Of a stretch of DNA of 48,101 bases, positions 1 through 48,101 are shown one piece after another. The number at the start of each line of letters is the position of its first letter. The first letter of the stretch is position 1. The notes under the pieces are model-generated. The model was not told where the DNA came from, searched no databases, and worked only from the letters and a program-made list of their open reading frames with translations. The translations under genes were made by a program, and so were the position numbers. This stretch comes from Candidatus Magasanikiibacteriota bacterium (GTDB lineage Bacteria; Patescibacteriota; Patescibacteriia; Magasanikbacterales; UBA922): positions 1 through 48,101 of the forward strand of contig CAILTG010000077.1 in NCBI GenBank assembly GCA_903837125.1, in the 5' to 3' direction.

Positions 1-61
1 AGGCCAATTTTTAACCTCCCAAAAAGGGATTTCTCACCCTTCGGGATTCGAAATTAAAAAC

Positions 62-1828
62 CTATTCGATGAACCCGCCTGCTTGTATTTTCCACAACTT
101 CTGATAAATTCCACCTTTTTTCTTAGTCAACTCTTGATGCGTCCCCTCTTCCACAATTCCACCTTTATCTATTACCACAATTCTATCCATTTTCATAATA
201 GTTGAAAGTCGATGAGCAATTACAATTACTGTCTTACCTTTCATTAAATTATTTAAAGCATCTTGAATAAGTTGTTCTGATTCAGAATCAAGTGAAGAAG
301 TAGCTTCGTCTAAAATTAAAATTGGCGCATTGCGTAAAATGGCCCGAGCAATAGCTACTCTTTGACGCTCACCGCCAGATAATTTTACTCCACGTTCGCC
401 AACAAAAGTGTCATAACCTTCAGAAAATCCAGAAATAAATTCATGGCAATGGGCTAATTTGGCCGCCTTCACCACTTCTTCATCAGTGGCCTCTGGCTTA
501 CCATAACGAATATTTTCTTTAAGCGAACGATGAAATAAAATAGGATCCTGTGGCACCAAGCTGGTGTTGGCCCACAAACTTTCCAGTTTGACTTTGGCAA
601 TGTCTTGCCCGTCAATTAAAATTTTACCTTTGTTTACATCATAAAGACGTAACAAAAGCCTTACTATTGTAGATTTTCCTGCTCCCGAAGGACCCACCAA
701 AGCAACTTTTTCATTCCCCAAAACTTGCAAATTAAAATGTGATAAAATTTGACGCGTTTCATGATAATTAAAAGTAACCTCAACAAAATCCACAGTTCTT
801 TTTTTCACAGACAAATCTTTAGCATTTTTTACATCTTTTACTTGATGCTCAGTTTCCAAAATCTCGGTCATTTCCACAGCATCGGCCAAATCTTCATAAA
901 CATGCTGAATTACCCGACCAAAATCCCAAATATGTAAGACCAAATTAATTACATATGATTGAATCAACACAAAGTCACCTACAGTAAATAGGCCTTTTTG
1001 CCAAAAACCCAAAGCAAAATAAAACAAGCCAATTTCTAAAATAATGGTTAAAAAACCCTGGACAGCTTCAAAAGTATTGGAAAAATTCCAAGTTAGCAAA
1101 CGTAAATCACACAGTTCTTTAGTGGCTTTGAAAAAATATTTTACTTCTCTACCATAACCATTAAATAATTTTACATTAACCTGATTAGTAAAAGTATCTG
1201 CTAAAATCGCGCCAGAACGAGAATCAGCTTGGCTACGTTTAATATCATAAGGTAATTTATATTTTACAAAAAACCAATTAAAAAGCAAAAAAATTAATAT
1301 CCAAATTAATAGACCAAGACCCAAATAAATATTTCGATTAAGAACTACTACTAAAATCAAAACCACTTGCACTATTAATTGTAAAACATTAAAAACAAAA
1401 CGATCAGAAATGGACTCAAACGAACGAGTAAAACGATTAACTTTTTTTACCAAAGAGCCAACAAAACTATTATTAAAAAATGCAAAAGAGTGCTTATGAA
1501 TATAAGCAAAACAAGTTGCCGACAAATCAGCCAAAACCTTCGCTTGAAAATATGAAGCGAAATACATAGAAAAACGCCAGAGCACCCAGCCCACAAGTTC
1601 CCAAAGAGCCACCATCATCAACGTGCCAATTAAAGCAGCTAATAATAAATGTCGATCACCGGTTTGTGACAATAAATCAAAAAACCTTTTATAATATAAC
1701 GGCACTATAACAGGTATAGCCGAGGCAAAAATGGTAGCAAAAAACATCACCAATCCAGATTTAGGATAGTGCTTCATGTGCTGCCAATAGTATTTAATTG
1801 TTAATTTTGTATTATTTTGCATAAACAC
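62..1828 (-). CDS. ABC transporter, fused permease/ATP-binding (MsbA/MdlB-like exporter)
   Basis: 588 aa; N-terminal TM domain; Walker A GPSGAGKST, signature LSGGERQRVAIARA, Walker B ILILDEATSSLD, AHRLST H-loop. Confidence 0.95.
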   Translation of the reverse strand: MFMQNNTKLTIKYYWQHMKHYPKSGLVMFFATIFASAIPVIVPLYYKRFFDLLSQTGDRHLLLAALIGTLMMVALWELVGWVLWRFSMYFASYFQAKVLADLSATCFAYIHKHSFAFFNNSFVGSLVKKVNRFTRSFESISDRFVFNVLQLIVQVVLILVVVLNRNIYLGLGLLIWILIFLLFNWFFVKYKLPYDIKRSQADSRSGAILADTFTNQVNVKLFNGYGREVKYFFKATKELCDLRLLTWNFSNTFEAVQGFLTIILEIGLFYFALGFWQKGLFTVGDFVLIQSYVINLVLHIWDFGRVIQHVYEDLADAVEMTEILETEHQVKDVKNAKDLSVKKRTVDFVEVTFNYHETRQILSHFNLQVLGNEKVALVGPSGAGKSTIVRLLLRLYDVNKGKILIDGQDIAKVKLESLWANTSLVPQDPILFHRSLKENIRYGKPEATDEEVVKAAKLAHCHEFISGFSEGYDTFVGERGVKLSGGERQRVAIARAILRNAPILILDEATSSLDSESEQLIQDALNNLMKGKTVIVIAHRLSTIMKMDRIVVIDKGGIVEEGTHQELTKKKGGIYQKLWKIQAGGFIE

Positions 1829-1939
1829 CGAAAAGCCCTATTAAAGGGGTTCAGATAAGGAGACGTAATTTTAGCCAAATTGTTACAGTAGAAATGTGCC
1901 ACGGCGCTTTCTACATTTTTCTTATTTAATATTTTTTGA

Positions 1940-2338
1940 TTATTTATTCAACGACTTCATTATCTCTTGAAGTTGAGAAGAAGAAACCCCTTGCAAAACA
2001 TTATTTAATTGTTCGGTTTTTACTGCCCCGTTATTTGTTCCACTTAACAAACCAGAATACTCTTTCCAGTATGGTGTAAGCAAAGGCACTAAATAAACTA
2101 TACCCAAAATTGTGGGAACCAAAATTATTAACCATTTCAAAATTCCACCCCAAATAATTAAATTCAAACGATATTTTATTTTTTTATTTTGTTCATAAAC
2201 CACCTCGGTCCATTTGATGCTTTTTTCAACAAGCGATTTTAAATCGTCAGGCTTTTTAATTTCCCCATCTGGAATTTCAATTTTTTCAACTTTTTTTTCT
2301 TCGGACATAGTATAAAATTTACAATTATCAATTTTCAA
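1940..2338 (-). CDS. hypothetical membrane protein
   Basis: 132 aa ORF with one TM stretch (WLIILVPTILGIVYLVPLL); no recognised family. Confidence 0.6.
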   Translation of the reverse strand: MKIDNCKFYTMSEEKKVEKIEIPDGEIKKPDDLKSLVEKSIKWTEVVYEQNKKIKYRLNLIIWGGILKWLIILVPTILGIVYLVPLLTPYWKEYSGLLSGTNNGAVKTEQLNNVLQGVSSSQLQEIMKSLNK

Positions 2339-2406
2339 TTACCAATTGTAGTCCATTGAAAATTGATCATTGTAAATTGATAATTAAAAAATTAAAAATA
2401 ATCACA

Positions 2407-2877
2407 TTACTTTATTTTTTGCCTTTTTTTCTCTTGCAACGATTTAACCACACTTTGAAATTTATCTACATCTTCAAACGCTCGATAAATGGAAGCAAAA
2501 CGTACATAGGCCACTTTATCAAATTTTTGTAGATGTTTCATTACTAACTCGCCTATTTCTTTAGAAGTAATTTCCCGCTTTTTCTTTTTTTGAATATCAC
2601 GTTCAATGGCATGAATCATCTGATCAAATTTTTCTTGAGTATACGGTCTTTTAGTTAAAGAACGAACAATACCACTCTCAAGTTTATTCCTAGAATAAGA
2701 TTCTCTTTGGCCATCTTGTTTAACTACCACAATATCTAATAATTCGGCCTCTTCTACTGTAGAAAAACGATAAGCGCATTTTTCACATTCTCGACGGCGT
2801 CTAATAGCCAGACCATCTTGAGTTAAACGTGAATCAACGACCTTAGTTTCATGATGACGACAAACAGGACAAAACAT
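2407..2877 (-). CDS. nrdR: Transcriptional repressor NrdR (Zn ribbon + ATP cone)
   Basis: Starts MFCPVCRHHETKVVDSRLTQDGLAIRRRRECEKC; typical ATP-cone. Start placed at internal ATG 2877 because the extra N-terminus of the 2407-2970 ORF is translated repeat sequence. Confidence 0.95.
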   Translation of the reverse strand: MFCPVCRHHETKVVDSRLTQDGLAIRRRRECEKCAYRFSTVEEAELLDIVVVKQDGQRESYSRNKLESGIVRSLTKRPYTQEKFDQMIHAIERDIQKKKKREITSKEIGELVMKHLQKFDKVAYVRFASIYRAFEDVDKFQSVVKSLQEKKRQKIK

Positions 2878-2887
2878 AATGAGAGTT

Positions 2888-2963
2888 ATAAAGTTTATAA
2901 AGTTATCCCGACCTCGAAGGTCGAGGATCCTCGATTTCGAATCGGGATAAAGTTCATAAAGTT
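2888..2963. repeat. GC-rich palindrome flanked by 17-nt near-identical direct repeats
   Basis: ATAAAGTTTATAAAGTT .. TTATCCCGA-[CCTCGAaggTCGAGG..]-TCGGGATAA .. ATAAAGTTCATAAAGTT. Confidence 0.75.
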
Positions 2964-3081
2964 TCGACAAACCAATTACAGTATAGCATTTAAAAAAAAC
3001 AAAAACAAACCCCTTTTTACAGGGGTTATTTTATCGTACTTTATTAACTTTAAAAACTTTATGAACTTTACAAACTATCGC

Positions 3082-4365
3082 CTACATACCCATCTTTTTT
3101 CTAATAAAAGCCGGGATTTCCAAATCATCATTGTCATTTTTTTTAGTAGATATTGGAGTTAAGGGTTTGGATAAAACTACTGGCTTTGCGGGCTCTGTTT
3201 CTTCCTCTAGCACCACACTAGACGCTGCCCTAGAAAAAAAACTACGCTTGAATGATTCTTTATCTTCAATTGACGCTTGAGCTGAAGTTGTCATTGGGGC
3301 TGAAACGGGCTGCTCAACAGGTTTTTTCTTTAAAAAAGAATTGGGAGAATAAAAAGATTTAGGAGAAGTAAAAAACGTTCTAGCAGACTCTTCTTCTCTT
3401 TTGGATCTTTCTCGCTCATCAAAACCTGTAGCCACCACCGTAATTCTAAGCTCATCACCCATATTTTCATCAATCACTGCGCCAAAAATTACTTTGGCAT
3501 TTTCATCAGCCGAACTGGTAATAACTTTAGCTGCTTCTGCAACTTCTTGCATACCCAAACTAGGACCACCAGTAATAGTAAAAAGAATACCTCTGGCCCC
3601 GTCAATAGAAATATCAAGAAGTGGACTGGAAATGGCTGCTTTAGCCGCTTCAGTGGCCCGATCTTCACCCTTGCCCAACCCTATGCCCATTAAGGCCGAA
3701 CCAGTATCTCTCATAATTGCTTTGACATCAGCAAAATCCACATTAATTAAACCAGGTACAGTAATAATTTCTGAAATTCCTTGCACCCCTTGGCGCAACA
3801 CCTCATCTACAATTTTAAAGGCCTCAATTAAAGTAGTTTTTTTATCAATTATTTGTAAAATTTTATCATTCGGTATGGTAATAATAGTATCCACCTTGCG
3901 TGCCAATTCTTCATGAGCTTTTTCCGCAATTAACTTACGCTGTGGACCTTCAAAAGTAAAAGGTTTGGTTACCACAGCAATAGTTAAAGCCCCACATTCT
4001 CGAGCTATTTCAGCTACAATAGGCGAAGCCCCAGAGCCAGTTCCCCCACCCAATCCACAAGTTATAAAAACCATATCAGTGTCTTTGAGCATTTCTCTAA
4101 TTTCATTCTGTGATTCCTCTGCGCTCTTTCTACCCAATTCTGGATCCATTCCCGCACCTAAACCTCGGGTTACAGCTTTGCCAATATTCAACTTATGAGG
4201 TGCACTACTATGATGTAAAGCCTGGACATCAGTATTCATGGCCACAAAATCTACACCCCTAATTCCCGACTTTACCATTCGGTCTATAGCTGATCCTCCT
4301 GACCCCCCCACTCCTATTACTTTAATCTTTGCAAAAGTTTCAATTTCCGGTTTAACTTGAGGCAT
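3082..4365 (-). CDS. ftsZ: Cell division protein FtsZ
   Basis: GVGGSGGSAIDRM, GLGGGTGSGASP tubulin signature, C-terminal DDLEIPAFIRKK. Confidence 0.98.
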   Translation of the reverse strand: MPQVKPEIETFAKIKVIGVGGSGGSAIDRMVKSGIRGVDFVAMNTDVQALHHSSAPHKLNIGKAVTRGLGAGMDPELGRKSAEESQNEIREMLKDTDMVFITCGLGGGTGSGASPIVAEIARECGALTIAVVTKPFTFEGPQRKLIAEKAHEELARKVDTIITIPNDKILQIIDKKTTLIEAFKIVDEVLRQGVQGISEIITVPGLINVDFADVKAIMRDTGSALMGIGLGKGEDRATEAAKAAISSPLLDISIDGARGILFTITGGPSLGMQEVAEAAKVITSSADENAKVIFGAVIDENMGDELRITVVATGFDERERSKREEESARTFFTSPKSFYSPNSFLKKKPVEQPVSAPMTTSAQASIEDKESFKRSFFSRAASSVVLEEETEPAKPVVLSKPLTPISTKKNDNDDLEIPAFIRKKMGM

Positions 4366-4374
4366 ATAATTTTT

Positions 4375-4486
4375 TTAATCCCGAACGAAGCGAGGGATCC
4401 CTTTTCAATACACTTAAATCTGCACTATTTAAATATCTCTTTTATGTACTGGAAAGGGATTCCTCGCCCGCCGGGCTCGGAATTAA
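4375..4486. repeat. MITE-like imperfect inverted repeat between ftsA and ftsZ
   Basis: TAATCCCGAACGAAGCGAGGGATCCCTTTTCAATAC .. inverted .. GTACTGGAAAGGGATTCCTCGCCCGCCGGGCTCGGAATTA; a related arm lies at 23-55. Confidence 0.65.
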
Positions 4487-4716
4487 TCTGAACACTTTTT
4501 GTATTCAATCTTTGTTAAATAAAACAAGTGGCTTCCGCCACCCTTATAGTGTATATTTTTTGTGCTCAAGTGTCAAAGAGTAAAGTGTTGATAACTATTC
4601 ATTCCAACACCCTAGCACCTTAACCTTTGAATACACAAGCACAAGGACGGAACAGCTGTAAATTAAAAACACTCTTTTGGAGTGCTTTAGTGCTGAGGTG
4701 CTTTGGCGCTAGAGTG

Positions 4717-5979
4717 TCAGGGTATCAGTGATTTAAACCAATTTTTAACATGACTAGTCACTTTACCCACATTCTTTAATCTACGCCCCATTTTTTTAGC
4801 ATTGCCATTTTGTAGCATTGCGCCCCACTTCACCAAACCCACAGCTGTAGAAAAAGATAAATCATTTATTTTTTCGGTTACACTTTTTATATCTATAGGA
4901 AAACCTAAAGAGGCTGGCAATCTTAATTTTTCTTTGGCCAACTCTACCAAGCCCACCATTTTTGAACCACCACCAGTAAACACAATACCTGCTGGCAGAA
5001 GACAACTTCTACCCACTTTGGCGAACTCTTGATCAACTTTTTCCAAAATTTCTTCCATTCTAGCTTCAATTATTTCAGCAATATATTTTCTACTCACTTC
5101 TTCACTTATTTCTGCCCCAGCCGCGGCTAAATCAATTGCTTCTTTTTTAGGAATGTCACGCGAAACACATTGTCCATAATTTATTTTTATTCTTTCTGCC
5201 ACATCAATAGAAGTGCGTAACCCTATGGCCAAATCATTGGTTACATGTTCTGAACCAACTGGCAAAACTGCCAGGTGCAAAATATCGCCTTCTTCATAAA
5301 TTATCATGCTGGTAGTAGCACTACCAATATTTACTACGGCTACTCCTAACTCCTTTTGCCGAGAAGTTACAGCCGCTTCTCCAGTAGCCAAAATTGACAA
5401 TACTAAATCATCTATATCCACACCTGTACGATAAACCGCTTTGGTTAAATTCTTAATATTGGCAGTTGGTGCTTGAATTATTTGTGCATCCACTTCTAAA
5501 CGAATACCCGTCATGCCCACTGGATCTTTAATACCACTTTGGCCATCAACCCCAAAAGTACGAGGAACCACATGAAGAATTTCATAATTTAGAGGTGAGG
5601 CAATAGTACGGGCCGCCTCTACTGCTCTAGCCACATCTTCTACACCAATCTCTCCATCTGATTTAGCCACCGCCACCACTCCCTTGCTTGGCTGACATAA
5701 AGTTTGCAGACCAGAAATTCCCACCCACACATGCTCAATCGGCACGCCAATTTGATGTTCAGTTTGCTCTAAAGCATTGGAAATAGATGAAACGGTCTCC
5801 TCAATACTGGTTACAATTCCTTTATGTACCCCTTCGGAAGGCACCTGGATCAAAGAAATTATCTGCAAATTCAACTGTTCACCCGGACCCAAAACCGCCT
5901 GCCCCACGGCAATGCGCACAGCGTTTGAACCAATCTCTAAGCCAGTAATCAATTCGTTAGTTGTTTTTTTGGCAACCAT
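4717..5979 (-). CDS. ftsA: Cell division protein FtsA
   Basis: 420 aa, TGLEIGSNAVRIAVGQ, VNIGSATTSMIIYEEG, GIVFTGGGSKM actin-fold motifs; upstream of ftsZ on same strand. Confidence 0.95.
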   Translation of the reverse strand: MVAKKTTNELITGLEIGSNAVRIAVGQAVLGPGEQLNLQIISLIQVPSEGVHKGIVTSIEETVSSISNALEQTEHQIGVPIEHVWVGISGLQTLCQPSKGVVAVAKSDGEIGVEDVARAVEAARTIASPLNYEILHVVPRTFGVDGQSGIKDPVGMTGIRLEVDAQIIQAPTANIKNLTKAVYRTGVDIDDLVLSILATGEAAVTSRQKELGVAVVNIGSATTSMIIYEEGDILHLAVLPVGSEHVTNDLAIGLRTSIDVAERIKINYGQCVSRDIPKKEAIDLAAAGAEISEEVSRKYIAEIIEARMEEILEKVDQEFAKVGRSCLLPAGIVFTGGGSKMVGLVELAKEKLRLPASLGFPIDIKSVTEKINDLSFSTAVGLVKWGAMLQNGNAKKMGRRLKNVGKVTSHVKNWFKSLIP

Positions 5980-6016
5980 AAATAAAAATTATTTCCACTT
6001 CGCTATTTTAACATTA

Positions 6017-6385
6017 TTATTTAAATAAAACAAGAAAATGCGGCCAAAATATTACTAAACCAATTAACAAAGCGCTAAACGATGCCAAAAAAACCATCGC
6101 TGCCATAATATCCTTAATTATCTCAATCTGGAAAGACAATCTAGGTTTCAACAAATCAACAAACTTTTCCAAAGCACTATTTAATAATTCCAAAATTAAA
6201 ACAATGGTTATTAAAAGCAAAATAACTACTATTTCGGCATTACGAAGATTAAAAAGCCAAATCATTGCCAACACTAGCACCGCCAAATAAACCTGTACTC
6301 TAAAATTCTGCTCATTAGCAAAAACATACTTTACCCCTCTTAAAGCGTCCTTAAAACTTTGTTTTAAACGGTGCAAATTCATCAT
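6017..6385 (-). CDS. dgkA: Diacylglycerol/undecaprenol kinase family protein
   Basis: 122 aa, SFKDALRGVKYVFANEQNFRVQ, ELLNSALEKFVDLL motif. Confidence 0.9.
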   Translation of the reverse strand: MMNLHRLKQSFKDALRGVKYVFANEQNFRVQVYLAVLVLAMIWLFNLRNAEIVVILLLITIVLILELLNSALEKFVDLLKPRLSFQIEIIKDIMAAMVFLASFSALLIGLVIFWPHFLVLFK

Positions 6386-6819
6386 AATAACTTTTTTACC
6401 AATTTTTTTACCATAATTTCTTGAATTTTAAACATTTTTTCTTTAGCCTTTTTTTGCTGATGATCATAACCCAACAGATGTAACACCCCATGCACCAACA
6501 TCCTTACCATTTCTTCTTGAGAAGTTACTTGATATATTTTTGCTTGACTAACTATTTGTGAAGGGCAGATAAAGATATCACCCAACTCATTTATTTTTAT
6601 TTCATTATTAGCAAAACCAAAAGATAATACATCAGTTACCTTATTTTTTCCACGATATTTTTTATTCAATCTCTGTATTTCCTTAGCACTAACCAAAATT
6701 ACGCTTACTGTCCCCTGCCTTTGCTGTAAATTCTTTAAAACAAAAAAAACTATTTTTTTAATCTTTATTTTGGAAATTATCTTTCCTGCAGTTATTAACT
6801 CATAAACATTGCATTCCAT
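6382..6819 (-). CDS. ybeY: Endoribonuclease YbeY (rRNA maturation factor)
   Basis: TDVLSF and HGVLHLLGYDHQ zinc motif. Confidence 0.95.
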   Translation of the reverse strand: MECNVYELITAGKIISKIKIKKIVFFVLKNLQQRQGTVSVILVSAKEIQRLNKKYRGKNKVTDVLSFGFANNEIKINELGDIFICPSQIVSQAKIYQVTSQEEMVRMLVHGVLHLLGYDHQQKKAKEKMFKIQEIMVKKLVKKLL

Positions 6820-6829
6820 ATACTCTTTT

Positions 6830-7981
6830 TTAAATCGTACTACTAACAGAAGTACTAGAGACTGATGGAACTACTACTGGCTGTAAATTGTTGACTGAAG
6901 AACTACTAAGAGTCGGCTCTAAAACCATTGGTTTTTGATCGGGTACTGTGGCGGAGAGCAGAGAGGAACGAAAACTATTTACCATCATTTGCATAAGATT
7001 ACGATAAAAGATAGAGCCACTGTTCACTGGATGATAAATTAAGACATAAACTTTTTTATCTTTTTCAAAATAAGTTACCAGTTTATCCAAACGCTCATGA
7101 CCCTCTTCTTGAAAACGATTAGTATAAGAAATTAAATCTGTATAATGTTGTCCTTTGGCCATTCGGGCAAACCAATTGGCAAAATTCTCCCCTGACTCTT
7201 CTTGATAAGTTTCAACTGAAATAAAATCTCCATTGGCAGCGGTAAAAATCACTTCATTCTGTGTTGAATCAACAGCTGCCGGCAACCAATTCGCTGGATA
7301 ATATATTCGATAACTCCAAACTGAATTCACATAATCCTTAACTAAACCAGAATCTATTATTTTAACCGGCGCAAAACCCAAGGGATTATATAAATTATTT
7401 ACTTCTTGTCCGTCATAATAACCATCACCATCAGTATCCCACTTTCCCGGATCAGTTCCCAAAACTGTTTCCTCAACATCATTTAAATTATCATTATCTG
7501 TATCCACACTATTAGCTGAATTAATTTCTGGAAAGGACAAAGGTAACTCATTTAATGATGGAGCATTACTGGCGGTGCTAGAAACAGGTACAACAGTTTC
7601 TGGCGTTTCAATAACCGGGTTATCCGTAGGGATAATGTTATTTGTTTCAACTATAGTATTTTTTTGAACCACTGGTTGAATTGTTTGTTTATTCTTATTC
7701 GCTAGATTTATATAATACCAAGAACTCAAAACCAAAAATAATATCACCACCCCTGCCAAACCTAAATACCAAATCTTTTTATTTTTTAGCAGGGCACCGG
7801 TTGGAACACCAGCATCAACCAAATCTCCAATAATCTTTTTTTCTTTATTTTTTTTCAACACCATTGATTGATAATGAACTACTGGATCTTTTCCACCATA
7901 AAACTCATCAGGAATTACCTGAATTTTTAAGTTACTATCTTTTTCATCTTCTTCTTTTACTTTCTTTTTAAATGGCCACAT
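6830..7981 (-). CDS. Single-TM protein with thrombospondin type-3-like DxDxDG repeats
   Basis: Start taken at ATG 7981 (MWPFKKKVKEEDE); TM IWYLGLAGVVILFLVLSSWYYI; DTDNDNLNDVEETVLGTDPGKWDTDGDGYYDGQEV. Confidence 0.85.
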   Translation of the reverse strand: MWPFKKKVKEEDEKDSNLKIQVIPDEFYGGKDPVVHYQSMVLKKNKEKKIIGDLVDAGVPTGALLKNKKIWYLGLAGVVILFLVLSSWYYINLANKNKQTIQPVVQKNTIVETNNIIPTDNPVIETPETVVPVSSTASNAPSLNELPLSFPEINSANSVDTDNDNLNDVEETVLGTDPGKWDTDGDGYYDGQEVNNLYNPLGFAPVKIIDSGLVKDYVNSVWSYRIYYPANWLPAAVDSTQNEVIFTAANGDFISVETYQEESGENFANWFARMAKGQHYTDLISYTNRFQEEGHERLDKLVTYFEKDKKVYVLIYHPVNSGSIFYRNLMQMMVNSFRSSLLSATVPDQKPMVLEPTLSSSSVNNLQPVVVPSVSSTSVSSTI

Positions 7982-8009
7982 AATAATTATATATAGCAAA
8001 CAAAAAATT

Positions 8010-8843
8010 TTATATTGTTGAAGTGGTGGATGTAGGTGGTTGAAACAATTTACCAGCACCAAGTGGATTATAACCACTCTTTACCTCTACTCCATCGGCA
8101 TAGCCATCACCATCAGTATCAGTTTTTAAAGGATCAGTTTTCCAAACATTCACTTCATCGCCATCACTCAAACCGTCACCATCAGTGTCCCAATTTTTTG
8201 GATCAGTACCTAGTTTCACTTCTGTGGCATCATCCAAACCATCGCCATCAGTGTCTACTGTTTCTCCAAATAAAACCTGACTGTCATTTGAATTAGATAC
8301 TGTTTCAGTACTTGAAGAAACACCAGAATCAACAGCCACTGGTAAAACCACTTGGGCTGATTCGTCATTAGTACCCAACTCAGGAACAGTAGTAGTTGTT
8401 TCATTAATATTATTAAGTTGATCTACTGGCTTATTTTGACCCTCTATAACTTGTCCACCAAATTTTTGATAAGCCCACCAGCCTCCCCAAATTACTCCCA
8501 AAATTACTAAAATCACCACTATTACCATTAACACCTTGGAAATAATTGGACCTTTAACTTCATAAGTCTCCGACACCGCTGGATTATCTGTCTCCCTTAC
8601 ATCTTCAGGCATTATTTTATATTGTGGCGCAGGTGGAGTTGATATTATTGGAGAAGCCGTTTTGGATGGTTGTTTAGGTTTTAAGACCCCCACCCCCAAA
8701 GCTGTTTTTAATTCAGCTGTTTCCTCTCCTCCACTTTCTTCTTCCCGATCGTCTATTCTTGCTAAAATATCCTCTGGTTCGCCCAGTGGTAAATTCGGTG
8801 GTGGTAATCCCGGGCCATTTTGAATTGATTGATCATCAAACAT
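8010..8843 (-). CDS. Single-TM protein with thrombospondin type-3-like repeats
   Basis: TM VLMVIVVILVILGVIWGGWWAY; DTDGDGLDDATEVKLGTDPKNWDTDGDGLSDGDEVNVWKTDPLKTDTDGDGYADGVEVKSGYNPLG. Confidence 0.9.
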   Translation of the reverse strand: MFDDQSIQNGPGLPPPNLPLGEPEDILARIDDREEESGGEETAELKTALGVGVLKPKQPSKTASPIISTPPAPQYKIMPEDVRETDNPAVSETYEVKGPIISKVLMVIVVILVILGVIWGGWWAYQKFGGQVIEGQNKPVDQLNNINETTTTVPELGTNDESAQVVLPVAVDSGVSSSTETVSNSNDSQVLFGETVDTDGDGLDDATEVKLGTDPKNWDTDGDGLSDGDEVNVWKTDPLKTDTDGDGYADGVEVKSGYNPLGAGKLFQPPTSTTSTI

Positions 8844-8887
8844 ACGAGTGTTAGTTATAAAGTTAAAAAGTTTGTAAAGTTATCTTA

Positions 8888-9331
8888 CTATTTTTTTCCT
8901 GGCCCAAGCGGATTATAACCGCTCTTCACTTCCACACTATCGGTATAGCCATCGCCATCAGTATCAGCTTTTAAAGGATTGGTGCCTAAAATTACTTCTT
9001 TGCCATCGGCTAAGCCATCACCATCAGTATCAGCATTCTTAGGATCAGTACCTAATTTTATTTCAATACTATCAGCCAAACCATCATGATCAGTATCAAA
9101 ATCTTTATAACCATCTAAACCATATTTTTTATTTTCTTCAGCCGTTAAGCCATTAATAATTTGTACTGGTCTTATTGCTTTTACAGTGGTGGTAGTCACC
9201 ACATTAATTTTTCCAGACTCAACTGGTATCTTAACAACATTTTTTGTTTTCAAAACAACATAAACAAAAATAGCAACAACTATTACCAATATCACTGCCA
9301 CTAAAATAATTATTTTTTTTCTGTTAAACAT
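8888..9331 (-). CDS. Single-TM protein with thrombospondin type-3-like repeats
   Basis: TM KKIIILVAVILVIVVAIFVYVVL; DTDHDGLADSIEIKLGTDPKNADTDGDGLADGKEVILGTNPLKADTDGDGYTDSVEVKSGYNPLG. Confidence 0.9.
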   Translation of the reverse strand: MFNRKKIIILVAVILVIVVAIFVYVVLKTKNVVKIPVESGKINVVTTTTVKAIRPVQIINGLTAEENKKYGLDGYKDFDTDHDGLADSIEIKLGTDPKNADTDGDGLADGKEVILGTNPLKADTDGDGYTDSVEVKSGYNPLGPGKK

Positions 9332-9376
9332 ACTTGTTTAAATTGATCAGCACCAACTAACTTTAATAATCTAAAA

Positions 9377-12300
9377 TTATGGGTAGGGAGTAAATTCCTT
9401 TACACCGGCAAAATCAGAAACTAATCGTCCGTTAGAACAGCTTCCATTGGGACAATCAGGGAAAAAAGTGCCATCAGCTTTTTTATATTGAACATCCTGA
9501 CGCTGATATTTACCACTAGCAACATTTTTTACTAAATTAAATACATGCCAATATTGATCTCCGGCAGAAAACCCTTTATCATTATCAGCCTTACTAAAAG
9601 TATATGTTGAAGTCGGACCAAAAACTGAATACTGTTCATCTTGGCCCGGATGAAACTCATACACATCCACATACAAAGGAAAATTAGGCTGATTACGATA
9701 TTCGCCAATTGGTGTTATTTTAGTGCCTGATAAAGCCCCAAACTGATCCACAGAAAATGAATACGTTCCGGTGGCATTTCTCGTATCAATAATAAATCCA
9801 TCAACATAATTAACTTGGTCTACCTTAGCAAATTTATAAGGATAAACATAAATTCCACCATAATTATAATGAAGATCACCACAGCCAGTGGGGGTAGAAC
9901 TAGCAAAATTAGCGTAATTACACACTGCACCATCAAGAGCAGCCTGCGAAAGATTCACTGGATAATAAGCAAATATTTCATCATTTTGCACATTACCATA
10001 AAATTCTTCCTCTCTTTTTACACCAACACCGGGAGCATATCTCACTACCACTCCAAAAACACCCTCAGGCATAGCCCGAGAAATTACCAGTTCTTTACTT
10101 ATTTTAGGAGATTCACCATTTACTTGATAAGGAAAGAAATCTCCTTTTAGCCTCAGAGAAGAAGAATTGGCATTATAATCAAAGCCATTATTTGATGGAA
10201 AAATATTATTATAATTAAAATACAAGAAATACTCGTCTTTACACAATTGATTTGTTTGCAAACCACGAAAATTACTTTCCCCCACTTCTAATCCTAAAAG
10301 AGAATTACCATACTCTGGAGGTACCATAGTGTTAAAAAGACCAACATTTCTACCTAAATAAGCATTAAAACCTACTGGTGGAAATTTTCTATACAAGCCC
10401 ACAGTATAATTATTATTATAATAATATTTCCAATATTGAGGTAAAGTAGGGTCTACCAAATCACCATAAAAAGGATTCAACAAAGTAATAAAAGGCTTAC
10501 TGGGAATATTCTCTGCCGACTTACAATCCACACAATTGTCTTGCTCACTTAAACAATTTGCAGAACAAGAATATGCATCTTTGTCGTTACATTTGCTTGG
10601 AAGTTGAGCAACCGGTCCACTAGCCCCTTCTCCATAAGAATGAACCACTGTACCATCAGCGTTTGTATCACAAACCTCATAACCATGGTCACCCTTTGTC
10701 ACATCTCCCATATCATCAATCACTCCATTACCGCAAAATCCTGTTGGATCAACTGTTACCACTTTTTTGCAATCAAAAGAACAATAAGAACAAGATTTGT
10801 TATAGCCGGATTTACAAGCCACACCATTTTGTGAACCATTATCACAAACCTCAGGATTATCAGTACTAATGTCCACACCTTCCACAATGCCATCACCACA
10901 AACCTGAGGCAACGGAGTTTGACTAGTACATATGGCGCTACAAGTGCTGGTAGGTGTACCATTATCTTTACCTTTATCACACTGCTCACCAGACTCGCGG
11001 TTCCCATTGCCACAAACTGCTAAATTAATTTTATTAGTGCAATCACTATTACAAGTACTGCCTGGTTTACCATTATTTAAGCCCTCATCACATTCCTCAT
11101 AAGGATCATCTTTGTGATTGTCTCCACAATAACCACCTGGCTTTTGACAATCCCAAGCACAAGATAAATCTTTATAATAATTATAAGACGCCCCAAAAAT
11201 TTGATGAGCGGGTTTAGGAACACAGGGACCAAAATCAGAAGAAGTAGCAAACCAATCTAACCAGTCGCTAATAATAGAGAATTTATTTTTAGATAAAATT
11301 TTATTAACATCAGTCGGAACCTGACAATCATCATTTGTTTTACATAATATTTGTGGATCATTTTGACAAACTTGCCCAGAAGTTAAATAAGTTGTATCAA
11401 GAGCGCGACTAACCAGATTATGATAGAAAAGACAGGAATATTCACCATTACAACTAGTGGTTTCTGCTTTTCCTCGATCAGACGATAATACATCTCCAAA
11501 AAGTAAACGGGTAGATAAATCTTTTGCATTACAAGCAGAGGCTTGTAAACTATCAGAAGATTTTTCCCACTGTGTTGTTCCTTTTAAAGAAAAGGGCTCT
11601 TTATACCTGGAAGATTGTTTATAAGCAGAGGCGATGTTGCTATACCCCTCATCAAAATGAAAACCCAGTAACAAATCACCAACATTGGGATCAGAATAAG
11701 AATGCTTTGCTCCTTGTTCATAATTATTCTGAATACTATCACTACTCAAGTCATTGCTATAAATTCTAAATTCATCAACATCACCTTTGGTAAACAGACT
11801 ATTTCCAGTGGAAACAAATCCTCCAAGATAAATTGAACTGGTTGTTAAATCAATGTTTATTGAACCACCTCCAACAACACCATTCACATAAAGAGTACCT
11901 TGTTGTCTAATAGAATCATAAGCAAAAGCTAAAAATGTCCATTCATTCTCCCCTATTGTATTTAAACTCTTTAAATGAATAGTTGAGGTATTAGAATTTA
12001 TTTGTGAAGCAACATCAATATTTAACTTATTATCTGTAGTATTTTTATAAGTGGTTATAGAAAGTTTTTTAGCAGGTTGATTTTGGTCAATAATTGTCAA
12101 TAATTGATTTTTTGGATGCCCAACAATGTCAGTTAATTTAACCCACATTTCAATAGTAAAATTTTTAGGCATTTCAAATTCACCACCATATTCTGCATAA
12201 TCTTTAGAACCAGAAAAAACCAGAGCTGATGTGCAGTCAAAATTTTCTGAACATACTCTACTTGAAACATTGGTACAAAAACCTACAGACTTTCTATAAT

Positions 12301-15300
12301 TAACATAAACATTATTAATTGGATGAATAGTTGGAGAAGAAACAGCTTTAAAAGTATTTTCACAATATTCAAGCGGTTTACCAAGGTCTTGATCAATTTG
12401 GCCATTACCACAATAACCACTGAACAATCCTAGACAATCAGTTGCACAATGTCCATAAGTGCCATTTTGCGCGCCATCATCACATTTCTCGCCTGGTTCT
12501 ACCAAACCATTTTTACAGGTGCTTAAAGACTTACATTCACCAAACTGCCAACGGCACAAATTATCACAATGTTCACTGCCAAGAACATAACCAGGAACAT
12601 CTGAACATTGGACAATATTTGTCACATAACCCACACATTGACTTGTTAATTTGGGGAACCAAGTATCATTAACTTTGCCAACGCAAGCAAACCTCGTTCC
12701 TATTCCGTTTGCACCAAAATAATTATTTATAAAATCACTTCCTGTTGAAGTTACTACTTTCACAGCATAACCACTTCTCGTAAGTTCACCACCAAATAAT
12801 CCTCCGAGTTGAATTTCATTAGCTCCTAAATAAGTAGCAGTAGATTGGCAATCAGCATCAGTATCGCAAGAAAAATATTCAGTCTCTTTTGAATTAGCAT
12901 CTGGATTTTTAATAATACTCAAATCAAGCAATTTTAAGTCATCCCCATCTTGCTTATCAACAGTACAAAATGATGTTTTCAAACTGTGACGATAATGTTC
13001 ACTTCCATTTATAATAGTTGCCTCATAATAACCACAACTATCATTATTAATACAAGTTGAAGGTGCAGGAAGTACTTCTGATACTCCCAGACTAGAAGTA
13101 ACATAGCAAGTACCATATCTACTAACAACAACCCCCCTACTAGAGGTAACTGAAGAACCTGGCGGATCACAATCCTCACCTACCTGAACTATACCATCAC
13201 CACACTTACCCACAAATGGACTATAAGATTGTCCTGGTGTGCACCATGGATCAGTGGAAAAATGATCAGGGTTCATTACATAATTACCCACCACCTCAGT
13301 ATCACTTTTGGAAAAATACTGTAATGGAGTATGCAGAACATAATTTTCAGCTCCTCCAGGGGTGGTGGTACCTACATATTCGTATTCAGAAACACTGGAA
13401 TAAACCGGACAAGAATAAGTGGAGCTAGCCGCATTCCAACAAGTATTAGGATCGGCTTTAGGATCGCTACATTTTATCCAATTATCAATTGGATCAATTT
13501 TATTTAAATGCAAAATATTATACCAAGAGGCCCATTTGGAAACTGTATAACCTGGAATAAACGTGCCAGCTGCTAAATTTGGACTCTTAGTACCATAACC
13601 TTCCAAATTTTGCATGGCAGTTTTAATATTCGGTAAAACAGTATTTATATCTGTATAAAATTTGGTTCGAGAATTAGAACAAATGCCATTATTAGTATAA
13701 ATTCCATTAGCATCGGTTTTGGAAGTACCAGAAACCAAGTCATGACAATCCCAATCAGTTTTACAAGCATCATCAGAAATAATAGCCCGAGTGGAAGAAG
13801 GCAATATCTGTCCTATTACCAAATGTGGTGTGTCAGTGGACAAACAATAATTAAAATCTTCAAGATTAGTATTAAATTTCCAAGAATTTATAAGTTTTGT
13901 GAAAACCGCTTGAGCTTCTTGGCTAGCCCCACTACTCAAACCTAATTGATAAATATCATGAGTAAGTGGACTGCCTGTATAATGATAATTTAAAGCACTA
14001 ATATAATAATTTCGGCCATCAGTTATCACATCATCACCATTATAATTACCATTGTCAATTTTCCCGGATTGCATACTGACGGTATTAGAAAAATGCTGAT
14101 TATACCAACTTCTGGCACTTTGAGAACTATCATTACCATTGCTATCAAGATTCTTAAAAATCTGCAAACCAATAGCGTCACCAGTAGAAGTGCTAAATAA
14201 TAAATAGCGTTTTTCGGTGTCTGGAGTTAAAGCTGAAGAAAAAGTAGAAGCAGCTAAAACAGCACCCTCACAAGAATTAGTTATGGGTAACCAAGGCGCT
14301 GTTGGAAGGCAAACTTCCGAAAGATCAGTAAGACAATCAGCATCTGTATTGCAAGATCGATAATCTTTACTATATTTAGGAGGAAAATCAAAATCGTCTG
14401 CTTTTCTGCAAAATTTGCCAGTTGTTGAAAATAATAATTTGCAATTATTATCACTCAAAACCTGAGCAGATCCTTTCTCCGGACAATTAGCATTAAAACC
14501 TGGCGCTGGAGGACCACCATTAATCCAAGGCATATTATAAGCTGGAAGACAATCAGTATCTGTATTGCAAATAGCGCCACCAAGAAGGCAAACTCCTGAC
14601 TGTGCTACCACATTTTGCTTGGTAACATCCAACAAGGTAAACAACGGCAAATCGTCATCAGTGGTATCTGAACTTCCCGCATCAGCACAATAACTTAAGC
14701 TAAAATTATAATCATTATCTTTAAAAGGAAAGTTTGGTAGCGCTGGCCATGGATTATTACAAAAATAAGCCATTAAATCGGTGGTACCAGTAAAAACTGG
14801 CAGTTTGGTAGCAGAAATATCAGCATCTACCACGGCTTTGGCCACAGCAATTTGTTCGCCCTCCAAATTTCTCACGCCGATAATCACCTTATCAGTATTG
14901 GTAGGAGTGCCTGTCAAAGGAATGTTAAAAATTGGACTATTCTGTGGTGCCCATTCCCAATACCAATGATAAGCTGGCGTTGGCACAATCTGCTGACCAT
15001 TGTCACTTTCAGTTATAGCTTGAAAAGAAGAAGTAACATTAGGTTTTTGGAATAAAAACTCACCAGGCTCCACAGTAACCGCTCTTAATTTACAAATTTT
15101 ATCACTGGTATTAAAAAGCCAAATATCATCTAAAGTGCTAGTGGTGTCTTTTCCTCTAATTCCCACCCCATTAATATCAGTTATTCCGCCTTTGCCACCT
15201 CTTAAGACTACTGCATAAGTAGAGGTACTGTTTAATAAATCATTAATATACACAGCCACAGTAGAAGAAACTGGCATGGTGGTAGAAGCCACACCATTAA

Positions 15301-18300
15301 CCATGCTCCAATGATCTGTAACTTTATAAGTCGCGGCCACTTCTCCAGTACACCAAGTATAATTTGTAAAAAAATTTTTATCTAAATAGGTAGCCCAAGT
15401 TGGTTCACCAAACAGCCAGGCAAAAAACGATTTTATATAATGCCAAATTTTATCTAAAAATCCCATTGGAATTGAAGGATGCTTTAAGGAATCAGACAAA
15501 CCCAAAGCACGATTAACTAGATTAGTAACATCCGTGGTGGTAGCATAAATTGAAATTAAACAATCATAAGTTGAATAATTATGCCCGTTGGCAATAATAA
15601 TATTATTTTTTAAACTGTTAGGATCAATTCTTTTATCAAAATCAACACTAATAAAAGTATTGCGGCAAACCAAACCAGCGCCGTATATACTTGCACCATC
15701 TATTGGATATTCAGACTTTCTTTCTGGCCTAGCTGAACAACAAGAGTTTCTGGCCACACCCCAAGCATTGGTTGAAGAGGCATGATTCATTTCCATGTCT
15801 GTAGGTAAACAATCGTTATAATAACCATAAGCATCTTGAATATTATTTTCTTGATGTCCACATTGCAAATGATAAGTAGAAGTGCCAGTAACATTTTTGC
15901 TCATGAGCGTGGTAGAAGTAAACACGATTCCATTAGCAGTTTTTCCATAGATAATAGTGGTGTTGGCTTTGGCAGTGGTAGTGGCTTCTAAATAATTAGC
16001 ACCTTCTTGTGGCGACCCGCCACCTACAGCCGTAGCTACCTGAATCGGACCTTCACCAAGCGAGCCTGTTGGTTGATGATCAAATTCACACGCACCAAAT
16101 TCTCCTGAGCTCTTAATGGCATCACCACACATTGTTGAGGACGGACTAGCCAATAAAGAAGAACCAGCTAAAGTACAATCATTGGCACAACCAGCAGTTC
16201 CTGGGGTGCAATAAAAACCAAAACTAGAATTTTTTATTTGACTGTTGGGATCAGCTTTTGTTTCTTCACATAAATTATTCAAAACACACCAATCAGAACA
16301 AAGTGCTAATGAAGAAGTAGCTACACTAATTGTAGTAGAAGCACTTGGATCATTAGGATCATTGCCAGTTAAAATTCGTAAATGATGCCCATCAATAATC
16401 TCGCACTCCTCACCTGCTTCTATTTTACCATTACCGCAAACACTTTGAGCTTGGGCACATTCTGTTGGATAAAGAGAAGAATGATCTGCTTGCATACACC
16501 AATATTTGCTCAAAGGCACACCAGTATGCAAACAATGATTAGTACAACTTAAATTACTTTTAGCAGTAGTAGTTACTAAAGCAGTATCACAAGTTTCACC
16601 CCAAGTCACTCCCCCGCTACCGCACCAAGAAATACTAGTATTCCCCAAAGGCGGAGTTTGTGAAGAACCTTTCCACAAACATTTATCATTACAATAAGCT
16701 TTTTGAGTTGGGTTTCCTGGATCGCACATTTCTCCTGCAGTGCTACTCCACTGACCATCACCACACAAACCCAAATTTGCAGTGGAAGTGGTAGAAGTAG
16801 CTTTAAGATTTCCTGGACGTAAACAATTTAAATTACAACTCACACCGGCAATTTCTCCAGATGCGTCAATATCACAATCTTTACCCGGTTCGTCAGCATT
16901 ACCATCGCCACAAAGTACTGGCACTGAACCTCTAGGCACATCTGCACCTTTTAATAAACAACTTAAATTACAATAAGGATGCATGCTGGTAATTGGCGGA
17001 GCAGGAAAATGAGTAATGCTGGCCACAATATTACCAAAAGGTTTAGTAATATCCCAAATCCAACCATAATTCCAAGGGTTTAGACGTTGACCACTGGCAT
17101 TACACATATCTGGAGCGGTTCGGGGAATTGAGATGTATTTATTGCGATGGCCCACAAAATAAGCAATAAATGGATCTGGCTCTACTGCCACATTCTCAGC
17201 GATACAATAACCATTGACTACTTTAGTTCTAAATTTCCAAGTAAAATCTTCCAAAGGTTTTCCTGGATCAATGGCACCAGTGTCTGGATTAACTCTACCA
17301 AAAGATCTCATTGAACCAGACATAGTGTGAGTTGGGTCTTTACTACTAACAGTCACTCTATACCAAGTATTTTCATTAAGCGGCAGACCACTAACAGTTA
17401 CTTCATACTGCATTGGATCATCTTTGCCAAACTGATCATCTAATATTGGATGATAACCAGTGACTGAATCACAAGTTTCATCAATACATTGATCAACAAT
17501 AAAGGCGGCCAAGCCATAGGTGGAAGTCATCATGGCCCGACTAAATTTCACGCCAATTGTGGCATTGGTACAGGCCTCGGTACATAGAGGCCATTCATCT
17601 ATTACGCGTGGCGGACCCAAATCAATCTTCAAAGTGCTGGTGGCTTCAATAGTACTAGTGTTGCTGTTCTGTACTAATTTGGTAACTACAAAACTGTCTA
17701 TAACACCACGTAATGATTGATTTCCACCCACAGCTCCACCCTCAAAATAATAATTACCGGAAATTTTACCAACAACTTGATTGCCATTAAGCACAACACT
17801 ACTAACAACCACCCCATTCTTTACTAAACTTAAATTACCTGATTCATTTTTTTGAATTAAATATTCTCCTGTTGAATTAGTATTGAGATGTTCTAAAAAA
17901 TTAGAAGTACCATTATTATAAGATTCCCGGTAGTTAAAATAACGATTCTTTAATTCATAAGTACTTGAAGTGTAAACATCACTTATATAAACATCAGATC
18001 CATCACTCAAAAACAAGCTACGTCTCACCATCCAATCTTTATCAGCATTTTGAGAACCAATATTAATAATAGTGGAGGAAGATAAATCATTAAGTTCATA
18101 AACAATTTTTAAAGTGTAAGAAGCAAAAGTATTAAAATCTCCACCAACTAAAGTACTAGTAGTGATAGGGGTTGTTAACGGCTGGCCATTATTAATATTC
18201 TTTAAAACATCAACTGTTTCGACATATGACAGTCCTGTGGTGGTCGCTAAAATGGTTACTCCATATGGCGCATCTTGTAAAGCTGTGGCTGTACCGCGAC

Positions 18301-21300
18301 TACTTCTGTAATATGGTGACAAAGGTGAGGAAGTGGCGGTGGCAGTATCACGATTACTGGTGTTCCAGGCCCAATTGTAACTATCCACATTCAAAACAAT
18401 ACACTCTTGATCACCTCTACCCCAAAGAAAATAATAAAATAATAAAGTTGGCTGCCAAAAATCTTTTAAGGGACCCAAATTATGAGTGGTGTGTTCAGTA
18501 GGATTCATGAAAGCGTCTTTTAATTCACAACGCTTGTTAGTAGCCCCGGTTTTAAAATCATAATAATAAGCAATACCACCGCCCGGATAGTCTTTTAAAG
18601 GACGGGTAACGTCTAAATTAAAAGATTTCTGCATTGTTTGGCCGGCACCATAAATTGTTTGCAGAGTGGAAGAAATACTGCCAGCCAGTGTTACCCGATA
18701 CCAAGTATTAGCAGTCAAAAGTTTTTGGGGAGTGGCCGATGAATCAGCTTTAAATATTTCCAATAATGTACTATTACCTAAAACTAAACTTAATTGACTT
18801 CCATCAACCTGATTAGTGTAAGTTCCACAAACTGGTTTATCTCCACCACCACATTTATAAACCCTTACTGTACTAGTATTTATAGAATTAACATTAATAC
18901 CGGCCGTAAATTGCAAAGAAATTTCGGCATTAAGACAAACATTATCTCCCCCACGCCAATTTTGCCACGGTACTGGCGAAGGATATTGATTGTCAAATCC
19001 GCCTGTAAACCAATTGGCCTGGTCACAATGTTCTAACACTCTAGGAAGATAAGGAATTCTGCCAGTGGTAAAACGCCAAACATAGCCGGCTGATTTAGTT
19101 TGCCCGGCACAAGCTGTAGTATTAAGGCGCCAAATTCCCATATCCAGTCCTTCAGTACAGCACTGATAGGCTGAATTTACTTTCTTACCGTCTGGTGCAA
19201 TTGAAGAGGGTAAATTGCAATCATCTACAACGTAATCATAATCATTACCAATTTCTCCTTGTGAAACAATCTTAATGGGATTTTTTCCTTTGACCATAGT
19301 GTACCTTGTGACTAGATCCACTGGAATAGCCGTATTAATCAAGGTATTACTATCACTGGTTGGAAAAATAACTGAAGCGCCATTCTGATCTTTATAATCT
19401 TTAGAATTCAACCAAGTAAAAACATTGGTAAGAGCAGCATTTTTCCAAAAGAAATAAACTATTGGATTGGTTCCAAAATTAATACCTTTAATTGCCAAAA
19501 AATTACCGGTTGCCAAAGGCGCCGGGCCGTGGCTAGGTTCAATCGCACAAATGCCAGGCAAAGGATTTCCTTTTCTGACAGTAAATGGAGTATCACCATC
19601 AGATTTAAATTTATTCTGATCTCCACGTACCAAAGTTACAAATTTTTCCAATAAATCTAAACTTTCTTGACTGCCTTTGGTAAATTGCAATTTATTAACA
19701 TTTACGCCTACCCCACCGTACCTTACTGTTCCGGTTGGCGTAACACTAGATGGTTGTCCGCTTCCTGGATTGGTAGTTGTAGAATAAACTAACCCGACAC
19801 TATCAAACAACCTTAAACCACTACTGTCTGAATCTATTTTTATAACTTGATTAGTAGAAGTGGAAATTTCTTTGATAACAGCAAACTCACCTGGATTTAA
19901 GGTATCTTTAGGTGGTCCGCCATAAAAACTTCGGTGTAAAACTCCACCAGGGTCTTTTTCATCAAAAATTGAAAATCGATATCCCCCTCCTCCACTATAT
20001 CCACTTGGATCCGTTACTTCATCTTTTTGAAAACGAAAACGTTCAGTTTTGGCGGTGATACTGGGAAGATTTTCTATTTTAAGATCAATAATATAGTGCC
20101 ATTCGCTACTATCCATTGCATATTTTCCTTGCGGGTCGGAAATTACCACATTAGAATCAACTGGAATAATATTATTACTTAAATAAAAACCGGGTAATTT
20201 ATCCGTTAATTTAAGAAAATCAAACGGCAAAACGCCACCTGTCAACTCTGGAAAACTATTCCGAACTAATTGCACAATTACTTGATTATCATGCCAAGCA
20301 TCACCACAATAATCTGGCAAGGTAGTGGTGGCTCGCACACAACCAGCACCACAACTTTCACCAGCTTTAGCTGTAAAATAAACTTGACCAACACTTTCTC
20401 CAAAATTCCGACCATGAATAGTAATAAAACTACCAGGTGTGGACGAAACCGGATCAATGCGATCAATTTCCGGTTTAAGAGCATCAATATTGGTTAAAAT
20501 AGTAAATGGCACTTTATTACTATCTTGATTCGCCCCTGCATGAACATAAACCCCTACGTCTCCGGCTTGCAAGCCAGCTGGAACTTCACTCCTAATTAAA
20601 CTCTCTGTCCAACCATAAATTGACGGAGTAAAGCCACCAAAGTTCAAATTGGCACCAGTAATTTGTGTGGGTCCAAAACCCTTACCAACAGCAATGGTGG
20701 AAGTGCCAACTACACCTGAATGCGCGCAAGTGCCAGCCACATACACATCACACAAGCCCGGTCGCCAGGTAGTATTTTTGGTAAACAAACCATTTCCCCC
20801 AGGCAACAAGCCCCAGTCATTAACTAATGGATCATTATAAGTGGTATCATCATAAGTTTTAACACCAACAGTACCATTTAATTTAACAGGAAAAGGATAA
20901 TTTACTTGCAACCTTATTGAACTGGTAGAATCTACTTTAAAACCCTTCACCAAATCATCTGCTGGTATTTCTACTACTACCCAATGATCATGCCAAGCTG
21001 GTGCATTCGTTCCACTACAACTAACACATTTAGCCACTTGTGCCACCACTGGTTTATTTTTATCATCATTCGTAAAAAAAGTGACACTGCCTACATTACC
21101 TTCTCCAAAATTTCTACCTTTAATAGTCAGCCAATTGCCAGTGGCACCATCCATTGGGCTAACCTCTTCTATTAAAGGATAAGCTTGACAGGTTTTATTT
21201 GTACCGTCAGTTTCTGAACTAACACATTTTAAACTATAAGCACAATCCAAATTAGTTTTACACGGTTCACCAACCCCATGAGTACAACCATCACCTTGAT

Positions 21301-23365
21301 CAGCAATTGGGCCTTCACCTTTATCTAAGTCCAAAATGCCATTTGAACAATGCTCTGGCAAAATTCTAAAAGTTGTAGTAACCACTGAACAATTATGATC
21401 TATATCACAAGCTTTTAAAGTAGCCAAATAACTTTCTGGAGTAGCAACATCCCCCACCAAGCCATATGGGTAGGCAAACTGGTAAGTACCACCAGTATCA
21501 TTTGAAGTTTCCGAACCAATATTTATTGACGGACCATCATAATAATCTTCTAATTGCTGTCCATCACTAATTCTCTGAATTTTAAAATTGGCATAACCAG
21601 CACCACTGTCATCAGTAACATGAGCATGAAATTGATAAAAACCACGTCCGGCTGCCAAATCATGATACGTGCCCACTTCACCATTAATATCCAAGCCCAA
21701 AGGAAATTGTGGTGGAGTAGTGTCTTTAACAAATTCCCTTTCTGCACTAGCATTAGTTATTCTTTCAACATTAAAAATATTACCCTTATTATTTCCAGCA
21801 CTAGAAATATCATTAACTATATTTCCACTTTGTTCATCAAAATTCCAACCTGCCACTAAATTATTTTTATCGGGAAGTAAATAAGAATATTTTCCTTTAC
21901 CATCACCATATAAACTCTTGAAATCACTACTTGTTAAAACTTTATTAAAAATTAACACTTCATCTATACCGCCATTGAAAAAATTTGACCAGGTAAAATA
22001 AGCGCCAATGGACGAAGTTTTATTTTCTACTGGCATTACTGAATCTAGATGATTGTGAACAGCAAATTGTTGACCGTTTACATAAAATTTTATTAATTTG
22101 TTTCCATAATCATGGCTTACTCCAATATTGACCCATTTATTAGTAACCTCAGAAACAGTACCAAAAAATTGTGAGAATAAACTATTACTAGTACCATTAC
22201 CATACTGCCAAACTAAATATACTTTTTCTGTGTCTCCGCCTTTTTTAACCAAATAAAGCATGTGAAAGCCATCTTTACCTTGCGCGCCAATTTGATAAAT
22301 AACATAAGCTTGTACACTAGTAGTGGCGCTGAACTGCGGTTTTACCCAACTTGAAACAGAAACATTGCTTAAAGAAATAGGATTATTTATTTCCACGTAA
22401 CTATTTTTTCCATTGAAATTCAAATAGCTGCCACTCACTGGTATGGTATTTTTACGATCAACAGTAAATTCCCCTTTTAAAGGATATAAACCACAATCAC
22501 CAGTATCTGATTGTATAGCGACACCAGCCGCATTTTTAATACTTGAACTTACTTCAGCAGTATAATCACCAAAATCTAAACAATTAGTGCCTACACTACA
22601 CTTAAAAGTATCATCAGGCACTGCCTCAACAGCCACTGGCTTGTTACTATCTATAAAAGAAAAAGTAAAATGTTTGGTAATGTCTTCACTTCCTTTATGA
22701 ATAATAAAACTTCCTAAACTGTCGGCCGCCAGCGGCTGACTAAAAATAAAACGAATGGCCACATTATTCATGCCGGTAACACTAGGGGTTATATCAGCAC
22801 CACTAGTTACTGGAGTAATACTTTTAACTACAAAATGATCAGTATAACAACAAAACTGTTGAGTTATTTTATCTGCCTTACAAAATCCAGACCCATAACA
22901 TTCCAAAGGATGAGCAGGCGCATAACCAGGAATATCAATACAGGCATTAGGCACTCCTACATTAGCTCCAGTGGCCTCGGCCAATTTATTAATCACAAAT
23001 TGCGCAATAGCAAACGCACTCAAAATTATGGCTAAGCCAATCACCCCATTAATAATTATTTTTTTAGCCTTGCCCACTTTTTCTTCATCACCGCCAGCAG
23101 TCATGTAAACAAAACCACCATACAACACAATGCAGAGCGCCAAAATTCCCAAAAAGCCTAAAACTGCTCTGATAATCCGGGCAATTATTAGTCTAATATC
23201 ATCACCACCCAAACCTAAAGTTTGACCGGTTTGATTTAAACCAAATGTTAGCGGAGTGGCAGCTTTAACTGTTTCTGTATAAAACAAAAATCCCGCACCC
23301 ATAACCAGAGCTAGTAAAAACAAACTTAATATTTTTTTCATTTTCCTTGACCGCAAAAAATTCAT
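9377..23365 (-). CDS. Giant (4662 aa) surface protein: T4SS-pilin-like N-terminus, LamG x2, IPT/TIG, SbsA-Ig-like and DUF4215-like Cys-rich repeats
   Basis: Uninterrupted ORF. N-terminus has signal peptide plus two TMs IIARIIRAVLGFLGILALCIVLYGGFVYMTAGGDEEKVGKAKKIIINGVIGLAIILSAFAIAQFVINKL; repeated CGNG/CGDGxxExGExCD motifs; LamG-like YLNFNGKNSYVEI..SVSSWVKP. Confidence 0.93.
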   Translation of the reverse strand: MNFLRSRKMKKILSLFLLALVMGAGFLFYTETVKAATPLTFGLNQTGQTLGLGGDDIRLIIARIIRAVLGFLGILALCIVLYGGFVYMTAGGDEEKVGKAKKIIINGVIGLAIILSAFAIAQFVINKLAEATGANVGVPNACIDIPGYAPAHPLECYGSGFCKADKITQQFCCYTDHFVVKSITPVTSGADITPSVTGMNNVAIRFIFSQPLAADSLGSFIIHKGSEDITKHFTFSFIDSNKPVAVEAVPDDTFKCSVGTNCLDFGDYTAEVSSSIKNAAGVAIQSDTGDCGLYPLKGEFTVDRKNTIPVSGSYLNFNGKNSYVEINNPISLSNVSVSSWVKPQFSATTSVQAYVIYQIGAQGKDGFHMLYLVKKGGDTEKVYLVWQYGNGTSNSLFSQFFGTVSEVTNKWVNIGVSHDYGNKLIKFYVNGQQFAVHNHLDSVMPVENKTSSIGAYFTWSNFFNGGIDEVLIFNKVLTSSDFKSLYGDGKGKYSYLLPDKNNLVAGWNFDEQSGNIVNDISSAGNNKGNIFNVERITNASAEREFVKDTTPPQFPLGLDINGEVGTYHDLAAGRGFYQFHAHVTDDSGAGYANFKIQRISDGQQLEDYYDGPSINIGSETSNDTGGTYQFAYPYGLVGDVATPESYLATLKACDIDHNCSVVTTTFRILPEHCSNGILDLDKGEGPIADQGDGCTHGVGEPCKTNLDCAYSLKCVSSETDGTNKTCQAYPLIEEVSPMDGATGNWLTIKGRNFGEGNVGSVTFFTNDDKNKPVVAQVAKCVSCSGTNAPAWHDHWVVVEIPADDLVKGFKVDSTSSIRLQVNYPFPVKLNGTVGVKTYDDTTYNDPLVNDWGLLPGGNGLFTKNTTWRPGLCDVYVAGTCAHSGVVGTSTIAVGKGFGPTQITGANLNFGGFTPSIYGWTESLIRSEVPAGLQAGDVGVYVHAGANQDSNKVPFTILTNIDALKPEIDRIDPVSSTPGSFITIHGRNFGESVGQVYFTAKAGESCGAGCVRATTTLPDYCGDAWHDNQVIVQLVRNSFPELTGGVLPFDFLKLTDKLPGFYLSNNIIPVDSNVVISDPQGKYAMDSSEWHYIIDLKIENLPSITAKTERFRFQKDEVTDPSGYSGGGGYRFSIFDEKDPGGVLHRSFYGGPPKDTLNPGEFAVIKEISTSTNQVIKIDSDSSGLRLFDSVGLVYSTTTNPGSGQPSSVTPTGTVRYGGVGVNVNKLQFTKGSQESLDLLEKFVTLVRGDQNKFKSDGDTPFTVRKGNPLPGICAIEPSHGPAPLATGNFLAIKGINFGTNPIVYFFWKNAALTNVFTWLNSKDYKDQNGASVIFPTSDSNTLINTAIPVDLVTRYTMVKGKNPIKIVSQGEIGNDYDYVVDDCNLPSSIAPDGKKVNSAYQCCTEGLDMGIWRLNTTACAGQTKSAGYVWRFTTGRIPYLPRVLEHCDQANWFTGGFDNQYPSPVPWQNWRGGDNVCLNAEISLQFTAGINVNSINTSTVRVYKCGGGDKPVCGTYTNQVDGSQLSLVLGNSTLLEIFKADSSATPQKLLTANTWYRVTLAGSISSTLQTIYGAGQTMQKSFNLDVTRPLKDYPGGGIAYYYDFKTGATNKRCELKDAFMNPTEHTTHNLGPLKDFWQPTLLFYYFLWGRGDQECIVLNVDSYNWAWNTSNRDTATATSSPLSPYYRSSRGTATALQDAPYGVTILATTTGLSYVETVDVLKNINNGQPLTTPITTSTLVGGDFNTFASYTLKIVYELNDLSSSTIINIGSQNADKDWMVRRSLFLSDGSDVYISDVYTSSTYELKNRYFNYRESYNNGTSNFLEHLNTNSTGEYLIQKNESGNLSLVKNGVVVSSVVLNGNQVVGKISGNYYFEGGAVGGNQSLRGVIDSFVVTKLVQNSNTSTIEATSTLKIDLGPPRVIDEWPLCTEACTNATIGVKFSRAMMTSTYGLAAFIVDQCIDETCDSVTGYHPILDDQFGKDDPMQYEVTVSGLPLNENTWYRVTVSSKDPTHTMSGSMRSFGRVNPDTGAIDPGKPLEDFTWKFRTKVVNGYCIAENVAVEPDPFIAYFVGHRNKYISIPRTAPDMCNASGQRLNPWNYGWIWDITKPFGNIVASITHFPAPPITSMHPYCNLSCLLKGADVPRGSVPVLCGDGNADEPGKDCDIDASGEIAGVSCNLNCLRPGNLKATSTTSTANLGLCGDGQWSSTAGEMCDPGNPTQKAYCNDKCLWKGSSQTPPLGNTSISWCGSGGVTWGETCDTALVTTTAKSNLSCTNHCLHTGVPLSKYWCMQADHSSLYPTECAQAQSVCGNGKIEAGEECEIIDGHHLRILTGNDPNDPSASTTISVATSSLALCSDWCVLNNLCEETKADPNSQIKNSSFGFYCTPGTAGCANDCTLAGSSLLASPSSTMCGDAIKSSGEFGACEFDHQPTGSLGEGPIQVATAVGGGSPQEGANYLEATTTAKANTTIIYGKTANGIVFTSTTLMSKNVTGTSTYHLQCGHQENNIQDAYGYYNDCLPTDMEMNHASSTNAWGVARNSCCSARPERKSEYPIDGASIYGAGLVCRNTFISVDFDKRIDPNSLKNNIIIANGHNYSTYDCLISIYATTTDVTNLVNRALGLSDSLKHPSIPMGFLDKIWHYIKSFFAWLFGEPTWATYLDKNFFTNYTWCTGEVAATYKVTDHWSMVNGVASTTMPVSSTVAVYINDLLNSTSTYAVVLRGGKGGITDINGVGIRGKDTTSTLDDIWLFNTSDKICKLRAVTVEPGEFLFQKPNVTSSFQAITESDNGQQIVPTPAYHWYWEWAPQNSPIFNIPLTGTPTNTDKVIIGVRNLEGEQIAVAKAVVDADISATKLPVFTGTTDLMAYFCNNPWPALPNFPFKDNDYNFSLSYCADAGSSDTTDDDLPLFTLLDVTKQNVVAQSGVCLLGGAICNTDTDCLPAYNMPWINGGPPAPGFNANCPEKGSAQVLSDNNCKLLFSTTGKFCRKADDFDFPPKYSKDYRSCNTDADCLTDLSEVCLPTAPWLPITNSCEGAVLAASTFSSALTPDTEKRYLLFSTSTGDAIGLQIFKNLDSNGNDSSQSARSWYNQHFSNTVSMQSGKIDNGNYNGDDVITDGRNYYISALNYHYTGSPLTHDIYQLGLSSGASQEAQAVFTKLINSWKFNTNLEDFNYCLSTDTPHLVIGQILPSSTRAIISDDACKTDWDCHDLVSGTSKTDANGIYTNNGICSNSRTKFYTDINTVLPNIKTAMQNLEGYGTKSPNLAAGTFIPGYTVSKWASWYNILHLNKIDPIDNWIKCSDPKADPNTCWNAASSTYSCPVYSSVSEYEYVGTTTPGGAENYVLHTPLQYFSKSDTEVVGNYVMNPDHFSTDPWCTPGQSYSPFVGKCGDGIVQVGEDCDPPGSSVTSSRGVVVSRYGTCYVTSSLGVSEVLPAPSTCINNDSCGYYEATIINGSEHYRHSLKTSFCTVDKQDGDDLKLLDLSIIKNPDANSKETEYFSCDTDADCQSTATYLGANEIQLGGLFGGELTRSGYAVKVVTSTGSDFINNYFGANGIGTRFACVGKVNDTWFPKLTSQCVGYVTNIVQCSDVPGYVLGSEHCDNLCRWQFGECKSLSTCKNGLVEPGEKCDDGAQNGTYGHCATDCLGLFSGYCGNGQIDQDLGKPLEYCENTFKAVSSPTIHPINNVYVNYRKSVGFCTNVSSRVCSENFDCTSALVFSGSKDYAEYGGEFEMPKNFTIEMWVKLTDIVGHPKNQLLTIIDQNQPAKKLSITTYKNTTDNKLNIDVASQINSNTSTIHLKSLNTIGENEWTFLAFAYDSIRQQGTLYVNGVVGGGSINIDLTTSSIYLGGFVSTGNSLFTKGDVDEFRIYSNDLSSDSIQNNYEQGAKHSYSDPNVGDLLLGFHFDEGYSNIASAYKQSSRYKEPFSLKGTTQWEKSSDSLQASACNAKDLSTRLLFGDVLSSDRGKAETTSCNGEYSCLFYHNLVSRALDTTYLTSGQVCQNDPQILCKTNDDCQVPTDVNKILSKNKFSIISDWLDWFATSSDFGPCVPKPAHQIFGASYNYYKDLSCAWDCQKPGGYCGDNHKDDPYEECDEGLNNGKPGSTCNSDCTNKINLAVCGNGNRESGEQCDKGKDNGTPTSTCSAICTSQTPLPQVCGDGIVEGVDISTDNPEVCDNGSQNGVACKSGYNKSCSYCSFDCKKVVTVDPTGFCGNGVIDDMGDVTKGDHGYEVCDTNADGTVVHSYGEGASGPVAQLPSKCNDKDAYSCSANCLSEQDNCVDCKSAENIPSKPFITLLNPFYGDLVDPTLPQYWKYYYNNNYTVGLYRKFPPVGFNAYLGRNVGLFNTMVPPEYGNSLLGLEVGESNFRGLQTNQLCKDEYFLYFNYNNIFPSNNGFDYNANSSSLRLKGDFFPYQVNGESPKISKELVISRAMPEGVFGVVVRYAPGVGVKREEEFYGNVQNDEIFAYYPVNLSQAALDGAVCNYANFASSTPTGCGDLHYNYGGIYVYPYKFAKVDQVNYVDGFIIDTRNATGTYSFSVDQFGALSGTKITPIGEYRNQPNFPLYVDVYEFHPGQDEQYSVFGPTSTYTFSKADNDKGFSAGDQYWHVFNLVKNVASGKYQRQDVQYKKADGTFFPDCPNGSCSNGRLVSDFAGVKEFTPYP

Positions 23366-23372
23366 ATTTTAA

Positions 23373-25685
23373 TTACTCTCCAAAAATATAACTAACAGCT
23401 GATGTTTCCAAACTGCTAGTACAAAAAGCTGTACTGGATACTGCCCATGTACCACCAAATGGTTCAGAAGTTTGTGCACAGCCCGTGTCCAAATGTTCAT
23501 TATTTGTTACTCCCACACAATTTATGTCTTGAACTACAGTGCCATCATTTTCCTCTTTATATTTACAAGTATAAGAAAACCCCTTATCACTCACACCTAA
23601 TGGTTTGGCTGGCCCACGGCCAGGGTATAAACATTGTTGATTATTGGATTCTATGGTACTGGGAATAATTGGAAAATAATAAATATCTGGACGAACTAAT
23701 TTTTTATCAGCACCCATAAGTAATGGTCCAAATTCTCGATGTGGCATTAAAAGTTCAGTAGCCGTACCATTATTAATGCTCTCAGTCCAAACACTAAAAC
23801 GTTTATAAAACCAAATTGAAGCATCTGGACAATTATAAGGATTGGGTTGATGGCCACAATATTCTTCTAAAGTAGTGGTATTAAAACTGTCATAAAGCAT
23901 TTCTTTACTAAAATAAACTTCTAAAGGCGCATTATAGGCCACTTCTTCAGTATCAATAGGTGGGTTAGCTTTTTCAATAATCGGAACCGTACGATCAATT
24001 TGATTACGCACAATAAATTTCCACCAATAATTATCATAATTTTCTTCAGTATTTGGTGGTGTTTGTCCGTGGCCATTTATAATATGCAAATTACTACCTG
24101 AATATAGATTTGGTTTGTGCGGATTGTTTACTACAAAATCAGGTTTCATATTTGACCCATTATCCAAAGCATTAGCACAGGTATCCACCACCCCAGTAAA
24201 AGGATCAGCTTGAAAAGAAGTGATGGCTCCAGTTAATTCTGCCGTGCGCACCAATATTTCAAAAGATGAAGTACAGTTGGAATCTTGAGTATTACTGCAA
24301 TTAACTGACAAGCAATACATAGGATTGCCACAACTATTTGTGCCACATTGCTCTTGAGGAATAAATTCTAATGATTGATAGCCATTACTTATTTTCCATT
24401 CACCAGCCACTGTAGTAGTACCAAAAATTATATTGGTAAAACTACTGGTAGCATCCAACACTCCTTGAGCGGAAACTGGATCTACTGGTTCACTAAAATC
24501 AATACGTACAATTTCATTACGGCTAATTGTTTTCCCAGACTCTGGCACTACTCGGGAAACATAAGGAGGAATAAAATCAAGATAAGTTCCAGTTTGAAAA
24601 TTCCAAAAGTAAAAAGGTGGATGCTGATTTTCAAAAATTCCCACCGGATTATTATCTTTTGGCTGTAACTGTAAAATATTCTTGTTTAACTTTACAGTAT
24701 ACCAAACATTTTCTGTGTCACTGCCCAAATATTCACCAGGCAACGGACTAAAAACAAAAGTATAAGCATGACGTTTGTCGCCATCTTGATAAGTAGTGCG
24801 TGCCAATCGTGGAATAAAATCAGTTTTAGTTAAATTTGCTTCAGAAGTAGTGGTAGATTTATAAATCATTACTGGCAAATTTGCCACAGTAACTAAATCG
24901 TAAATCAAATGATCACAAACTTTATCGGTTGAGCCGGCAGGAACAATGCAATCACCATAATAAGGTTCATAAATTTCTTTTACATCTTTTCCATCCCACA
25001 ACGTAGTAGTATCAGTTTTAAAGTAACAAGTGGTAGTCGGACCAGAAAAATTAGTTGTCCAACAATCTTTATTAGTATTCTCTATAATAGAGGAAGGATC
25101 AACTGGCAAACCAAAAGTAACTATTATTGAAGTGTTACGCGCCACATTGGTTTGATCACGCGTAGGATAGTGATCTTTAACTACTCTGCCCAAAGCCCCA
25201 CTACCAAAAAATGAAGGTGGGTTTTCCAAACCAACTCCGCCCTCACCACCACCAATGCCCGTGGCCCTAGATAAAGAATTAATTATAAACTGGGCAATAG
25301 CAAAAGCACTTAAAATTATAGCCAACCCAATAACAGCATTGGTTAAAATTCTTTTTCCTTGAACAATCTTTTCTTCATTACCCTCCGAAGTCATGATAGT
25401 GTAGCCCGCATAAATAACTAAAACTACAGCTATTACTCCCAAAAAACCCAAAATTGCCCGGATAATTTGGGCAATTATGAGTCTAATATCCAAACCACCC
25501 AAACCAATATTCTGACCTACTTGTTGCAAACCAAAAGAAACTGGAGTATTTTGTTCCGTGGCATTAACTTGAGCCGAAACCGGAAGACTGGTTGCCAAAA
25601 ATAAAAAAATTGCCAGAAAAATAAACATTACCCTGCAGGCAGTTTTCTTATTTTTTTCAATAAATTGTAGAATCCGTGGAAGCAT
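23373..25685 (-). CDS. 770-aa surface protein with T4SS-pilin-like N-terminus and SbsA-Ig-like domains; paralogous N-terminus to the giant protein
   Basis: IIAQIIRAILGFLGVIAVVLVIYAGYTIMTSEGNEEKIVQGKRILTNAVIGLAIILSAFAIAQFIINSL; ends 7 nt before the giant gene's ATG. Confidence 0.9.
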   Translation of the reverse strand: MLPRILQFIEKNKKTACRVMFIFLAIFLFLATSLPVSAQVNATEQNTPVSFGLQQVGQNIGLGGLDIRLIIAQIIRAILGFLGVIAVVLVIYAGYTIMTSEGNEEKIVQGKRILTNAVIGLAIILSAFAIAQFIINSLSRATGIGGGEGGVGLENPPSFFGSGALGRVVKDHYPTRDQTNVARNTSIIVTFGLPVDPSSIIENTNKDCWTTNFSGPTTTCYFKTDTTTLWDGKDVKEIYEPYYGDCIVPAGSTDKVCDHLIYDLVTVANLPVMIYKSTTTSEANLTKTDFIPRLARTTYQDGDKRHAYTFVFSPLPGEYLGSDTENVWYTVKLNKNILQLQPKDNNPVGIFENQHPPFYFWNFQTGTYLDFIPPYVSRVVPESGKTISRNEIVRIDFSEPVDPVSAQGVLDATSSFTNIIFGTTTVAGEWKISNGYQSLEFIPQEQCGTNSCGNPMYCLSVNCSNTQDSNCTSSFEILVRTAELTGAITSFQADPFTGVVDTCANALDNGSNMKPDFVVNNPHKPNLYSGSNLHIINGHGQTPPNTEENYDNYWWKFIVRNQIDRTVPIIEKANPPIDTEEVAYNAPLEVYFSKEMLYDSFNTTTLEEYCGHQPNPYNCPDASIWFYKRFSVWTESINNGTATELLMPHREFGPLLMGADKKLVRPDIYYFPIIPSTIESNNQQCLYPGRGPAKPLGVSDKGFSYTCKYKEENDGTVVQDINCVGVTNNEHLDTGCAQTSEPFGGTWAVSSTAFCTSSLETSAVSYIFGE

Positions 25686-25718
25686 GGAACCAAGGACTCA
25701 AATTGCGGTCGTAAGTGT

Positions 25719-26165
25719 TTACGCCGACAATGTTTTTGAAACTATTTCTTTAACACGATTACCATCAGCTCGGCCTTTTACTTCTTTCATTACTGTGCCG
25801 ATTATTTTTCCCATTTCATTTGGAGCAATATTACCGACTTCACCAATTATCCGTTTAACTATTATTTCCAATTCAACATCACTCAACTGTTCTGGTAAAT
25901 ATTTTTTTAATAAATCAATTTCTAAATTTGCTTGATCAACTAAATCAGTACGCGCCCCGGCTTGAAAATCTTTCAAAGCATCACCAGTTTGTTTAACCAA
26001 TTGCGCCACCAGTTGTTGTACTTCTTCATCATTTAATTCACGTTTTTTGTCTATTTCTACATTTTTAATGGTAGACCAAAGCACCCGCAAAATTGAAAGT
26101 TTCTTTTCATCTCGGGCTTTCATGGCCTCAACTTGTGCTTTGGAGAGTTCTTGTCTCAAGGACAT
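25719..26165 (-). CDS. yqeY: GatB/YqeY domain protein
   Basis: 148 aa; MSLRQELSKAQVEAMKARDEKKLSILRVLWSTIKNVEIDKKREL..QL. Confidence 0.95.
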   Translation of the reverse strand: MSLRQELSKAQVEAMKARDEKKLSILRVLWSTIKNVEIDKKRELNDEEVQQLVAQLVKQTGDALKDFQAGARTDLVDQANLEIDLLKKYLPEQLSDVELEIIVKRIIGEVGNIAPNEMGKIIGTVMKEVKGRADGNRVKEIVSKTLSA

Positions 26166-26170
26166 ATTTA

Positions 26171-26416
26171 CTAATATTTTTTATATTTAGTAATTTCCTC
26201 TTCTGGCAAACGGCCAATTTTTCTTAAATATTTTGTTTTGGATACCTTCTGAATATATTCAACAGTTTGTTTATGGCGTAAATTTTTGCTTTTTTCAGGA
26301 ATGTAAAACTGAATTTTTTTTGCCTGCAATAATTTACCCGACTGTTGCCAGCGGCGTTTTACTCTACGCATGAATGATTCAAAAGATTCTCCTTTTTTTC
26401 TTTTGATTTCGGACAC
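26171..26416 (-). CDS. rpsU: Ribosomal protein bS21-like
   Basis: SEIKRKKGESFESFMRRVKRRWQQSGKLLQAKKIQFY resembles bS21; likely GTG start at 26416 preceded by GAGGAGGTG Shine-Dalgarno with 6-nt spacing. Confidence 0.7.
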   Translation of the reverse strand: MSEIKRKKGESFESFMRRVKRRWQQSGKLLQAKKIQFYIPEKSKNLRHKQTVEYIQKVSKTKYLRKIGRLPEEEITKYKKY

Positions 26417-26475
26417 ATTTTTCACCTCCTCAAGTGAAAATAATAAATTAATACGGATAATATACACTGTTCGCT

Positions 26476-27903
26476 CTATTTAGTCAAATTTAACAATTTC
26501 TTATCTAATTGTTGCTTTAACTTCTTTTGATCCACTATTTCTTGAATACCAGATTCCATATCTCTAATTATTATGGTACCATCCTGCACTTCTTTTTGAC
26601 CCAAAATCAAAGTATATAAAACTTTATTTTTATCAGCTAATTCCATTTGCCCCTTTAAAGAAGCCTTGCCTAGATTATGATAAACCTTAATACCCTCTCG
26701 GCGTAAATTTTCTATAAGTAACAAAGATTTTCTCCTGGCTTGTTCACCTAATTGAGCAAAGAAAATTTTGGTTCTACCATCATCCATTATCAAACCTTTT
26801 TCTTCTGTCTGTTTGCGCATTACCGAAATTGTTCTTTCCACCCCAATAGCAAAGCCACAGCCCGGAGTTGGCAATCCACCCACTTGTTCCACCAACAAAT
26901 CATAACGTCCACCACCACCCAAAGCGCTTTGTGCTCCTTCTTCACCTTCTTCTTTATAAAATTCAAAAACTGTATCAGTATAATAATCCAAACCTCTTAC
27001 TAAAGTTGGTTTTAAAACATAAGGAATATCCAATTCATCTAGATATTCTAAAACTTTCATAAAATAAGCACGTGATTGATCAGATAGCCAGTCAATTATC
27101 TGAGGAGCTTCATCAAGAATTGGTTGACACTGTTCTTCTTTACAATCCAAAACCCGCAAAGGATTTTTTACCAAACGTTTTTTGCAATCCTCACAAAGAT
27201 AACTTCTTTTTGATCTAAGATAACCCACCAATTCCACCACATAGCGCTGTCGGTCTTCCGTAGTACCAATACTATTAATATGTACACCAACATTTATTCC
27301 CAAATCACGAAAAAAATTATAACCAACCACAATCAATTCCGCATCCAACACTGCTTCATGCCCACCAAAAGTTTCACAACCAAATTGATGAAACTCACGA
27401 TAACGGCCAGCCTGGGGCTTATCATGGCGAAACATGGGACCATAATACCAAAATTTTACCGGCTGAGGTACAGTGTGCATTCCATGATTAACATATGAAC
27501 GGGCAGCAGAAACAGTAGCCTCTGGACGCATACCCACTTTAGTGCCATCACGATCTTCAAAAGTGTACATTTCTTTATCCACTACATCAGTACCGCGCCC
27601 CAAAGAACGAATAAACAAGCCAGCATCTTCTAAAATAGGAGTTTCCAAATAACCAAAATTATAGGCTGTAGAAATTTCTTCGGCTGTACGATAAACTTTT
27701 TTCCAATATAATTCTTCTTTAGGCAAAATATCTCTCATACCCCGCAGCAAAGAAAAAGTCTTGACCCCTTTAGCCAACTTTGCTACTGATTCATCTCCAC
27801 TTTCACTCGCCACTTTTTCTGCTGGTTCTTTAAGAATTATTTTATTCTTTTTTAACTGCTTAACAATTTTCTTTTTATTTATTTTATTTTTTTTCATATA
27901 CAA
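26476..27903 (-). CDS. hisS: Histidyl-tRNA synthetase
   Basis: RGMRDILPKE, class II motif 2 RHDKPQAGRYREFHQFGCE, TLVRGLDYYTDTVFE. Confidence 0.97.
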   Translation of the reverse strand: MYMKKNKINKKKIVKQLKKNKIILKEPAEKVASESGDESVAKLAKGVKTFSLLRGMRDILPKEELYWKKVYRTAEEISTAYNFGYLETPILEDAGLFIRSLGRGTDVVDKEMYTFEDRDGTKVGMRPEATVSAARSYVNHGMHTVPQPVKFWYYGPMFRHDKPQAGRYREFHQFGCETFGGHEAVLDAELIVVGYNFFRDLGINVGVHINSIGTTEDRQRYVVELVGYLRSKRSYLCEDCKKRLVKNPLRVLDCKEEQCQPILDEAPQIIDWLSDQSRAYFMKVLEYLDELDIPYVLKPTLVRGLDYYTDTVFEFYKEEGEEGAQSALGGGGRYDLLVEQVGGLPTPGCGFAIGVERTISVMRKQTEEKGLIMDDGRTKIFFAQLGEQARRKSLLLIENLRREGIKVYHNLGKASLKGQMELADKNKVLYTLILGQKEVQDGTIIIRDMESGIQEIVDQKKLKQQLDKKLLNLTK

Positions 27904-27905
27904 AT

Positions 27906-28532
27906 TTAAAAATTATAATTTGGTTTTGACAAAAGGCCAACCTCACTAACCGGCCACCCTCTAAACCACACTCGTCCAATAATAGCACTCCGCTCAATCG
28001 GACCAAAACTTCGAGAATCATAACTATTACTACGGTTGTCACCCATCACAAAATATTGGTTAAGACCCAAGGTTTCATTAATCACCCCATTAGTGGCATT
28101 ATTTAAATAATTTTCTTCCACCACTACCCCCTGTGGGTTATCTTCATTATAAATAATCACTTTATTACTTTCTACTTTAATTCGTTCTCCAGGCAACCCA
28201 ATTACTCTTTTTAAATAATAATCTGTACCCACTGGCGCTTTCAAAACTACCACTTCTCCCCTATTTGGCTCACGAAAACGATAAGTTAATTCATCAATAA
28301 TTAAATAATTTTTTTCTTGAAAATTTGGTTCCATTGATTGCCCTTTAACATAAAAAGGTTTAAACAAAAAATGACGTACTAGTGCAATAGTGATGCCAGC
28401 CAAAATTACAATTTTAATCAACTCTAAAAAAAACAAACCAGCGCTGGCTGCCCAACTTTTACTCTCCACTTCTAAATCATCCTCAACGACTATCTCTTGC
28501 AATTCTTCTTCCTTTTTAATATTGTCCTTCAT
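27906..28532 (-). CDS. lepB: Signal peptidase I
   Basis: VKGQSMEPNF (catalytic Ser), YLKRVIGLPGE (Lys), MGDNRSNSYDSRSFGPI. Confidence 0.96.
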   Translation of the reverse strand: MKDNIKKEEELQEIVVEDDLEVESKSWAASAGLFFLELIKIVILAGITIALVRHFLFKPFYVKGQSMEPNFQEKNYLIIDELTYRFREPNRGEVVVLKAPVGTDYYLKRVIGLPGERIKVESNKVIIYNEDNPQGVVVEENYLNNATNGVINETLGLNQYFVMGDNRSNSYDSRSFGPIERSAIIGRVWFRGWPVSEVGLLSKPNYNF

Positions 28533-28718
28533 AGTAATAATAGTTCTGAGTTCTTAGTTTGTGAAGTATTGTTGGTAATTATTAAATATGAACTGAGAAT
28601 TCTAGATTCCGAACTTGTTGGATTATTATAATACAAAAAAAACAAAAAAGCAAATTAAAAACCATCGTTATTCGACGGTATTTTGTACTCTCCTATTCAT
28701 TGAACAACATTATGTTAC

Positions 28719-28795
28719 TGGTGCGCGCGCATGGAATCGAACCATGGACCTCGTCATTATCAGTGACGCGCTCTAACCATCTGAGCTACGCGCGC
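28719..28795 (-). tRNA. tRNA-Ile (GAT)
   Basis: Cloverleaf on minus strand GCGCGCG..GTCACTGATAATGAC..GGTTCGATTCC..CGCGCGCACCA; anticodon GAT; CCA encoded. Confidence 0.93.
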
Positions 28796-28807
28796 ATTTA
28801 TTATATT

Positions 28808-28884
28808 TGGTGGGCGACACAGGACTCGAACCTGTCACCTCTTCAATGTCAATGAAGCGCTCTAACCAAGTGAGCTAGTCGCCC
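28808..28884 (-). tRNA. tRNA-Val (GAC)
   Basis: Minus strand GGGCGACTAGCTCACTTGGTTAGAGCGCTTCATTGACATTGAAGAGGTGACAGGTTCGAGTCCTGTGTCGCCCACCA. Confidence 0.93.
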
Positions 28885-28998
28885 AGTTAACCAACTGCAT
28901 GAACCGAGAGGTTTAAACTATGAGTCCGATTATAGCAGATCGTTTTAATAAAATCAAGTGCCAGTATAGCAAAATACTGTGATTAAATCAAGAGGTAC

Positions 28999-29024
28999 AA
29001 AAAAACCCTTAAGAGAGTCTTTTT
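28999..29024. terminator. Hairpin with A-run/T-run, probable bidirectional intrinsic terminator
   Basis: aaaaaaacccttaagagagtcttttt; separates tRNA-Val from the region to its right. Confidence 0.5.
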
Positions 29025-29118
29025 GTTGATCCAAGCAAAGGACAGCAACCACATACCTCACGATTGTAAGTGGGTCGCCGCAACTTGATTCCAAAGAACC
29101 AAGCAATATGAGCGTCCC
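28999..29118 (-). ncRNA. Candidate structured non-coding RNA of unknown class, ending in an oligo-U hairpin
   Basis: Minus strand: long imperfect hairpin GGAATCAAG-TT-GCGGCGACCCAC..GTGGTTGCTGT-CCTTTG-CTTGGATC, then AAAAAGACTCTCTTAAGGGTTTTTTT; no convincing ORF. Confidence 0.4.
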
Positions 29119-29212
29119 TATAATGTGGTTTTATCAGATATGAAAATCACCATCCCACTAGGATCAACTATATTATCTAACTTTATAAAACGTGTGTCAA
29201 GTTGATAAATCA

Positions 29213-29258
29213 CCCCAAAACAATCTTCGTTATTTAATAAATAAAGATTGTTTTGGGG
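29213..29258. repeat. Perfect 15-bp inverted repeat (stem-loop)
   Basis: CCCCAAAACAATCTT (29213-29227) / AAGATTGTTTTGGGG (29244-29258), 16-nt loop. Confidence 0.85.
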
Positions 29259-29283
29259 GGGCAATGCATTTTTCCCCCCTCCT

Positions 29284-29493
29284 TTACCGCCAACTCCTAT
29301 GTGCGGCCTCCAGGAGCTCGTTGAACTTCCGGAAGCCCTGCTCGTTGCCTTCTCCAGCGGCCTGCCAGGCCATTTCCTGTAAAAAGTCCACAAACTTCTG
29401 GTGCTTGCGAGCCTTTTCCAATTCCGCTACAGCGGAATCTACCTGATAGTACCTCTGGCTGCCGCTGTACCCCCCCTTGTCTTTCCTACACAT
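29284..29493 (-). CDS. Hypothetical 69-aa protein of GC-rich composition
   Basis: MCRKDKGGYSGSQRYYQVDSAVAELEKARKHQKFVDFLQEMAWQAAGEGNEQGFRKFNELLEAAHRSWR; AAG/GCC/CTG/GAG-rich codons; flanked by two perfect stem-loops. Confidence 0.5.
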   Translation of the reverse strand: MCRKDKGGYSGSQRYYQVDSAVAELEKARKHQKFVDFLQEMAWQAAGEGNEQGFRKFNELLEAAHRSWR

Positions 29494-29515
29494 AACAGCT
29501 ATCCCCCATCTTAAA

Positions 29516-29568
29516 GAGTTGAAACACTATTAATAAACTAAAATAATTTATTAATAGTGTTTCAACTC
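29516..29568. repeat. Perfect 22-bp inverted repeat with 9-nt loop
   Basis: GAGTTGAAACACTATTAATAAA (29516-29537) / TTTATTAATAGTGTTTCAACTC (29547-29568). Confidence 0.9.
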
Positions 29569-29647
29569 ATAGAATATATGCATTGCCAACTTTTTGAGAT
29601 TCAAGTCTCTTTGGAAACTGAATCTACTTTTGTAAAGAACAAATTAA

Positions 29648-29675
29648 AACACCCTATTTTCTAGGGTGCTTTTTA
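29648..29675. terminator. Intrinsic terminator (bidirectional)
   Basis: CACCCTA-ttttc-TAGGGTG with oligo-T on both strands; 27 nt past the stop of the 41-aa minus-strand ORF. Confidence 0.75.
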
Positions 29676-29694
29676 CTCTTTTAGATTATGCGAT

Positions 29695-29820
29695 TTAACA
29701 ACCGCATGCTCCTTCACCACAATTTGAGTAAAACACCCCAAAACTCCATGAACGTACAACAACACAGACCTTGTAGTCTGGGCGCTTTACATTAATTGTT
29801 CTAGTGGAAAATAAATTCAT
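29695..29820 (-). CDS. Short Cys-rich peptide (41 aa), not in the supplied ORF track
   Basis: Hand translation MNLFSTRTINVKRPDYKVCVVVRSWSFGVFYSNCGEGACGC*, followed by a terminator hairpin. Confidence 0.5.
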   Translation of the reverse strand: MNLFSTRTINVKRPDYKVCVVVRSWSFGVFYSNCGEGACGC

Positions 29821-29969
29821 ACTAATATTGTATAACTAATATTAGTTTATAATATATTGCCAAATTTAGCAAGCCTATTTATCCCCAGTTTTTTAATCTA
29901 AAAAAACCACCCACTTTAACCTGGATGGTTTATTCTTAATTATTAATTATTAATTCTTAATTCTTAATT

Positions 29970-30551
29970 CTATTCTCCCATTCTCTTGTAATCAAAAATT
30001 ACTTTTCTTTTGCCAAACCAAAATTCAATTTCATGTTTAGCTTCTTCTGGAGTTTCTGAAGCATGCACAATATTCATCACGGCTCTTTTTTCAGCATTGG
30101 CCACGGCTGGAGAATCATTGGAAAAATCTCCACGAATAGTACCCATGTCGGCCAAAAATGGCAGAGTGGCACCAGCGATTTTTCGCACCATATCCACGGC
30201 ATGTACACCTTCTACTACCATACGCACGAGTGGAGCAGAAATCATATAATCCACTAACCAACCACGCACCATTTTACCTAATTTTAAAGCGTCATTAGTA
30301 CCTAATTCTTTTTTAGCATCCAAACCATATTTTTCATAAGTACTCAAAGTTTTGCCTCCCAAACGAGAAATCCAAGCCTCATCTTTGGGGTAATGATTAT
30401 CAATCTCAGTTCTAGTAGGCATAAACATCTCCAAAGCTACAATCTTTAAATCACGCTGCTCAAATCGGGAAATTACTTCACCAATCAAACCCTTTTTAAC
30501 ACCGTCAGGTTTAATCATGACATAAGTTTTTTCTTGTTTGAAATTCATCAT
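29970..30551 (-). CDS. ndk: Nucleoside diphosphate kinase (long form)
   Basis: KTYVMIKPDGVKKGLIGEVISRFE, GATLPFLADMGTIRGDF, NIVHASETPEEAKHEIEFWF. Confidence 0.95.
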   Translation of the reverse strand: MMNFKQEKTYVMIKPDGVKKGLIGEVISRFEQRDLKIVALEMFMPTRTEIDNHYPKDEAWISRLGGKTLSTYEKYGLDAKKELGTNDALKLGKMVRGWLVDYMISAPLVRMVVEGVHAVDMVRKIAGATLPFLADMGTIRGDFSNDSPAVANAEKRAVMNIVHASETPEEAKHEIEFWFGKRKVIFDYKRMGE

Positions 30552-30623
30552 AGATTTTATTTAAAAAAATAAGTGGCCTTATTATACAAGGAAGAAGGAG
30601 GGTTGTCAACAAAACCCCAAACA

Positions 30624-30652
30624 TTGACAGACCCTATATATATATGTTTAAA
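30624..30652 (+). promoter_or_regulatory. Sigma70-type promoter for the 89-aa ORF
   Basis: TTGACA (30624-30629), 17-nt spacer, TTTAAA (30647-30652). Confidence 0.5.
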
Positions 30653-30698
30653 TTCGCGTGTCTTTAACCCCCCCCTTTGGGGAAAGGAAGGATCCACC

Positions 30699-30968
30699 AT
30701 GCACGGCGAAATGTCCAAGCGCGCACTCAAGAACCGGGGTTCTGCCGCAATGCAGAACCGGGCTCACCTCTTCGCGCGTCGCGTGAAGAAGCAGGCCAAC
30801 CGTCTGGCCCACGTCTACGATCCGGTGGAAATCCGGATGCTGGCCAAGACCCGTGGCCAGCCCCAGGTGCAGCAGCGCATCGCCCCTCCGCCACCGCCGG
30901 ACAAGCGGCGTCGCGATGATGCACAACTGGGTTGGGGCAACCAATCCACGTGGATGAGGACCTACTAG
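30699..30968 (+). CDS. Hypothetical basic 89-aa protein of strongly GC-rich composition
   Basis: MHGEMSKRALKNRGSAAMQNRAHLFARRVKKQANRLAHVYDPVEIRMLAKTRGQPQVQQRIAPPPPPDKRRRDDAQLGWGNQSTWMRTY; AAGGAAGGA upstream of ATG; promoter and terminator hairpins flank it. Confidence 0.6.
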   Translation: MHGEMSKRALKNRGSAAMQNRAHLFARRVKKQANRLAHVYDPVEIRMLAKTRGQPQVQQRIAPPPPPDKRRRDDAQLGWGNQSTWMRTY

Positions 30969-31049
30969 TTACACACCCACTTCAACCTCTCACGACGATC
31001 CCACCAACGGCTAATTTCCCGAATGGCCGAACGGATCTGTGGTGTGCTT

Positions 31050-31102
31050 CTCTGCCTCAGACTCCGATAGCAGAAAATATTTTTCTATTATCGGAGGCAG
31101 AG
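31050..31102 (+). terminator. Long stem-loop downstream of the 89-aa ORF
   Basis: CTCTGCCTC(agac)TCCGATAgcAGAAAA..TTTTCTATTATCGGAGGCAGAG. Confidence 0.55.
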
Positions 31103-31116
31103 AAAAAGAAAAATAA

Positions 31117-31147
31117 AACAATCCGCTGATGAAGCGGATTGTTTTTT
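31117..31147. terminator. Intrinsic terminator between convergent genes
   Basis: AACAATCCGC-tgatgaa-GCGGATTGTT followed by T-run on + strand; upstream A-run serves the - strand. Confidence 0.8.
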
Positions 31148-31161
31148 AATCTTCTAATTTT

Positions 31162-32088
31162 TTAATTATTAATTTTTTTTCTCCTCCACCTGCGCACTCC
31201 TAAAACAATCAAAACAATCAAAATCCACAATGGAATATAAATAACCAACCAAATCATTAAATTCACCAAGGCCTTACCAACCACCACCAAACTACGAGCA
31301 GCGGCTTTCACTTCGGCCATTGGCTTCCATTTATTTTCCTGGTCTAGTGCTGGCAAAACATTAGGATCTGTAGATAAATAAACTGTTAAAGAAGATAACT
31401 TGGCACTTTGTTCAAGATATTTTATTCGTCCTTGTATTCCTTCAATTTGTCCTCTAACATTTGTTAATTCGCGCTGAACTGCCAACACATCTTCTATCTT
31501 CACTGCCCGTTTCATAATTTCTAAAAATTGACTTTCACTGGCACTCAAATTTTTTAACTGGGCTTGCAAATCAACATACTCCTCAGTTACATCCTGGCCA
31601 TTTACCAACTCACTTTTTACTTCTCCCATTTGTTTTACTTCTCCCAAACCATTATCAAACTCAGTTGCCGGAATGCGTACTGTCAACTCGGCATACGGCG
31701 CCAACCCATCTTTAGTAATGTTGCTATTTACTACAAATCCGCCTTTACTTTCCGCATATTTTATAATCGCCGACACAGCGACTTTTACATCCTTAACCAC
31801 CATTGTTAAAGAACCATTTTTAATAATCAAACGATCAGCGGTTACTACTGTCTCATTTTGAACAACAGAATCTTGAGCCACCATCATCGCTGACTCGTCT
31901 TTGGAATTTGAAACTCCAGTTCCCGCCATCATTAGCCGTCCAGAAACCGAAGGCGCCACAGCAATGCCAAAACTATCACTCCCTGTTGATTGCGTGCTCG
32001 CGGAAAGCTTGGTTAAAACTACACTTACCACTATCAAAACTATTACCACTATCCCCAGCGCCAAAAAAACCTTTTTTATTTTTGACAT
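31162..32088 (-). CDS. DUF4349-family membrane-anchored protein
   Basis: 308 aa; RLIIKNGSLTMVVKDV..YAESKGGFVVNSNI..VRIPATEFDN..VTEEYVDLQAQLKN; C-terminal TM. Confidence 0.85.
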   Translation of the reverse strand: MSKIKKVFLALGIVVIVLIVVSVVLTKLSASTQSTGSDSFGIAVAPSVSGRLMMAGTGVSNSKDESAMMVAQDSVVQNETVVTADRLIIKNGSLTMVVKDVKVAVSAIIKYAESKGGFVVNSNITKDGLAPYAELTVRIPATEFDNGLGEVKQMGEVKSELVNGQDVTEEYVDLQAQLKNLSASESQFLEIMKRAVKIEDVLAVQRELTNVRGQIEGIQGRIKYLEQSAKLSSLTVYLSTDPNVLPALDQENKWKPMAEVKAAARSLVVVGKALVNLMIWLVIYIPLWILIVLIVLGVRRWRRKKINN

Positions 32089-32166
32089 AAATTAAATATT
32101 AAAATAAGCTAATTAATTATAACACTTTTAGAGAAATAAAAAAATAACTTGTTTTTGGCTATTTTT

Positions 32167-32607
32167 TTAAAAATTTAATTTTTTAAGCCTTCTTACCAAT
32201 TCTTCAACCACGTCCATTGCCTCCACTTTTTCGGGCCCAGTTAAATTAATTCTATCCATTCTCAACCGAACCAATTCATCATCTACATATTTTGGGCTAG
32301 TCAAACCATCTGAATTATTTTTACATCTTTTCCACAAATTATCTTTCCAAATCTTCATTCTTTGTAATAAATCATCTGTGTCTATACCAACAAACAACTC
32401 TGTAAACTTAAAGTCAAGTAATTTTTCAAATCCTTCAAAATAAATAGTGGCTTCCAACCCTGCTGGATGTTTTAATTTTTTCAACACCTCTTTCAACTCA
32501 GATTTTTGCATTTCTTGAGCGTGACCTGGTGTTTCTACTGAAGAATGATTCGCTTCCATATACAATATTTTAAAACCATTAACACTTACATTATATAATA
32601 TAATCAA
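32167..32607 (-). CDS. Hypothetical protein
   Basis: 146 aa ORF (likely start MEANHSS at about 32559); no recognised family. Confidence 0.55.
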   Translation of the reverse strand: MIILYNVSVNGFKILYMEANHSSVETPGHAQEMQKSELKEVLKKLKHPAGLEATIYFEGFEKLLDFKFTELFVGIDTDDLLQRMKIWKDNLWKRCKNNSDGLTSPKYVDDELVRLRMDRINLTGPEKVEAMDVVEELVRRLKKLNF

Positions 32608-32624
32608 TTTTAGTCAACAATATT

Positions 32625-34730
32625 TTATAACTCATCAATATTTTTTAAAAAACTAAACGGCCTTTTATTATTTTTCTTATTTTCCCTGCCCAAGGCAGGT
32701 CCGCCTTGGGCGGAAAATTCTTCATCTTCGCTCACATATTTAACTTCATCATCACTATTAAACACACTCCCTCCACCCAACTCATTTTTATCCACTAAAT
32801 CCACATCAATTTCTTCAATAAACATACTGGGGCCAGAAAGCACATCACCCCAACCTCCGGTTAAGGAATAGGTTAAATGTAAATATTTTTTAGCTCGGGT
32901 AATAGCCACATAAAATAAACGCCTTTCTTCTTCCAAACCATTTGTTTCTTTCAAAGCTCGGTCATTGGGAAACTGGCCAGAAGACAAACCCATAACAAAC
33001 ACAGCCTCCCATTCCAAACCCTTGGCCTGGTGTATTGTAGACAAAATTATTTTATCATTATCCTGCGAGAACGCGCCATGGTTCGTTCCTACATCAATAC
33101 CACGAAAATTCTCTTGCAAAGTTGCCTCGGCTAAAAATGTATTAAGATCTGCTTGTTTTTTGGCAAACACTGATAATTGTTCAATATCTTGCTTTCGTTC
33201 ACGAAAATCAGGAAATTCATTTTCCAAATATTCTAAATATTTTGAATCTAAAATTTCAGCAATCAAATCACCAGGATTTTTGTCCTCAATTAAATTCATT
33301 TTTCTCCAAACATTTAAAAAATCCGCCCACCCAATTTGTGCACGCGCTGGCAATTCCGCACCAATTTCTGATAATAAATTATCTTGTACGGGCGTATTGC
33401 TATACGCCCCTACCACCATCTCAATTATTCTTTCTGCCCCTACTTGTCCAATTCCAATCTGCATATTTAAAACTCTTCGCCAGGCCACCACATCTTCTAC
33501 ATTATTAACAATTCGCAAATAAGCTAAAATATCTTTAATATGAGCCCGCTCAAAAAACCGCACGCCCCCACGATAATCATAATCAATTCCCCGTTTAACC
33601 AATTCCATTTCCAAAGCTTGAGAATGATAAGCCGCCCGAAACAATACGGCAATTTTATTAGTTTCTAAACCTTCACTCTGAAATTGTTCAATTCCACTAA
33701 CAATAAATTCTGCTTCTTCAGCTGGATCAGCAAATGCGTGCAACTCGGGTTTGGTAAAATTTTTCTGTAAGCTGGTTAAATTCTTTTCGTACTGATGTAA
33801 ATTATTGGCAATAACATTATTGGCTAAATTCAAAATGTCCGGTGTGGAACGATAATTAGTTTCCAATTTAAAAATCTTGGTATTGGAATAACGTTTTTCA
33901 AAAGCCAAAATATTTTGAATATCCGCTGCTCTAAATGAATAGATGCTCTGGGCATCATCACCCACTACCAATAGATTTTGATGTTTGCTAGCCAATAAAT
34001 CTATAATTGAAGCTTGAATTTTATTGGTATCTTGATATTCATCTACCAAAATATATTGAAATTGTTCAGCAAACTTATTCTTTATTCTAGGTTCCTTTAA
34101 CAAAAGCAAATACCAATTAACCAATAAATCATCAAAATCCATAACATTGGCAGCCAATTTTTTCTTTTGATAATTTTCCGCAATTCGCACAATAGTTTCT
34201 GACACTGACAAAAAATGTGGATATTTTAAATCCAAAACTTCTTCAATAGTGGTTTCTGAATTACGCGCATAAGAAATAATTGCTTGCAATACTCTAGGTG
34301 AAGGAAATCTTTTTTCTTTTCGATCTATTCCTTCATCTTTTAAACAAAATTTTATTAATTCCGCACTATCTTCACCATCTAATACTGAAAATTTATTTTT
34401 ATAACCTAAAACTTCTGCATATTTTTTCAAAATTCGATAAGCAATATGGTGAAATGTCCCCGACCACAGCAAAGGTGTCCCTCTCTCTGCGAGAGAAGGG
34501 TTGGGGGTGAGTGACTGTACTCGTTCAATCATTTCTCTAGCTGCTTTATTAGTAAAAGTAACTAATAAAATATTTTCTGATTTAACACCTTGCTCTAAAA
34601 GATAGGCTACGCGATAAGTAATAGTACGAGTTTTACCAGAACCTGCTCCAGCCAACACTAAACAAGGCCCACTGCCATTTTTTACTACATTTACTTGTTC
34701 TACATTAAGATCTTTATCATAACTAATCAT
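32625..34730 (-). CDS. UvrD/PcrA/Rep-type superfamily 1 DNA helicase
   Basis: AGAGSGKTRTITYRVAYLL, ILVDEYQDTN, GDDAQSIYSFRAAD, LETNYRS, STIHQAKGLEWEAVFV, FYVAITRAKKYLHLTY. Confidence 0.96.
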   Translation of the reverse strand: MISYDKDLNVEQVNVVKNGSGPCLVLAGAGSGKTRTITYRVAYLLEQGVKSENILLVTFTNKAAREMIERVQSLTPNPSLAERGTPLLWSGTFHHIAYRILKKYAEVLGYKNKFSVLDGEDSAELIKFCLKDEGIDRKEKRFPSPRVLQAIISYARNSETTIEEVLDLKYPHFLSVSETIVRIAENYQKKKLAANVMDFDDLLVNWYLLLLKEPRIKNKFAEQFQYILVDEYQDTNKIQASIIDLLASKHQNLLVVGDDAQSIYSFRAADIQNILAFEKRYSNTKIFKLETNYRSTPDILNLANNVIANNLHQYEKNLTSLQKNFTKPELHAFADPAEEAEFIVSGIEQFQSEGLETNKIAVLFRAAYHSQALEMELVKRGIDYDYRGGVRFFERAHIKDILAYLRIVNNVEDVVAWRRVLNMQIGIGQVGAERIIEMVVGAYSNTPVQDNLLSEIGAELPARAQIGWADFLNVWRKMNLIEDKNPGDLIAEILDSKYLEYLENEFPDFRERKQDIEQLSVFAKKQADLNTFLAEATLQENFRGIDVGTNHGAFSQDNDKIILSTIHQAKGLEWEAVFVMGLSSGQFPNDRALKETNGLEEERRLFYVAITRAKKYLHLTYSLTGGWGDVLSGPSMFIEEIDVDLVDKNELGGGSVFNSDDEVKYVSEDEEFSAQGGPALGRENKKNNKRPFSFLKNIDEL
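32685..32714. repeat. Tandem double-hairpin palindrome inside the UvrD-like CDS
   Basis: CCTGCC-caa-GGCAGG followed directly by TCCGCC-ttg-GGCGGA. Confidence 0.8.
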
Positions 34731-34737
34731 AGCTGCA

Positions 34738-35559
34738 TTATTCTATCACCAAAATCACTTTTTTGCCATTTTTAACATCTCCATTATTCCAATCATGAAT
34801 GGCATTTAATAAATCATTATATTTATATTTAAAATTCTCACCAAACTGTGTACCTGGATCATTGGTAATAAAATTTGCCTCATCATAACCTTTAATAATT
34901 AAAGCATGATAAACCGGTCCGCCATTTTTAAAATTAGGATTGGGCAAAACTTTACCATCAGCCACTGCCAACACCGGATTACCGCTAACAATAAATTTTT
35001 TAATTTGTTCAACTGTTGGATTTTCAACTATTTTTACAACTCGCTGGGTTCTGCTATCTGGGTTCTGAGTCATGAAAAAATACTCTTCTGCTATTTTTTT
35101 AATATCCTCAATCGGAATACTAGTTCCCCAACCTTTGTTTTCTTCCCAACTAACTAATTTTAAAATTTCGTCACGAGCCATTAATGGGCTTAAACCATAG
35201 TGTTTATAATATGCATCCAACATTAAAATTGCCGCCTCCTCACAAGCATCCTGCCACGGCTCACTCCAATTTTTTTCCGGTGCTTGGGAGGTGAAGGGAA
35301 CAGCAAGAGTAAAAGTTTTAGGTATTGTTGATGAGGGTTGTTCGGTGGTGGTGCTGACAATTCTAGGGCTAGAGGACGGAAGGATCGAAAGATCATTATT
35401 ATCCGTCATTTGATCTTTAGTTGTTATTACTTCTTGATCTTTTAATCTTACAATCTTTTGATCTTTAATCACTCCTCGCCACACCCACATTATCCCCAAC
35501 CCAAAAAAGACTGACAAAGCCAGACAAATTAGATTAAAATTCCGATATTCTCTATTCAT
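34738..35559 (-). CDS. C39-like peptidase family protein with N-terminal TM
   Basis: Start at ATG 35559 (MNREYRNFN); VPFTSQAPEKNWSEPWQDACEEAAILMLDAYY; GGPVYHALIIKGYD..TNDPGT. Confidence 0.85.
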   Translation of the reverse strand: MNREYRNFNLICLALSVFFGLGIMWVWRGVIKDQKIVRLKDQEVITTKDQMTDNNDLSILPSSSPRIVSTTTEQPSSTIPKTFTLAVPFTSQAPEKNWSEPWQDACEEAAILMLDAYYKHYGLSPLMARDEILKLVSWEENKGWGTSIPIEDIKKIAEEYFFMTQNPDSRTQRVVKIVENPTVEQIKKFIVSGNPVLAVADGKVLPNPNFKNGGPVYHALIIKGYDEANFITNDPGTQFGENFKYKYNDLLNAIHDWNNGDVKNGKKVILVIE

Positions 35560-35604
35560 ACTAGTATTGTATAGGCAATTGCATTTTTTTACAAAATCCG
35601 CTAA

Positions 35605-36801
<1,197 letters not shown>

Positions 36802-36802
36802 T

Positions 36803-37273
36803 ATGCAAAAAATTACACTCTTGGTCACCGGCAAACTCAAAGAATCTTTTTGGCGTGAAGCTGAAGCTGAATATTTAAAACGTTTGCAAGCTTTTGTAAA
36901 GTTTGAAATTATTGAATTACGCGAAGAAAGCTTTACTGAAAAAGATAAACCAGAAACAGTAAAAGAGAAAGAAGCAAAAAAAATTATTGAACAACTAGAA
37001 AAAAACAAATCAGATTACTTAATCGTTATGGACAGTACTGGCAAACAATTTTCTTCAACACAACTCGCCAATCATTCAATCTTTAAATCATTTAATCATT
37101 TAATTTTTGTTATCGGTGGCCCACTCGGCTTGGACCATTCAATACTTCAACGCGCTAATCTTGCTCTCTCCCTCTCCTCCCTCACTTTCACCCACCAAAT
37201 GGCGCGAGTGATTTTAGAGGAACAAATTTACCGAGCATTTATGATAAAAACTGGAAGAAAATATCATTATTAA
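36803..37273 (+). CDS. rlmH: 23S rRNA (pseudouridine1915-N3)-methyltransferase RlmH
   Basis: LVTGKLKESFWREAEAEYLKRL; FVIGGPLGLDHSIL; LSLSSLTFTHQMARVILEEQIYRAFMIKTGRKYHY. Confidence 0.96.
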   Translation: MQKITLLVTGKLKESFWREAEAEYLKRLQAFVKFEIIELREESFTEKDKPETVKEKEAKKIIEQLEKNKSDYLIVMDSTGKQFSSTQLANHSIFKSFNHLIFVIGGPLGLDHSILQRANLALSLSSLTFTHQMARVILEEQIYRAFMIKTGRKYHY

Positions 37274-37318
37274 AACCACCCCGTAGTTACGAGATGGTTT
37301 TAAAATATTATTATAATT

Positions 37319-38746
37319 TTAAACCGTTTCGGAAAGATCTGTTTGCACAGTTGCCGCAAAACTAATTGTATCTACAATTTTCCCTCTTCCTTTTGAAACA
37401 TTAAGAACTTCTTCTATATTACTTTCAACATATGCCAAGCCTTCACGCTGTCCTCTTAATCTAGCATCATATAAATCCAAGGCTTTATTAGCACCATTAA
37501 AACCTGACAAAACTAAACTTAATTGATTATCAAAATTACCCTTTTTAAAATCTACATCTTTCCCAATCCACTTCTCCGAGGGTACTATAACAGATGGGTC
37601 GGTATTAACTACTTGCACCCTGCTATTTAAATCAATTTTTATTTGTTGCGAATTTCCAGAAAACCAATTTCCCAAACCAGAAAAACCTTTTAATCTTAGG
37701 GCTTGAGTTTCAAATTCGTTCCTTCTAACCTGAAGCCACTCTTTTCTCGCTTTAATTCCTTCCATTTCTTGGTTTAGCCACTCAAACAATTTTTGTAATT
37801 CAATTTTAAATTCTTCGGCCAAGGCCTTTAATTTCCGCGAATCAACTGTTTTAGTTTTTTCATCCCTCGCTTTTTCTGAGTTCTGCTCCAATTTTTGATA
37901 CAAAGCAACAAAATGTCTACTAACCGAAGTTCGAGGCGCTAAATCCAAAATTATTTTGTATAACTCATTTACATGATAGTTGAACATTTTTAAACCACTA
38001 TAAATTGATCCTACATGAGTATTTTCTGTTAAACCACCTTCCCGTTCTTTCACTATTTGGATTCGTCGACTTTTTTCCAATAAACTTTCATAAATTCCGC
38101 GTGTTTTTTCAGCTTTTCCCATTTTTCTCCAAAATTTCAACGCCGAACATAATTGCAAAATTTCAGCTCTGGCTTGTACAGAACCATCGGCAGCCAATTG
38201 CAAAAATTCTTCAATCTTTTGGGGAGTATAAACTTGAACCGCTAATTCCTGAAATTCTTCAGACTCTTTATCCAAAGCTTTAAGCTGTTGTTCTAATCTT
38301 TCTCGTCCATTTTCCAAACCTCTAACCAAAACACCGATTTCTGGAGTTGGCTGTGGTTGAGCTTTTAATTTATCTAATCCTAAATTTATTTCTAAAATAA
38401 AATTTTGCAATTCCGTTCTTTTTTGTAACCAAGTATCAAAACCACTTAAAAAATCTTCCAATTTATCTTTTTTATATTTATCCTTTTCTTCTTTAACAGA
38501 CAATAAAACCTGCCCTCTTCCCCTTTCACTTTTTCCTTCAAGTTTACCTGAAATTTTTTTTGCACTCAAAATAGCTTCTTTTGATCTTCTCAATAGAGCT
38601 TCCATATCCAAATTATCAACTGTTAAATCAGTATTTCCGCCCAATTGATTAACCGGTTCTTTTACAATTTTTCCTATCGAACCGTCTAATAATCTTTCAG
38701 AAAAATCCTCTTTTGGCGTTGTTGTTAACAATGGGTTTACTGACAT
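37319..38746 (-). CDS. Hypothetical coiled-coil-rich protein
   Basis: ORF 37319-38809; probable start MSVNPLL at 38746 (or MRRKEM at 38761); charged helical sequence. Confidence 0.65.
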   Translation of the reverse strand: MSVNPLLTTTPKEDFSERLLDGSIGKIVKEPVNQLGGNTDLTVDNLDMEALLRRSKEAILSAKKISGKLEGKSERGRGQVLLSVKEEKDKYKKDKLEDFLSGFDTWLQKRTELQNFILEINLGLDKLKAQPQPTPEIGVLVRGLENGRERLEQQLKALDKESEEFQELAVQVYTPQKIEEFLQLAADGSVQARAEILQLCSALKFWRKMGKAEKTRGIYESLLEKSRRIQIVKEREGGLTENTHVGSIYSGLKMFNYHVNELYKIILDLAPRTSVSRHFVALYQKLEQNSEKARDEKTKTVDSRKLKALAEEFKIELQKLFEWLNQEMEGIKARKEWLQVRRNEFETQALRLKGFSGLGNWFSGNSQQIKIDLNSRVQVVNTDPSVIVPSEKWIGKDVDFKKGNFDNQLSLVLSGFNGANKALDLYDARLRGQREGLAYVESNIEEVLNVSKGRGKIVDTISFAATVQTDLSETV

Positions 38747-38857
38747 TTCTTTTCTTCTCATAGTGCAAATTATGCTAAAATTAGAGAAATTACAAATATA
38801 TAATAACACATTTTAGGCATTTTGTCAATATGCAATTTTAAACCATTATTATTCAGA

Positions 38858-38886
38858 TTGACAGAATAATATTGAATTGTTATAAT
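38858..38886 (+). promoter_or_regulatory. Consensus sigma70 promoter for yhhQ-like gene
   Basis: TTGACA (38858-38863), 17-nt spacer, TATAAT (38881-38886). Confidence 0.85.
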
Positions 38887-38906
38887 TCTTTCATAATTTA
38901 TTCATC

Positions 38907-38948
38907 CCATCAAGGTGACATTAGATGGCTCGATGCTCATCTTTTTTT
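38907..38948 (+). promoter_or_regulatory. Candidate leader attenuator with mutually exclusive stems
   Basis: CCATC (38907-38911) can pair with GATGG (38924-38928); GATGG can also pair with TCATC (38937-38941), which is followed by T7. Confidence 0.45.
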
Positions 38949-38981
38949 ATACCCATTTTTAATTCGCTAACGACAGAATAA
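38925..38981 (+). CDS. Short upstream ORF (leader peptide) of yhhQ-like gene
   Basis: AAGGTGA then 6 nt then ATG; MARCSSFFIPIFNSLTTE*; TAA lies 1 nt before the downstream ATG. Confidence 0.45.
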   Translation: MARCSSFFIPIFNSLTTE

Positions 38982-38982
38982 T

Positions 38983-39654
38983 ATGAAATCCTATCGTTAT
39001 CTTGCCTTCATCACCACTTTCTTTTCTGTCGTTTTAATTCTCTCCAATATTGCCAGTAGCAAAATCCTCTCACTCGGCTGGTTTAGTTTTGATGGCGGGA
39101 CAATTCTGTTTCCTTTGTCTTACATTTTTGGCGATGTTTTGACTGAAGTTTATGGCTATGCCAATTCCCGAAGAGTTATCTGGACTGGATTTTTTATGAA
39201 TATTTTAATGGTTTTAATTTTTTTTGTAGTAGGTATTCTGCCGCCAGCTTTTGATTGGGGCAACCAAGCGGCTTATGATGCCATACTCGGAGTCGTACCA
39301 AGAATAGTTCTGGGAAGTTTATGTGCTTATTTAGTTGGTGAATTTTTGAATAGCTATGTGCTGGCAAAATTAAAAATAAAAACAGCTGGAAAACACTTCT
39401 GGTTTCGCGCTCTTGGCTCCACTCTAATTGGAGAATTTTTTGATACTACAATTTTTTTATTAATCGCCTTTGCCGGTGTACTACCGTGGAATTTACTCTG
39501 GATTGTTTGGATCTCAAATTATATTTTCAAGGTTGGTATTGAAATAATATTATTACCAATTACCTACCGCGTAGTAGCCTTTTTGAAAAGAAAAGAAAAT
39601 GAAGATTATTATGACACTAACACCAACTTCAATCCTCTAAAATTAAAAAATTAA
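38983..39654 (+). CDS. yhhQ: Queuosine precursor transporter (YhhQ/VUT family)
   Basis: VVLILSNIASSKIL, FPLSYIFGDVLTEVYGYANSRRVIWTGFFMN, GSTLIGEFFDTTIFLLIAF. Confidence 0.93.
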   Translation: MKSYRYLAFITTFFSVVLILSNIASSKILSLGWFSFDGGTILFPLSYIFGDVLTEVYGYANSRRVIWTGFFMNILMVLIFFVVGILPPAFDWGNQAAYDAILGVVPRIVLGSLCAYLVGEFLNSYVLAKLKIKTAGKHFWFRALGSTLIGEFFDTTIFLLIAFAGVLPWNLLWIVWISNYIFKVGIEIILLPITYRVVAFLKRKENEDYYDTNTNFNPLKLKN

Positions 39655-39759
39655 TAATAGAAGTTATCCACTCCCCCTTGAGATACCATTGATTTTCCTC
39701 TAATTTTGTGTATACTATAGTTGTAGTTGTTCGTTACAATCAACCAAGGAGGAGTCGGC

Positions 39760-40428
39760 ATGAGCAAAGTCGCTAAACTGATCGTCGCAGGATTTTCTGG
39801 TTTCATGATTTGTTTGGGATTCTACCAACTGGGTTTCACTTGGGAAGTGGTGATTGTGGGCAGTCTGGTTTCCTGTCTTGTCCTCTTTCAAATAGAGGCA
39901 AACTGGAAATCATTGATAGCCTTAACTGCCACCGCTCTCATCTGTGTACCCACGGTATTTCTTCCACCCGAAGGCGCCTGGGCCTACATCATGGAAGGAT
40001 TTTTGGCAAATCTGGTAGTAGAAGCCTTTGAAATGGGCAAATACTACAGCCAGGAAGAAAAACCAAAAGTAAATTTCTGGAAAATCACCGAAGCCACCAC
40101 TGCTTGGATAGTAAGTGGAGCTTCAATTCATGCTCTGATCTGCAACACTGTTCCTGATTTGGAACATATTGGCACGGGCATGGTTCTGTTCATGATGGCC
40201 AGAGAAACTGCTTGGGTAGCAGCAGCCCGAACCATGAGTATGGTGGCAATTCTTGGCGGAACCGTGGTCAGCATCATTCTGGGTGTTACTTCTACGTTCA
40301 TCCCCCACGAATACGTGTTCACCGCCATGGTTAGCTGTTCTTTACTGCTCTTGGCGGAAAGAACTGTCCTCACCATCGCCCACCTAATCAAGAAGTTATA
40401 TCAACTTCACCTGCTCAAGCCTACCTAG
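39760..40428 (+). CDS. Multi-TM hypothetical membrane protein
   Basis: ATG at 39760 preceded by AAGGAGGAG; upstream TTGATT-16-TATACT; several TM helices; GC content visibly higher than neighbours. Confidence 0.8.
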   Translation: MSKVAKLIVAGFSGFMICLGFYQLGFTWEVVIVGSLVSCLVLFQIEANWKSLIALTATALICVPTVFLPPEGAWAYIMEGFLANLVVEAFEMGKYYSQEEKPKVNFWKITEATTAWIVSGASIHALICNTVPDLEHIGTGMVLFMMARETAWVAAARTMSMVAILGGTVVSIILGVTSTFIPHEYVFTAMVSCSLLLLAERTVLTIAHLIKKLYQLHLLKPT

Positions 40429-40478
40429 AACAACTAACAACACCATTGTGTCTTCGCACAATGGAGGACACACAAAAA

Positions 40479-40507
40479 TAAACCGACCATAAGTCGGATT
40501 TTTTTAT
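40479..40507 (+). terminator. Intrinsic terminator after the 222-aa membrane protein gene
   Basis: CCGAC-cataa-GTCGG-ATTTTTTT. Confidence 0.8.
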
Positions 40508-40554
40508 TTTAAAAAACCGTTCCACATCATCTTATAGAACGGTTTATTAATATT

Positions 40555-41052
40555 TTATTCTACCACCTTTTCCAAATCATTTAAAAAAACTTTTTTTAAA
40601 TTTTCGGATAAATTAGCAATTAACAACTTAGCATGCTCACGATAACTTTTTAATTCCTTTTCATTTTTTTGTAATAAATAATAAGCGATACTATCAAGTG
40701 GATCAGCAATTTTAATGGCCATTGCTTCATCGCCAATTTTTTTACATCTTGACACTATATCTGCCATCCGTTCATGATGGTCCACAATAGATTTATCTTT
40801 TGAATTTGCTTTTATTAATTCTAAAACACGTTTACCAAACTTTTTTTCTATTTCTTCTCCCTTTACTGATGACCATTCCAACATATCATGGAGTATACCC
40901 GCTATTACCACTTCATCACGAAATTTTTTCTTAAACAACAAATAACCCACTCTTAAAACGTGCGGAATAGCTGGCTTATTCGGACTGGATATATCTGAAT
41001 TTTTTAAAAAGTCTATTGCTTCTTTAAATTTTATCTCAAACTCTTGATTCAT
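40555..41052 (-). CDS. HD-domain phosphohydrolase (SpoT/RelA-hydrolase-like)
   Basis: HVLRVGYLLFKKKFRDEVVIAGILHDMLEWSSVKGEEIEKKFG. Confidence 0.85.
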   Translation of the reverse strand: MNQEFEIKFKEAIDFLKNSDISSPNKPAIPHVLRVGYLLFKKKFRDEVVIAGILHDMLEWSSVKGEEIEKKFGKRVLELIKANSKDKSIVDHHERMADIVSRCKKIGDEAMAIKIADPLDSIAYYLLQKNEKELKSYREHAKLLIANLSENLKKVFLNDLEKVVE

Positions 41053-41136
41053 ATTTATGTTATATTTTAAATAATCAACACAGCCTCTCCATAATATACA
41101 CCATAATAATTTGTATTTTTTTACGTGTATATTGTA

Positions 41137-42243
41137 TCATGTTATGAACATGGCATCTCCAAAACTATAAAATCGATACTTTTCTTCCACCGCTTTTTTA
41201 TAACAGTCCAACATAAACTCCCTATCACCGACAAATGCGGAAACTAACATTAATAATGTAGATTTAGGTAAATGAAAATTAGTAATCATCGCATCAACCA
41301 CTTGAAATTTAAAACCAGGTTTAATAAATAAATTCAAATCTCCCTTATAAGCACATACAATCCCTCCCCTTTTAGGGGAGGTTAGGAGAGGTATTTCGCT
41401 CTTGAAAGAAGGAAAAGTTAATTGTGCAACACCTTCAAGCGTACGTACCGTCGTCGTTCCAACTGCAATCACTCTTCGCCCCTCAGTTTTAGCTCGATTA
41501 ATTTTTTCCGCATTTTCTTCAGTTAACTCTACCCATTCTGAATGCATAACATGATCTTCTACTTTTTCTGACTTAATTGGCAGAAAAGTTCCTAACCCCA
41601 CATGCAAAGTTACTTCAGCAAATTCCACCCCTTTATCTTTTAATTTTTCAATCAACGTGTCCGTAAAATGAAATCCAGCAGTTGGTGCCGCCACTGAACC
41701 TTCACTTTTGGCATAAACTGTTTGATAAGATTCAATCTCCTGTGGTTCATCTTTTACATATGGCGGTACTGGAATATGTCCATACTTATTAGCTTTTTCA
41801 CGAACAATTTCCGCATTATCAGAAAATTGTACCAAAATTGTTCCATCTTTTTCTTTAAGCAAAGCCTCACAATAAAAATCTGAAGCAAATTTAACTCGCA
41901 TGCCTTCTCGTAAATGACGGCCAGGTTTGGCCAACACTTTCCACACTCCTTCGTTCTCCATTTCTCGCACCAGAAAAATCTCAATTTCTTTCTTATGTTC
42001 TAACAATTCTTCATTATTTATAGATTCCAACTCGCCAAACAATCGCGCTTTAAAAACTTTAGAATTATTCCAAACTAATAAATCACCCGGCTGTAAATAA
42101 TTTAAAATATCATAAAAATGCTGATGTTGAATCAGCTGTTTTTTTCGGTCCACAACCATCAAACGAGAATAATCACGAGGAATCATTGGTGTTTGAGCAA
42201 TTAATTCTTGAGGTAAGTTGTAATCAAAATCTGCTGTCAACAT
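41137..42243 (-). CDS. queA: S-adenosylmethionine:tRNA ribosyltransferase-isomerase
   Basis: FDYNLPQELIAQTPMIPRDYSRLMVVDR; SVAAPTAGFHFTDTL; HVGLGTFLPIK; TNFHLPKSTLLMLVSAF. Confidence 0.98.
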   Translation of the reverse strand: MLTADFDYNLPQELIAQTPMIPRDYSRLMVVDRKKQLIQHQHFYDILNYLQPGDLLVWNNSKVFKARLFGELESINNEELLEHKKEIEIFLVREMENEGVWKVLAKPGRHLREGMRVKFASDFYCEALLKEKDGTILVQFSDNAEIVREKANKYGHIPVPPYVKDEPQEIESYQTVYAKSEGSVAAPTAGFHFTDTLIEKLKDKGVEFAEVTLHVGLGTFLPIKSEKVEDHVMHSEWVELTEENAEKINRAKTEGRRVIAVGTTTVRTLEGVAQLTFPSFKSEIPLLTSPKRGGIVCAYKGDLNLFIKPGFKFQVVDAMITNFHLPKSTLLMLVSAFVGDREFMLDCYKKAVEEKYRFYSFGDAMFIT

Positions 42244-42246
42244 AAA

Positions 42247-43134
42247 TTAATATAAATATTTTTTATTCTTATTATGTTCTTCCAAGGTCTTGGCGTAATG
42301 CATATGTCCATCTTTACCGCTCAAAAAATACCAATAATCATTTTCTTTTGGATTTATGGATGCTTGCATAGATTCAACACTAGGGCTACAAATTGGCCCG
42401 GGCGGCAAACCTGGATATTTATAGGTATTCCACAGTGAATCAAATTGTCGTTCTTTGTTTGTAGTAAATACATTTCCTGTTTTATCTATAGCATAATGCA
42501 CACTAGAATCTACTTGAAGTGCCCAACCCTTTTTAACTCTTCTCCACAAAATATCAGATACAATTGGTCTGTCTTCATCAAACTTTGTTTCTTTTTCAAT
42601 AATACTGGCCATGGTTAAAAAATCACCAAGTGGAATTCCAGTCGACAAAATCGTGCTAGTACCAACCCAATAATCTTTGTAACCCTGATCTAAAAATTTA
42701 TTTATAACATCTGATAATTTTGCATCTGCAAATACACGATACGTTTCTGGTGCCAAAAAACCTTCCAAACTTATACCAGCATTTTTACCTGCAAACCCAG
42801 AATGTGATTCATACATTGAATAAAAATCTGAAGGACATGGTTTTGCCAATGGACTGGTGCGCAGATCTTTACTGCAATCAATATAATAAAATGTAACTGG
42901 TTCTCCTGTTAATTCATACACATTCTTAGTACTTGTTGCAAACCCCTTTGAAACCAAATACTCTGCTATCTGCCGCAAATTCCAACCAGGAATAATGGTT
43001 AAAGTAATTTCCGGCCGTGGTGGCGGCGTAATATATTTTGGATGAAGATAACGATAATAAAAAAAACAAGTTCCCATCAGAACACAAAACAACGCTATCA
43101 AACCAATAATTTTATATAATTTATCATTAGACAT
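42247..43134 (-). CDS. mltG: Endolytic transglycosylase MltG (YceG-like)
   Basis: LEGFLAPETYRV; LTMASIIEKET; YNTYKYPGLPPGPICSPSVESMQASINPKENDYWYFLSG-like C-terminus. Confidence 0.95.
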   Translation of the reverse strand: MSNDKLYKIIGLIALFCVLMGTCFFYYRYLHPKYITPPPRPEITLTIIPGWNLRQIAEYLVSKGFATSTKNVYELTGEPVTFYYIDCSKDLRTSPLAKPCPSDFYSMYESHSGFAGKNAGISLEGFLAPETYRVFADAKLSDVINKFLDQGYKDYWVGTSTILSTGIPLGDFLTMASIIEKETKFDEDRPIVSDILWRRVKKGWALQVDSSVHYAIDKTGNVFTTNKERQFDSLWNTYKYPGLPPGPICSPSVESMQASINPKENDYWYFLSGKDGHMHYAKTLEEHNKNKKYLY

Positions 43135-43167
43135 TAATTTGACATTAGAAATTGATAATTAAAAATT

Positions 43168-44217
43168 TTATAAATATTTTTCTTCCCCTTCTTCCTCTAT
43201 CTTCACCAACAATTCCTTAATCTCTGGTACATTATCTTTATGACAGACCAAAAGTGCATCCTTGGTGTTAATAATAATCATTCCTTCCAAACCTACCCCA
43301 GTTACCAACTTTTCCTCATCATTATAAACAAAACAGTCTTCTGAATTATGCAAAACAACTTTACCTTTCAAAAAATGTTCTTTAGGCGATTTTGCCAAAG
43401 CCTCTTTGAGCGCATACAAAGTACCAGGGTCGGACCAACCCATATCCACTTTTATCACTACTGCCTGTGAAGAATCAACATGCTCCAAAATTGCATTATC
43501 AAATGACTGAGCGATTAAATTCTGATATTCTACTTGTAATAATTTTTCATCCCTTACCATAACCAATAATTTTTCCAATAATTCTGGTTGAAATTTTTCA
43601 TACAAACCCAAAATAAAATCTAAATCAAAGACAAAATATCCGGGATTCCACAGCCACTCACCGCTACCAAACATTTTTTCACATAATTTTAATTCTGGCC
43701 GATATTTCCACCCTTTAAATTCATAAACATTACCCTCAATTTTATTTCCCAATTTAATCCAACCTAAGTTATGATTAGCAAATCTGGGTTTTTCTCCCAA
43801 AAAAACAATCCTGGCTGGATTTTCAACCACTAAATTCTCCCCTTTTTTAAGAGCTGCTCTAAATTCTTCTGGATGATCCATAAAATGGTCAGACCACAAT
43901 ACCGCCACTGGACCCTTAAGACCAGCTTTCTTTAAACGTAGTAAAGTAAGGCCAACGGCTGCCGCCAAATCACGCTTCGCTGGTTCGGTAAAAATATGCG
44001 CTGGCTCCAATTCTTTAATCTGTTCCTCTACTAAGGGCACATATTTAACATTAGTAGAAACATAAATATTTTCTAAACCAAAACCTTTTATTCGCTCCAC
44101 CGCCATTTGCAAAGTGGATTTATTATCTTTTAATTTTTCAAACTGCTTTGGCGAATTACGACGTGATAATGGCCAAAGCCTGGTACCGGCGCCGCCGGCA
44201 AAAATTACAATTTTCAT
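43168..44217 (-). CDS. Mannose-1-phosphate guanylyltransferase-like nucleotidyltransferase
   Basis: IFAGGAGTRLWPLSRRNSPKQFEKL; WSDHFM; EHVDSSQAVVIKVDMGWSDPGT. Confidence 0.92.
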   Translation of the reverse strand: MKIVIFAGGAGTRLWPLSRRNSPKQFEKLKDNKSTLQMAVERIKGFGLENIYVSTNVKYVPLVEEQIKELEPAHIFTEPAKRDLAAAVGLTLLRLKKAGLKGPVAVLWSDHFMDHPEEFRAALKKGENLVVENPARIVFLGEKPRFANHNLGWIKLGNKIEGNVYEFKGWKYRPELKLCEKMFGSGEWLWNPGYFVFDLDFILGLYEKFQPELLEKLLVMVRDEKLLQVEYQNLIAQSFDNAILEHVDSSQAVVIKVDMGWSDPGTLYALKEALAKSPKEHFLKGKVVLHNSEDCFVYNDEEKLVTGVGLEGMIIINTKDALLVCHKDNVPEIKELLVKIEEEGEEKYL

Positions 44218-44222
44218 AATAA

Positions 44223-44792
44223 TTATTTAAATGAACTCATCAACCACACATAAACTGGTTGAAATAAATGTCCCAACAACCAAAAAGATAATAAAGAATA
44301 AATAAAAGCCAACACTATACCACCTACAATGTCCCGCGGATAATGTACACCACAATAAACCCGAGAAACTCCCACTAAAGTTGCTAAAAACAATAACAAA
44401 ACGGCAAACCAAAAGGGCGGGCTAAAAAATAAAGTTATGAACACCAACACAAAAGCAGTGGTAGTATGATCCGAAGGAAAGGCTTTCCAATTTTCTGTTG
44501 GTTTAAATAAAGTAGTAATTTCTGGAAACTGAATGCTGGGCCGCGGATGTCGCCAAACAATAGCAATTAAATAATTATCAACAAAACCAAAAAAGGCCGC
44601 CGCTAAAATAAGTTTAATAAATATTTTAAAATCCAACCCCGACAAAATTATACTCCCCCACCACAAAATTAAAATGCCTAAAACATAAATTAACCAATGG
44701 GCAGTATATAAAAACAAAAAATCACGCCATTTATTCTTTCCTAATTGACGATTAATTTTTAAAAATAATTTTTGTGACCAAGATAATAACAT
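44223..44792 (-). CDS. PAP2-family phosphatase
   Basis: RHPRPSIQ; AFPSDHTTTAFVL; SRVYCGVHYPRDIVGG. Confidence 0.95.
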   Translation of the reverse strand: MLLSWSQKLFLKINRQLGKNKWRDFLFLYTAHWLIYVLGILILWWGSIILSGLDFKIFIKLILAAAFFGFVDNYLIAIVWRHPRPSIQFPEITTLFKPTENWKAFPSDHTTTAFVLVFITLFFSPPFWFAVLLLFLATLVGVSRVYCGVHYPRDIVGGIVLAFIYSLLSFWLLGHLFQPVYVWLMSSFK

Positions 44793-44906
44793 AAAATTCC
44801 TAATTCATCTAATTTTCAAATTCACCTAATAAAATTAATAATATTTAATTTCTAAATTTGTTATTTGATATTTTATTAGAAATTAGGTGAATTAGAAATT
44901 AGAAAT

Positions 44907-45875
44907 TTACAAAATTTTCTTTGCTAACTGATATAACTTATAATAAAATGACTTTAGTATTATATCACAGGCTTTCGGATACTGTTTTACCCGCCCACCA
45001 AACCCTACTTTAAACCTGGTAACCCCAGTCCAAGGGTGATTAACTTCCCAACAAAAACCATTAAAACAAGTATGCTGTTTGGGATTACTATCACTCACGC
45101 TCGGCGCCACACCCCAAAAATCATAAAACTGACAACCTAATTTTTTTCCTAATTTAATTCCCTCCCATTGCAACAAATATGGAGCCATTAAATTTCGCCA
45201 ATCGCCTGATGAAGCGCCGTGCAGGTAAACAATTGTGTCGGAAGAGCTAACCAAAATATTAGTAGCAATTGGTTTCTCTTTATAATAAGCAATTAATTGG
45301 TAGACAATATTACTTTGCAACATTTTTTCATAATATTTTTTATCATGGCTTTTAAACTGATCACGTGAAGTAGTTTCTAAATTCAATTGCCAAAAAATAT
45401 CTATATTTTTCTCTTGCCTTATTTCCACGCCATGCTTTTCTGCTACATGAATATTATAGCGAGTTTTAGCATGCATACCAGTCAATATTTCATCCTCGGA
45501 CTTGGCTAAATCTAAAATTAGAGTTTGTTGAGGTTGACGATTTTTAACTAATTCAAAATTCTTAATTCTCAATTCGTAATTATTAGAGAACTCAAATCTA
45601 ACAAAAATATAATTTTGTTTTTCCAAAATACTTTTTAAACTCTGAACTAGGAACTCTGAACTAGGAACTCTAGGCAAATAAAGATACTTCAGCCCCAAGC
45701 CAAGTTGATGTTCAAACCCCTGCACCTGCCACCCCTCGCCTATCAATCTTACCACCTTATGTCCCACACTTGTCTGAAACTCTCCCCATTCAAAGGATTG
45801 CAAAAACTCAGTCTGACTCGCTTGAATGAGGCCTTTATTCCATTCTTCTTTGTTTGTACAAAATTTAATTTCCAT
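44907..45875 (-). CDS. FemAB-like peptidoglycan bridge/lipid II aminoacyltransferase
   Basis: QSFEWGEFQTSVGHKVVRL; LHGASSGDWRNLMAPYLLQWEGIKLGKKLGCQFYDFWG; VTRFKVGFGGRVKQY. Confidence 0.92.
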   Translation of the reverse strand: MEIKFCTNKEEWNKGLIQASQTEFLQSFEWGEFQTSVGHKVVRLIGEGWQVQGFEHQLGLGLKYLYLPRVPSSEFLVQSLKSILEKQNYIFVRFEFSNNYELRIKNFELVKNRQPQQTLILDLAKSEDEILTGMHAKTRYNIHVAEKHGVEIRQEKNIDIFWQLNLETTSRDQFKSHDKKYYEKMLQSNIVYQLIAYYKEKPIATNILVSSSDTIVYLHGASSGDWRNLMAPYLLQWEGIKLGKKLGCQFYDFWGVAPSVSDSNPKQHTCFNGFCWEVNHPWTGVTRFKVGFGGRVKQYPKACDIILKSFYYKLYQLAKKIL

Positions 45876-45926
45876 GGGTATATTTTAGCTGAAAAAGCCT
45901 ATTTTAGCAACCAACAACCCCTCCTC

Positions 45927-45955
45927 TTGATTTTATTTCATATTTAGTGTATAAT
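45927..45955 (+). promoter_or_regulatory. Sigma70 promoter upstream of rpmF-nusB-rnc
   Basis: TTGATT, 17-nt spacer, TATAAT. Confidence 0.75.
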
Positions 45956-46034
45956 ACGCCCAGTTTTGTTACCCTGACCAACCATTTGGATAGGTTTAAA
46001 AATTACAAAATTTAAAAATTTAAAAATTAATTCT

Positions 46035-46253
46035 ATGGGTCTACCTTCAAAAAAACGAACCAACCGTTCAAAAAGAGAAAGAGCAGCACATTTTGCCCTT
46101 AAAAAAACCACTGTAGGCAAATGTGAAAAATGTCAGGCTATTATTTTACCACATCACGCTTGTGCCAAATGTGGCTTTTATCGTGGTCACCAAGCCCTAA
46201 AAGTGGAAGCCAGAAATGCTAGGAGACAACGAAGAGAAAAAAGGACACAATAA
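46035..46253 (+). CDS. rpmF: Ribosomal protein bL32
   Basis: MGLPSKKRTNRSKRERAAHFAL; zinc ribbon CEKC..CAKC. Confidence 0.95.
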   Translation: MGLPSKKRTNRSKRERAAHFALKKTTVGKCEKCQAIILPHHACAKCGFYRGHQALKVEARNARRQRREKRTQ

Positions 46254-46256
46254 ATT

Positions 46257-46727
46257 ATGTCAAACAGACACTTGGCCCGTTCTATCGCCATGCAAGTTTT
46301 GTACCAATGGGATTTTAAAAATCAACCCACGGCGGTTTTGCCAGCCATAATTGAACAAAATGTTCAAGAATTTGGCGATGGGCTGGAAGAAGAAAAAATA
46401 TTTATTGCAGACACCATAAATGGGGTAATTGATAATTTGGAAAAAATAGACAAAATTATCACTACCCATGCTCCAGACTGGCCAATTCAACAAATTACTC
46501 TCGTGGATCGCAACATCTTAAGAATCGGCATTTTTGAATTAAAATTCAATGATAAAATTCCAGCTAAAGTAGCTATTAATGAAGCTATAGAACTAGCTAA
46601 AAGCTATGGCGGCCAATCCTCTGGCAAATTTGTAAATGGAGTGCTGGGAGCAATTTATAATGAAATGGTGAAAAATGGAGAAATATCCGCCCTAGACGGA
46701 TCCGCCTCTGGCGGAAAACCAGAATAA
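46257..46727 (+). CDS. nusB: Transcription antitermination factor NusB
   Basis: [60 protein letters not shown]. Confidence 0.96.
46684..46715. repeat. Related double-hairpin palindrome inside the 3' end of nusB
   Basis: ATCCGccctagaCGGAT followed by TCCGCC-tct-GGCGGA. Confidence 0.75.
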
Positions 46728-46873
46728 GCTAAATAATAATTTAATTTTAACAATTTCAAATATCAAATTACCAATATCAAATCAATATCAAAATCCAAAG
46801 TTCAAAAAATAATTTATTTTGAAATTTGGATTTGATTGGAAATTGGAAATTTGGATTTTAACATTCCAAATTT

Positions 46874-47623
46874 ATGACAATATCAGTCTACAAAGAAAAA
46901 AACTTTAAAGAACTAGAGAAAAAAATTGGCATAAAATTTAATAATCCAGACCATTTAGTCCAGGCCTTGGTACACCGTTCTTATTTAAATGAAAACCGCG
47001 ATTTTGCTTTAGGACACAATGAACGTTTAGAATTTTTAGGAGATGCAGTACTTGAATTAGCAGTAACCGAATTTTTATTTGAAAACTATTTAAATCCCGA
47101 AGGTGAACTTACCAACTGGCGTGCTGCTTTGGTAAATGCCAAAATGTGTGCTCAAGTAGCCAACGAAATTGATTTTGAAAAATATCTATTTTTAAGCCAC
47201 GGAGAATCCAAAGACGCTGGTACCAAAGCTCGTGAATACATTTTGGCCAATGCCTTGGAAGCAGTAATTGGCTCTATTTACATAGATCAGGGCTGGGATA
47301 TGGCAAAACAATTTGTTACTCGCTGGGTTATTACTAAACTTCCAGAAGTACTAGAAATGGGACTGTGGATGGATCCTAAATCCAGATTCCAAGAAACTGC
47401 CCAAGAATTGATTGGTCTTACTCCTACTTATAAAGTACTCGAGGAAAGCGGACCTGACCATGATAAACGTTTTGTAATTGGAGTTTATTTAGACAAAGAA
47501 CAAATAGCCCAAGGCGAAGGAACCAGCAAACAAGAAGCACAAGTGGATGCCGCTGAAAAGGCTTTAAAAGTAAAAGGTTGGAAAGGTCCAAAGATAGATA
47601 TTTTGAAAGTTGATAAACAATAG
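46874..47623 (+). CDS. rnc: Ribonuclease III
   Basis: NERLEFLGDAVLELAVTEFLF; ANALEAVIGSIYID; C-terminal dsRBD GEGTSKQEAQVDAAEKAL. Confidence 0.97.
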   Translation: MTISVYKEKNFKELEKKIGIKFNNPDHLVQALVHRSYLNENRDFALGHNERLEFLGDAVLELAVTEFLFENYLNPEGELTNWRAALVNAKMCAQVANEIDFEKYLFLSHGESKDAGTKAREYILANALEAVIGSIYIDQGWDMAKQFVTRWVITKLPEVLEMGLWMDPKSRFQETAQELIGLTPTYKVLEESGPDHDKRFVIGVYLDKEQIAQGEGTSKQEAQVDAAEKALKVKGWKGPKIDILKVDKQ

Positions 47624-47639
47624 AGTTTAAAAACTCTAC

Positions 47640-47716
47640 GCGCTGCTAGCTCAACTGGCTAGAGCAGGGGCCTCTTAAGCCCAAGGTTCCGGGTTCGATT
47701 CCCGGGCGGCGCACCA
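47640..47716 (+). tRNA. tRNA-Lys (CTT)
   Basis: GCGCTGC..GGGGCCTCTTAAGCCCA..CCGGGTTCGATTCCCGGGCGGCGCACCA. Confidence 0.93.
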
Positions 47717-47801
47717 TGAACATGACACAAAATACACATAAAAAAATACACTGTCTAACCAAAATTTGTATTTTAATCCATGTATATTGTATCGTGTTTT
47801 A

Positions 47802-47876
47802 GCCTCTGTCGTTCAACGGATAGGACAACAGCCTTCGAAGCTGTATATGCGGGTTCGATTCCTGCCGGGGGCACCA
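47802..47876 (+). tRNA. tRNA-Arg (TCG)
   Basis: GCCTCTG..ACAGCCTTCGAAGCTGT..GCGGGTTCGATTCCTGCCGGGGGCACCA. Confidence 0.93.
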
Positions 47877-48101
47877 TAATCAAAGAGTCAGGGATTTTTC
47901 CGACCAGTTGCCTCGCGTGAAGCAGGGCGTCCCACGGATTTTTCCCCTCGAACAAGACAACATTTTCCCCCTCGATTGACAGGGGGTTTTTGTTTAATTT
48001 TGGCGATTTTTCCCCCGCGATTGGTAAACTACTTACGGATTTTTCCCCCACGATTTTGGTTGGCTGAATGGTGATGGTTCGGGCGGTGAGGAGGAGGTTC
48101 G

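Follow-up and report, generated by a model that had tools for sequence, protein, structure and literature searches.

Two adjacent genes, encoding a giant protein of 4662 aa and a smaller partner, both with a T4SS pilin-type membrane anchor, recur beside cell-division genes nearly class-wide, which argues that the giant is a conserved cell-surface part and not a one-off adhesin. The pair lies in the window, the whole 48,101-nucleotide stretch of DNA analysed here. A tiny-genomed bacterium appears to carry a 4,662-residue protein on its outer surface. In the reading that we prefer, and to which we assign an even chance of being right, the two proteins would build a pilin-derived surface apparatus or stalk that displays exchangeable binding modules. 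A preliminary description of this DNA contains neither the partner gene nor the orthology across the class, nor the location of the pair by ftsA/ftsZ.

Architecture of the giant protein

The giant gene is one frame of 4662 uninterrupted codons from an ATG, as had been described, and a chance origin is excluded, since each of the 40 loci read in other genomes holds a collinear orthologue. The encoded protein (506 kDa, pI 4.9, 3.3% Cys) has hydrophobic segments at aa 9-33, 56-92 and 100-129 and none in the remaining ~4500 residues, in agreement with the previously noted signal peptide and two helices around a charged loop, which contains the motif GGDEEKVGKAKK. Exactly three early hydrophobic segments are present in 40 of 41 giants, and every giant examined has 2-4 Lys/Arg in the loop between helix 1 and helix 2. 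Since a positively charged start is followed by three hydrophobic segments, the C-terminus would be outside with or without cleavage of the signal peptide; number and charge of the segments thus support an extracellular C-terminal region, as first proposed, over a cytoplasmic one. Neither an LPXTG motif at the C-terminus nor a C-terminal hydrophobic segment or membrane anchor is present in the sequence, autotransporter families are absent among the Pfam matches of the giant, and phage families gave no match. A disulfide-forming enzyme, VKOR, is encoded in the genome, as would fit a giant whose numerous conserved cysteines become oxidised.

Pilin similarity, which the preliminary description expected at the N-terminus as a hairpin anchor, was detected there: T4SS_pilin (PF18895) matches with 33.6 bits (cut-off 26.6), making the giant a member of this family by domain, and AlphaFold of mature residues 36-310 predicts two long helices (mature residues 22-54 and 59-97; pLDDT 85-90 over most) and an Ig-like domain. 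The best NCBIfam match to the anchor, a mycoplasma conjugation pilin-like protein, is under its cut-off, and for TrbC/VirB2 (PF04956) the giant has no match, with 16.4 bits for the partner (cut-off 27.9) and 21.3 for the best relative. Foldseek/VIA with the N-terminal model gave mainly Ig folds; as matches to the Ig domain crowd the output, nothing follows from the lack of a VirB2/TraA pilin among the matches listed. This first Ig-like domain resembles alpha-2-macroglobulin MG, CopC and S-layer Ig folds (Z 7-9.6). The model of core 2 has a pLDDT of 53; it shows an Ig-like domain of broadly similar type and, after it, a Cys-rich stretch with poor prediction, so that only about 150 residues are confident and the remainder allows no interpretation. 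A PDB sequence search with the whole giant gave zero matches at E up to 1, and PDB profile searches one weak match each for the N-terminus (E 0.14) and core 2 (E 0.005). The predicted Ig folds are of a common kind that does not show a function.

Further modules proposed earlier were largely recovered (Table 1). Both LamG stretches and the TIG stretch coincide in position with Pfam matches (Laminin_G_3 twice, E 1.3e-28, 100.5 bits, cut-off 27.6; TIG twice), and the SbsA-Ig-like module corresponds to Pfam Big_5, which is that family. The DUF4215-like assignment holds in part, as nine CGxG-type motifs are found and the family is detected in 9 of 14 relatives (E 0.001 or better), but the window giant itself is under the Pfam cut-off. 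Among these 14 scanned giants of relatives, T4SS_pilin was found in 14 (E 0.001 or better) and Big_5 and TIG in 13 each, while LamG, CBM_4_9, VWA, pentaxin and Fib_succ_major each occurred in a single one; the LamG regions of the window giant are aligned by few relatives. As the chassis domains are near-universal and the LamG, CBM and VWA types each confined to one of 14, the giant appears as a constant scaffold with changing binding modules, where ligand binding by the lectin, CBM and VWA modules is putative and deduced from the module families only.

Table 1. Features of the giant locus (positions in the window)
Feature	Position	Strand	Basis or remark
Downstream neighbours ybeY, dgkA-like, ftsA, ftsZ, nrdR	2407..6819	-	Conserved; dgkA assigned by sequence only
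TSP3-like protein, 415 aa, one TM	6830..8077	-	Under Pfam cut-off; synteny
TSP3 protein, 277 aa, one TM	8010..8843	-	Pfam; synteny
TSP3 (Ca-binding type repeat) protein, 147 aa, one N-terminal TM	8888..9331	-	Pfam; synteny
Giant surface protein (predicted) CDS, 4662 aa	9377..23365	-	ATG start, stop-free frame
DUF4215-like Cys repeats, aa about 4118-4250	10616..11014	-	Motifs in sequence; relatives
LamG-like module 2, aa about 3729-3886, accessory	11708..12181	-	Pfam/NCBIfam scan; few relatives
Conserved core 3, aa 3040-3400	13166..14248	-	Orthologue alignment
Conserved core 2, aa 1890-2330, Ig-like fold then DUF4215-like Cys repeats	16376..17698	-	Many invariant Cys
Big_5 Ig-like domain, aa 1473-1568	18662..18949	-	Pfam
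Conserved core 1, Cys motif and TIG domains, aa 700-1040	20246..21268	-	Pfam and orthologues
LamG/ConA-like lectin module 1, aa 318-480, accessory	21926..22414	-	Pfam; in few relatives
First Ig-like domain, aa about 176-303	22457..22840	-	AlphaFold model
T4SS_pilin (PF18895) helical hairpin, aa 55-124: TM1, cytoplasmic loop GGDEEKVGKAKK, TM2	22994..23203	-	Pfam and predicted helices
Signal peptide, aa 1-35	23261..23365	-	Cleavage after ...VKA inferred; A-Q/A-A type site conserved in alignment
Partner protein, 770 aa: signal peptide, T4SS_pilin hairpin, Big_5 domains	23373..25685	-	7 bp upstream of giant; Pfam
Upstream neighbours yqeY, S21-like small gene, hisS, lepB (signal peptidase I)	25719..28532	-	Conserved

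Conservation and neighbourhood of the locus

The class that carries the pair, which we take to be ABY1/Patescibacteriia, was surveyed by means of 40 loci, all in other genomes and drawn from within the family, the order and the class, where a giant (2262-5756 aa) together with a pilin-anchored partner (roughly 530-970 aa) is found in 40 of 40, a count that is not a frequency since the loci were picked for a previously seen long pilin-domain frame. The search for other pilin-domain proteins of more than 2000 aa that had been suggested at the outset was successful in other genomes of the class. At locus L103 the partner starts outside the stretch taken. Relatives, where named mostly Candidatus Magasanikbacteria, align collinearly with the window giant in blocks of about 700-1030, 1230-1670, 1900-2890 and 3040-3400, being 25-42% identical inside the family and 22-30% in the remainder of the class. 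Frequencies free of this selection come from profiles: core 1 matches 161 of the 191 genomes of the class (149 of the 166 of good quality) and core 2 matches 30 of 33 class genomes of a phylum-wide draw; outside the class, among the matches listed, essentially only the generic Cys-repeat part of core 2 is covered. Scanning genome contigs with the partner protein gave no match, while an alignment as query did give matches. Two relatives with frames of 26,099 and 14,266 aa were rejected, because masked stretches of N, 72,000 and 40,000 bases long, produce these frames (G056:C8:63987-142284 and G121:C1:501229-544027); such frames are to be discarded for length statistics. A relative of core 2 with 39% identity is located on a contig labelled candidate division WOR-1 (L150, MEUF01000010.1), which is probably mis-binned.

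That the giant is an isolated, fast-evolving adhesin or a misassembly has an apparent precedent in two other large ABY1 proteins, for which full-length homologues were not found and rapid evolution was proposed (PMC11809585), but is contradicted by the collinear orthologues at all loci and the breadth of the core matches, and is hardly credible.

Partner and giant are adjacent on one strand, and the gene order in the class is lepB-hisS-(rpsU)-yqeY-partner-giant-TSP3 genes-ybeY-dgkA-ftsA-ftsZ. Neighbours at the 40 loci, in counts bounded by the length of DNA taken per locus, are the S21-like gene (39), yqeY (34), hisS (33), TSP3 (31), ybeY (20), ftsA (17) and ftsZ (8). Three consecutive single-TM TSP3-type proteins follow the giant in most relatives, and a calcium-dependent role of these proteins together with the giant is possible. 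Further along the window, the region 29100-31130 between tRNA genes and a DUF4349 gene reaches a G+C of 0.43 and holds only small conflicting ORFs besides one 193-aa ORF; apart from tRNAs, Rfam gave no match.

The position next to ftsA/ftsZ suits a general envelope role and the stalk reading equally well. Were the giant not an adhesin but a structural part of the envelope, S-layer-like and linked to growth and division, that coats the cell and carries its modules incidentally, this would agree with the near class-wide conservation of the chassis, the fixed position of the locus and the similarity of the Ig folds to SbsC and Sap S-layer domains. This similarity, however, reflects a generic Ig fold common also to CopC and alpha-2-macroglobulin, neither an SLH domain among the Pfam matches of the giant nor another S-layer anchor was found, with a pilin hairpin as the anchor instead, the varied insertions of carbohydrate- and protein-binding modules point to binding, and neighbouring genes may simply be passed on in the same order without being linked in function, so that an S-layer-like coat is considered unlikely.

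Anchor evolution, the partner and type IV secretion

The anchor helices are constrained beyond what membrane insertion requires, since in the same 22 genomes TM1/TM2 of the giant have a mean identity of 56%, compared with 21% for the TM helix of the neighbouring TSP3 protein; the signal peptide of the giant reaches 25%. The partner carries the same domain (PF18895, 29.1 bits, over the cut-off of 26.6), and anchor identity between giant and partner is 65% in the same genome versus 51% between genomes (maximum of 53% in 500 permutations), with the own partner as the closest anchor to the giant in 27 of 40 cases. In an anchor tree, giants and partners together stand apart from small pilins (5 label changes versus 58 when shuffled), with giants and partners unseparated from each other (25 versus 27). 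Because both genes recur across the class, this same-genome likeness amounts to concerted evolution. Gene conversion contributes, as identical anchor residues of giant and partner share the same codon slightly above expectation (0.49 versus 0.42), and the elevated same-genome identity may in part be neutral gene conversion; selection for matching helices is favoured, although not proven. Over-conservation and concerted evolution suggest that the helices of giant and partner pack specifically, i.e. that the two proteins co-assemble. The initial view of the hairpin as an anchor and not a polymerising pilus therefore stands with respect to the anchor, but is too simple given helices that are over-conserved and evolve in concert with those of the partner.

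A different role, as a minor or tip pilin whose pilin domain enters a VirB2-like T4SS filament with the giant as tip adhesin, has to be weighed against the same data. Small pilin arrays of the same family exist in the genome, which has 30 PF18895 domains and VirB4-type ATPases on contigs C55 and C4, a VirB4-like ATPase is present in 179 of 191 class genomes, T4SS are known in Patescibacteria (PMC12102498), and grafted domains are displayed by modular type IV pilins (PMC8179133). On the other hand, no virB4 is located near the giant locus in the genomes read, the anchors of giants and partners split from those of the small pilins on the tree, and the small pilins of a genome are scarcely nearer to its own giant (36% anchor identity) than to other giants (34%). 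PF19044 found no match in five class genomes, of which three (G076, G087 and G187; 96-100% complete, G187 being one contig) carry giant and partner; as VirB4 is undetectable in these three, a T4SS seems dispensable for the pair, which appears independent of VirB4, although the genomes may still be incomplete. A place at the tip of a T4SS pilus is accordingly judged quite improbable.

Contig C4 (G000:C4; L123:501-10274) carries a T4SS-like cluster with a TraG P-loop ATPase, a coupling protein and a TrbC-like pilin. Its 799-aa ATPase is 99% identical to one in G040, which belongs to the same order but to a different family, so the cluster is probably a mobile element or bin contamination (estimated at 4.7%). 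Arrays of small and mid-size T4SS_pilin proteins are found on contigs C40, C84, C92 and C99 of the same genome (L115-L120), and some of these pilins have the hairpin C-terminal after an ectodomain of 100-450 aa (L115:3441-5063, 540 aa), the reverse of the arrangement in the giant.

In the preferred two-protein stalk, partner and giant would leave the cytoplasm through Sec and be cleaved by signal peptidase I; a pilin-derived hairpin would then fix each of them in the membrane, with the helices packing together. The Cys-rich Ig/TIG/DUF4215 chassis of the giant would project outside as a disulfide-braced stalk, from which inserted lectin, CBM or VWA modules could bind surfaces, most likely those of neighbouring or host cells, and TSP3 proteins may serve as calcium-dependent accessories. 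A bolder version, advanced tentatively and as less likely than not, is a class-defining envelope machine of ABY1-type Patescibacteria, in which partner and giant would be the two subunits of a T4SS-independent pilin-derived membrane assembly; this would bear stalks about as long as the cell radius, with exchangeable binding tips, and would be laid down together with the division apparatus.

Comparison with known systems

No description of this gene pair was encountered in the literature searched (open-licence papers only). The VirB2-like pilin arrays of Patescibacteria share PF18895, the signal peptide, two helices and a charged loop of GG-x-EEK type, but consist of small subunits often arrayed near virB4 (PMC12102498), whereas the giant has a conserved ectodomain of 2.3-5.8 kaa, a different locus and a dedicated partner; a T4SS-type pilin domain has apparently been re-used as the co-assembling base of a surface stalk. 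PilB and PilC of Streptococcus sanguinis follow the same design logic with binding modules (lectin, VWA) on a pilin module, although these pilins belong to an unrelated class (type IV, class III signal peptide, IPR012902), of which the most extreme case there has 860 residues (PMC8179133). PrgB-type conjugation adhesins of Gram-positive T4SS, as large surface proteins, offer an analogy only for possible cell-cell contact of a pilin-containing epibiont; they gave no sequence match in this analysis, and PMC12102498 found none of this type in Patescibacteria.

The giants of CPR and Omnitrophota are likewise very large and extracellular, with attachment proposed, but they were reported with no class-wide orthologues or as poorly conserved, and a pilin anchor, a partner or ftsA/ftsZ synteny is unmentioned in the accessible parts of the sources (PMC8080830, PMC11809585, PMC10066038). 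While giants of ABY1-type Patescibacteria have so far been treated as unconserved curiosities, the near class-wide conservation of the present giant differs from the rapid evolution which PMC11809585 envisages for two other large ABY1 proteins, and with its fixed neighbours and partner-linked anchor it provides a specific target for imaging and proteomics.
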